From Camarhynchus parvulus (Eukaryota > Chordata > Aves > Passeriformes > Thraupidae): DNA of 64,000 nucleotides. The number at the start of each line of letters is the position of its first letter. Position 1 is the stretch's first letter. The stretch lies in NCBI RefSeq assembly GCF_901933205.1, contig NC_044576.1, positions 9,457,024-9,521,023 of the forward strand, in the 5' to 3' direction. Under the pieces are notes generated by a model, which worked only from the letters and a program-made list of their open reading frames with translations, did not search any database and was not told the origin of the DNA. Positions 1-64,000 of the stretch are shown here, in pieces. A program made the position numbers and the translations under genes.

Positions 1-2039
1 TCTGGGGTTTGGCTGCAGGGATGGAGGAGGCCAGGCAGCTTCAGTACAAGTCACAGGGGTCTGGAGTGGTGAGGAAGGGGCAGCAGCAGCTGGCCAAGCA
101 GGAAAACCTTGTCCTGGGAAAGCCACCTACTGACACAGAGTGAGCCATGAGCTGATGCCGGTTGAAGACCAGTGTGGGGCTGTGGGTGAGGGGAAGTAAA
201 TAAAGCATCATCAGTAATGACCAGCCTTCTTCAACCCCAGTCAGCAGGGAGGGACAGCAGCACACTGTAGAGACTGGAGAGACCTGCTGAATCACTGAGG
301 AAACAGCCAAGGAAAGACAAAACATCCCCTGACCATGTGGATTTGTTCATAACAAATTGCAGACCCTGGGCAGTGGCACAGACTGAACCTGCTGCCTCCC
401 TGCCCCTGGGGCCAGCTGCAGTGTGCTGTACCACGGGAGCTCAGCCAGGGCTCTCTGTGACCCTGCCCATGGCCTGTGCCAATGGCATCCTGCTTCTCAC
501 CTCCCTCCTTCCAGCCTGGTGGTGTCCAAAACCACACGGCCCCTCTCCTGACTCACAGCCCACAGAAGGCTCCATTTGCTCATCCTAAAAAGTGGCCTGG
601 CTGCCTGTGGCTGTCTGGCAACCTAACAGGTGAGCACAAGGCATTGTTGCCAGCAGAAGCACACCAAGCACAGAAGCACCTTTTGCAGATTTTTAAAAAA
701 TTTATTTATTAAAAAAACCCTCTTGAAGTTGAAATACAGAGTAACTGGGAAAGAGTCTCACAACCTAGTAATAAAACATCTTTATTGCCTCTTAAATATA
801 ATCTCTAAGACTATAAGCTTGTAATTCCTGTTAAATCTGACTTAATTGAATGGTCTTTATAGGCTTTCCTCATTAGAGAATGAACACTGAATACTGGCAA
901 TAACACAGCACTGGGAAGACAGTGGAATGGGGAATAAAATCAGGAACTTGGGGGAACATTGCAGAACCTGCAGACACTCAGCCAGCAGAGGGCAGGTGCT
1001 CGCACAGGGCAGCAGGAGTGGGGTCAGGGGCTGAATGTCCCCTCTCTCTGGCCAGCTTATGGCCAGGGGACAAGGATGAGGTGATTGGACAGGTGAGAAC
1101 TTGGCCTCACATCACAGTGCCCCAGGAGGGATAAGCAAGAAAACAGTAGAGAAAAGGAGAGATGTGACAGGAGAGGCTCTGGGAGCAGTGCTCCTGCCAT
1201 GGGCCCCAGCTGGGTCTCTCCTGGATCTCTTGGCTACAGCTGCTGGCTCAGCTCATAGGTGACATGAGCCACGAGCACTATGGCTTCTAGGCAGATTAAA
1301 CTGAAGTTAAAAAAATACAAGATTTTCCTTGTAATTTCATATTCAACCAGCTATCTCCTAAACTGATGAAGTCCTGGTGCAAAAAGGGGAATTATTTCAG
1401 CTGCTGGAGTGAGAGGAGATCCTGAGGGCCAGGTCTGCTGGTTCAACTGAAATGACAGCTGGAGAACTCTCATGAACCCCTTGAATTAACACAGAGTGCT
1501 CCCCACCTTGATGTTCCTGGTACCATGACAGCACAGCTTCTCTGCAGGGCTGGGTCCCAGAGAGAGGGTGCAGGGTGCTGCTCCCCAGCCAGCTCGGTCA
1601 GTTGGTGCTGCCTTCTCCCCAGGAGATGGGAAACAGCCAGGCCCAGATGAAAAACATCTCCTCAGAAACAAACCTGAGGGGGGGTCTTTGGGGTAGATCC
1701 AGTTAAAGAAAGTGCTTTGCTCTTGGTGCCTTTCTACTGTCACGTAACAGGAAAAAAAAAACCTGTCAGCTGCCCTGCCAGTCCCCTCCCATTAAATGTT
1801 GTTTAATTCACTCAAAAATACTCATAACAAAAACCTGAATATTTTATGGAAACCTCCTTTTGCACACACCAGTCCCTGCAACAAGCCAGGAGAGGTGATG
1901 AAATATATTCCTTGACACCTTCTGCTAGCAGTCTACAACACCACATGATCTTTCCAGACACTTCCCTGACCAACATATGCAACTTTCCAGCACTTGTCTC
2001 TGTCTTCCACTTATCGTTTGCCTCTCAGTTTTACCTTGT
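1..2039. other. 3' flank of CDHR1, no gene recognised
   Basis: About 2 kb of mixed-composition DNA with short open frames on both strands, none with homology I recognise. AT-rich around 690-720, with overlapping AATAAA copies on the minus strand. LRIT2/LRIT1 would be expected further left by synteny but nothing of them is visible. Confidence 0.5.
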
Positions 2040-2817
2040 CTTCCCAGTGTTTTTATTCATGTCCTTCTCCTGCTGGCTCCTGCTCTTTCGGGGTGCTGTG
2101 TCAGAAGGAGGCAGTGCTGAGTGAGTGCTGCTATTGAACTTCCATGCTCAAATCTTGCCCCTGGCAAGTCCAGGGCAGAAGCAAAGCACAGCATCATGTC
2201 AATGTGCCCCAGCAAAACCCAGCGTAAGCTGCAGGAAAATGAAGAATTTCTCCAAGCCTGCCCGCTTACCTTCTGGGAATGCAGGTACTGAGGCGCACAT
2301 TGCTCCGCCAGCTGCTGCAAAGCACATTGTGCACAGGACAGAGCAGTGCCACTGCTGTAGGGGACCTGCACCCGACTCAGAGCTGCTACCACAGCCAGGC
2401 CAACATCTTGAAAAATGGGCGTGGGATTTGGAGTGATGGATTTTCAGACACCTCAAACCCTCCTGCCAGACCAGGTCAGAAGAAGCATCCACCAGGGGCT
2501 TGGCTGCAGATCATCTTGTTTGAAAACCCAAGCTCTGGGTAGAGACCTCCAAACCAGGGGCAGCCTGAGTCCCTGTTCATCTGGGGAGACTGTGGCTGGC
2601 ACACTCAGCACCGTGGGCAGACACAGCTGCAGGGAGGGCCCATGGGACACGGCTGAGGGGACAGCAGTCACGATGGTGCTTGCAGAAGGTGAGGGGTGGC
2701 TATCACAGCGAGAAGCTGCTCTGGTTCACAGGGTGCTGACAGACACAAGGAAGAGACAGCAAGTAAAAACATCCATGCCCAGCCACAGTCTGCAGTCTCT
2801 GGGGCTGCTGAGAGCAC
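2040..2817 (-). other. CDHR1: Probable CDHR1 3' untranslated region
   Basis: Follows the TAG of the standard tail. The first AATAAA on the minus strand lies at 2052-2057, giving a 3'UTR of about 780 nt. An ATTAAA at 1802-1807 and AATAAA copies near 700-710 and 780 could extend it. Overlapping plus-strand open frames here are not convincing. Confidence 0.45.
2052..2057 (-). terminator. CDHR1: Candidate CDHR1 polyadenylation signal AATAAA
   Basis: First canonical hexamer downstream of the standard stop codon. A weaker ATTAAA lies about 250 bases further. Choice of site is inference. Confidence 0.4.
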
Positions 2818-3369
2818 CTAGATGTGGGGCTCCCCGAAAGCTGCGTTCCTCTTCTCAAACCTCATTTTGAGCTCTGACACCAGGGCGTTGTGGGTGCTGC
2901 TGTGACCTTTCTTCTTCGGTGGCTTGATGACATGCTTGGGAGTGAGGGAGCCGGACACGGTTGGCACTCGCCACCCTGGGCCATCACCTCGGGGAGCCAG
3001 GGCAGGGGGTGGCGGGGGCACGGGGGCTGCCGGCGGCACGGGGACAACCTGCACGTTATTGTTGCTGTTCTCATTGTGTAGGCTCTTCACGTCCTCCTCA
3101 ACCACAAACTTCTCTGCAGCGTTGCTGGGCCTCTTGAACTTCAGCCACTCCATCCTGACTGTCCGGGATGGCGGCACCTGTCTCTTTTTTATGATCCTCC
3201 TCACCGGCATGACTTTGTTGGACCGCTTGTTGCGCCAGAACATGGCAGTAGAGATCATGATAGTTATCAGCACCATTATGCCCATGACACCAGCTAGCAC
3301 TCCTAAGGCTTTCATGGGGTTATCTTTAGTTTGCATCAAAAAGGCGGCCATAGGCCCTTTGTGAAGAGT
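2818..3369 (-). CDS. CDHR1: CDHR1 coding exon 17: standard membrane helix and cytoplasmic tail
   Basis: After acceptor tttacAG, 183 codons start [20 protein letters not shown] (human [20 protein letters not shown]). A hydrophobic helix of about 24 residues follows, ending ISTAMFW, then basic [18 protein letters not shown]. The rest of the tail includes a proline-rich run ([13 protein letters not shown]) and the conserved blocks [10 protein letters not shown] and [13 protein letters not shown], ending EPHI. The tail differs from human in the middle but keeps both conserved blocks. Stop is TAG. Confidence 0.98.
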   Translation of the reverse strand, partial: TLHKGPMAAFLMQTKDNPMKALGVLAGVMGIMVLITIMISTAMFWRNKRSNKVMPVRRIIKKRQVPPSRTVRMEWLKFKRPSNAAEKFVVEEDVKSLHNENSNNNVQVVPVPPAAPVPPPPPALAPRGDGPGWRVPTVSGSLTPKHVIKPPKKKGHSSTHNALVSELKMRFEKRNAAFGEPHI

Positions 3370-6300
3370 CTGTAAAGGAGTACAAAGAAAACACATGACT
3401 TACTCCAGGGGACAGACAGTGACCCAGAAATTTCATTTGTCCAAAATATGTTACAAGTAGAGCTGATTGATGGGAGTTGTCTCTAATTTAAAATATGACA
3501 GTCACACAGCCAGTCCAGTGCAGGGGTGGAGAATTTAGATGGGGCTGGAGACTGGGTAAACATTATAGAACTGTGAGGTAGATGACTTGAACACAAAAGC
3601 TTACAGAAGTACTGCCACCAAATTAGGGCACATTCCTGCATGTCACCATAGTGTTTAACTGGCAAGAATGGAGCAAGAAAATAATTGGCTCAATTACTGA
3701 GCATGGCATTGAAAAGGATTAGGAGAAAGCTTCTGCTTATAAAACGTTAGTGTACAAATGAGTAGTTAGCAGATATGTGCTGCATTCTGTTTTCAAGTAC
3801 TCTTTTACAGACAAAACAAAACTCTTTGAGGTAGGGGAGATAAATGGAGCTAAAGAGCTTTGTTTATAGAAAGAAAAGAAATCAGCAATGACATAAGCTA
3901 CATATGGCATATTAAGGACAAATGAATGGCCAGTTCACTTTCCAGCTCAGCACACTGTGCGTCTTGGAGGTCCCCGTATAATTTTGCGGATTTTGCCCTG
4001 CGGGTGGAGCTTGGATCTTTTCACACTTTTCCAGTACATGATGGTGGAGATCACCATTGTAACAGAAATGGTGGAAAGGACGCCACTCATGCATATTCCA
4101 TATATTGTCCATGGACGCTTCTTGAGGCCTAAAATATAGGATTTTACCCTGGACTTGATCTGGAAATATCAAAAATAAGAGAAATGGTCAACCCTCACAT
4201 GGTCATATTTGAAAGAGGCCAGTATTTATTATAAATACAGCTGGGGAACTAGGCTGAAACGTGCACAGGATAGAGAGCCTATAAAATAAAGGGAGCTATG
4301 TGTTGAACTAAGGACAGGAGAGGAAGTGGTTGCAATGATGTCGAACTGAATCCAGAAACAGTAACAGAAGTTAAGAATCGCATATAAGCACCTGGCTGAT
4401 TGGGAAATAAAGGCTAGAGGCATGGCACATAGATCACCCTTATTCAGGGCATGGTAGCCTATCCTTGGACTGCATTCCCAAGAGAAGTTCATTGTGAATA
4501 CGAGTGGTGTCTGAACAGACAGCAGTGCTATGTAAGGCCTGGAGAGCCTTCAGAAATGGCACATTCACACGCAGGTTTGGTTACTGAGAGCTGGTCATGA
4601 AGTGATGTGTGGCTGCAGAAAGACAGGGCTATCCACTGTGCCCTAGTCCCCTGTCTTTGACTACAGGAGGGAATCCTCACCCAAACTTTACATGTCCAGT
4701 GCTGTGTTTTAGTTAGAGGTCTGAGCTCCCAGCTTTTGGTCAATGCGGAGAAAAAGACCCCTCTGGAGCAGTAGTCACCAAAACAGGTATCGAAGACAGT
4801 GTGTATAAGGAGAACCTTGTCAGCAGCTTGGACTTGAACCTCTGACTTGTAGATCAGATGGATTTCCCTGTGTGACTCTAATCTAGGATGCCCATCTCTT
4901 GGCCCTCCCCAGTCTGTGGGGGAAGATGACTAAGAGTATCCCAGAGTGTGCTTCAGAGTACCTCTTGTCATTAATGTCACATCCATAAACTAGGGGCATG
5001 TAAATTAGCTAATAAACACCTCCTTGTCTTAACTTCTGTTTTTTCACAACCTATCTCAAACACTTTATCAAGCCCACTCTTCTCCTACCCTGAATTATGT
5101 CCCATTGCCAACAAAAAAGTAGCAAAGAAATGCTAATGAAACTCACAGACCATGTTACTGGGCAGGTAGGGACAAATTTTCATCATTTTGCTGTACAGAG
5201 AGTTCTTCCACTACTTAATTAGGAGTGGACCTGAACTAGAAACTAAAAGCAAAGCAGCCCATGACTTTGGTGGAGCTTAGACTCACATCAGCTTTGATGT
5301 TCTGCATTACAAGGATTTTTTTGTACTTAAATCCCATCAGATGATAGAAATTATACCCTGGTTTACTTAACTTCATGTGAAAGTCAGATAAATTAAGTGT
5401 CAGATAAACCCTGCTAAGTAGTATGTGACCTGAGTCCGCCTGTTACGAGTTTTGTCAAGATCTATTTTAAAGGAAGGCACTGATGGCTGAAGAGTATTTG
5501 GCTAGGTATTTGAAAACCTTGAATAAATGAGATTAGACAGAAGTACACGTTGCCCATGTACTACAGCTCCAGAGGTAAGAACAGATAAAAAATTGTACAG
5601 AGAGTTTTGACATTTGGCTTCGTTCAGTTGCTTGTCCTCAGAAAATCTGGCATCTGTTCAGAGCTTCCAGTGATGAAGAGATGATTAATACCAAAACTAA
5701 ACCCATTAACAGCTAGCTGGTTCAGCCTCTATTTTAGTTACTTGACCTTGACTATACAAAGCTTTGCCTGGAATTAGCCTTGGACAACAACTGTTCTGCA
5801 TAAAAACATCAGACATTTTGTAAGCACACAGTGGGAGAGTTTCTGTTTGTCATGGCCATGACACTGGCAGGATAAATAGAATGAATAACTTGCAATACAG
5901 GCCAGGAATGTCATAATCTTAGCCGGGCTGCAGAGAGACTTATGGGAAGTGCACATTTAAAACATCAAGTCCTTGTGTTGATTACCAGCAGTGCCACATA
6001 GCCAGCTCAACCAATAGTGCCAATTTGCAATTGCTGAAGCTGTTGTGTTTTTTCCTAAAAAACATGCTGCACTTTGAAGAGCACTGGTTTTTCTGGTACA
6101 CATAAAATAAAAGCAGATACATAATTAAATGAAAGCTGTCATATCTTTGTGGGCCAGGACATCGAAGAAACGCTCCTTAACAGTCATCAAGGGAGTTAAA
6201 ACACCAAAATACCACTGCTCACAGAAGATAATGCTCTGCTGTTTTTTTGGGTTTTTTTGGCTGTGGCAGCTTCTCAAGAGCCTTTCCTACTGCATGGGTT

Positions 6301-9300
6301 GCAGTGAGCAGAGCACATGGGCCAAGTATCCAGAAGCTGGACCCAGAAGGAATGTGATTGAGCTCTTCAATCACAAGAGCAGCTAAGGCTCACCAGCTAT
6401 ATTTAGGAGTCTAAGTAAGTAGGCAAACCTGTTAAGAGCCCAAGCTAGTGCAGATTATTTGCAGATGTGACACTTAAGGGACACTGTTTTGTGATGGATT
6501 TGGCAGTTCTGGAGTTGGACTCCATCGTAACTGTTTGGTTCAATGATTGTGTTACAGACACCTCAGGCTGTGCTGACTTGAGCAAGTGGATCTATACAAT
6601 CTGTGCAATGAACCAGCTGCTTCTGAGGAGCCCACTTCTACACATTCAGTGTTTCTGGGGTTTTATTCTAGCCTGGTTGCAGGGAGGGACTGCCTGTTGG
6701 TGCCTAGGCACACTAGGTGTGCTCCCAAAACACGTTTTCCTCTGAAAGAAGTCCACCTTGTGTGCTTGGAGCTATGTGAGGCACAGGCCATCCCACAGCA
6801 TGTGGGGATGATCAGGAGATTTGCTTCAGAAGTGACTCCTGATCCGAGGTAGAACACCAGCTGCCCCTGCAGTGCTTATCCCAAAGCTCAGTGCTATCAC
6901 TGTATATAAAGGCTGTGTTTGCATCACTTTGCAATACAAACACCAGCATGAAGCAAGACTTCTCAAATCAAACCAATATTCATTTCAAGTCCATAAAACT
7001 GTGGAAAGAAGAGGCTAACTGCTCTGCAAATGTGGCAAGGGCTGTTCAGTGCCAGCAACCACAGCTCCCATGGTTGCCATTAGTATGAGAGAGAAGATCT
7101 CCATGTTACTTCAAAGATTTTTGTCAAACCTTTCAGTTAAGAGAATCTAAGACCGAGACTCACCAGCTATATTTACAAGTATGAATGAGTGGTCAAAGCT
7201 ATTAAGAACTACAGATTATGCTGCCTAAATATGGACTTAAGGCTCAGTCTGTGAAGAGGTGTAAATAAACGCCCCCTCTACATTTGCAGAACCTCAGTGG
7301 AGTCATCAAGAGGCCAAGGGATGCCCCCATCAGGCCAACTTTCATAAACAGGAGTGGGAATCAGCCTTCTCTGAAAATATCAGGCAGGAATAGATTTCTG
7401 AGTGAGACATATGGATGGAAAAAGACTGGCTTTTCCAGCATATGTTTTTTTCATTCTGTGAAAGGGTATTTTTTATTTATTGTGAAAGGATAGGATATTA
7501 ACAGATGCCCCTCAATACCAATTTCCATAAAATCAGACCCAGTTAAATTAAAAGGCCTTTGGATTCTTTTAGCACTGTATTATTCCAAGAGAAAGTCCTT
7601 TTGATGTGCAATACTGCTGCACTTAGCCACAAGGCATCCATCTCGAAGGGCACAGACTTGTGCTAATTGCAATGGTAAATGTTAATCAGAAAATATGCCT
7701 GTTTAATTACTTACTGTGATTAACACTGCAGGAAACCTCTAGAGGATGCATTCAAAAATATCCTCCTTATCCAAAATCAGTAATACATAAATGCCCACCA
7801 AACAGTGAAATAAGAGCCTTTGTACAGCTGGAGCACAGGGGGATGAATTGCACATTTGTAACAGCCTCAGAGAAGAAGAGAGAGAGTGTGTATGCAATAT
7901 GCCTACACCAAGAGATTGTTTTCTTCACAAAGTGTTAGCAGTGACTGTCTGTCCTTGGGACACAGGGAGTGACCAAGGGTTTTGGACACTGGCACTGCAT
8001 CTCATGTACCTGCAAACTGAAATCTGTTTCTGCAAAAAAGATGGGATGCTATGGGATAAAAGAATCCCCCAACCCAACCAACCCAAATCTTTACAAGCCA
8101 TGGAAGAAGTAATAGAGACATGTACAAGAGGTTATGGAGGGTGTGACACTAGATTAGTAGCCCAGATGCTGCTGAAGAAAGCTACTCAAAGAAAGAAGAT
8201 GCTGTTGCTATCTCAGACTCTCTGTTGGGACTTGGCAACAAGAAGAGCATGGGAAGAAGGAAAAGAACTCTTTGTGAGAAAATCCATGTCATCACATGCT
8301 CTCTGCTTTCCCTTTAGACTTTATGAGGAGAGCTCTCTGTCACCTTGTGCCAAATATGTACCCCTGGAGGGGGAGAAAAGGGAGCAGACAGGGGACTTCA
8401 TACAAGACACCATCTTTCACCAGGTACTGCTTCAAGCTATTGCTTCAGGAAACTCCTTATCCCAAAGTATGAGCTACTTTTGTTTTCCTTACAGTTGTCC
8501 TTCAGCTGTTGTCCCCCAGCAGGGAGGTGTGGGACACCCTCCCTCCACTCACACCCACCAGCCCCACATGCTGACAGACAGGTTTCCAGCTCACCCAGGA
8601 GGGAAGGGGAGGCTGGTGGCCACCAGCAGGGACATGCCTGAGGTCTGGGCCTGGGTCCACCTGCTGCCATGCACTCCTGAAACGTGCACCATGTGAGGAG
8701 CAGAGAGGGCAACTACTCCTGCTCTTGGCAGCAATTCTTATTTGTTGTATAAAACCCACCAAAACTTCATTTCCATGAGAAATCCAAGTGTTAAACAGTG
8801 CATTTCCTTTGTATCTGTAAGAACAGCTAAATCTCTAGACTAGCCACACACACCCTGCATGTAGAGTCCCCCAGCTCCACATGGCAGAGCCTTGCAGCAG
8901 CAAGCCCAGCCCACACTCACAGGGCTGGCTGGCCCAAAAGGCAGCCCCATGTAGGCACTGTCCTGCTAGGGCAGACCCAAGTCCCCTGGCAGTCCAGCAG
9001 GCTCTGAACTGTGTACACAAACTGTCATGTGAACGTGCCTCAGAGTACCAGGGGAATAAGAGGAGATGGAGGAAACAGAGAGAGATTAAACAGACCTAAG
9101 AGTGGTGGGAGCATTGTGACCAAACAAAGAGAAGGCCAGCTGCTGTCTGCAAGATGAGATTTGCATCTTTGCCCTGTTTATGTGTGTGGTCCAGAGACTG
9201 TCAGGCTAATGATGTGTTTCTCATCTGCTTTAAAGCCCATTTCCTCCCTGCTGGTACCTATTTAAAGGCATGGCAAGGCAGTTACAATAAATAAGAATCG

Positions 9301-12300
9301 TGCAAGCATGTGCTGCACACCATAAATCGCTGCTTGTTTTTCTGCTGACTTAAAAGCTGGACTAAAGAAAATGTCAACCTACATGTGCAAGACTGTTTTA
9401 GAGTCTTCTTGTGTAACCTGCTAATAATATTGCAATTATTGAACTCCCATCCAAAGTTCTATGTTCTTTAAAGCATTTCTGTAAAGTTTTTTCTCACTTT
9501 TCCTATGTCACTTAGGTTGATTTCTCTGATTTATCTCGCTCTGACCCCAGCTGTTTTCCACTCATTTTTTGTAAGGGAAAAAGGTTTTTTTTCTTCTCCT
9601 GGATGAAAATAAAAAAGCAGAACTTTGGCAGTTGGGATTTACCTTTACTTTCAGAAGTCTATAGACCTTAATTCATATCTAACAATCTCTAACAAAAAAC
9701 TCATCTCCCAGTTATATAATGCTCCTACCTTTGTACCTTTGCAATATTTCTGATCAAAATATCTTTCACATTTGTGGCTGTAGAATCCAACTTCACCACA
9801 AGGCTACAGAAATACTCTGCAAAACAGAGCTGGCAAGAAAGTCTCAGAAATGGAGCAAGCAATGTCTACCCTTTGGCGCCTTTCAGGGGTTGTCTCCCAC
9901 AAGGATTTTTCTAAAACATTTGCTTACCTCTTCTGTGATATCAATCTTCAGAACTGCTGTGGTACTGAAGGATGGGGAGCCTCTGTCTTTGGCCTGCACC
10001 ACCAGTGACCATATGCAGTCTTTATTGTTTGTGATGTTGTGGATGATGTCCAGAGATCTGATATAGGATTTCAGCTTGATCTCCCCGGTGCTTTGGTCTA
10101 TGTCAAACACATTGGCTGGATCTGCTTGCATGATGGAATAATCCACAATGTTGTTGGGCTCTTCTGCATCTTGGTCTATGGCCTGGTAGGGGAAGTGTGA
10201 AAAACAAAGGTGTTATTGTTTGTATCTTTGCCTGAGGACAAACACCTTCTGAGCATTCAATTCTGGTAGCATCTGTGCCATGACTGGGCTGCTTTCATCT
10301 AGGAAGCTAGGCTACATTTTCTAGTGAAAAACAGCAGGACTAGGCTCCTTTCTTTATAAATTACTTCCATTTGAGATTAAATAAAATCAGAGGAAAAACT
10401 GAACTGTCCCTATCTGTAGGATGCAAATGGTCCTCAGCTGGGAGCTTCTCACACAGTGTGGGGGACAAATGTGAAGTGATAAAAAACAATGGGATTAGCT
10501 CCATGCCATAAAATATAGCTGCCTTAATTTTTGTGCTGTGGTATTTATTCAACTAACATTAGGTGTTGTGTGATCAGGCTTCATGATGTGCATTTAAATG
10601 TGTAACATAGGATGTTCTGCCTGGGAATCATTATTGCATTTTTTCACCTTCTGTTCTGCACTGGATTATTGGATATGGTTCTCCAAAACGAAGGGAACTA
10701 AGTTGTGTGGTTGAACACAAAGGGGTGTCAGGAAGGTTATGTATTCAAAACCCTTTCATTCACTTATCTTGTTTGGGCTTCTTGTGATCACTGTATAATC
10801 CAGGACTGTCCCCAGCTGATTGTTCAAATACTGTAACAGGACTTTATATTCTGCCTATAGAATTTATTTCTCCTTTTCAGCAGTCAGTAAATACTATAAT
10901 TCTACCTTTAATCCATTTGTTACATCTAAATGGATGTGCAAAATAAAGCTGCAAGAAAAGACAACTTTCAAACATTCATCATGATCCCTGAGAGTAAAGA
11001 GCAGAGCCAGGGCTTTTCCAAAGCACTCTGCTTTGTGACACACGGTGCCATCGCTCACCTCTATCTTCACTGGTGACCCAATGATCATTGTCTTCTCCTG
11101 GATGTTTTCATTGAACTCTGGAGAGTGGTCATTGACATCTAGCACGGTGATAAACACTTCAGCCAAGCTGTATTTCCCATCTGTGTCCTCTGCTTTCACA
11201 TAGAAATTATACTTTGAGCTCACTTCAGCATCTAGCACAGCCCAGGGCTGGGTGTAAATTATACCTGTTGATGGGTGGATTAGGAACCTGGAAAAGAAGC
11301 AAGAGAAGACTTTTGGTTACTTAATGTGGGTTTAGATCCCACCTTTGCTCCAGGCTGTAAAGACTGAAATGTTGTGCCCAGACATTGGTACTCTTCACCT
11401 AATTCCTCTCCGGGTGATGTTTCCAAATCTTTCACTCTACCTGGTTTTTGTCTAGTTCCTTTAGGCTTAAAAACCAGAGAACTAGCAGTGTCTCATAGTT
11501 TTCTCTCTCTTGTAGCCATTTTAGCTGCATTTTCCATTAAAAGTCTTTGTCCTCAGTAAATGCTCAGTGTGATGGCCTTCTCCCAGAGTGATTTTCTTGC
11601 ATTATAAGGAAAAACATTAAGCCTATTTTTTTTCCAATTTAAAAGTACAGTGCAATAGATTATGTCCTGCATAAATTAAGATTGATTTATGTCACCTAAA
11701 TATCTAAAAGAAGTGTGATGCAGATCATATTTAAGGTCTTTACTTCTCAGAATGGGTAGAAAAAAATCTGCTCTTAAATCTCCCAAACTACAGGGCAAAT
11801 TCTCTTTTCCAAAAATAACCATTTTTTCATAGACTGACACTAGGATGGAGTGGGTGTTCCGATTTATCTGTTGCAAGTTCAGTTTTACACATTTGTAATT
11901 ATAGAGACACTGTCAAAAGTATCAGCCCAAAGTTTGGATTTATAGAGAAGATACCAAAAAATGTCTTTTTAAAATGGACAGCCAGTGTAGGCTCCAAGCA
12001 GTAGTGCTTTTAACAGATGAAAGTTTTTATATTTCCTTTGATCAATGTACAGGGTAGCAAAATATTTTCTGTATTCCAACTCTGAATGCAACTGAGAGTG
12101 ACTATAAAAGGGGCATTTAGCAATCTAGAATCTTCAATTGTTCTCATAACCCTGTTAAATACAAATACAAGTTTTGATGAAAACCAGGATCTGGAGGTGG
12201 GAATAGCTGTGTAGGAGACAGTGCCTGTGCTGCCTCCTCAGCAGCCAGCCCAGCCTAACCATGCAGACAGCACTTTGATCATTCCCATTTTAGGGGAAGA

Positions 12301-15300
12301 ATAGAAGTGCTCCCACTGGCAGCTTGGATTACCAAAGTAGGATTGCCATCAGATTGGTTTCATCTTCAACAGTTAACACTATTTCTCTTATTCCAGTACA
12401 ACTCATCTTTCTGCCCACGCAACTGCACACCCACTGATGTAATATCCAACACAGAAACATTATGCCTCTAGCTGAAATTCTCCTATCTGCATCAAACTGT
12501 GTGCTCAGCACATCTAGAAGTGCCAGGGCTAGAAAATCAATCCAGCCTTGCAGAGTGATGCCATTCTGGCAGGAGGAAAGCAAACAAAAATACTTAAGAA
12601 GGAAAAGAAAAGTTCACATCATAATTTCTTCATTCAACAGCATAAGAACAGTGAATCTGAGCGGCCCCATAATGCCAATCAGAATAAAGTTGTGCTTATG
12701 TCTTTTTTTCCCCTAAATCCTTTGTCAACAACCTTCTCAAGCTTCTTTCCACCAGCTGCTGCATTCTAAACCTAAGAGGTCTGCCTGCATGACATGACCT
12801 TTTCTTGCTTCTCTCTGTGCAGTTAGCAGCTAGCTTAAAGACTTAGTGAAGAGCTCAAAATAATCCATCGTGGAAATGCTCCAAAATGTGTATCCTTCTG
12901 GCTACCGAAGAGGTTCACCCTTAACATCTTGGATTTTGGACTTTGATTGTGCCTCTTAAATGGCTTTCACCTTAACAAGAAGAGTTCAGCTTTAGCTCCA
13001 GGTGGATAAAGATTCTTGAGATGAGTGCCTGAAAAGCTCAGGCTTTTCATTCATTTCCAGCATCCTGCCCTGCAGAATGCAGGCTCCAGCAGGAATATCT
13101 GTGACAGCCATGTCACTGATCCCAGCCACGTCTGGGAGCTGGGATGGACATGGTGTGAAGGAATCAGTGTTTCAAGATGTTCTACCCCCAGCACTGTCTC
13201 CCAATTCAGGGAGAGGAAGGGAGGCATTATTACCAAATCAAGTAAGCATCACATTCCCTTTTTTCTGACCAGGACTATTATATTTAAAAGCTGAAAGGCT
13301 TTTAACAGCCAGTGCAGCTGACCTCCAAAGCTGAAGTGTATATCCTTGAATATCTTGTCTTCCTTGATTTATCTTGACAAGAGCTATTTGTAAAGCCATA
13401 TGGAAAAGGAAGGGGAAAAAACCCAAGAAATTATTTTTCTGTAGAACTGACTTTTCACAACTAGACCAAAATCTCTCTTTCTCTTACCAGTGTTTTTCAA
13501 ATGGTGATTGAACAAATCCTGTGTATTGTTACTTTAGCTGCTTTGTATCTCTTTGGGGGTTTGTGGGTAGAATTCCTTGGTTGATGAAGTGGATTTTTAA
13601 TGATCACAGTAGCTTTACTGTTGTTGCGTTCACAGAACTCACAAAGAACAGGGCATAAATGTCCTTGGAAATGAGCAGACCAAGAATGAGCTTGCTAGCT
13701 TTCTTTTAAAATTATTTCAGAATGCTGCTTAGAGGTTATGTAATTTTATTTATTTATTTGTTACTTACAGATCTGCTCCTGTTCCGTAGATAGAGTACTT
13801 GATTTCTCCCCAAAGCCCTGAATCTGGATCTGTAGCCTTAAGAAAAAAAAAGAGAGTTTTACTTTACTAAAATAGAAAAAGAACTGTTTAATTTTTCTTT
13901 TGGCAAGAGGCCCAAATGCTTTTCACCCTCTTTGCCATCACATTTTTAGTGGGAAACTGCGTGAGCAAATATGCACCTAGAAAGTGCACAACCTACCACC
14001 AGGAAATGTCCCTGCCAGCCCCAGGAATGCTGTCCCTGTGCCCGGGGGCTGTGGCACAGACAGTGACGCTAGATGGCCCCATCCATCCACAGTTACCTTC
14101 TCCTCCTTTGATAGAGATGGAGATAATCTCAGTGACATGAACACTGCCAGCTCTGAGACCTTCCTAATTATCAGTTAAACATTAATGAATATTCCCTAGA
14201 CAAAACTATTTACTTCTTATATTGTATTTTTAAGCTTCTGCTTGTTTAATTAAGTCAATTTATAGTAATGAATAACAAATGTTTCAGTCTATACATTGTA
14301 TTTCAGCTTTGTTTATTTTTTAATCACTCTTGTGCCTGTTTGACTTTTAATAATGTACATACTGCTACCAGATGATATCTTTGTTTCATACTCTTGTTGG
14401 CTTCCTTTCTTAGCTCAGGCTTAGGAAAGCTATTGATTTGGTAGCAGCTATTTCCATAAACTCCTGCTCCTCTGATAGCTCTGAGGAGGTGTTATACCAT
14501 TGTACCTGGCCATCAAAATTCATGGTGGTGCTGGTTGATTCATTCATCTCCCTGTTTAAATATCTGAGAACTGGAACAATGTTTTTGATTCCTGCATTAT
14601 TAACATGACACACCTGCAGCCCTACTGATAGATGTAGTTTTGTTCTTTGGCATGAGCTTGTCAGATTCTCTCACCCCATGATTTTGACCACGGCCTAGTT
14701 TAGTGCTGTCTGCCTTCACTTAAAACATCTGCATACCTGGGACTTCTTCCAGAATTGCCATTCTGAGTACTTGAAACATCTTAGTTTTTCATGTATAGTT
14801 GTAAATCTGGGTCAAGTACTGAGTTGACAGCACATGACTAAATTTTACATGGGCTCCTTCAGCTACACGTTCCCGTGCACTTTGGCTCAGAAGTTTTATT
14901 GCTTCTGCAAACATTTTTTAAATCTCTTCTTTTTTTTGCTGTCCACATCCTGGAATTTTTTATTCCTCTTACCTCAAAGATAGTTATGTTTAAGAATCTC
15001 TAATAGATTTCCTACTAGTTTCATGCAATAACCTTTTCTCTATTGTTTATCGTTCAGTTCTTTGATTCGTCCATTAGTAAAATTTGCCTTCAGCACTTTA
15101 TTATTCTGATTATTTAGTTGTCTTTCTTAGGTGTTGCCAGCTTGTGCTGGAGATCTCTGGCAACCTGCCCCCACCATCCTCACCTGTGTGGCCTCTGCAA
15201 GGTGACTTGCATCCCCCACCAAGGCCAGGTGGCCAGGAGCTTTCTTGGCTTTGTGACATGAGGGCTGTTTCCAGTCTCAGCAGTTGCACTAGAGAGAAGC

Positions 15301-18300
15301 AGCTGGAAATGCTCCTCCAGCACTCAGGGCCCATGTAACAACCCTGACTTTCTTTGTATGAAAATGCAAGATACTGGAAAATCTATAGGCATATTTTTCC
15401 CACTGTGAGAAGATGCATACATAGGGATCTTTTTTTCCCAGTCCTAAGCACTTTCATTTTATATTCTTGCCCTCATTAACTGTTTAATTATTCCTTTAGC
15501 AGCCAGGTTCCTCCCAAGAGGAGGAGACTAATACCTACTAAGCAGCCATCTTTTTTTCTTTTTACTCATACTTAAGCAAGCAAATCCAGTAAATCCAATT
15601 CCACTTAGCCATAACTGAATCTTCCCATTGGACACTGATTTGGCTTAGGCTTTCTTAATACTCAAGGGCCATGTGATTTGTCTTAAAAGCAGATGGCTCT
15701 TGTTGTTCTAAATAATATTTGTCTAAAACTTTATTTTTTCCCAAAGTGGTTTTTTTTGGGTTGATTCTGGAAAATAATTGGAGTTTGGTCCAGAAGTCAA
15801 ATGTTGAGTAAGATTTGCTATTTGCCCTGTCCACTGTTTTTAAGGTACTTGAACTGTTTCCACAGACACCCAGAAAAGAGAACATTTCTTAAGAGGTGAA
15901 TGAAACTTACTGTAACAGCAACTACATTGGAGCCCCCTGGGGAGTTCTCAGGGATCCTGGCAATGTAGTAGTCAGAGGAGAACTTGGGGACATTGTCATT
16001 GGTGTCCAGCAAGCGAATCACCACGTCAGCCGTCGAGCTGAATTTCTCCGGTGTGTTCACCTCAATTGCAAGAAGCTAAGAAGAGAAAAACCAGAAATCA
16101 CTACAAGGCACCTATTAGTTCTCTTAAAAGAGCTTCCTCCACCATCTGTGGCACGATGGTGCATTTTAGCCTGGTTGGAGCAGACAGCTTATAACCAGGG
16201 AGATGATGAGCCAGGTCAGCGTGCGGCCTCGGCTCGTTTGTATGTGCTTGCTTGAGATGGGCAGTCAAACTGTGAGGAGAGGCCTTCAAACCTGTGTATT
16301 CATATTAGATTTCATGTGAGAGATGTGACTAGTCATAACTAACCAACACACGTCCAAAAACCATAACAGAAGCCAACAAACAATCATCCCTGGGCAGCTC
16401 CTAGAACTTTGGGAAACAGAAGCACTGAATTATTTTGAATAACCACATAAACTTAATTGTGATCTTTTGTAGAGGAAGTTCTTCATCAAGAAAGAAGGCC
16501 AGAACAATAAACTGCACCAAACAGGGTAAAAAGATGAGGGAACCAGTTGTTTTGAAGCAGCATTACTCCCACCCCAAATGCTGGATGGTCAGGCATGTAG
16601 AGCAGAGCCCCATTTCCCAAAGATTGTGAAGACTTCTGCTACTGACTTCATGGCACTTCTACCCTCATTGCCTCACACTGATTAGGACTTTATCAGATAA
16701 AATGAGAGCTTTTGAATTGTCTCACTGTCTATGAGGAGAACAGAGCTCTCTGACATCACTCATTCTTATAAGTGCTCATCTGAAAGCACAGGCAATCACA
16801 TATAGTAAACTGAGTATTTATCTATCTGCTCCTTACTGAGCAAAATCTGCTGGATTTGGGGAGCATCAGTAGGATGCCTCAGCAGGTAGAGCAGCAAGCT
16901 CAGGCGGTCTGTGGTGGTTCTGTAAGCAAGAAAAGAGAGCCACTGGGACTTTCACAGGGTCTGTCCCAGTGTCTGCATCGCTCAGGATCAGCACTAGGCC
17001 ATCAGTCCTGGGCTCTGTGGGGGCTGAGCCCAAATGCATAACACCAAAAACAATGGTCTAATGTTTGGTTTTCATGCTTGGGCAGAGACATAGTTAACAA
17101 AAGCAGGAGGGCTTTAAGACAGCACACCACTAAATAGACTACTGAGCAGGACATGAGCTGAGATCTAAGAGGCTCAGCTGAGAAATCTGGCTGCAGGGGT
17201 TTTAATTGCTAGGAGACGTGTCCCAGGAGCTCCCACAAAGAGGGAGTGCCTAAGGGAGCTCTGGCAGGAGCAGCAGGGCTGCCACAGCATCCCCTGCTCC
17301 CCTGGGAGCTCATCCTTCCTGTGCAGGGCCTGCAGGGAAGTGATGCTCCTCAGCAGTGGCACCCCCGACTGCCTGGGGGACACCCTGGGCTCAGGGCTCT
17401 GCTCTGCCAGATTTGGACAATTTGTATCACCTCCAGGTGAAAGCAGAGGGTGGGGAGCTGTTCAAGTAGAGAGGGAAAAGGCTACCTCAGTGTCATCTCC
17501 TAGAGCTGTGCCTGCTGTGTGGGCATTTATAATGCTTGGAAATAAAGAGAAGAAATGAATCTCGAGGGATTGCTTGCAATTACTGCTGCTCCAAAAGGGG
17601 AGCCTGGTCACTCCATTGCTGTGACCTCCCAAACTTTTGTGTTTGGGAGTCTCAGGTGGTGTTACAGCAAAAGAAATTTTTGAAGGGACAGCCATGCAGA
17701 CATCAGCAAAAACCTCCTCATGAGAAATCTCAGCTCCTAAAGCAGTACAGAGGTAAAATCTTAGTGCTGATTGTGCACATGGAGCTATTACTAAATTATA
17801 ACATCTGCAGTTAAATCATCTTTGCTGCTGCAATCAGCCCATCTTAGTACACCTTATGAAAGCTCAGTGTTTTTACTTTGTTTCCTACACTCACTTTTTA
17901 TTCCGTCTCCTTTAAGCAGCCACAGTCCTGCTATGTCAACATGCTGACAACATCTTCCTTCAGGGAGGAAATTTTGTCAGCTCACTGGCCTGCAGTGCCT
18001 TATGCAGACCTGTACTGTTTGTTTCATGCAGAGAGAAAAAAAATAGTGTAAAACTATTACTTCACAGGACTACATATCAACAATTCATACTTAAGTGCCA
18101 GAAGAGCAAACGGACATGCAATCTTAAAAGTGGTAGGTGACTTTTTAAAATAGAGTTTGACTTTGGCAGCTGAAGATAACTGCAGCCTCACCTGGTCCCA
18201 GTCTGTAGATGTGAGTGTCTGCAGCATGTCCAGGCTCCTGCCAAGGCAAGATGCTGAAGGAGATGGAGGCAGGAGGTTTGTCCCCAAAGCATGGCAGCCC

Positions 18301-21300
18301 ATAACAAGGTGGGACAGCAATATCTGGCCCCTGTGGCAGAGGGACTGCAGAGATGTGTGAATTACCACTGCTGCCATACTTTGGGAAACCCATTTGAGCT
18401 CTTAAACAGCTGAAAATGAAGGAACTCCTGACTACCACCTACATTTAAGAGCCAGCACTAAATGGAAGATAGGTTTCTCTAGCAGCCTTTGCTTCAGAAA
18501 GTTTTTCAGCGCATCTCCCAGACAAATTAGCTTTAATTATTCTCTGGCATTTTACTCTTCAAAAATGAACTAGAGGAGAGGGATCATTGCTTACAGAAAA
18601 AAACCAAAACCCTGAAGAGAACCTCTCAAAGCTGTTGTGAGATACATATTAAATAGAAATATATTTCTTCCAAAATTCTAACCAGATTGACTACACTGAC
18701 AACTAAAACTGGGTAGGAAGTGATTTGAACTTTGCAGGAAAGTCAAGCCAGCAATGAGGTCTTTATAAAGTATTTGCTGCCATATATTGCTACCATATAA
18801 TCCATCTGCACCTTCTCCATTTGGAATCCAGAAAAAGGCTGCACTTTTTAAGCCAAGTCTTACAGTCTCCAGTAGAAATAATTTTGGAAAGTCTTTCTCC
18901 AGTAGAAATAATAATAATAAAAAAAGAATAACTGCTTAAGCTATAAAAATATATATCCTTTTTCCTGGTAATTAATTCTTTTGGTGTTCATGGCAATCAC
19001 ATTAGCTACTTTGATTTCTATTGGCATTCATGAGGAGGCCATGTATAACTCCTTTACTGGTCTTTTGGTAGTTTAACCTGAATAAATGTGTGCTTGTTAT
19101 AATTAGTTTCAGTAGCACTTTATGGCCCTTTCAGAATCTTCCACTTTAATGCAGTAATGATGCCTCATATTTTTGTAGCATCTATAACATATAAAGCTCA
19201 AAATGGCTTAGGAACATTACAAGAAGAGGCCTGAACCATACTGAAGTGAAACTTGCTGAGGACACGAAGCAAAGGGGGAGAACAAAATTGTGGAATTTTG
19301 GCTTTTGGATTGTGCAAGAAATGCCTCTCTCTCTACATTACAAAACTAGCATATGTTAATACTCAGCTAGATTGTTTTGGCATTTTTTTAAATGATTACA
19401 GGGATTGTCTATGCAGTTCTTTGCAGTTAGAACTGAAACATTTACACTCAGTTTCAGAGGCAGCCCACAGAAATCCAGACTACTTAATTATCTTGTTGAT
19501 GAGCCAAAGAATCCATCAGGGAAGGTGATAATGCAAGGTTCCAGCTTTTGGATTAAACTGGTTCTTGCAGGGCTGGTTTAGAGCGTGGGTGAGCCTCAGG
19601 TCAGCCTGCAAATGGCCATACAGATAGATAGACTCTGACAAAGGCAGTGAGCAATTTTGGGGAATTATCTTCCAGTCAGCTGTGGTCTTCAGGCTGCCAA
19701 CATCCAAAAGCATGATCGTGAATCAAATTACTTAGCACTAAGTAGGTAAAGTTCTTGCTGCAGAGAAATTAGGATTTCATCCTGTGAATGTATCATTGTG
19801 AGTGCAGAAATAACACCCTGAGGGTTCGGTCTAGAATGATTCAGAGCCACCAACATGTACAGTTTCCAGAGAGACATAAAAATGAACATTTGGCACTGAC
19901 TGGACTAAATCAGTCCACAGATGCATCCATTAAACCTTGTGAAGGTGATGAACCAGAGGCAGAAATGAGTTTCCCTTACATGGACTATCATGTATCTGAT
20001 AATGCACCAGACAGCTCTGGGTGGATTAAGCTAAATCACATCAGATACAAAAGCCATCGTACCCATACTGTATACACTGAAAAAGAGGATCCAGAAAGCA
20101 GAAGTACCTTGAAGGTTAACACCTTGAAACTTTCATAGTCAATGGCACCAGAATTTTCCACTATTATTGTAACCTGAGCTTCATTCAGGACAGTTTGAGG
20201 AACCACTCGGAAGATGCCACCAGGTCCAACAAGACGGAGGTTGAATTTAGCATTGGCTCCCTGTTGATAAAAGCAGACATGACATTGATTGTTTTCAGTA
20301 ATGTCACATTTCTTACAGCCTGGATTGCTCTGTTTCTTCAAACTACATGAAATGAGAACGAGCCTTACTGCTGAGAGCCCTCTGCTCTCCATCCCCTGGG
20401 CAGGAGATCACTAAGAAGCTTAGCTGTATAATCCCTCCAGCCCTAGTCACAAGACAGACACAGCTTTTCTTAAAATAGATTGACAAGCTTGGTTATTCTT
20501 TCAGTCATAATGGAAAAACCCTGCAGCAGGCCTGGCTAAGAGAGGAGTCTTGTGGCAAGCAGCCTTGGGTTTTGTGCCACATACTGGGAGCTAGACAGAG
20601 ATGCCACCACGTGCATATTAGCAGGGAAGTCCTGCCTCTCCCTGCTTCCTGCCCAGGAAAGACAACTGAACTGCTCCAGTAAGGACAGCACAACCTCACA
20701 AACCCAACCTCACAGAATGGTTTGGGGTGGAATGGACATTTGACATCACCACATTTCAACCCCCTTGCCACAGGCACAGACACCTCCCACTAGACGGGTT
20801 GCTCAGAGCCCTATCCAGCCTGGCCTTGAGCACTTCCCATGTCCAGCCTGTGTCCTAATAACTCACATGCTGTGTGAGTTGTTCTTCATGCATTCTGCAT
20901 GATGAAGATGCAGAATCACAAAGACAGGCAATTTCCAAACAGGTGTGGAGTAGCACATTTTGCACTGATTGGATTAAGCTAGCCCAGAGGTGCAAACACC
21001 AAATCTTTTGGAAGTTGATGCACTTGTGGGGAGAGAGGACTTCCACTTGTGCAGGACAAAATCTGACACACTTGACAGCTCCAGGTGAAGTGAGAAGGCA
21101 AATCCCCTTACACAGATAAACCTTCTAGCCAGAGAGAACATGGGGAGCAGCAGTATCTAAAAGGTTATCATTCCTTGTATGGAAGCTGGGAAGAGTGAGC
21201 CAGAGCCAGCTGGCCAGGCTAATTCTTTTAAACCAAACTGGAGCATGTAAGAGAAAAGATGAAAGGGGGATCCTCATATTTCTGCCTTACAGGGAAGATG

Positions 21301-24300
21301 TGAAAATGAGCTGAGCCTACCTCACCAAACTCTCTGGGTTCACCAATTTCTCAGTGTCATGTTTACACTGTGACAAACAGCCAGATTCACTGCCTGCCTG
21401 GTGCCACGCTCTGCCCGTAGCATGAATCTTGAGATGATGAATTTCTAATAATAACTTTCAAACAGGACAACTTTACTTTCAGCTGTATCCCTGGAGAGCT
21501 TGTTATGAGCAGTTCTTGAGCAGCCCTAGCTCATGACAAGAGAAAAAGGATTCAGCAATAGTTCCTTAAGAGAAACAGAATGAACTTGGATCCAAACTCA
21601 ATGGTCTGTGTTGTTTGGTCACACAAACCCACTCCCCAGCTACAGAGATGATAATGGGCTCTCTTTTGCTGGGTGGCAAAGCCAAACACACAAAGCCACA
21701 GCTGCTGGGCTATGGAAAATAGTGCTGATGGAAAGAGTGGACAGTCTGACAATACAAAGTCAGACAAAGTCATACAAAGTGTGTGGCACATGGGACTGTA
21801 CATTACTAGAAGGATGGCATGGGACAGGGAGAGAACTGCCTCCCTCCAACAGCTGAGTGATTTCTGCCACAGAACCCAGATCTGCTCAGAGCCAGCCATG
21901 CTGCTGCATGTCTCCAAGCAGACAGCCATGGGACACAGGAATGACTGAAGGAACAGCAGCACTGAGTCCTAAGCCATGCTGAAAAGGTCTGGGAGAGAAA
22001 TTTCTGTATCATTTTCTTGCAAGTAAGCATGGCATTTCCATCAATCTGTACGCCTAAACCAGACCTTAACCACAGCTTCCTCCTCCTCTTCACTTTTATT
22101 GTCTGCTCCACCAAAATAAAGAGCCTCTAGCAGCTGTGACAGAGACAGACACATGTTTAATTTTTTCCCTACAGAATCATCTTGGATGGAAGGGAAAATA
22201 TTGCATTCTCTGCCTTAGAAGAAAAGCAACCCATCCCCCCTAGAGTGATGCCTTACACTATACTAGGAAGCTTCTTGAGAAATCTATACAGTGTATTTAT
22301 CAGTGTTTTCTGCTTATTTTATAGCCTAACTTGCAGCCTGAATATTTTGTCAGCCTAGATATATATTTTGTCTCTAAAGAGAAGAGATGGGTTTTGTTTC
22401 TCCCCTTCTGCAGCACCATCCCCCATGACAACAGCAGGATAGACATAGCACTGCTTTGAAAGCAGTCATTTATCTGCTCGCTGCAGAGCAGCAGGAGGGA
22501 GGGGGAAGAAGCCAGTGGGTTTGATAAAGTACAATACCATCAAACCAGCACAATACTGAGCACAGTTACAGAAGAGAGTTCTTTCCAATAGTAATACAAT
22601 TGTCAGATGCATTAAGCTTTCTTCTTGTCACTAGCTAACCTGAGGCTAACTCAGATGGATGTCATTCATACAGTATTTAGCTTAGGGGTCCCTATAGCAA
22701 CCACTGCCATAGCACCTACAGGTATCACAGGTCAGTTAGACAGCAGGCTGAGATGGATGGAATCTTCTTTCCTTTTCCTTGATCTGGTAAGAGTTAGTTT
22801 GGCTTGGGCATAATTTTTAAGAGTACCTAAAAATATCATTCCAGTAGGAATGATTAATCAAACATGCACTGCAGACCCTGACTGTAACATAAGGGCTAGA
22901 AGAGGATGCAGACAGTAATTGCACCTGAAGTTACTAAAGGGCTTGGAACCTCCAAGAAAATCTTCAAAAGGAGTATGTTCTCAGACAATACACTGGCAGC
23001 AAATGAACACAACCAGTAGTTAGGGAAGTTCATAAGGAATGTTCAGCTTCAGTTGACACAAGACCTGGGCTACAGGTTTAGGACCACCCTTCTCATTGCC
23101 ATAACAGTACAGGACAGACTAACTGAACTCCTGGGTCCAGTCTCTCTGTGGTACTGGACCATACCACTACTTTGTCTGTCCTAGGCTTTTAGGGAATGCA
23201 GGTGAAACAGCTGAGTTTCTAAAATGCCATTTCTCCATCTGAGATCTCTTTCTAGTCTTTAGGAAAACAGGACAGGAAAAGCGAAAGTCTGCATAGTTTC
23301 TGTTTACCTGATCTGAATCATTGACTGTGATCTTCAATCCCCGTAAGATTTCACCCTCTGGGGGATGCTCATACATGGTCAGCTCAAACCTGTTCTGAGG
23401 CCCATTTTCTCCATAGAATGTTGGTGGGTGGTTGTTGAGGTCCACCACCCGTATGGTCACCATGGCAAATGTGTGCTCGGAGATGTCACCTTCCCGACTG
23501 ACTTCTGATGCCTGCAGCAGACAAGAGGAAGAAAAGAATGATGAAGTAGTTTTCTCCATCTTCAGATTCATGTTCAGGTATTATTCCACATGTACAAAGC
23601 ACTCTAACTTGTAGGAAGAGTCATAGGCTTATATTTCTCTAAAACCTCAGTGCATTTCACACTGAAGTTTATGATGATTAGAAGATTATGGTAATAAACC
23701 AGTCCCAGTAGAGCCCCAGTTGATTCTCCCTCTAATTTTGTCATCTTAGTAACTCACTCTGGGTGAAAACAGTTCTCTAAAAGCAATCCAATAGAGACAA
23801 GGTAATTGCTTGCCTAAAGTGTTGATAGAATAGAAAAGGAAGACAATGTTTAAATTTGCTGTGGTACCACAGGCAGTTCATTGTCTCGTTGCTGCAAGGA
23901 CTGCAGCCTTTAATACTGTGAGAAAAACTGTACTTGCGGTATTTAGGTAAATATAAAAAAGTGCTTTTTTTTTCCGAGATTTAGTCTCCAATTCAAAATT
24001 CTGCTGCAGTGTTTAGATGAGCTTAATTTAAGGTGGATATAGTTTAGGCAGACAGGCAAACCTGGCTGGTATTTTTCTGAACCATGAGATCAAATCTGTC
24101 TGGGTTTCAACAACTGCAACATGTGGCCTGATTCAGTGGATTGAACCTGAGACATTTCTTCTGCCAGGACAGAAACTGGCTGATATTTTTGTCCCAACAG
24201 CTATATCTAACATGCCTTTTTGCTCAAAGGGCTCAAAACCAAAGGCACTTCCTCCAAAGACACTAGTCTGGCAACTGAAGTGCCTGTCACTGTATATGCT

Positions 24301-27300
24301 GGGTAATATAACACCTTTTTGGTTCCTCCAGCAGCTTTTGCAGCCTGCCTGAGCTTTGGGTCACCACACACATAATGAGGAGATCAGAAAAGCTTGCAAG
24401 GCTTTAACCCATTCTGCATCTGGGGAATGGTAGCAGAATGCAGTGAAGCAGAGCTGATAGAGGAAGAAATGGTGCCTGAATTTAACTGAGCCCATGAGAA
24501 TCCATGTTCTCCCAGGTAGCTGTAGCTGTACCTGCCCTGCTTGAGCCCAGGAGCAAGTGCTCTTGGGGGTGCTACACACTGGTTCTGGCAGTGTGCAATT
24601 CCTCAAAGCTGCCTTTAAGCCAGTATTGCCCTTATCACAACAATAATGTGCAGTTCCAACGTGCTGGAGAAAACTGATACAGTCTTCACAATTTAATTCT
24701 GCATTTTAAAACACTTTTTCTTTAGAAACTGCTTAAAATAACACAGCCTGTCACATGAGTAGTGGCTCATTGAGGTGTTAGCTCATCAAGGTGTGAGCAT
24801 GTTTTTGTGTGTGGCTGAAGAGTGCCTCAGGAGGGGATGCTGACATAACACTGCATGATCTGTCCCAGTCCTAATACTAATCATAGATTTGACTGTTACC
24901 TATCTCATAACCTGGAAGTTTCATGACATTAATTCCCAGTAATTCCAATAAAATCTGGAAACACAGAGAACAGGTATCTTTGGACTGTAAAGGATTCTCT
25001 AGTCTCAGAGATGAAATTAGGACAAGATGATTTCATTTGAAAGAAATAACTTGAGATATTAAATATCCCAACAATAATATCTTAACATCAGCAATTAGCG
25101 CTGCTTTATACTACCTGGCACTCTGCTCAAATATGGGAGGTAGTTTCTGAAACAGGTAAAGTCAGCTATAAATTGAACAATTTTGGACAATCATGCCTAC
25201 TCATGGGATTTTAGACCAATAGTCTTAAAGTGGCCACAGTACCTACCTTAACTTTAAGTTCATACACTTCTTTCTTGAGCTGATTTGGGCTTTTTATCAC
25301 AGAAATGGCTCCAGTTGTGTTGCTGATTTCAAATGAACCTTCACTTCCTGCAATGAAACCAAGATGCTCTGGTTGCATGACACTCTTTCTTTGAACAAGC
25401 ATGGGCAAATCAACTGTACACTTCACTAAGCACATCTTTGTCCATATGTGCATCCATATGTACCAGTAGATCTGAAGCCACTCTTCAAAAATGAAGCATT
25501 TCTATGACTGGTGTGAGATGAAAACACAGATGAGGGCCTAAAAGGGCTTCCTCCCCTAGGAACAGCTCAGTGGAGTTCTTCCCTTATGGGCAACTGTCAG
25601 CATTTTCCTCTTCTCATCCTGCTTGGGCTCCCCTCAAGCCTCAGCATCCAGGCATGCAAATTTGGTATTAATTTTATTATGCTGCCTTCTTTATATGCTG
25701 GTTTAGACAAAAATAGACATTTGTCATTGTAATTAGTAAATGCTTAATTAAGTCTCTGAGAAACAAGAACATTTCTCTCACTAATATCAGCTAAGGTGAG
25801 AAGTCTGACAATCTGTCAGAAAGAAACACAGTCACTTCCCTCAGACAGCATCTCTGGAGAAGTGTCTTCTGGTCTTAAACATTGAGTTGTCAAATAAAAG
25901 CTTTCAGCCTGTTGCAAGGCTGCCCTGAACAAAAAGGGTTTTTTGGAGTATCTGGGGTAAACCCCAAGGTTTCTGAACTGAGGCAGAGTCTGACAGAGGC
26001 AGGACAGGGCTGCAGGCTGACTTTGCTACTGCTACACAGCTTCCATTGATCTGGAGAGAACAGCAGTTCCAGGCAGCAGCTCATTGAGGTTGCTGTATTT
26101 GTGCTGAAGCAAATGCCAGCTTGCAGAGGGGCAGCAGCGTCTCACCAGGATGTCAGGAACCATCTCACATCACAGCCAAGGGCAGGCTGGTGCCCAGCAA
26201 GGGCAGCCCTGATGCTGCCTCATGTACAGTATTAGCCACATTCTGTGCTTTGTGGCAGTCTACCATTGAAAGGAAAAGAGAGGAAATCCCTTTAAATGTA
26301 GGAGATCAAGGCTTCAGAAATAAAGGATGATGACCTGAAAGCCCAGTCATTTTTCTTTTCCTCAAACTCATTTCCAATGCTGATTTTTAAACCATCTGAT
26401 AGTATCCTCTTCTGCTAATAGCTACAATAACTGCAACTTCATTAAAACACTCTAGACACAACATTGAACAGATATTGACTCACAATACCCAATTATTAAG
26501 ACACATTGGCCTGCAAAATACATTCTGATTGAAAAGAAGCTTAAGTCAATAGTGGTTTCAAACCACCATACTTCATGTTATTGTCTAGTTATCCCAGGGA
26601 GACTGGTAACCTGGAGTACATGTAGCAGTATTGGTGTTCCTCCAGATGTTCAAAGATTGGAGCACTTCCTATCATTATTCCACACTCCTGGGATAAGACA
26701 GGCTTATTAAGAACAAACAATTTCCTGTTTGCTGTTAGTGTTTCTTGTCCTTTAACATCCCAGCCTGCAGTTATTGGAATAATGGCTTGTCAAAAATAAT
26801 GCCAGTGTCTGAGGTGCAGGAGTAGAAACCTGTTGCAATCTTCTGTTCTCTGTTTTTCAGCTTTCTATGCACTAAAAGCATATTCCCTTCCCCTCTTTTC
26901 CATTTCACATAAACAAAGCCCTTGGTTTATGGGCACGAGAAAAACTTGCTCCCCATTAAGTTATATTTTGTTCTACTTATCTGTTTTCCCCTTCCATCTT
27001 CCTTTCCCACTCTTTCCTAAACACTTACCATTTATTTTTATCCCAGAGAACCCTTTTGGTCCTTCTCTATTTTCTTTGGCAATCCAGTATCTTCTCATTA
27101 ATCTTACTTCCCTTTGACATTTTCCCTGGCTCTTCTGCCTTCACTTGTTCTCCTTATTTAATTTCTCCATTGTTTAGCATATTTTCATCCCATTTGTTCT
27201 TGCTCCTCATTTTGCACCTTTCTTTTTATCTTTTCTCATTTTCTATCCATTGTCCTCTGCAACTGTCTTTTCCTTGATGTTTCTACCTTTCTTTTACCTG

Positions 27301-30300
27301 TTTATTTCCTCACATTAAGAAGGAACCTCAACATGGGTCTCATCCCACACCAACACAAAAACTCAGCTGTATCTCTCTGTTCTGGCTGCTTAGATCACAA
27401 CACAATGAAGCACTTACTCCATAGCTCTTCAACTACACCTCAGATATCTCTTAGGAAGTTTTGGGATCTTCCACATCTGTGAGTTGGGGTGCCCAGTTGC
27501 TACAGAAGCCTTGTTTTGGAAGGGGGAGTGTATAAAATTCAAAATCCCCAAAGCTGTAGCCTGGAGATTAGTTGCTCTAAGCTGTTGTCTTCACCACCTA
27601 ATGAATCACCAATTCACTAAGTTTCACATTCATGCTATTAAAAGATGTGTGACAGACACTCTCAGAATAGCTCATGGAAAGCGTTAATCTTCTGATAACA
27701 TCTGTTTTCTTCCACTACAGTGTACAGCCAATGTCTCTTCATGGTGAATATAATTTCTTCCAAGAAATCGGAGGTTTGACTGTTTAGCTACTTTCATCAC
27801 TGTATTAATGAAAATATCCCTCCAAATGCCATGTCTGGGTCTCCCAATGAATTACCTCACCTCCCAGATTAAGTGATAGAGATGCTCAGAAGAGTGAATG
27901 CATCTCCCTTGACACTTTCTGAAATGACAAGCAGCCTACTGATGCCTAACAAATCAGCAACATTAACAGCTCCAAGCACAGTTCTGTGAAGAAGATACTA
28001 AAACTCACTGAATTGAATCTTGGCTATTCTCTGCTAGACAGGGCCCTGAAGTTGTTTGAGGTACCTGACATTATTTCCTGAGATTTTGTCTCAGGTTTAT
28101 TAAACTCTAGCATATTCTGTTCTAATTTAATGCCAGATGGAGTTTTGAGTGCCCTTCAAATTTCATCTAAGACAAGCCTACTCACCATTCACGATGCAGT
28201 AATGAATACTGTTAGGCTTTCCTCTGTCTCCATCAAGAGCAACAACAGTGAGGACCTCAGAGCCCTGGGGAGAAATGGGAAATCAGAGTCTCTGTGCTGA
28301 GATCAGAGCAGTGAAATTGGAACTGCACATTAATAAACTGAACTCCTCTAAGTCTGTCTGCAGTGAAGTGCTGGGGGCAGAGTGGGCACTTGTGCTTGTG
28401 CCATGTGGGGAGCACAAAAAGGGCCAGTGCCCACTGCTCTGAGTATGAAATGGCTGCAGACCCTGCATGGCCATGGGTGCCCCAGCACTGGGGGCTGGCT
28501 GGTCACAGGAATGGTTGGAAGCTGTGGCCAAGGACACCTGCCTGGGGCCACAGATGTGGAGAGAGGATTTGGAGCAGCCAATCTGGAACCTAAATTTTAG
28601 TTTAGGGCACTACCAAGATTCCCTCTGGCTGCTTCTGTGTCCCATGGCCACACAATGTGCCGAGACACAGGCAGCTGCCAAGAAGTCATTGGGTCACTCT
28701 GGTCTTTCCTAATTAAGTTCAGACAGGCAGTAGAAGAAAACAGAGATCACAGAGCAACTTGCCCCACAGAACATCTAGGGCATAAAATTGTGATGAAAAT
28801 GATGGTGATTTAACTGCCCTTAAACCTTCACTGTGTGTCTTTCTGCACAAGTAACGTGGCTGTGGGCCATACACACAGAATTTGTGTACTGAGGACCATT
28901 TGCTCATGGGACTGCTCCTATCAGCTCAGAGGGATGATGAGTGTCACATTAAAATGCTCACCCAAGTGGCAATGAGCTGTACAATTCAGGCCTCTGCACT
29001 AAAATGTTCCTGTTTGAAGCTGCAGAACCAGGGAACATTGAAGTAACTTTCAGTGAATCACAAATGGCAACAAGGAACATTTTCATGACAACCCTTGAGT
29101 GAATTTTTCAAACAAGAGCAAGGCTCTGTTAAAGCAACTGGAAATACAGAACTGTGTTTATTATCGTTTATGCTGGAAGCAGCAATAAAATCTGCCTACT
29201 GGGCAAAATGCAGTGCAGTCCCTTTGAAGGTGACAGAGTACTTGTAAATCCTGACAACTCCACCAAGGAGAAAAGAAGCAAGTTTACAAAATTAACACCA
29301 AATGCCCAAACACCACTAAAATCAGCTATTGCCTCTTTCTCTGTGGAGCTCATTCTAATGACAAAACCCACACAGGGAAGGACTTCCATCATTATATCAT
29401 AATGGTGTAAGTTATGAGCTCAAGCTGGATGTAATTAACATTTACTGATTCTCATTTCCATAGTAAACACTAACTCCTGTGTGCACCTGATAGTTATTTC
29501 AAGATCTATATGTAACTATGCAGAATAAATCAATATACATAATATCATTCGTTTTAAACACCTGCAAAGTACATGGGCATTACTTTTCTGCCCTGCTGAA
29601 ATGTAACAGCCTCTGCAGTGAACTGCAGTATATAGTCATGCACGGGCTGCAGTGCACATTTCTGGACAGAAAGCTAAGACACAATCTTTCCTGAAACTCA
29701 AGGGAAGGTCAGATGAACAGAGTGCTACCACACTGCTAAACTGATCAATAGCCTAATGTTGGGTAATTTCATGGGTAGATACCATTTCTTGTCGTATATA
29801 TGAAGAAAATTTTAATTAAATCTTATGGATCGGGGTGAAAGCTGATCCATACACAATCATGTCACTGCTTAGATATAGAGAAAATTCATTAGTTTGCAGC
29901 TTCAAGAATATGTGGCTGAAAATGACTGCTTGACTGATAATCTGGTTGAGTTTAGACCTAGGAGGCCTTCCTGGCCCATCCTGCCTAACCAGCCATCACC
30001 GAGCAGAAAGCATCCTGCATTTTGGGGATGTCAAGGTTGCTTATCCCCAGGTGACATCCACAGGACAACACAGAGAGTCTGGAGTATTTGGGCATAAATT
30101 CTGCCTGCACCTTGTACAACCAACTGTTGGTAGCAGACTGAACTGAGCTAGGAAATAAAAGCAGAGTGAGACCATGGAGCAAACAGACACATGAAGGCTT
30201 TTAAGTATGATGTGTTCAGGTGAGGTGACTGGCAGCCTGCTTAAGCCTTCAGCCAAGTGCCTCTGGAGGTCTGAGCTACACAAGAGCTCTTAGTCATTGT

Positions 30301-33300
30301 CTGGGTTTAGACCAACGTAAATGGGCAGAATCTTTTTTGACTTCAGTGGAAAAAACCAGGAAACCTTGCATGGCAAATTGGCAGTAGACATAAGGAAGAA
30401 CAAGTGTGAGATTTGGGCAGCTCAGTTCACCTAGGAGTCAAATCAGAGTTTAGGTCCTTTTTCCAGTAAAGCCTATGCCAGAAACCTTAAGGCCATCTTG
30501 AGTAAGATGGGAAAGGCTGTACTTGTTCTCCCATGTATGAAAACCAGAACTTACTGCAAGCGTGTCCTCATAGACATATCCATAGTAGGGAGTCCCAATG
30601 AACATTGGGGGGGTGTCCTGAACATCCTCCACGTTGATAGTAACTGTTGTTGTGGCTGAAAAGACTTTGTTGTCTCCCCTGAGCTTCCCACCACCATCCT
30701 AGAAAAGAAGTCATTGTCAGATGCCTCTGCTGAAGCATGCCTGCAAATCAGCTGAGGCATTGCATGGACCTCATGAGCCTTCAGAAGCACAGCTCCAGGA
30801 ATCTTTTCCCTCTCTGAACATATAGATTTAATCTGTGCTGCCCTATTCCCTTCTCTTTTCCATTTGTCCTGCTCTCCCTCTGATTAGGAAGACAGCTTGC
30901 AGTGCCTCATAAGTAATTTCTTATATTAAAAGTGATTGAGGCAATATATGCGGTCATAAATGATCTTTAGAGAAGGGACAGGGAATTCAAGGGCTTTTTC
31001 AGGAAAAAAGAATACTAGAAACTGATGCAAAAGTTAGTGACCAAGGTCTACAACTTTTCATCCCACCTACAGTCTTGTCATGAACACAAGACAGATGCGC
31101 AGTAGTGCATCTCTGGAGGGAAATAAACAGTGTACATGCTCAAAGACTCCCAGGAACTCCAATGTGATGAAGTGCAAGCACAGAGGAGTTGTGCTGCCAA
31201 AACCTGCAAGACAGCCACACTGTGTAAGCAGTCTCTGGGGACTTGGTACAACCAGCTCTGCACCACTGATACAGCACAGCCAATTAGGAAGACAACTTGC
31301 TATTTCAGAGGCTTTTAACACCCTCAGTCTCAGAGCACCAGCTGTAGGTCAGTAGTCATGCTGGTGTGAATTGTTCAACATGTCTGCAGTACCAACTCTA
31401 AAAATTCCAATTTTTTTTAAAAGATACACTGATTTTTTTTTTCTTCCTTACGGCCCCAAAGGTAGAATTTAAGCCAAATTTTGTTATTCTTCCGCAAATG
31501 AACCTTGGTTAAAAATACATGAAAAGGTCCATACATTTAAAAAAAGACAACTAGCAACTCCAAGTCCCCAGAAGTTACAGCAAAACTGCCCTCTTTCCAC
31601 CCATGTGTGTCTGTCTGTGTGACAGGTCCCTGCAGGATTGTGAGAGACTTCAGAATCTATAAACTTTTAATGCCTGTTAGCATGTGCAGTCACAGGCACA
31701 GTACTGCTGGGAAAGACAGTGCAAAGAAGGGATGTGCAGCAATATTTGCAGGATTTAAATAAGCTCCTGCCACAAGGTAGCAGGGAAGTGAAAAAAAGAA
31801 ACATTGACAGATATTTCCAGAAAAGAAATCCATCACTTGTGCTGTGCTGGGTCTAGCTGTGGGTAGTGGCTGTGGCCGGTCTGCCTGCCAGGGGTCTGTC
31901 CTTGTGGTGGTAGGGCTGTGCCCTGGGCAGCATGAGGAGCCCTGACCTCACAGGCTGATGCTTCTTGAAGCCAGGGCTGAATACACCAACCCTTCAGTTC
32001 TAGGTGAGACCCATGGCACAGGGGACATGAATGAAATGTGGGAAACCCACTCCTAAATCCTGCAGATGTTGTTCAGCAGCAGACACCTGCTACCTTTCCT
32101 CCCTCACCTTTCCACATTACCCCCGACACCTCCAGATGTTACAGCAGGAGTAACTCTGCTGCCTTCATGTTTCAGCAGCACTTGCATTCAAACTAGTTGG
32201 TCCCACTCAAACACAACACACACCTCTTCTAGTCACACATAAAAGCCTTTTACCTTGGCTACAACCACAACAAAATGTGTTCTTGATTTCTCGTAGTCCA
32301 GGGTGACCCCAGGTTTGATGCGCAGGACGCCGCTGTGACGGTCTATCGTGAACTTGTTAGCATGGATGTTCTAGAAGGAAAGAAAAGGAGAAACAGCCAG
32401 AGATTACACACGTGGAGATAGGATTGCCACAGGGATTCATCTTTTATTTCGTCTGCTAAGGCTGAAGACTAGAATAATGATACAGTTTGGGTGAATAATG
32501 CATTTGATGAATTTCACCTCTGTGTTTATGAACAATTCATGAACCGACCACAAGTCTCTCATTATTCAGGATAAATCAGTTCCTTGTAATGTAGACTTTT
32601 TAAATCTTTTAGTATTCCATTGTGAAAACTTAGACTTTTGGTTAACTCAGTTAATTGCATGGAAAGGGGTAGGGAGACTTAACAGAAAAAAGATGAAGGG
32701 AAAAGGAACAAAAAACGAAATGGTGTCACCCCTTAGTGTTTCAAAGTTCTACTGGTTTCTAAAAAAAAACCAGGACGTTTGCATGTATAGATTATTGTCA
32801 AACACAGTGGTGGTCTGGTGATTTTCGTGATGTACAAACAAAATCTAAAGGACACCTGATTTTAAAAGAGGCCTAAAAAAGGCCTCCCTCCATTCTTCTG
32901 AATAGGATATAGCTGTACAAGCACCTCTGTTCCTGTATCCAGACACAATGGCCACTGTCAGATAATCTTGGCCATTTCAGCAGCCATCACCACCTGCCTT
33001 TATCATACCTATGGAGAGGTTTTTTCTGTGCAACTTGACAATTCTCAGAGACTGTGCCCAAAGACATGGCAAGATTTTTTCAACAAATACACATATTTAT
33101 TATTCTTTTTGCCACACAAATATATTATAAACTAGATGTAGAATTTTGAAACTGCTGTTCCTTAGTTCATAGACTATCAGCTCTCTGGAAAAAGCCCTGT
33201 GCAAAACTGAATCCTGCACATGGATCATAATTTGTGAAATCAAAGCTAAATTTCAACAAGGCACTCAAGGTGTTCTTTCATAGTATACCCAAGCTCTTAA

Positions 33301-36300
33301 CAGGATTAGCTTTAGTGCTATGTAAATATCTTCTAACTCGTCTCCATATTCTTATCCAAAACTAAATATTGCAACAAATTTGCTTTGCTTTTGTTTACTT
33401 TTTTTCATGTTTCCACTTGAATAAAGGGAACTGCAGATAACCTGGATGAAAGTGCCTGTAGGAAGAAGGAATTTGAAGGACATAATGCAAACAATTGCCC
33501 TTGTGGCATACGGAAGATCTGTAATACAGAAGTTCAGCTTTAAATCTGGAGCCCTTTCAGTTCTTCACCAGTGGGCAGCAACTGAAAGGGTGGTTTCAGG
33601 CAGTCACTGCTTTGTCAGGGAGAAGATTTAGTACCTCTCATTTCACACTGTGATCTTGGTATCAATTATGCACCAGCCTGCTACACTAAAGGGCACATTT
33701 ATGTTTCCAGCGTGTTTTCCTCTCTAAAGAAAGCTATTTCATGCTTTAGAAATCCCATAAGCATACAAGATTACCAGCTAATCTTGCTCTCCCTCTCACT
33801 CCAAAAGGGAGTGACAGGGAGAGTAAGGGCCAGTAAGAGCCCTGCCATGAGGGGTCCTGCTGGCAAGCACAGGAGTGTCAGTGGCAACTCCAGCTCCCCT
33901 TGCTGCCTGCTGGATCACCCTTGGCTGCTTGCAATCAAACAACATCCCTTCTGCCAATGCTTATTTTCTTGTGAATGGTACAAAATTAATCCTATAGCAG
34001 TGCACTCAATTCCCAAAATCTTTTTAAAATCTGCTTTCTGAAATCTTAGTAAATGAGAGACGATTTGTGAAGGTACAGACAATACTTTACCTGCAAGAAG
34101 TAGGTAATGCTTCCTCCAGAACCCGTGTCTTTGTCTATTGCCTCAATCTTAAAGATGCTGCTGCTGGAGGGAGTGTTCTGTGACCAGAAAGAGTTAGCAG
34201 AGTCACACAGAAACAGAAAACCAGGTGAGGTGAAAAAAAAGAAAAATGAGCATGCAGGGAGGCAGAAAGTGATGGTAGAAAGAATGTAAAAGCACTGAAG
34301 GAACCAAAGAGCAGAAGGGAAAGAGGGAAGAGATTAAAACTGGAAAACAAGAAGAAACACTTTGTGAAATAAAAATAACAGAACATTTTAGGTAAGACTG
34401 GGTGTATCCTATTCCCACTTCTATCCTATTCCCAATTCTAAAGACTCACATTGACTCACATCTTGGAACTTACCCTAAAAATAGCACACCTTAAGTACCT
34501 ACAGACTTATTCCCCAAGTTTGCAGTGAATATTAAATATCTACCCAAACCCTAAACTAAAAGAATGCAAGTCTGTCCTGCACAATTTGTTGCTTTACTGA
34601 AAACATATTAGCCCCTCTTTACATCCTATAGAAGTATATTTCCAGTATGTAAAGGAACTTCACCAACCTCTGGGACTTGGACTATGTAAGGTGTATTGAT
34701 GAACTCTGGGCTCTCATCATTGGCATCCATTACAAGGATCCTGACTTTTTCAGAAACCTGGAGTAGAATATGAAGAGCATATTATGACTCCCATTATTTA
34801 TGGATCCCATTATTTCCTTTTTACAGAGATTTCCAGGGCAGTTGTGTCTGTAGGAGGCTGGAACATCCCAAACATTTCTTGTAATAACCTCAATTAATTT
34901 CTTTGAGATGAGGAAGAGCTCTAGATTTTTCCAGTCTTGTAGATAAGAAGAGGGTCCCACTTTTGTGGAATGTCTGGTGATGAAGCCCACATCCTCCTAC
35001 TGGCAGACTGCCATCCCGGCCCTGACAGCATCAGTCCATAAATTGAAAATACCAAGAAAATCTGTGGAAACAGAACTGGGGGCTCAGATAAGTCCTTAAT
35101 GACTAGACATGAACAAAGCTTTATCTAACAGCAGACAAGAAACACCCCATCACCTTAGCCCAAGCAAATCTTCTTAACATCATGCTAGAGAAACACTGTG
35201 GGGGTGGGGACAGGCGGCTCTTGGACACCCAACACTAGTTCCTTTAATGTCACACGTTTCTCCAAAAAGCCTCCAGATCTTAGGCACAAATCTGACTGTG
35301 CTGGCAGTGAAACTTCATGGGAAGCTGCTGTAATTCTGCAGGCTGCTAAGTCAGTATTTCAGCTCACACTTCATTGTAATTATCCTCAAATAGCTGAGCA
35401 AGGAGATGAAGTGAGACTTGAGTAACTGTGAGTTCAGTGGCTCTTGGAACAGGAGGTAAGGCTCTAATGAGATTATGTTTTCTGATCAAATGAGATGGCC
35501 CCTTTAAGGTAATTTAATAGGAGTAGGTATGTGAAGACAGTTTAACAAGCTACAGCATAATTAAATACTTACTGTACTCAGGCCATCTGAAATACTGACA
35601 ATAACTTCAATTTCATCTTCCTTCTGTAAATGAAGAAAATTCTTTTGTAAGAGAGATGGTGTTTGTCCTGATTGGAAAAGGGACTGCAGATTTAAACCTG
35701 TCTAGGCAGGCAGATGAAAGCAATAACTAATATCACAGAGCAACCCCAGCAGAGGCCAGGAAGACTCCTCAGAAGCTCCAGCTCCTTGAACCTTCTGTGG
35801 CTACTGTCAGGAGATGCTTGCTCTGGTAATCCCTGCTGCTTCCTAAAGTGCTCATAAAAATTAGTCACCTTTTTTAAGAAATGTTCCCTAAAATGGCACC
35901 TTTGGTTAAAATTGTTCTGTATTACTGTACAGATTTTTAAAGGGTTTACCAAATACTGTGTAAGCTTCTCAGTGAGGAGATATGAAGGGTTCAATGCCTT
36001 ATTCCCAGAATAAGGCTGGCTTTAGGCACCTATAACCAGCATAGTTACATTGGCCAAAGGGCTATGATGTACTAGAGGAGGGTCCTGAAACACTGCTTAC
36101 ATGAATCTCTACTTCTTCCTAACGACAGGAGAGTCCCCTGTGTGAGGATTTGATGACTGTAGCTGACCCTAAGCTCCTGATGGAGAGGTGTGGGTGGGGG
36201 AAGATAAGAAATAAAGAATATACTTCTCTTTTGAAAAAGCTGGACAGACAGCTGCTGAAAATTTTGATAGCAATGTCAGTGGCACAAGTCAACTGGAATG

Positions 36301-39300
36301 CAACATGATGGGTGAAATATAATGCCTTAGAATTGCAAAGTATTACATGCTTCAGGGGCTAATAAACTGGCCTTGTCCCTCAAAGCCTCAGATCAAATTA
36401 AACTGAAAGAAATCCCACAAACACCTGGAGTAGTGCCATTTGATTGTACCTCTCTGTCAAGCTCTTCAATCAAAGTAACATTTCCAAGATTCTTGTCAAC
36501 AGAAAAGTAACGCCTTGATCCAGCTTCATAGGTCAGGCCATATGTCACAGGATCTCCTTCTGGGTCAGTTCCATTCAGAGTGTACACGTGGGTGCCTGAA
36601 AAATTGATATTCAACAGCATTCCCCTGTGGTTATTTCAATCAGGGAGTGTTTCACTGGTCTGTTCCTTAGGAACCTGGCTACCCCGCAGCAGGAAAAGGT
36701 TTTGTCAACCAAGCCTACTTACTGGGAAATACAGAAAAGCAGATAGTTCAATAGTCCTGATGGCAACTTTTTAGCCCGCTGGTTAAACTGAGTTCATCAG
36801 TGCTGGTTTCTGTCACTTTAGGCCCCTTCCTGGTCAATACAGTTCATACCCAAGGGTTTACATAGGTAACAAGCTCTTTGCCAGCTCTCAGCCTAGGTGA
36901 GCCAGAAGCGGTGCTGTTGTACAAGGGGGTGACAATCTCAGCAGCACCACAAGGCCCTCAAAGACCTCTTTTTTGTAGGAATAACAGAACTGCAAACTAG
37001 CATGCAGAGAATCTGGCAATCTCCCTTCAGGGAGAGCTCCCTCAGGATTCGATCTGAGCTCTGGAACTTGGGAGGTGCAAGGACATTTCATACTTTCCCA
37101 CTTTCATAATTAATCAATGCAAAAGTCTTTTCCCTGTTTCACTCCCACTCATTAGCTCTCTCTCATTAAATTCTTTACTTGACACACCCACTCATGCTCA
37201 TACCAATTATTAAATTTTTCAAACTCATCTATGTATTTCCTTCAGAACCTGGAGAAAGATTCTTATTTCTATTTTTATACATTGAGAAGTTGGTGCCAGT
37301 TTTTCCACCAAACTGACTCGTGTATTATAAATGATAATTCCTGGGGGAGTTATAACACCCATATTTTCAAAGCATGGCAAGAGTGTTTATTAGTATTATT
37401 TTTTAAGCTTACATATCTGTCACTCTATTATGCTTTAACACCTTTATCTAAATAACTTCAAGCAGTTTACAAACACCAGTTAACCAAGCCTGAAATATAA
37501 AGCACTGTTGTTTCTTCCTTCCTATCCGCTGTGCCTTGGGTAAGTTACCTGAGACATTCAGGTTGGAGAGGTTAAGCACAGAAACTGCTTTACATCTAAC
37601 AAAGCCCTCTGCACTGGAAATACTGCAGCAAGTGACTCACTGGTTACTGGTGAGTTTTGCTCATGCATGCAACCCAAATACAGGGTGGAAGGAACCCTGC
37701 TAAGGAAGCCAGCATAAAGTTAAGGAAGAACACTAAGGCTCAGTTTTGAACTACTGTGGCCCTGAGTTTGACAGATGTTTAATTCAGTACTCAAAAATGA
37801 TAATTTTTTCTCCTCTCCTCTTTTCATAGATCACCCACCAGATCTGTAACTTCATGTTTAATTCTAGAGCATTGCCCACACCACTGACAGGTCACCTTCT
37901 CAAAGGTTTCCTCCGTTTTGCAAGGCAACCTTTTGGACCTTATTTGCTTCTTTCTTGGCATTCAAACTGTGAAGCTGCTCAGGGGCCTTAGTGGCCATGG
38001 GACATCCAGCCGTCAGTGGTGATATTGGCAAAGCATGGCTGTCTTCTTGTCATAGCAAGAGATTATACTAAACCATGTGGAATCTGTGCTCACTTAGGAG
38101 TAAACTCTCATGTGCTAATTATCAGAGCAACATTTGGGCACCTTTGTACAGAAAAATGTTACAGTGCAAAAACCAATGCACCCACAAGAGCACTAACAAG
38201 AGATCCTGTTATGAGTTGGCTCAGCCAGCCAACAAATAACCAAGACTTGCAAAACAGTTCACAAAACTACAGAACATTTTTCCACATTTTTCTTGTACTT
38301 TTCCTACAAAACAGAATGGAAAATAACACAACTGTAACTGTGATCACTGAAAATTATTAGGGAAAGACAATGAGTGGTATGATGAGACAGTTCTGACTGT
38401 GACAACTCTCTAAACACAAGGAAATGAAAGGAGAAGAACTAACTGGGACTGATATAAAATAGCATCCTGAAAGGATACCTGCTTCCTGATACAACTATCT
38501 ATATAAGAGAGAAAAATTAGAAAACTGGAGGGTTCTGCAGCACCAGCACTGACTATTTATTCTTGTTTCTTAAAAGCTTTGTCATAATATCACAGCTGGG
38601 TCCAACTGAAGATTTAAGGTCAATTGCCATCATCTCACTGATATCCTTATAAATATAGTGCTTTTCTGCAGCCTTTTTTTTGGTCATTAGTTGTCTCTAC
38701 TTCTCAGTTGTTTTTTGCCCTTCTTACTACCTTTTCCTGTCCCTTGCACTTGACACAGTGCTGGCTGTCCTGCCTGTTTCTAGCTTGTGTGGATGTCTGC
38801 AGCAGCTGCTGAGCAGTGCTCTCTGTGCTGTGGAGAAGCAGGATGGACACCACATCTGGGGTCTCTTGGAGCTGAGAGCAACCACCAGGCACAAGGTCTC
38901 TGCTGTGGCTGCCCTGAAATACCAATGCCAGCAGCACAGATATGCAAACCCCTCCTCAGAGGGCACAGGGCTGGAGAACAACAGACTGAAAGTTTATGTG
39001 AACTCATTTGAACCTGGGCTGGTTCTTTAAATCTCACAGTTTACTACATTTCTTAGAATTTTCTTATAAGGAAGACAGGAACTTTCTTGCTGCTAAATGA
39101 GTAGAAACACTGATATTGGTACTGACTGAGATTACTGAGCTTTCTGAGCAGGTAATGATGGACTTCATTGATCTTTACACTGGAGTCTTTGCTTTTTAGC
39201 TAAAGCTGATACTTCATTTTTCATAATACAAAATACTTTCATGCCTTTTAAATTAGATTGTGGATCAAAATTTATTTTCTAACTCATTATAATTCCTTAT

Positions 39301-42300
39301 TTTTTCCAATTTGTAATTTCACTGCACAGTACCCTCCATATCATTAACACCCCCAGGAACACTTCTCACCACAGTGTTAATGCCAATTAAAAATCTAGTC
39401 TCAGTGTGCTGCCTCTACTTGCTGAAAAGGAAATAAATGAAAAAGATAAAATCTTACCAGAGGATACCAAGTAAATACCCTCTCCCTGACATAAAAATAT
39501 GGGAATAGAAGAGTCTTTACTGAGGATATGGCAAATGCCACAGTTAGAAGAGCTGGATACTCTGAGTACCCAGGGGATGATGCAGCAGGCTGGGACAGGG
39601 GAGTCCTGGGGCACTATTGCTGCTTCCTGCTGTGGTTTCCTCCCACGAGCCATGCCAGGCTTTTTCACTCTGCTTTTCCTACTCCAGTTTAAAAGTCATT
39701 TGCTCTCTGCTCTGCCACTTGGGCTGAATGGCTGTCTCATGTCATCATTGCTCCATTTTAATTCATTTTTGACTCAAATTTAATCACAGTTTCTGCCCTG
39801 GGCTCTGGGACTGGTTTTGTGTTCTCACTGAAGACATGCTCTCCCTCTCTGCTGTGCAACACCCAGCAATCAGATCCCTTCCCTGTCAGTTAAACAAGCC
39901 AAGCCCATTTTGGATTCATGCACTGTCCTTTGCCAGCACAGCTGACAACTGTTAAGAAGATGCTGAGAGGGATATGCGCGGCCATGCTCCCAGGATAGGA
40001 CACCTCTGTTGCTAATGTCACAGCAAACACCACCTAGCCCAGGGTCACATGTCTGCTCTCCACCTGTCTCAGCTGAGGGCCCACTTCCCCAGCAGAAGAG
40101 ATGGACAGTTAAAGCTACAGAGGGCTGTTTTCACACCAAGCTCACCCCAGGCACAGGCTCCTGGAGGCCATGGACACGCACCATGTCTACCCCAAAGCCC
40201 CTTTCCCATTCACTGCCTGCTACCGCTCCTTCCCGACCATGCCCAGGGGACTCCTGCTCCCTCCCTGCAGCCTGGTGCAGCAGCCAGCTGCCAAAGCAGA
40301 GACATGGCAGCATCAGCAGCAGCCAAAACACACCTTGCAGCTGCCAGTGCCTGTCCTGGAGAGATGGGATATGGCAGCAAGGGCTGAGCACAGGGCCCAG
40401 ACCATCACCCCATGGACAGCAGCAATATGTCCCTACAGGACCCATGGCAACCAACTCCAAGAAGAAACCATCTGAGTGCAATTTTCTGATGTATCTGCAG
40501 TTTCTGTCAGAAGACTCTAAACAAAATTGAAGGCTGTAACAGCTGTGAGTCCTCAGAGCATCTCTGTGCAGCGCTCAGCTCTGCAGGGGGCTTTGCTCCG
40601 GGCACGCTGGCACTGCTGCAGGGGGGCAGAAGGCAGGCTGTGCTTACACTGCTGTTCTGGCAGCTCCCAGCTTGCCTAGAGGTGGAGCAGGGTAACAGAA
40701 ACAAGGAAAGAATGATAGGTACCACAGGGGACAAGAAGGCTCTCCTCAGTCAGCTGTGAGTGATGGGAAGAAAGGAAGAAAGCAGCGTGTAGGAACAGAG
40801 TGAGCTTGAAGGATGGAGGGATCTGAAGGGATCAGTCACCCAGGGGTGAGTGGGTGGCAGCTGTAGCTTTGATCAAAGAACTGCCACTGCAAACTGGCTT
40901 TTAATGGGAGGAGTGCCTTCTTGGGGGCAAGGGAAAAAACAGAAAGGGAAATGCAAGGAGATCATGAAGAGATCTACAGAGCACTGATGATGTTTGGGCT
41001 CTGCGAGATAATGAACTTAGGCCTTCTGAGTATGCTTCAATCCCCTGCTCTGCAGCTGTTCCCAGCCCCACTCTGTCCCCACCATGAGGCTTACAGGGAT
41101 TAGGAGGTAAGATGAAACAAACAACCTGAAATAGCATCCCACTCCTGCCTTAAGACCTTGATTAGGAGCACATGCACATTCTGTATGTACACATGCAAAG
41201 AGCTAATTACCCACCTGCCCCACCAAACCACAAACACCAACTGCTATTTGAGTTCATAACTCCTCCCATTCTTAAATCTGGCACTGAAAGGGGCTGCTGC
41301 TGTTCTGGCTCTATTACCATGAGGGGTCTCAAGCCCTGCAGCAATAAATAGGATCTGGGAATCTGCAGGTACTTTCAAGCATTCATGCAGAAATAGTACT
41401 TGATGGTTTTATGATAACTTGGTACACAAGTTACAACTATCTGTAAATAAGCAAAACTGGACAAAGGAAAATAAGGTCAAGTTAAGGATGATACAAGAAT
41501 GGTAATGAATTTGATGTGTTCACACAGCTGCAGAGCTGCAATGTCTCTTTCTACAGCCACACATGGACTCCATCTTGGCCTTTCAGTGTTCCCAAATGTT
41601 CCATGTCCCTTGCCTACAGATGCCTGGGAATAAAACTAACACATACTACTTTGCCAACCACTTGCAATCTCAGCAGGGTCAAAGACTGTAAAATTTCTGG
41701 AGGTTTAGTAAAGCTGGTGTCTGTGGCACTGCACAGATCAGACACCAGCTTCTGCCAAGAAAAGCATCCCGTTCATGACTCCAAGCTGTATGTAAGGACG
41801 GGGAACATCTAATAGCAACCTATCCATTTTTGCAGCACATAAACCTGAGTGAAGCCATCCAGAATCAAACATATGGAAGTTATAGTTCCTCTGTTTTGTC
41901 ACTGATCATCCTGCTCAACCTGAGAGATGACTGTGGGAGTGTGGATGCTTGGGACTGCACATGGATGTGGGAGACCAGATGTCTTCTCCTGTTTCTGGAG
42001 GAAATCAGAGCAGGTGATGAAGAACAATATTCTCCTCTGCAGTGCCACAGCAAAGGGCCAGTCTGGTAGCTGTTTAGCTCTGGCACAAAGTTCTGGCTGT
42101 GGTCTGATCCTCTGTGAACACTGGTCCTCTTGCCCTGTACAAAGCTGAAAGCACACCCAGCACTGGAGTGTCAGTGCTTTCTCTGCCAAAGGCTCCCTGA
42201 GGAGTGGCTATGCTGACATGGGCAGCAGCAGTTTGCATTAAGCAAATCCCAAGCAACCATGTTCCAATGGAACTTCTGAAAGTGCTTTCAGAAGAGAGGA

Positions 42301-45254
42301 CCTTGCAGTACTTAGAGCTGTTTGTCAAGGTGTTCTGGGAGTTAGCCCAAAGAAGCACTGGAAGCTGTGTGACAAAGCAATCACATTTGGTCTTCCAAAA
42401 AGTAAGGTCTTATCTCTTTTTCCCAAGGGTTCCTACAGGTCTTTTGGAGCTTTCAGAGAGAAGCTGTTCCTCTCTTGTCTTTTAAAGCACATTTACACAT
42501 CAAATTAGAAGTACAAGGCAGCCAATTTAAACACATGTAAGCACATTCTGGATGAAGCTAGTAGGCAGGAAGCACAGCAGCTCTCAAGAAAGAGCAGCCT
42601 GAGCTTTATCACTGCTGCAAGCAAAGCACAAACTCTCCAGAGACCTCCATGTTCCTAGTGTGGTTGCTAATGTTAAAAAAGCACATACAGAAGCCCATCA
42701 CATATATATCTCATTATTCTTACTCAGGCTAATTAGGAGAGCACAAACACAGGCTCTGATCTCTCACACTGCTGTTTTGCTGTTTGTTGAGGCACACTGT
42801 CCTTTTTTGGCTGCTGGAGCACCAGATCAGATGCAGTGGAAATTACTGCTGTACTTCACTGCTACAGGGAGTGCTGTCATCTGAGAGAGAGACCATGTGG
42901 TGCTGCAGTCCTGACAGGAGGGACATTTTTGCTCATTGTGTGGCTCTGTGCCATCTTTATCTCCTCATCCCCACGCAGGTGCCTGGAGGCTCCCAGTGGT
43001 GGCAGGCAGAGGCTGGCACCACACCAGGGAGTGGGGCTTGGATGGAAGTGAGTTGTACTGCCTGAGGTTTCAGTTGCAGAGCTGGCAAGCACCACCCCAA
43101 ACAAACTGAGCTGGGGTCCCATTTTGTGGCTGTCTGGGATTACAGCCTTATCTATGCTTGGACAAGTGATTCCAATCCAACTCCAGCTATCAGCAGAACT
43201 GTAGGGATTGCCAAGGCTGAACTAAGTGTGGTTTCCATGAGAATCCAGGCAGAAGTACAGCAAAAATTGCAGCTCCTTGGTCTGTCTCTGGCTTTTGCAA
43301 GTGCCACTACATTACTACAGTACTGTTGGCCTTCAAGCTGAGGTTTCCATTTCAGCTTGATCAAGCTCATAGCAAATTCCTGCTGCATCATAAGCAAGCT
43401 CCTTTTAAGTTCAATGTCAAGATGTGTCACTTGTACGCTATGTGCTGTCTTCTCCCCCTCCTCCTTCTCAAGCTGAGCAGGTAAAGGAGACTTTGCTGCT
43501 TCCAAATATCCCCTCCCCACCCTCTAGCAGGCCCAGTGTGGGTCTTGGATGACATTAACACCGCTGGGTCAGAAATGGAGACTTTGAGCAAACCCAGGCA
43601 GCTGCTTCCCAGCACAGAGTGACCTTGGTCCGCTTTAAGAAGGCGTGGGTGGCAATGTCAGGCTGGCAGAGCAGGCTGTGCCCTCTGATCCCTCCCTCAT
43701 CCTGGCCTTCCCCAGCTGCCTGAGCCCTGGGAGGGGGTGTTTGGCTGCACCCCCTGAGCAGCCATATCTCTCCTCTCTGCATGAGGCACGGGTAAAGGAG
43801 TGCTTTGGTACCCAGTTTGCATTAACTAAATATTATTCTGATTCAGCCTGTGAAAGCTCCAGGTAAACAGAAGAAAATCCTAAATAAAATCTCAGTGCAA
43901 AGTTTGAAGTAAAGGTGATGTTCATCACTTAATATATATTTTTATGTAATTGCTTAGGTCTTAGGAGATTATTTTTCCCCCAGAGAAAATATTGATTGTA
44001 AGTCACCTTTTGTTCTTATTTAACTTTTCTTAGTGCAACTACAGTTAAAAGAAGTATAAATAGACCGGCCTCAGAGTGCTGAAATCTGTTAACTGCATCA
44101 ATTTTTGAGTTTTCAATAAAACAAAACCTTTTTAAAAAACATCAGTTGTTTAGACAAAACAATTTTCACTGCAAGTGGAAACATTTTCTACCATTTGTAC
44201 ATAAATATTAAAAATGCATTTAGGAAAAATCATGTCCCTTAGTTTTTCAATGTACAGCTTGCTTTTATCAAGGCTGATAAAATTGCTAGAAATTAGGCTT
44301 TCTTCTCATAAGCATTTATAGAATTGGTAAGAAGCCTCCCACCATGAATTTATTTCTGACCCCAAAGGTCTGTGCTCTGAAGCTGTGAATAGATTGGCAG
44401 ACAAAAAAAGAGGGAGCTAGAATTCATGTTTTAAATTGCAGCTACAATTCAAATATGTCACTTTAAATTGAGGTCAATTAAAAGCTTGAGAGAAAAACCT
44501 GTAAGATTACAGCAAATAACAACAGCCTATAAGAAAATATATATGTTAATCATAAGAGCAAGCAATTCCAGTTTCACAGTTTAAACATACAAATTTTAAT
44601 ACTGACCAACAGGCGTGTCCTCTGAAAGGCTGAGAAGTGCCATGTTCCCGTTTGTGCTTCTGGCTCCATTATCAAAGAAATAGGGGGCATAATTTGCCTG
44701 AACTGCAATTAAAACAAAACAGAAGCCAAACAAAAGCATTTTGTAGGTGACAGTTATTTGGCTGTCTCAGTTACCTGACTCTCAGTAAACAGGAGCTGTT
44801 CAGGGAATACTAGGAGTGCATAACACACCCCCCGTTGCTGCAATGGACTTTCAGAACTGTATCTGTAGAGATATTTTTAATAAAATTACTTCTATGTGCC
44901 ACTGTGCCAGTATTTACACAGCAGGAAATAGAGTGAGTATATAAAAAACCTCCCAACCAACAGAAAGAAAAGAAATAGCAGGATCTCCCTTAAAAAACTC
45001 AACCAGTTCCAGACAGCTTCAATGAAAAATGAACTTTTCCAGCTTGTAATGATGGAACACCTCTCCTCTACTCCACACATACAAGCCTGAAACTTTCCCA
45101 GTGCCTCGGTACTTCACCCAGTATTCTTAGCACATCCTGCCTTAAAATTATGCTTACTACATGAGCAATTAGCCATAATTAAATACTTACTTGCTGCCAG
45201 ACAACAGCAAAGTTTAAAAAAAAACAAAACAAAAAACAACAAATTAGTTGTCAT
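2818..45254 (-). CDS. CDHR1: CDHR1, photoreceptor cadherin (cadherin-related family member 1), whole gene model
   Basis: Seventeen coding exons, listed separately, join in phase into 866 codons; human CDHR1 is 859 aa. CDHR1 is a calcium-dependent cadherin of photoreceptor outer segments, placed at the base where new discs form, and is also known from olfactory mitral cells; human loss causes cone-rod dystrophy. Visible in the translation are a signal peptide (1-21) and six cadherin repeats. Their Ca-binding linkers lie near 130 (DANDESP), 242 (EDVQDTPP), 349 (DLNNHPP), 468 (DTNDNVP) and 572 (DVNDHSP); LDRE is near 99-102 and LDYE near 202-205. A membrane helix spans about 704-727 and a proline-rich cytoplasmic tail follows to 866. 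Identity with human CDHR1 is high throughout, recognised from memory. All introns are GT-AG. An alternative last exon is described separately. Orthology is near certain; the exact ATG is somewhat less so. Confidence 0.95.
3947..4159 (-). CDS. CDHR1: CDHR1 alternative terminal exon: duplicated membrane helix with short basic tail
   Basis: This exon is not part of the standard model. Acceptor tatttccAG opens 70 codons in phase 0, the phase left by exon 16, ending at TGA. The product starts [17 protein letters not shown], has a hydrophobic segment of about 24 residues (from [10 protein letters not shown] to ISTIMYW), then a 27-residue tail rich in Lys and Arg, ending PPRRTVC. It aligns with standard exon 17: ISTIMYW against ISTAMFW, the basic stretch after it, and PPRRTV against PPSRTV. 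Exon 17 then runs on for over 100 residues while this one stops. It looks like a tandem duplicate of the membrane exon, giving a 753-residue protein of the same topology without the proline-rich tail. No AATAAA follows before exon 17, so its 3' end is unclear. Expression is inference. Confidence 0.72.
   Translation of the reverse strand: MKSRVKSYILGLKKRPWTIYGICMSGVLSTISVTMVISTIMYWKSVKRSKLHPQGKIRKIIRGPPRRTVC
6385..6485 (+). repeat. Diverged direct repeat, copy 1
   Basis: Starts CTCACCAGCTATATTTAGGA, then a GTTAAGAG block, CAGATTAT and ACTTAAGG. Blocks in the same order recur about 770 bases downstream. Probably two old copies of an unclassified dispersed element or a local duplication. Confidence 0.45.
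7155..7255 (+). repeat. Diverged direct repeat, copy 2
   Basis: Starts CTCACCAGCTATATTTACAA, then ATTAAGAA, CAGATTAT and ACTTAAGG, in the same order and similar spacing as the copy near 6385. Confidence 0.45.
7899..8696 (+). other. Unidentified 265-codon open reading frame antisense to CDHR1 intron 16
   Basis: An ATG with A at -3 opens 265 codons without a stop; the frame also continues upstream without an ATG. This is much longer than other non-exon frames in the window. The product is unremarkable: no signal peptide, membrane segment or domain I recognise, rather rich in Gln, Cys and Trp, with a basic middle ([14 protein letters not shown]). It lies on the strand opposite CDHR1. It may be a chance frame, a transposon relic or a lineage-specific gene; the sequence alone cannot decide. 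Confidence 0.2.
9928..10182 (-). CDS. CDHR1: CDHR1 coding exon 16: cadherin repeat 6
   Basis: Eighty-five codons in phase 0, from [17 protein letters not shown] through [10 protein letters not shown] to [18 protein letters not shown]. This is the last ectodomain exon. Its donor GAG|GTAAGC is in phase 0, so it can join either of two downstream phase-0 terminal exons, the standard one or the alternative one at 3947-4159. Confidence 0.98.
10183..11058 (-). other. CDHR1: CDHR1 intron 15
   Basis: 876 bp, GT-AG. Nothing else recognised. Confidence 0.85.
11059..11287 (-). CDS. CDHR1: CDHR1 coding exon 15: cadherin repeat 5 and linker
   Basis: Enters in phase 2 (CTG leucine split) with [20 protein letters not shown], then [20 protein letters not shown] and [10 protein letters not shown] (the linker), and [10 protein letters not shown]. 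Leaves in phase 0 at GAG|GTGAGC. Close to human throughout. Confidence 0.98.
11288..13768 (-). other. CDHR1: CDHR1 intron 14
   Basis: 2.5 kb, AT-rich. Nothing else recognised. Confidence 0.85.
13769..13836 (-). CDS. CDHR1: CDHR1 coding exon 14: cadherin repeat 5
   Basis: Encodes [20 protein letters not shown], then AD. Human has [20 protein letters not shown]. Starts in phase 0 after cttaAG and ends in phase 2 at CT|GTAAGT. Too short for ORF callers. Confidence 0.96.
13837..15910 (-). other. CDHR1: CDHR1 intron 13
   Basis: 2.1 kb. Holds the frame-broken coding remnant at about 14406-15140, listed separately. Confidence 0.85.
14406..15140 (-). pseudogene. Decayed coding remnant of unknown parent, inside CDHR1 intron 13
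   Basis: Read on the minus strand, this region gives protein-like segments in changing frames, broken by stops. Around 15100-14990 the segment is charged and coiled-coil-like, with [14 protein letters not shown] then [13 protein letters not shown] either side of a stop. Around 14920-14800 a segment starts [20 protein letters not shown] and ends TQIYNYT. Around 14613-14410 a 67-codon frame includes [20 protein letters not shown]. No introns separate the segments, which would fit a processed (retro) copy, but I cannot name the parent and saw no clear poly(A) tail. A chance origin is possible for single segments, less so for all of them in one direction. Confidence 0.4.
15911..16075 (-). CDS. 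CDHR1: CDHR1 coding exon 13: repeat 4/5 junction
   Basis: Fifty-five codons in phase 0, including [27 protein letters not shown] (the linker) and [20 protein letters not shown]. Acceptor is ttcttAG and donor is ACA|GTAAGT. Retains CpGs within codons. Confidence 0.98.
16076..20107 (-). other. CDHR1: CDHR1 intron 12
   Basis: 4.0 kb. A 17-bp direct duplication (TCTCCAGTAGAAATAAT) about 30 bases apart near 18870-18910 runs into a short AAT microsatellite. No exon recognised. Confidence 0.8.
20108..20260 (-). CDS. CDHR1: CDHR1 coding exon 12: cadherin repeat 4
   Basis: Fifty-one codons in phase 0: [20 protein letters not shown], then [20 protein letters not shown] and KVLTFK. Human differs at only a few positions. 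Acceptor is caacAG and donor is AAG|GTACTT. Confidence 0.98.
20261..23307 (-). other. CDHR1: CDHR1 intron 11
   Basis: 3.0 kb. Contains a CR1 retroposon fragment near 20711-20850, listed separately. No exon recognised. Confidence 0.85.
20711..20850 (-). repeat. CR1 LINE 3'-end fragment
   Basis: Plus strand reads CAGAATGGTTTGGGGTGGAA, then CACCTCCCACTAGACGGGTT, GCTCAGAGCCCTATCCAGCC and TGGCCTTGAGCACTTCC. This is the reverse complement of the familiar avian CR1 3' region, so the element is in minus sense. Truncated and diverged. Confidence 0.85.
23308..23511 (-). CDS. CDHR1: CDHR1 coding exon 11: repeat 3/4 junction
   Basis: Sixty-eight codons in phase 0. Contains [18 protein letters not shown] (the linker), then [18 protein letters not shown] and [14 protein letters not shown], nearly identical to human. 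Acceptor is gctgcAG and donor is CAG|GTAAAC. Confidence 0.98.
23512..25246 (-). other. CDHR1: CDHR1 intron 10
   Basis: 1.7 kb, GT-AG. Nothing else recognised. Confidence 0.85.
25247..25347 (-). CDS. CDHR1: CDHR1 coding exon 10: cadherin repeat 3
   Basis: Encodes [20 protein letters not shown], then [12 protein letters not shown], matching human GAFEINETSGAISITQSP and QLQREVYELHVQ. Enters in phase 1 and leaves in phase 0 at AAG|GTAGGT. Confidence 0.96.
25348..28185 (-). other. CDHR1: CDHR1 intron 9
   Basis: 2.8 kb. Contains a long pyrimidine-rich stretch on the plus strand at about 26840-27310 (purine-rich in the CDHR1 transcript). No exon recognised. Confidence 0.85.
28186..28264 (-). CDS. 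CDHR1: CDHR1 coding exon 9: cadherin repeat 3
   Basis: Encodes [18 protein letters not shown], then IHYCIVN. Human has [18 protein letters not shown]. Acceptor is ccccAG; donor G|GTGAGT leaves phase 1, matched by exon 10. Confidence 0.96.
28265..30554 (-). other. CDHR1: CDHR1 intron 8
   Basis: 2.3 kb. The part next to exon 9 (28350-28600) is GC-richer and holds overlapping open frames on both strands, with no recognisable product. Confidence 0.85.
30555..30698 (-). CDS. CDHR1: CDHR1 coding exon 8: end of repeat 2, start of repeat 3
   Basis: Forty-eight codons in phase 0. Carries [15 protein letters not shown], the linker between repeats 2 and 3, and [14 protein letters not shown], nearly identical to human. 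Acceptor is tctAG and donor is GCA|GTAAGT. Confidence 0.97.
30699..32253 (-). other. CDHR1: CDHR1 intron 7
   Basis: 1.6 kb. Nothing else recognised. Confidence 0.85.
32254..32370 (-). CDS. CDHR1: CDHR1 coding exon 7: cadherin repeat 2
   Basis: Thirty-nine codons in phase 0, including [12 protein letters not shown], then [21 protein letters not shown] is the mid-repeat calcium motif. This exon keeps several CpGs (GACCGTCACAGCGGCG), unlike the surrounding intron, as expected for selected coding sequence. Confidence 0.96.
32371..34090 (-). other. CDHR1: CDHR1 intron 6
   Basis: 1.7 kb, AT-rich. Nothing else recognised. Confidence 0.85.
34091..34177 (-). CDS. CDHR1: CDHR1 coding exon 6: cadherin repeat 2
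   Basis: Twenty-nine codons in phase 0, with [20 protein letters not shown]. Human has [20 protein letters not shown]. Acceptor is tcacAG and donor is CAG|GTAAAG. Confidence 0.96.
34178..34667 (-). other. CDHR1: CDHR1 intron 5
   Basis: 490 bp, purine-rich on the plus strand around 34200-34370. Nothing else recognised. Confidence 0.85.
34668..34757 (-). CDS. CDHR1: CDHR1 coding exon 5: end of repeat 1 and linker
   Basis: Thirty codons in phase 0, including [15 protein letters not shown], the calcium-binding linker between cadherin repeats 1 and 2, then TPYIVQVPE. Acceptor is tccAG; donor is GAG|GTTGGT, a slightly weak donor. Confidence 0.95.
34758..35572 (-). other. CDHR1: CDHR1 intron 4
   Basis: 815 bp, GT-AG. 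Nothing else recognised. Confidence 0.85.
35573..35623 (-). CDS. CDHR1: CDHR1 coding exon 4: cadherin repeat 1
   Basis: A 51-bp exon of 17 codons, [17 protein letters not shown], matching human REDEIEAIISISDGLNL. Acceptor is ttacAG and donor is ACA|GTAAGT; both ends are phase 0. Too short to appear as a long ORF. Confidence 0.95.
35624..36449 (-). other. CDHR1: CDHR1 intron 3
   Basis: 826 bp, GT-AG. Nothing else recognised. Confidence 0.85.
36450..36595 (-). CDS. CDHR1: CDHR1 coding exon 3: cadherin repeat 1
   Basis: Encodes [14 protein letters not shown], then [19 protein letters not shown], almost identical to human CDHR1 and including the LDRE calcium-binding motif. Enters in phase 1 (GGC codon split after exon 2) and leaves in phase 0 at GAG|GTACAA. 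Confidence 0.97.
36596..44606 (-). other. CDHR1: CDHR1 intron 2
   Basis: The longest CDHR1 intron, about 8 kb. Positions 40000-40740 are GC-richer and carry overlapping open frames on both strands, which argues for composition rather than coding. No exon, RNA gene or clear transposon recognised. Confidence 0.8.
44607..44702 (-). CDS. CDHR1: CDHR1 coding exon 2: mature N-terminus, start of cadherin repeat 1
   Basis: Encodes [10 protein letters not shown], then [15 protein letters not shown], matching the human N-terminus (NFAPHFFDNG, GNMALFSLPEDTPVG). Acceptor is ttgcAG and donor is G|GTCAGT in phase 1. A second AG five bases downstream (ttcAG) would break the frame with exon 1, so the first AG is preferred. 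Confidence 0.92.
44703..45190 (-). other. CDHR1: CDHR1 intron 1
   Basis: Short 488-bp intron, GTAAGT...ttgcAG. A hydrophobic minus-strand frame inside it (44892-45080) is not in phase with exon 2 and is not needed for the signal peptide. Confidence 0.7.
45191..45254 (-). CDS. CDHR1: CDHR1 coding exon 1: start codon and signal peptide
   Basis: The ATG has A at -3. It opens 21 codons of a hydrophobic signal peptide (starts MTTNLLFF, ends LCCCLAA) and runs into a perfect donor, A|GTAAGT, in phase 1. Exon 2 then continues in frame as [10 protein letters not shown]; human reads AQGNFAPHFF. The phenylalanine run comes from a T-rich tract (A-rich on the plus strand), so the frame depends on homopolymer length. 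No other upstream ATG with signal character and the right phase was found. The intron to exon 2 is only 488 bp. Confidence 0.72.
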
Positions 45255-45330
45255 TCTACTGACTGACTGTTAAGAGATTAAAAATAGCCCATTTGAAACA
45301 AAACTGCAAGTATATAAACACAGAGGGTAA
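45255..45330 (-). promoter_or_regulatory. CDHR1: Candidate CDHR1 core promoter
   Basis: Minus-strand TTTATATA at 45311-45318 sits about 60 bp upstream of the ATG. If it acts as a TATA box, the 5'UTR would be about 30 nt. Between it and the ATG lies CTATTTTTAATCTC, which fits a MEF2-type site and contains TAATCT, a CRX/OTX-type core expected for photoreceptor genes. A short upstream frame (ATGGGC...TAA) overlaps it. Based on motif position only. Confidence 0.3.
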
Positions 45331-46399
45331 CATTTGCACAAGGACCAGTTGCCATGGAAAATATTTCAGAACAACATTACCACATCAGTAAGGATAACTA
45401 CCGGATTTAAGGTTCTGCTTGTATTCTCCTATATTTTTACTTAACAAAGTGATTATTGTACTCACCCAGGCAAACATGCACCAAACTGAGAAATAAGGAG
45501 GGGGTGAAATGCCTTACATGCTTCATCCCACTGAAGAAAGAGCCAACTTCTTCTGTGTTATAAGGGCTTGGTTTTTGTTGGTTGTATTTATTTTTAATTT
45601 TTTTATCTCTCTGAAACATCCAAGAAAGTGCCCTTCAGACTAATGTAGCAGAGAAATGTGGAAGAGGCAGTAACAGATGCTAAGATGTTAAGCGGATGAC
45701 ACGTCTTAATTTCTGAGGAATTTAAAGACGCTCCTTCCTACCACCTAATTAGACCAATTACTTTGCAGGGAGCTGTGGGACTCATCTCTGAGACAAGATT
45801 TGGAGGAATCAGTGTAACTCTCATGTTTTGCTTTCGGTACTGTATTTGTGCTGTTCAAACGTACAAGTCAGGGAGAAGGTAAAGTAGAAATTTGTTTTCT
45901 TTCTGCGCTCTATCTTTAATTCTCTAAGGCAGTTATCTGTTTTTAAGAGCTAATAGAAGTTTATTTTCATTTTAGCTCTGGTAATCTTGAGAAACTACAA
46001 AAGAAGAAAATCTAGTATTAGCAAAAACAATGGAAATGATGGTTACAATTTAAAAGAAAGCACTTATGATAGCAAAAAAAATACACAACGTTGCATATTA
46101 AAAATGCAGAATGTTCTTTTTATGAGTTGGCCTGATCATTTAATTCTTAAACAGCATGAATTGCTGAAAGCATCTTTTACTTTTTAGTAGAAAATTTTCA
46201 ACATACTAAGAAGTGTGTTTAACCATCAACACATTGAAAAAGTTAACAGAATAGCTTTTTTAAATTGCTTGGTTTGATACATATAAGGTGTTTTCACTAA
46301 CTAAAAATATATATATTCCAATACAGTATGTGCTTAAGAATCAGCCACACTGAGGATACTTACAGATAAACCTGCTGGAAAGGAGCTCCATCAGTGACA

Positions 46400-46460
46400 G
46401 TATGTGACTCAGTGACCCTTGTGGTCCTTCCAGCTCAGATGATTCTGTGACTGTGACCTG
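46400..46460 (+). repeat. CR1 LINE 3'-end fragment (short)
   Basis: CCTTGTGGTCCTTCCAGCTC followed by AGATGATTCTGTGACTGTG resembles the CR1 3' terminus with its ATTCTGTG-type end repeat, in plus sense. Short, so less certain than the other two. Confidence 0.55.
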
Positions 46461-49400
46461 GGCTGCCAAGCACAGAGATGTTTACATTGGAGCTGAGCTG
46501 TTTAAACCTGACCTGCAGGAAAGCACTTGCTCTTTAAGGATGTGTTAATGGAGTTTTCTGGGTTAATTAAGATCCAGAGTGAAAGACATGTCCAAGGAAT
46601 TGATCAGTCAAAGAGTTCCCCATCCCAGTGTTTTAAAGAATGGCAGCAGCTGCACATGCTGGGTGCCCGCAGTGGCACAGGTGAGGCGGGCACATGCTGT
46701 GCAAACACTGGAAGCTGGTGCAGAGCCAGGAAGCAGCTTCACACAGGGCAGCAGTGGAAGTTTGGCTCCCTCAGTCACCCACATGTTTTATCGTTGTTTC
46801 CTAAGCTGCAGAAGTGACCACACAGGCAGAGTGTCCCCTCCCAGCCCTGGCCTGTGGGGCGCAGAGCTGAAGAGGGGCAGGGCTCCAGGGACAGCTTTCA
46901 TCACTCAGCAAGGGGAGGGACAGGCTGGGCTGCTCCAAGATATTTTTCCTACAGAAGGAGCTGACAGTTGGATCCTGTCACACATTTATGGTGTACCTTA
47001 CCCTGACAAATGCTGGAGGGGGCCATGGGAGAGGCCTTTGCTGCAGACACAATGCTGTGGACAGGGCTTGTGGGCACCTGCAGATCCCCTGGGATCCACA
47101 GTGCTGCTGGCAGGACACCTCTGCCTGCAGAACAGGTCAGCTGTAAGGCTCTCCAAAGGAGAAAAGCAAAACTCTTGGGCCAATATTAACAAAACTCATC
47201 ACCCATAATGGAATTTACCAGAGAATGGTACAGAGAGCAAAAGAAGGCTGCAAATGGATGAGACAAATTAATGAAGATTGGGTTCACTGATGACTAACAA
47301 ATGTGATGACACAGATGCAAACCCTGGTTCAGTTCAGCACTACATTATCACCTCCCAGAAGCTCAGAAGTTAAACCAGGGGAAGGCTCTTTGACATCTTG
47401 ATCTCTTTCTGACCATTTCCTACGGGATCAGACCTTTGCTCTGGCTCTGTGTGATTATATTTGTAGAGCACTATTTACAAAAGCTCCATGTTGAACCAAT
47501 CTGCAACTGCAGCAGTGGCCTGTAAAGCCCAGGGAAACCTGCAGCAGGCAACTATGAAAAACAAATGTATTTTTAGTGCATTTAAATTCAGGATATGGTG
47601 ATCCAAATCTGAAAACTGTGTGGGGGCAGATACACATATAGAAGATGGATATAAATTTAGTCCCTGTTGTAGATTTAATCATCCCACCTCTGTCAAAAAT
47701 AGTATTAAACCACTGACAAAATCACAGAAATAGATCTGCATGGTGCCCAAAAAAAACCATAAATAGCACCTAAATGTCTTCTCATCTGCCTCCTCAACCC
47801 AGAACTAACAACATGCTTTTTTTTTTCTACAGAGATTTTTCGTAGAACAAGTGATGGAGAGCTCTTGTCAAAGTTAATAGCTGTCTGTTCCCCTGGTTTC
47901 ATCCCCTGGGGATCTGAATCTCTGGGGCCTGCATCTCCAAGGAAGCAAAATGCCTCCCTCCTGAATTTCAATGAGTTTGAGCTCTTAATCCCCTTACAGT
48001 TTGGAAACCTAGCTAATGTGTGTTTATGCACAGTCAGAGCCATACCTAACACAGCAACATTCAACAGAGTTGTTTTTTTCTCTCAGAAAATACACTTTGA
48101 TCAAAACCAACACAGCTCATGGATCCAGACTTATTTTGAGGAATTTTCTCCTTTGGAAGAAAAGGTGCAGGAGGGGGTTTCAGGAAAGCAGTACCTTCCA
48201 TCCCAACATTTTTGGGAATGGTAGGATCCCTCTCTCTATGTAGAAGAAACTTGCTATTTTGTACATCTTTAGCATATCAAGTAGCAAGAAACATAAAAGA
48301 AAAATTAAATATACCCACCTGATCTGAACCAACTGATTTCCCAGGGTTTTGTTTACTATTCAGTATGAAAAACATCCTGAAAATATTCCAGTATCTTCAG
48401 AACAGAAGTTTGGGTAACTGATTAGCAATATCTACTAGAGCTTGTTAGACAACCTGAATTTTTATACAATAGAAGTTTAAATGTTGAAGGATGCTACAAT
48501 AATGCAGTGAATATCTTTCAGACTTCCCCACCTCTGAGCACAGCTGGGGTGTACACCTGCATGGTTGTAGAGCTGCTGGACTGTGCACTGAGAAGCCCCT
48601 GGGATGCCCTGAGCCATGGATGCTTTTCTTCCCCCAAGACAAAGCTACTTCCCAACATGAAACCAGGTCATTGCTGGGCACAGGGGCCAGACATAAAACC
48701 AGCCACACACAAGGCCAGCTCTTACCCTGTTAACTCTCATCTCTTTGAGCCTTTGAGCATCTTGGAAAATCCTGGGCCCCCACTATGTTCACTTTTTTAG
48801 CCCTAAACCTTAAGCCTAAGACTAGTAGTACTTCTTAATCAAATACGACTGGCAAGAAAGAGACTTTCATCACTAACAAGAGCTGCACTTTTTCTGTTTA
48901 CACAACCCTGAACAGGGGAATTGTGGGTCCCACAGACAGCTGCTCTTGAGCCCAGGCCAAAGCACAGCCTAAAACGTTGGCCAGACTAGAACTGGCAGCA
49001 GATGCCAACATAAAACGGCACCTAGACTTCCCCAAGAGCACAGCCCCTCCCGCTGCACAGCACTGCCACCAGGAGCATGGCCTGTTCACAGCTGAGGGAG
49101 GGAGTGCCCTGCTGTGCCACTGGAATCCCAGCTGGCACCACTGCCACCTGTGCTGGCAGGCTGAGCAGAGGGCTCTGGCTGAACTGGCACGGAGGGAAAT
49201 TGAGAAATCACTCTTTCCACATCGTGGGTGGCCCTTCCACCTCAGGGCAATCACATTAGAGCTGCCCACCTGGGGAATGCCTGCTTGGCATATAAATGGG
49301 AGGCTTTCATGAGCTGCATGTTGATCAGCTTTTGGATGCTTACGTGGATTTGCAATTTAAAACTGTGAGAAAAATGAAATGAAAGAAATAACAGATATTA

Positions 49401-51292
49401 TTTTCCACTGTCCTGCTTTGCTTTTATAGCTACTATGTACTGTCTTCATATTTTGTGTTTCCATTTTCCTCTGTTCTATGCTCTGGACAAGTATTGATAA
49501 GTAATAAAGTTCACACTCATATAACAACAGTTTAAGCTACTTTTTTTGTATGCTTGTCCTTAAATTTGGAGTCTGTATGACATTAGGCATTACCTGGAGG
49601 GGAGTACTCAGCATTTTTTGTGTGTACGTTTGGGCATGTACATTCAACATAGAAAGTGCTGCACCCTTTATACAAACCTCAGCCTGTGCAGAAAGACACC
49701 AAATCACACTGTGGCCTTCTGTTTGTAAATCACATGCTAAAAGGGGCTGTGGGACTTACCACTGATCCCTGGAGGCATCATGCACAGCACAGTTCACTCA
49801 AAATTCCTCATGCAATTTTGCAAAGGAGAGAAGCAGAGCCTCAGTCAAATTTTCTCAAAACTCTCTCTGTTCTCACATATTTGAAAGTGATTGGGAAGTT
49901 CTTTTTTAGCTTGAAAACAAAGGAAGGGGCTATGACATAAACCATAGGCAAGACAGACACCCTAACAGCCCTGGCCCCAGCTGGGCTGTCCCTTGCACAC
50001 CAAAGGGTCAGTTCAGTAGCAAGTGCCACAGCATGGTGTGAGCAAGAATTGCCTCAGCTGATCTCCAAACACCTTAGGAGCAGCAGGACATGCTGAGGTA
50101 AGGTAAATGTAATGATCCCATTTGTTGCCTGGGTCTTTGCTGTCTGGATGGCACCTGGGAGGGCTCAGAGCACTCTTGTTTCACCAGAGCTGAGACACAG
50201 TTAAACACACAGCTCCCACCACAAACCAAACAAAACACTCTTGCCTGACCAAACAACATTATTCCTTCTCATAAAAATCTCCCTGCAAAGGACTGAGAGA
50301 TGACTTGTACTGGGGCATATCATCACTCTCCACCAATTTCCATTAATACAGAATACAGATGATGCTGGAAATCCAGGAACAGCTATTGATTACATTTCAG
50401 ATGACTGGTTTTGGTGGTGAAGCATTTTACACAACCCAGATTTTACATTTTCATAGCACAGCACCATACCTTCTGTCTGATTGCTGGGAGGAACTGTAGG
50501 AACTGGGGAATCTGCAAGAACCTGGGCCAGTTTGTTGGCAGGAGAGAAAAGACTTAAGTCCCTCATCAGAAGTCTTCAAGGTCCATCTCTACATTTTGAA
50601 TTACCAGCTGTGAGAGAGAAACAGACTTGCAATAGGTCAAACATTGCTCAGTAGGAACTACAAAAGAGAATCAGTCCTGTGTTGTGGTGGTTAAATCTAA
50701 TCAGAGACCTGTGCTTGAGCCCTTGGCCATTATCACTAAACTCTGATCCCCCCCAGTTGCCAGAACAAATATGCCACCTCCTAAATGAGAGTTTATGCAT
50801 CTCTCCACAGCCCCCTCTCATCACTTAGGATAGGCAAATTTGTTAAAATGACATGGAAGTTTTAGTAGCTGTGACACATTAAAATGCAAACAAATAAACA
50901 CCTCTTTCTTCCTCTCACTTTTATTTTCTTGCTATTAATTGAACGAATTTAACATTCTAAAAGGAAAATGAGCTCATTGTTACAGCTCTGACACATGGGG
51001 GTTTTCATATCTAGCACAGACAGTCTATAAATAATCAGCCCAAGATCATTAAATTCACATAAAAGTAATCAAAAGATACTGATGTGATCATGAGTGACCT
51101 TGGTCAAATTTATAAACCTCTCTTAGTTCAGTAATTCCAGGCTGAAAGTGACACTGTACTGTTTGGTTTAAGGAATTTAATGAACATGAGTTGTATCTCA
51201 GCTGTCTACAGATCCTTTTTTATATTGCAGCTCCACTAAGCAGCTATGCTAAAGCCCAGCAGAGTGCAGGAGAATGGTGAAACCTGGGTAGT

Positions 51293-51478
51293 ACCATAGA
51301 ATGGTTTGTGTTGGAAGGAACCTTTAAAGCTCATCTAGTCCAAAGCCCTGCAATGAGCATCTTCAACTAGATCAGGTTGCTCCTGAATCTTTCCAGGGAC
51401 AGGGCATCTACAGCTTCTCGGGGCAGCCTGTGCCAGTATTTCACCACCCTCATCAGAAAAAAAACAGAGCATGAAAAA
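51293..51478 (-). repeat. CR1 LINE 3'-end fragment
   Basis: Plus strand starts CATAGAATGGTTTGTGTTGG, then CATCTAGTCCAAAGCCCTGC, CTAGATCAGGTTGCTCC, TTTCCAGGGACAGGGCATC and TTCACCACCCTCATCAGAAA. This is the reverse complement of the CR1 tail, so the element is in minus sense and 5'-truncated. Confidence 0.9.
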
Positions 51479-54400
51479 GACTTTGTAACTCAACTGATTG
51501 AGGAAGATACACCCACAGAGCAGAAGCAAAACATTCCCAATTTATGGAAAGAAAACCCAAGATTTAGAGAGGTGACTACAAGCATTATATCAACTTGAGC
51601 CCCTTGGGTTTGAACCCCCCCTATTTTGGATAACAAGAACAGGAACACTCAGCTATGATGTTCTTATCTCCAAAGGAATTAAGAAATTACAATGTCAGGA
51701 AAACAGAGGGAGAGCAAACACCAAATATCTCCCAGTTTTAGCATTTCCACAGTGGCTTTAAAAGAGACAACAAAGTGCTTTGCCAAAAAAAACGCGGTGG
51801 GCGTTTTTTCCACACAGGTAAAGAGATGGTACTTTCCTCCCATCAGAAAAAAATGCTAGCCTACACACCAAAAATCTCAGAGCATTTGCCTGCATGATTT
51901 ATCATGAGTTATTGTCATTCACTGTGGGTGGCAGCAGAGGTTTGGGGAACTCCTGGGAAAAATAAGTAACTTCATCTCAGATACAGCTTCTCCTGGCTTT
52001 AGTCTGCCAAAAAGTGTTTTATAGCATTTGCAAAAAAGGTGCTGCAGGTAACTGAGAAAAGGGTAACATTTTCTGCAGCTGCTAAGTAACTAAAGTTTCT
52101 GCTATCCATTTTGCTAGCTTAGAGGCTTTTAAAGACCACTGCAAAATCCATTTACAATTCAGTAACTTTGCTTCTTTGGAGCTACGAATCACTCTCCTCA
52201 TTTTCTTTTGACAGGGATGGAAAATGAACAAATAGTCCCTAGAATATCCAGGTATATTTAGATAGCCTACATTCACTCCAGCAGCATGATCTGTGATGGA
52301 TGTGGTGCTGTGGAGCATGACACAGATCTGTGTGAAGGATGCCATTTAGCAGCAGACAGGCAGTCCAAGTTATTTATGAAAGAACTAGTATTGTTCATTG
52401 TTTTGCCTCTAAAAATTATACATATAACTCAGAGTTGGGGTGTGAATAATGAATAAATCAAGATTTTATAGTTTACTCAGTGTGGCTGAGAAAAATAACG
52501 AGACTTGTTTAGGCAGAGCAAAGAAGCACTTTTGTTCTCCCCATAAATCTCCTGGCTGGTGTGCATGCCCTGGGCATCCCTGTGTGGATGTCCTGCTTAC
52601 AAGACTGTAACAGGACTTGTTGAAGCAGGGGATGTATGAAAATGAAACATGCTCCTTTCACTGCCATGTGTGACCAGACTCAGCTGTTCAGTACAGGAAT
52701 GGCATGAATGCAAAGGCTGCAGGGGAACCAAAGCCCTCACTGGAGATCAGCTCTGAACACACCAGCACTTTGACCACAGGGGTGAGCAGCCCCTGCATTT
52801 TACTCAGGTAAATAAATGTATGACACTGTGAGTGCAGGTGGCTCTTCCTGTGATCTCTCTTGGCAATGCAGTGGTGTGCCTTAAACCATTCTCAAGAGAG
52901 AACCCCACAAGTCAGCAACTCTCACACTGGACTAAGTGACAAAGCACTTACCTTGTTAAGGTATGGAGATCCCACTGGCCAGGGTATCCACCAGCCTTTG
53001 CCTTGGATTGCTGTGTCCAAAGGAAACCTGAGTATCCAGGCAGCCTTATACCAAAGCAGTGCTTGTCCTTAACCTAGATAACAAGATATGTGTCAACAAA
53101 TTTTCTATTACAAGAATATTAAATACTCAGCTTTGAAGTAATTTACCTCCAAACCACATGGGACTATTGCTCTATTCTCACTTATATTTTCCATCAACTA
53201 TCTACTCTTTGCCTGGAGAAATTTCTACAGTCTGTGGGTGTGTATATGGTTCTCAAATCAAATAGTTTAACTTGGTGAGAGCCCAAAGATTGTCTCTTCA
53301 TTCGTATTAGCTCCACCTATGAGCACTGTGCTCTCACCATCTCCTCCCACAATTTCTAGTACTTTTTTCTCAAAATGCTGTAATTAATTGCCTTTTTTTA
53401 AACAATCTATCAATAAGATAAATCAAGAGAACTACATAGCAAGAATCTCAACAATAGATGTTGAGGAATGAATAAAATATCTGAGAAAAAACTTTCACAT
53501 CTGCTAACCAAGATTACACAGTCCAAAGTTACTGCAGTGAATGCTGAAATACAAATTAAATGACAGAAAAATCCCTTCTCATACTGTGGCTTTAAGATGA
53601 CTATATGGAGCCTTGAAACAGAGATGTTCAAATCCTGTAAGTGTCCTCGGTACAAAATTAGTGTCTGAAAGCAAAAAAGGCAATGCGGCCCCATTTTACA
53701 ACATATTTTTTGAAAACATACACTCCAGTCAGTTTCATGGACAGAATTTCATGGAGACAAATTAATGTAGTTCAGCACCTGAGGAAATTCAGACCGCAGA
53801 ATTTCCTTGAGATCCCACATAGACAAAGGAAGGGTGAGGGACCATCGTGCCAAGAGGCAAAATATTAATTTTCTATTCAATGAGAACTGACAAGGAGGAA
53901 GACTTGACATGTTTAGGAACAAAAAAAAAAAAAGAATGGAAAGAATGTTGAGGAAGGAAATAGAAATTTCCATTCAAAAGACAGGAAAAAGTGCAAAGCA
54001 CATTTTATAATAAAATGATGAAGAGTAGATTGACTTTACTGCTCAGACTCAAGGATCTGTTTTAAAAACTGCTGAGTCCTGACTTTAATGGAAATTTAAG
54101 AGGAGTTCCTTTCAAAGACCATCAAAGGTGGAGCTTATGAGGTTAAGGTCAAGACACACAGAGTGCTTTCTCTCTTTTCATCAACCACGCTCCTGAAGAT
54201 GTGTGCAGAATAAAGCAGCAGTATTGGTACATATTTAACTAAGTAAAAGGAAAATGCTGAATTGTTTAACCTTGGTACACTCAAACAACATCAAGATAAG
54301 AGCTCAGTGACAATTGCCATCATTTATGGTTTCCCCAGTAAAAGAAGTTAACAACTGGAAAGCCACTGAGTCAAAAAGAACGCTTTAAAGAGGGACTTGA

Positions 54401-55025
54401 AGACACTGCTGCATTAGCTCGTACAGAGTCTTGTTTTTAACCACCTCATTCTTTCTCTGATAGCATTCATAAACAGATGGACTTCTTCACACTTCTTTTT
54501 TCCTGATGAAAACATCTTCCTATACAGGCATATTGATCCCTTGGGGAGAAATCTGTGATGCAAATAGGTTTTAGCATTGCTCAGTGAACAGCCCACACAA
54601 CTGGCACTGACTGGGACACAGGGTTCTGGGACAATGCAAATAGGAAGTTTTGTGTGGAGGACCACCTAGCAAAGACAGCATTTTCCAGCGCACCTAAGTT
54701 TTGGGAGACAATTTGAAGCATGTGCTACAGAGATTTGCTTTTCAGAGACCAGGCAAGCCCCAAAGGATGCCTCAGGAATGTCTTTTGGCCCCCTGAGGTT
54801 GGCATCAGTGCTGAAGACCAAACAACATGACAAAACCCAGAAGAAAAGCACTCTTCTTCACTGGTCTAAGCAGCACCTTGCTTGTCAGGTGCTTGAGGGG
54901 AAAGCCTGTTGCTGTTTGGCTTTTGCACTCAGAGTTCCTTTAGCCAGGATGCAACCATTGCTGTGACTGCACCACACATCACAAATGGAGTGCACAGCAA
55001 TGCAGTTAAATGATTGGACACGTCG

Positions 55026-55337
55026 CAGTTGAGACGGCCATAACTCACAGAGTATCACCACACAATGTCAGAAGGCTTCAACCCATACAAAGTAACACCA
55101 CACCACTTCAGAAGACTGCAAGCATTGCCCTTGCTGTTCTTTAGCCCAGCCTTTTAGCCCCCCATGTTGATGCATTGCACCTGTGTGCCCTCTGCTCCCT
55201 TTGGTGGTTGGTCAGTGCCCCTGGACACGCCATGGCTCATTGCTGTCAATGCTGCTCACCTGCTTCTCACAGCTGTAACCCATTGGGGATGAGGCTCCCA
55301 CAGCCCCACCCCAATTAACAAAAACTGTGTGCCTGCA
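55026..55337 (+). repeat. Dispersed repeat, copy A (possible LTR fragment), with two 47-bp units
   Basis: Shares long near-identical blocks with the copy near 58209, such as TTGATGCATTGCACCTGTGT, TTGGTGGTTGGTCAGTGCCC and GCTCATTGCTGTCAATGCTG. Its first part is two tandem units of about 45 bp (ending CAGAAGGCTTC and CAGAAGACTGC). An AATAAA follows near 55360. Could be an endogenous retroviral LTR or another transposon; the class is not recognised. Confidence 0.7.
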
Positions 55338-55699
55338 TGTACAGGTGCCTGGTGGGCAGTTAATAAACAGGCTTTTTGTGTGGTAGAACCTTTGGGGTTC
55401 CAATGCCTCCTAGACCAGGTGCAGATCATGAACCCTGAGTGCCTGTGCTGTATGAGCAACTGGGAGCAATCAGCTCTTAAAGGAACATCCCAGATGCAGC
55501 CTGAGTGTCTGGCAGAAACTGGGCCTGGTGCAAGAGCTTCTTGGGAGAACTGTGATATGGGAAACATACATGTATATGAAAATTCAGAATTTTAGAAGCA
55601 TATAATGTACTAGGTGGGTGGAGGAAAACAGAAATATATATAGCCTATTTAACAAATTTGCGTAAGTACAAACACAGTTTGTTACAGAAATGTAACCTG

Positions 55700-56250
55700 C
55701 TAGATAGAGACGACTTGTAACAGAACACATAAGAATTTAGTTGATAGGTAGGTAAAGGCCATAAAGATAAGAAAACTTACTAAAGCAAGACTCAGGCATC
55801 GTTGAAATCCATAAAGCAGAACCTTTTGCTTAAAGAGCCAGCAAGGACCAGCTCTTGGTTTTGGCCAGGACAAACTGACATGAGAGAAAGCCAAACCTCC
55901 CCTGCACCTGCCCAGAAGAAAGGGTTAAGCAGTGAACATCAAGGAAAATGATGTTACTTCATCAAAGATGCCCATCCACAGCCACCAAAGACTTTGGGCA
56001 GGGAGGTGTGAGCTTGGGGGATCAATATGTATTTAAACCCAAAATATGACTGACCAGGTACACCTGTCTTTGGTGGAAATATCCCCCGTGCATCCCAGCT
56101 AGAATTAAATATACCTGCAACATGATTCCTGCTGGAATAAAACATACCTGCTTTACAATTTTTAATTGTAAAGTCCTTATTCCACAAATCAGTTGAGGTT
56201 GTTGTGGCTGTTGTGGCTGCAGAAGCCAGACCAGTCACGTTCACCTAAGG
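55700..56250. repeat. Possible LTR-like element, unclassified
   Basis: The block has features seen in bird retroviral LTRs. It includes TGTAACAGAACACATAAG near 55715, several AATAAA/ATTAAA-like signals near 56100-56150, and the run CTTTACAATTTTTAATTGTAAAG, an internal palindrome. I could not define matching ends or target duplications, and no gag or pol frame is nearby. Confidence 0.25.
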
Positions 56251-58208
56251 ATTGCTCACAGGCACACAGTGACCTGATTTCTCTGATAACGTGTTCAGAG
56301 CTGACCAGATGGCATTGTAAGGTGCTTATCCTATAGGAAATCTGTCCTTAGCTCCCTTGTGGAGCATCAGCCTGGAAACGTGGGCTTAAATCCCTCACAC
56401 TTAAAGATATTCCCAGTCAGTACATCTGAAACACACAAACAGATCTTGGCACAAAGGTTGAATGACAATGTGAACAAATCCATATCCTGAACTTGTCTAG
56501 CAGAGATCCACTACTGAGACACTGAATACAGGAGTAATTCCAGGGAATTCCTTCTGTTCTGAAAGCCCTGCTCTACGATGAGAAGACAAAGCACGATGGA
56601 ACAGTTATGTGTTCAAAAGCAAGGTAGATTATCCAATGGCTGCTGTCTTATAACACTGAAGACTACTGGGAACCACAGGCACACATGGATTGGAACCAAC
56701 ATCCTTGCTCCTGCCATTAGGGAGCTCTCCTTCCTTCCCCAACAGCAATTAAAAAAAATGAGTCCTGCAGAACAATCAGCTATAGTAAAGATAACTGCTT
56801 ATATCTAATGACAGCTGTAGTAAAAAAGAGTGTATAAGTGGGTTTTCCCCTCAATCTACAAGAGGGACAAAAGAGACAAGCTTTGGATAAACTCTCCTCA
56901 GAAAAAGCTTTGGTAAAAAGTGCAGATGCATGTGACCTGCCTCCACAATCTGACAACATCTTCCTAAAACTAGTTAGAAATAACTTTGGACAAAACAGAA
57001 TCAGGCAACAAATCCTCAGACTTGATCCAATGAATACTGAAGCCACCATGAGTTTTCCAGTCAGTTTTGGCAAGAGTTAGCCATGTATCTACACAGGAAA
57101 TAGCCTTCTGCTTTTATATTCTAGCTGAGTTTATTGTTTGAGATGACATTGTTCATGGAGAAGTGTAGTCTTGTGATCCCATTTGCCAAGGAAGAAGTTG
57201 CCCCTGTAGTCCACACTTTAGATAAACAGAACTTCTCTAGAGCCAAAATCCTGAATTCCTTGAGGATACCTAGGCCCTTGCATCAGTTGTGAGCCAGTCT
57301 AGAGAGCTGAAAAGCCAACATCAAGAGCCCCCATTACACCTTTTGGGATAACATTTCGTATAAAAAACCATACTTTTATTTTGCCTACTACCCACTTAGA
57401 AGAAGAGATCCCAAAACTTGCCTCTAAACCAACAGTTCCTGTCAGGAGGGATAATTTCTCCTGTGCTGCTGACAAATCACAGTCATAGTGCCAAATAAAA
57501 CAGACTGATTTGGTGTTAGCTGGTGGTATTAAGCTGTAAACAAAGTGAGGAGACACCTGGCTCACTTAATTGACAAGGTCAGACCAGGATTCAACATCTG
57601 TTCTGTCAGGCATAGAAAAACTTCAGAAACATCCTTATTGCAACTTAAGGGCTGTGCAATTTTCTTGCTTGACAGCCGACTGCACACAAAAACACAAGAC
57701 ACAAAAAATGCATTTGTCAGCTTGGACAAGATAAATTTACTTTATATAAGCATACAGCTTGTGTATTTTGAAAAGCCACTGAGCAAATATGTTTCTCTTC
57801 TATAATGCCAGACAAATACATGTAGAACTGAAAGGAAAATAAGGAGGAAGAACAGATGCCTGTAAGTGAAACCATGATCAGATGGTAGCTCTGTTGTACC
57901 ACATGGGGCAATGGCCTGGTACATAAGAGTCAAATTCTGCTGAGGAATTTCAAGAGGACAAACAACATTCTGATAGCTCTATATGAACCAACAAAGCATT
58001 TGGGCAGCAGTCACAATCCATGCTGAAATTGTTTGGAGGTTCTGCCCAGCCAAGGCTAGGACTTCAGACAAGCAACATCTTTAGCTGGAATAGCCCCCAA
58101 CCAGGGATTGAGGCCAGCCTGGGAAACTTAGTGAGTAAAAATACTAAAGCGCATTCAATTATGTGCTGGGATCTCTCCAGAGATCCAGAGTTGTCACAGC
58201 ACATGCTG

Positions 58209-58576
58209 CAGCCAAGACAGCCACCATACACAGAGTGTCACCATACAATTTCAGAAGGCTTTAGGCATTCACCCATACACAGTAACACCTTACCACAGCA
58301 GAAGGCCTCAGGTGTCTGCCCATACAGAATAACACCATTCCACTGCAGAAGGCTGCAAGCATCTGCCCTTCTTGTTCTCCAGCCCAACCTTTTATCCCCT
58401 CCTGTTGATGCATTGCACCTGTGTGCCCTCTGCTCCCTTTGGTGGTTGGTCAGTGCCCCTGGGCACTCCATGGCTCATTGCTGTCAATGCTGCTCACCTG
58501 CTTCTCACAGCTGTGGCCCATTGGGGATGAGGCTCGGCCCAACCCCACCCCAATCACGACAAACTGTGTGCCTGCA
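58209..58576 (+). repeat. Dispersed repeat, copy B, with three 47-bp units
   Basis: Same element and same orientation as the copy near 55026. The minisatellite part here has three units (about 58224-58272, 58273-58319, 58320-58367), each starting CCATACA and holding a CAGAAGGC block. The copies match closely over the 200 bp that follow. The extra unit accounts for most of the length difference. Confidence 0.75.
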
Positions 58577-59599
58577 CAGAGTATTTCTGTAAGAATTGTG
58601 TTAATGGTCTCTAGGGCTTATGCTTTTCTTATCAGAGGGAACGTTTTGCCCGAAGGAGGGTTGGAGAGTTTGGAGCACGCTGCTTGGAGGGCACAAGGCA
58701 AAGAGAAAAATCTTGGAGTATTTTTCAGATATAAAAGAAAAGGGCTAAAACTCATATTAGAGAACAGAATCTTCAAACCTGTTAGTGAAGCTCTATACAG
58801 AGCTGTAAACACCTGGCCATATTTTACAGAGAAAAACCCTGCTGCAAACAATACCAAAAATGGCTTTTACATTTAGTTGTCATTTATATTCTACAGATTC
58901 TTTCTGTGAGCTCCACAAAACAATAGAGATAAAATATGTTGGCCCCCTCACCAGCAACCAAACAATGAAACACAGTTCCTTCACCAACCTCCTGATTCAG
59001 AGGTCTTGCAAGGAGGACTGGCAGTTCCTTTATCCTTGATATAAAAAATGCTATGCATGGTCAGGCATTCAAAAATAGGAAGCTGAGTGCCAGATCTACC
59101 TACTCTCAAAACCAATATGAAAATAAAGTAATACCAGGCACACAGAAGAGCCAGAAATAGGTTCAATTGCTCAGTACAATAGAAACATTCTCAATAAGAG
59201 CAGACCCTGAGCAAGTGACCATAAACCTGACCTTTTGGAATTGCATTTGCCTGTGTGAGTTACAACAGACCTCTGACTGTTCCCATTCAACTCCCCCAAA
59301 TTGTGAAGAGCACTGAAACCGTTTCTATCACACTGACAATTATGTTAAGAGAAAGAGTAGTACTATGAGTACTGACAGAAAAATTACTATTTGCAATCTG
59401 CAATTTACCCAGCAGCAAAGGTTTCTACTCCTCCTCATATTCACTAGAAGGAGAACTGAATTTATGAACAAGCAAGTAATTCAGTTTTAAGGACTCTCCC
59501 CCAGGCAGAGAAATAGCAGCAATGCAGAGGACAGTTAGGAAAGGACAGAAGATACATGGCTAAAGTATCAGCAGGTGCTTCAGTTTCTGTTATTCAGCC

Positions 59600-60475
59600 C
59601 TTTGGTATTATTCTTAGCATTTATTTCATGCTCCAGTAAGCTTTGTTTATTGAGGTGATCACACAACTCCGCTGTCTTGAAAGAACAGCTGCCTTCTGGC
59701 TTCAGAGGAACAGATGAAATCTGATTAGGTTTAATATCTTTTCAGTATGCTCTTCAATAATCACCTGATGACACTCTTAAGGAAGTTAAAACCAGGCCAC
59801 TTTGATTTTAAAGTCAGATTTAGCCCCCTCAGAAGACATATTGAAAAGTTTACTTGAATCTGGCCATCACCACTATTTTAATAATCTGCTTATCTAGTTT
59901 CTCAGCCCTTTGTACATGATGAGATTTTTATCATTTGTAGAAATTTACTTCCAAGTGGATTGCCAGCACCGAGCACAAGGGCTGCAGGAAAAATCATCAA
60001 TGATTGATGATCATACAAACAAACACCTTTGTTAATATCAAATAAACGATTCAAGAAAAGGTTAAATATGCATGTATACTGATAACTAGAAACAAAAGCA
60101 TCAGCCCTTCACCACCTTTTAGGCAATGGAATGCCTAAAAGGCATTTAGAAATGCAAACCAGTGCAATTCAGCTACCTCTTCAACCAGCTTTCCTCATTC
60201 TCTGACTTGAGGAGCTAAATCCCTGCTTGGTGCAGAGGAATATTCCACTGACACAAAGTTTGGTGGCAGCCAGACAGCTTTGCCTGACTCTTTCTGCCAG
60301 GCTAATACTATCAAAGGTGCCTGAGTGAAGGAATGAATAAACAATAATGAAGCCTTTCCCCAAATAGAAAGCAATGTACGTCCATGTCCTGTCTGTGAAA
60401 AGAGGGTCTTCAAGATAGTGAAGCACTGTTGGTTGTGCATGTAGGCAGATGCTTTTCACCCTCCTCTCAGTGTGC
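59600..60475 (-). other. GPR15LG: Probable GPR15LG-like 3' untranslated region
   Basis: Minus-strand ATTAAA at 59877-59882 and AATAAA at 59646-59651 and 59620-59625 are the first poly(A)-type signals after the stop, implying a 3'UTR of 600-850 nt. A 19-bp palindrome lies inside. Confidence 0.35.
59993..60011. repeat. 19-bp palindrome with a TGATTGAT core
   Basis: ATCATCAAT, G, ATTGATGAT: perfect 9-bp arms. TGATTGAT resembles PBX/HOX-type composite sites. Lies in the predicted 3' region of the GPR15LG-like gene. Function unknown. Confidence 0.5.
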
Positions 60476-60570
60476 TTATTTTAGCTGTGGAAGTGGTCCA
60501 GAAAAGACTCGCCGATGACAAGGCTTGCACGGTCTCCTTGTTTCCACTGGAGTAACTTTAAAACCTATAC
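60476..60570 (-). CDS. GPR15LG: GPR15LG-like terminal exon with CxxC and LPQ end
   Basis: A strong pyrimidine-rich acceptor (ttgttttacAG) opens 30 codons after the split Gly: IGFKVTPVET, RRPCKPCHRR, VFSGPLPQLK, then TAA. CpG-containing codons and the CKPC match to human support coding. The opposite strand is also open here (VEVVQKRLADD, ending in TAA, behind an acceptor-like tract), but it fits no known neighbour. Confidence 0.8.
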
Positions 60571-63203
60571 CTGTAAAACAAACATGAAAAACAGAGAAAA
60601 TCAAGAGATTTGTTTAATTGGGAGTGTGGAGAATGGCACAAAATTTTAATATCTGAAATTCAGCCATGTTTGTGTGGGCAGGCTTAGATTAGCAGTGATC
60701 TGAAAATAAACAGGGACGTGATGGCAATTTTTTTTTCTTTTCATTAGGTTGCTGGAGGTCACTGACTCCCAGCAGCCTATTTTCGCTTTACTGAGGGTGC
60801 TCAATCACTGTAAGTTTGCTGCTAATGGAAGTTTCCATAGTTAGGTGAAGGTCTTCATAGACCCAGGACGGTGCTACTGTCTCTCCAGAGCTTGAATTCT
60901 GCAATTGACACATTAAACAGTGTCTTCCCCTTACTATCATCACATTCTCCCTGTTTCCTGGTCAGAAGCCATAGATTGACATTGGCTTGAAACATTTGCT
61001 TTCTGGGACAGCAATTGTTTCTGATGGAATGACAACATTCTAGGAAATCAGTGGTTTTGCTTCAAAAAAAGTAGCAAGTGTGGTTATACATAACCTTCTC
61101 CTCAAGCCACACTGAGCTGGTCTCCAAGTGGCTTTGCAGCTTGCCCATGGCAGTTGCCCAGCACAAAGAACAGTGCAGAGCAATGCTGAAAAACAGTCCC
61201 TGTGCTTTGCCTGCAGACTATAAAGCAAGTAATATCCCCCTAAAAAAGACAGCACAAGTTACCCAGAAATCTCATAGCAACAATACAAAACAAAGTCAAC
61301 ACTGTACAATTCCAGTCAAGAACCACACATTAAAACAGAAGAATTCAGCTTTGGGTAGTTGCTGCATTAGGCCCAAGCTTTTACAGCTGCCTCTCAATAA
61401 GAGCAGAAACCAATTCAGATCAAGCATTTTGATACAAGCAGACCTGAGGAAGTCATTTGCAGCAGAAAGATACACCTTATATAGAAGCAAATAAACAACA
61501 ATCCCTGACCTATAAAAGGTTTGGCTGCAGGTAAGGACAGGAGATGATTACAGTAAGCATGTTGGAATGCTCTGAGAACCAGGGCAGAGTGTAATGGGAC
61601 AAGCAAAGATCATAAAGTATTACTGTGTTTGCAGCAGAGGAAAGCATTTCAGATTCCCTCAGTAGGAGATCTTTGTGGTGAATTTACAGGTTTTACTGGA
61701 GTGCTTCCTTTGTACTCCTTTCTGCCCCTCAGCACAATACCTTCCATTGCTCTGTGGGACCAGCATCACTGGACTTCATCCCCAGGAAACAGCAGTCTGC
61801 TTTCAAAGGAACATTCTCTTTGCAAGCACTTTTAGCAGAGACTTTTCATGCCTGTTGCACATAAAAAAGCCTGAAATACCCTCAGTTTTGTCAGATAGAA
61901 AGTACTCAGATTGAATAGTAACAGCTGTGCTGACCACATGAAGTCTTAGTAATGTGGAAGGGTACAGGATCAGGCAGGTAGCAGCAGTGCAATCCAGCTC
62001 AGGCCAGGAGTGACAGAAGCCACCTCTGTGCCTCTGGCATTGCAAATCCCCCCAGGCCTTGTGGGCCAGCTGGGAACTTGCTATTGCTCAAGTCCCCAGT
62101 TGCTACTATACCTGCTGATTAAATGAGGAGCCCCAGACAGCTATAAACCCTTGACCCATAATAATTCTGCAATTTGTTCACTGCTCCTGCTACCAATGGG
62201 ACTCTGCCTATAAAACAGAGCCCATGATTCAGCACTGAGAGACTGGACAGGAAGGAAAGACTCCAGTTAAAGGAAAACTGTAGAGTAACACAAAGATTTT
62301 TAGATAACCTAAGTTATCTAAATATAAAAAGTAATCAAGTATTTAAGATATTTCATCAGCTAGAATGAATTTGTCTGGAACTTCAAATTATTAATTTTAT
62401 GATTAAAAGATTAGAAATACGATAAAAACTATTTTAGATCAAATTCTTTATCTTTAGAGTTTAACAGAAGTTATCAGCTTCTGTTATCAGACATTTTATT
62501 GAAATTAGAAACATTAAGATTGAAGATGCTAAGATTCTAAGGAACACACTAATCCTTTTATCCTAGACTTGTTCATGGTTTGGCTTTTTTTCCACTGGGG
62601 TCTCACTGAAAGCAGAGATATTATGTACTTTTACTTGCACAGTCTTTAGATGCACATATTTAGAACAAATTCAATTTCAGCTAATTCATGTTCCTGGTAG
62701 AGCTGTGGGTTCAAAAATGGGATTTTTTGGAATATACAGAACCACACTTTGGTTGATCTCTCAAAACATAAAGATGAATGCAGCCACAGATGAATGGTGA
62801 TGGAATACAGCAGGGCAAAGCCAGGATTACATTTCACTTCTGTTCTTATCAATGAGGAACACTGACACTCGTTTAATCAGACTTGATCATATTTCTCTTG
62901 ATTGTTGTATACTACGGGCATTAAATGGGTTCTAATATTTTCTAATCTTATTTCTTCCCAATCCAAACACACAGTAATTTTCCTAAAAAAAAAGAGAACT
63001 AGTTCTCAGTGATTCAATGAAGCTAATATTTACCTGCATGGAAAATTATGTGAAGTTTGCAGATGGAAAAAAAAAAAGAGTGCTGTGATTTCTCTCTTAT
63101 GATTACCTAATTCATCTAATGAAACTGTAAACCTTTTTACCTTTTTGTTGATTTTTGTTGACTGTGGATGCTATTGAACAGCAGCGTCTTCTAACTCTCT
63201 GAC
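60476..63203 (-). CDS. GPR15LG: GPR15LG-like gene (C10orf99/GPR15L ortholog), two 3' exons, 5' exon not found
   Basis: Two exons join in phase 1 and encode the mature C-terminal 52 residues, from GQRVRRRCCS to SGPLPQLK. Human GPR15L has RLCCHR, a spacer, KG, CKPC and a GALPQV end; the bird product has RRCCS, a spacer, KG, RRPCKPC and SGPLPQLK. Thus the four cysteines (CC...CxxC), the Gly at the splice junction, and the basic, LPQ-ended tail are kept. In mammals this is a small secreted chemokine-like ligand that draws GPR15-bearing T cells to gut and skin. The position upstream of CDHR1 in the same direction is that of human C10orf99. The signal-peptide exon should end in phase 1 with G and was not found to the right edge. 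Identification is by recalled family sequence; the spacer between CC and CxxC is longer than in human. Confidence 0.8.
62299..62322. repeat. Inverted repeat, 10-bp arms, 4-bp spacer
   Basis: TTTAGATAAC, then CTAA, then GTTATCTAAA: perfect arms in an AT-rich intron segment. No known site matched with confidence. Confidence 0.6.
62462..62486. repeat. Inverted repeat, 9-bp arms, 7-bp loop
   Basis: TAACAGAAG, then TTATCAG, then CTTCTGTTA. Perfect arms; TTATCAG also recurs directly after the second arm's start, so a short direct duplication overlaps it. Confidence 0.6.
63141..63203 (-). CDS. GPR15LG: GPR15LG-like exon with the CC motif
   Basis: A 63-bp exon between acceptor acccttAG and donor AAG|GTAAAA, phase 1 at both ends. 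Encodes QRVRRRCCSIASTVNKNQQK. The adjacent cysteines after a basic stretch match human RTRLCC and mouse LRRCC. An upstream in-frame extension exists across the acceptor but lacks signal-peptide character, so it is taken as intron. Confidence 0.78.
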
Positions 63204-64000
63204 CTAAGGGTGAAAAATAATTCATTATCAGTGGAGACAGGTAATGCAAATAACTGTACACATACAGTAAATGTGTCAGAGTCTGCAGACATTTTGCGTA
63301 CTGCATTTACCACTGACATCCTTGTGTAGAGGGATCTGTAAAACAAAGGATTATCATGACTGATTTTTAGATCTCTGCACAGCTTTGTCCCTAGTGTGGA
63401 ACAGGAACTTATTTGCTCTTTTCTATCATTACTCATAGATGCATCAGATACACATTGTAAAGGTTTCTTTATCCTTGAAAATGTCACACTGGCAGGCAAT
63501 ACAATTACAGTTACACCACTTTAAGAAAATAGAAAAAATTACCAACAGGAAAAAAGAGCATCTCTGTGTCCAGATGCACAGGAGGGTAGAATAAATTGTT
63601 TTAGATGGGCAAAGCCACTGAAATATTCCCTCCCACCACACCTAAATAAGTGAGCTGTTGACTGCAGTTGACTACAGTGCTAGTCACAATAAAGGGAGAA
63701 AAAAAAGGTTCACTCTGGAGCTGGAGCAGGGGGGAGCAGAAAGGACACAGACAGATGATTTCTCACCAACATATGGTCAATGTTTCTGGAAATCACTGAG
63801 GCACAGTTTACAGCCAAGTCTGGTGATGGAAGCTGAGTTATCTTATCACCATAACTTAGTTCTGATGTAACAGAAGTAAATTGTTTAACATGCAAAGTAC
63901 ATTTATCTTGCACACCTAGACACTTTTACTTTGACAGCAGTGCTTACAGATAAGGAACAGTGTCCTTTGCACGTTTCCTCCCCACCTTCTGACTCGTGAA
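63204..64000. other. Right-hand edge, upstream part of the GPR15LG-like gene
   Basis: I searched the minus strand for an ATG followed by a hydrophobic signal peptide and a phase-1 donor. None was convincing. A weak internal candidate (acceptor near 63343, AGTG|GTAAAT donor near 63312) would encode IPLHKDVSG before the CC exon, but has no independent support. Confidence 0.4.

What the first reader, a model, noticed from the sequence alone, without database searches (positions are those of the whole stretch)
3947..4159. Duplicated, alternative membrane-helix exon in CDHR1
Seen: a second terminal exon just upstream of the standard one, with a good acceptor, in the phase that exon 16 leaves, encoding a hydrophobic helix and a basic tail. 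It aligns with the standard exon at ISTIMYW/ISTAMFW and PPRRTV/PPSRTV. Inference: an ancient tandem duplication of the membrane exon gives two CDHR1 forms sharing the ectodomain, one with a 138-residue proline-rich tail and one with a 27-residue basic tail. In photoreceptors or olfactory neurons this could switch cytoplasmic partners of the same cadherin. I do not know whether any annotated CDHR1 isoform uses this exon.
Basis: partly seen in the sequence, partly recalled or inferred. Interest (0 to 1): 0.82.

Follow-up and report, generated by a model that had tools for sequence, protein, structure and literature searches.

The report
Second membrane-anchor exon of CDHR1
A songbird gene for an eye adhesion protein carries a second, very old version of its membrane-anchoring last exon; it is real, found from sharks to birds and already listed in public protein databases as a second form of the protein, but what that form does is not known.

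Summary
Window 4159..3947 (-) is an intact 70-codon alternative last exon of CDHR1, in the phase that exon 16 leaves. It encodes a juxtamembrane stalk, one membrane helix and a 27-residue basic tail, and is homologous to the standard last exon (blastp E = 9e-9; 0 of 5000 shuffles reach the score). Of the best 120 of 1503 hits, 40 end in this exon: bird, snake, frogs, ray-finned fishes, sharks and a ray. They split from standard tails with 100/100 support, so the duplication is older than the last common ancestor of jawed vertebrates. Human isoform 2 (745 aa) leaves isoform 1 after residue 680, inferred to be the end of exon 16, with a 65-residue tail: probably the same exon, but its sequence was not seen. 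The function is inferred: a form with another stalk and without the long tail. Expression could not be tested here. It is an annotated, deeply conserved isoform, with no function described in the paper passages I saw.

The parts
3947..4159 (-). Alternative last exon of CDHR1: 70 codons plus TGA; stalk (about 17 aa), membrane helix, 27-aa basic tail
   Evidence: acceptor 8.1, phase 0; identical to residues 683-752 of P0001, CDHR1 isoform X2 of Zonotrichia albicollis
2818..3369 (-). Standard last exon (exon 17): 183 codons plus TAG; stalk, membrane helix, 138-aa proline-rich tail
   Evidence: acceptor 10.9; matches standard-form CDHR1 such as P0035, 99% over 78 columns
9928..10182 (-). Exon 16 of CDHR1 (85 codons, last cadherin repeat); common donor for both last exons
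   Evidence: donor score 10.4, phase 0; Pfam Cadherin repeats in the joined exons 3-16
11059..45526 (-). CDHR1 exons 1-15 (start codon at 45526), upstream part common to both forms
   Evidence: exon-by-exon reading; the 630 aa of exons 3-16 differ from P0001 at 5 residues; exact ends of exons 1-3 not tested
3863..3868 (-). Possible poly(A) signal TATAAA of the alternative exon, followed about 40-55 nt downstream by a GU-rich stretch
   Evidence: scan of 11 hexamers: the only one between 3946 and 3370; GU-rich stretch read by eye; use not shown
2052..2057 (-). Possible poly(A) signal AATAAA of the standard exon
   Evidence: hexamer scan; use not shown

Best explanation
The feature is a functional, mutually exclusive alternative last exon of CDHR1 (PCDH21, photoreceptor cadherin). 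It arose by tandem duplication of the membrane-spanning last exon before the last common ancestor of jawed vertebrates. Shown: exon 16 can join in frame to either exon; the alternative exon is kept open and conserved from sharks to songbirds and is present in annotated isoforms. Inferred: the proximal exon, with the weaker acceptor and a non-canonical poly(A) hexamer, is the minor, regulated choice. It gives a protein with the same six cadherin repeats on a different, basic stalk and helix and a short basic tail (net charge +6 to +11, 21-28 residues, in 40 proteins). That form lacks the long tail, so it should escape Siah1-driven turnover, whose degron was placed at residue 857 in zebrafish, and it may be shed differently because its stalk differs. 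I expect a longer-lived adhesion molecule held at the membrane by its short basic tail. The confidence given is for the conserved, protein-coding alternative last exon; for the turnover and shedding mechanism alone it is about 0.3.
For: Exon anatomy and phase. Homology of the two exons. Annotated isoform X2 identical over 70 of 70 residues, in a cluster of 44 member sequences. 40 of the best 120 proteins listed (of 1503 hits) have this tail, from Zonotrichia to Cetorhinus, Stegostoma and Narcine. Alternative and standard tails are separated by a branch with 100/100 support in a tree of 92 rows and 81 columns. 7 of 70 positions invariant in 41 sequences, others such as SR..SY, ISt..yWksVK and KIiRrp mostly kept. 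Identity to the window exon over the tail: python 51/70, Xenopus 48/67, bowfin 47/65, basking shark 36/70. Degron at residue 857 of zebrafish Cdhr1a (PMC7719784, passages); the 40 alternative forms are 708-771 aa long. Stalk replaced: PCDH21 is cut into 95 and 25 kDa pieces (PMC7083943, passages).
Against: No RNA evidence was available here; I take 'X2' and 'T2' entries to be automatic gene models (recalled). The poly(A) signal is only TATAAA, and two upstream AGs score higher as acceptors. In the top 120 no turtle, crocodile, lizard or mammal protein with this tail was listed, though standard forms of them were; placental mammals were not in the list in either form. A search with the tail alone found no mammal, but it also recovered only 12 of the 40 known alternative forms, so it is a weak negative. 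Exon 16 is more conserved than the alternative exon (bird-python 77/85, bird-Xenopus 76/85). None of the 76 standard tails matches the full Siah motif P[ARTE]xVxP, so the degron argument rests on the published zebrafish work alone.
Confidence: 0.9

Rival explanations
1. The exon is real and used, but as a low-level regulatory choice: splicing to it ends transcripts early and lowers the standard form, and the protein made matters little.
For: It is the proximal of two last exons, with weaker acceptor and weak poly(A) hexamer.
Against: The amino-acid sequence is conserved from shark to bird, including helix and basic tail; mere termination would not need that.
Confidence: 0.07
2. It is an internal or poison exon: inclusion brings an early stop upstream of the standard exon and nonsense-mediated decay.
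For: The stop lies before the standard exon, and a moderate donor (6.5) lies at 3404.
Against: The other seven donors scoring over 2 between 4159 and 3370 are all below 5; database proteins end at this stop as complete isoforms; tail sequence conserved.
Confidence: 0.02
3. A decaying duplicate or a chance open frame.
For: The exon is diverged from the standard one (30% identity), and open frames after acceptors are not rare.
Against: Homology E = 9e-9; open and conserved across jawed vertebrates with its own clade.
Confidence: 0.01

Closest known systems
CDHR1 isoform X2 / isoform 2 in NCBI annotation (P0001-P0010, P0012, P0013 and others)
   Same: Same gene, same junction after exon 16, homologous tail; P0001 (Zonotrichia albicollis) identical over all 70 residues of the tail
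   Different: Nothing at the protein tail; the window comes from a slightly different songbird sequence (5 differences in 630 residues of exons 3-16)
Human CDHR1 isoform 2, NP_001165442.1
   Same: 745 aa, identical to isoform 1 over the first 680 residues (PMC6201214, passage); a c.2040+5 variant makes exon 16 skip, so codon 680 is inferred to be the end of exon 16 (PMC5539332, passages); tail of 65 residues, within the 64-71 of the tails here
   Different: Its tail sequence was not seen in any call; orthology is likely but untested, and no mammal was found by the tail search, which was insensitive
Standard CDHR1 (isoform 1, exon 17)
   Same: Same six cadherin repeats; homologous stalk, helix and PPxRTV region
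   Different: 138-residue proline-rich tail with SELK motif (75 of 76 standard tails, 0 of 40 alternative tails)
Nonclustered protocadherin splice isoforms that differ in the cytoplasmic domain (Pcdh10 and kin)
   Same: Alternative splicing changes the cytoplasmic part (PMC9040349, start of abstract in the search listing)
   Different: Here the membrane helix and stalk are swapped too, through a duplicated exon; the comparison with those genes rests on the listing and recall only

Membership tests
Alternative last exon of CDHR1 (annotated isoform 2/X2) | Can join exon 16 in frame | tested here: met
   phase 0 donor and phase 0 acceptor
Alternative last exon of CDHR1 (annotated isoform 2/X2) | Tail sequence matches annotated isoforms | tested here: met
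   70 of 70 residues in P0001; 40 of the 120 listed proteins carry homologous tails
Alternative last exon of CDHR1 (annotated isoform 2/X2) | Spliced RNA joins 9928 to 4159 | not testable with these tools
   no reads available
Alternative last exon of CDHR1 (annotated isoform 2/X2) | Own cleavage and poly(A) site | tested here: inconclusive
   of 11 hexamers only TATAAA at 3868 lies in the 577 nt before the standard exon
Tandem duplicate of the standard last exon | Sequence homology beyond shared hydrophobicity | tested here: met
   E = 9e-9; 0 of 5000 segment-preserving shuffles reach 95
Tandem duplicate of the standard last exon | One duplication older than the species compared | tested here: met
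   alternative and standard tails on two sides of a 100/100 branch; standard tails came from tetrapods only and 81 columns are few
Ortholog of human isoform 2 exon | Sequence similarity to the 65-residue human tail | not tested
   human tail not retrieved; only junction and length agree

The most novel reading that the evidence does not exclude
A membrane-anchor switch in CDHR1, older than the last common ancestor of jawed vertebrates and overlooked in photoreceptor and dystrophy work: the alternative exon makes a form with the same six repeats that escapes Siah1-driven turnover and normal shedding, and that is invisible to antibodies against the standard C terminus and to tests of the 17 standard coding exons.
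Probability: 0.3. Interest if true: 0.68.

Novelty: already known. Interest (0 to 1): 0.42.

Why it matters
CDHR1 mutations cause cone-rod dystrophy, and the two papers seen on its shedding and Siah1 turnover concern a protein with the long tail (one probes the C-terminal fragment, the other a degron at residue 857; passages). A second anchor kept since before sharks and bony vertebrates parted implies that a different form is needed somewhere. It would matter for reading variants in the alternative exon, for antibody choice and for gene-replacement constructs that carry one form only. The exon boundaries, species alignment and conserved residues given here make that testable at once.

Tried and rejected
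Chance frame and decaying duplicate: rejected. Poison exon: made unlikely.

Search with the 70-residue tail alone as a short protein: no candidate, because only proteins of similar length are candidates. Replaced by the joined exons 3-16 plus tail, region 380-700, and then P0001 with region 683-752, which recovered 12 of the 40 alternative forms already seen. Viral contigs with the first 88 residues of the standard exon: no relative. PDB with exon 16: 11 other cadherins and protocadherins; with the tail: one match at E 0.22. Pfam: six Cadherin stretches in the joined exons; for the two tails only weak matches below the curated cut-off. Rfam: nothing at gathering score in the window. A Siah motif: the full motif was in 0 of 76 standard and 0 of 40 alternative tails, and a VxP occurs in 22 of 40 alternative tails, so I do not claim that the alternative tail lacks every Siah contact, only that it ends before residue 857.

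A weak similarity at about 33400 (-) to the standard stalk (score 50, next 40) was left as chance.

dN/dS was not computed: no DNA of other vertebrates was available. The tree used standard tails of tetrapods only, because by their names no fish standard form was among the 120 listed. Of those 120, 4 (P0057, P0078, P0093, P0102) could not be split at the exon 16 end and were dropped from the counts; their ends look standard. Of 76 standard tails, 50 distinct stretches went into the tree.

Paper searches for a description of the form: (10 of 10; searches found nothing). The papers opened were looked into by passages only. PMC6201214 states that human isoform 2 exists; none of the passages seen describes its anchor or function. 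Most subscription papers are not held; Rattner 2001 and 2004 I know only as cited.

Full report
What is there. The window holds CDHR1 on the minus strand, start codon at 45526 and standard stop ending at 2818. I read exons 3 to 16 one by one with their splice sites; joined, they give 630 residues with six Pfam Cadherin stretches. Exon 16 (10182..9928) ends in phase 0. The standard last exon is 3369..2818, 183 codons. Between them, at 4159..3947, lies a second exon that begins after a fair acceptor (8.1 on an approximate matrix; the standard one 10.9; 13 of 14 internal acceptors scored, 6.9-15.1) and reads 70 codons in phase 0 to a TGA. Two AGs upstream, at 4278 and 4307, score higher (10.8 and 10.0), so the score alone would not pick it out. 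It encodes a basic stalk, a helix (best 19-residue hydropathy 1.84; standard 2.6) and a tail of 27 residues with 10 basic and no acidic residues.

More than chance. Acceptor plus open frame alone is not rare in this window. The proof is homology: blastp with the standard exon gives E = 9e-9 and 21/69 identities, the alignment score of 95 is not reached in 5000 full or 5000 segment-preserving shuffles, and the exon is the best non-self match of the standard exon in a six-frame scan of the window. The genome (1.05 Gb, 1343 contigs) gave one match to it, the window's own.

Is it annotated? Yes. A search with the joined exons plus this tail gave as best hit 'cadherin-related family member 1 isoform X2 [Zonotrichia albicollis]', 752 aa, a cluster of 44 member sequences, identical over the 70 residues. 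The window is close to that sparrow but not the same sequence: 5 of 630 residues differ in exons 3-16. Of the best 120 proteins listed (out of 1503 hits), I could split 116 at the end of exon 16: 40 carry the alternative tail and 76 the standard one. By the names the 40 are 1 bird cluster, 1 python, 8 frogs, bowfin and gar, 1 sturgeon, 24 teleost proteins, 2 sharks and 1 electric ray. A second search with the tail alone listed 12 proteins, all of this form, 70-100% identical, none a mammal, from only 16 candidates; it missed 28 of the 40 alternative forms already known, so its silence on mammals says little.

How old. Over the tail the window exon shares 51/70 residues with the python, 48/67 with Xenopus tropicalis, 47/65 with bowfin and 36/70 with basking shark; the first 71 residues of the standard exon share 55/71 with the python and 56/68 with Xenopus, the rest of the standard tail 66/112 and 58/111, and exon 16 (of P0001) 77/85 and 76/85. 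So the alternative exon is a little less conserved than the stalk-helix part of the standard exon and more than its distal tail. A tree of 92 tails over 81 columns separates alternative from standard with 100/100 support. As shark tails fall on the alternative side, the duplication predates the split of sharks from bony vertebrates. Standard tails in the tree are from tetrapods only.

Humans. PMC6201214 (passages) says that human isoform 2 (NP_001165442.1) has 745 residues and is identical to isoform 1 over the first 680. In PMC5539332 (passages) a c.2040+5 variant makes exon 16, or exons 15 and 16, skip, and exon 16 codes for 86 residues with the last repeat; I infer that codon 680 is the end of exon 16. 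The human form thus leaves at the same junction with a 65-residue tail; tails here are 64-71 long. That makes it probably the same exon, but no call showed its sequence, and I found no mammal with this tail. Turtles, crocodiles, lizards, marsupials and platypus appeared among the 120 only with ends that look standard; placental mammals were not among the 120 in either form.

How it probably works. Shown: two in-frame last exons, one common donor, conserved coding. Inferred: a competition between a proximal last exon (weaker acceptor, TATAAA as the only poly(A)-like hexamer of 11 before the next exon) and a distal one. The alternative form keeps the six repeats but changes stalk, helix and tail. 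Two published properties of the long form bear on it. First, PCDH21 is cut into 95 and 25 kDa pieces (PMC7083943, passages, citing Rattner 2004). The stalk is part of what the exon swaps: net charge +2 to +6 over the first 17 residues of 40 alternative tails, against +1 to +3 over the first 20 of 76 standard ones. Where the cut falls was not seen. Second, zebrafish Cdhr1a is destroyed through a Siah1 degron that starts at residue 857 (PMC7719784, passages), while alternative forms end at 708-771. I therefore expect a form that is turned over and shed differently. Against leaning on this too hard: the full Siah motif was in none of the 76 standard tails that I had, and a VxP is present in 22 of 40 alternative tails.

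What is not known. No expression, protein or phenotype evidence could be examined. Ten paper searches found one paper that states the human isoform 2 protein and one that cites, for a variant, a transcript number that I recall as isoform 2's (PMC9368980, passages). None of the passages seen describes what the tail does. A laboratory study of PCDH21 with prominin-1 used isoform 1 (PMC11405016, passages). A dystrophy study sequenced the 17 coding exons (PMC2806159, passages). A zebrafish study of cdhr1a has no occurrence of 'isoform', 'alternative' or 'splice' in its main text (PMC13090022, passages).

Verdict. It is already annotated as an isoform and therefore not new as an object; its age, its origin by duplication of the membrane exon and the lack of a described function in what I could search make it moderately interesting.

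Noticed in passing
P0077 (Gadus macrocephalus): The entry named simply 'cadherin-related family member 1' ends in the alternative tail, so in some species the alternative form may stand in the databases without an isoform label.
   Followed up: no
one search list (turtles, crocodiles, lizards, marsupials, platypus): Standard forms of these groups are among the 120 listed but no alternative tail; this may be an annotation gap, the capped list or a loss of the exon.
   Followed up: no
window about 33400 (-): Weak resemblance (KANPVKSLGIL) to the standard stalk TKDNPMKALGVL in a CDHR1 intron, score 50 against 40 for the next; probably chance.
   Followed up: partly
standard tails: A motif scan of the standard tails finds KIMP 53 times, KVMP 10, RVMP 5 and KILP 5 (73 of 76 proteins); the window has KVMP. 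A published zebrafish Siah degron has a VmP core, and how it is conserved in birds is unclear from these sequences.
   Followed up: partly
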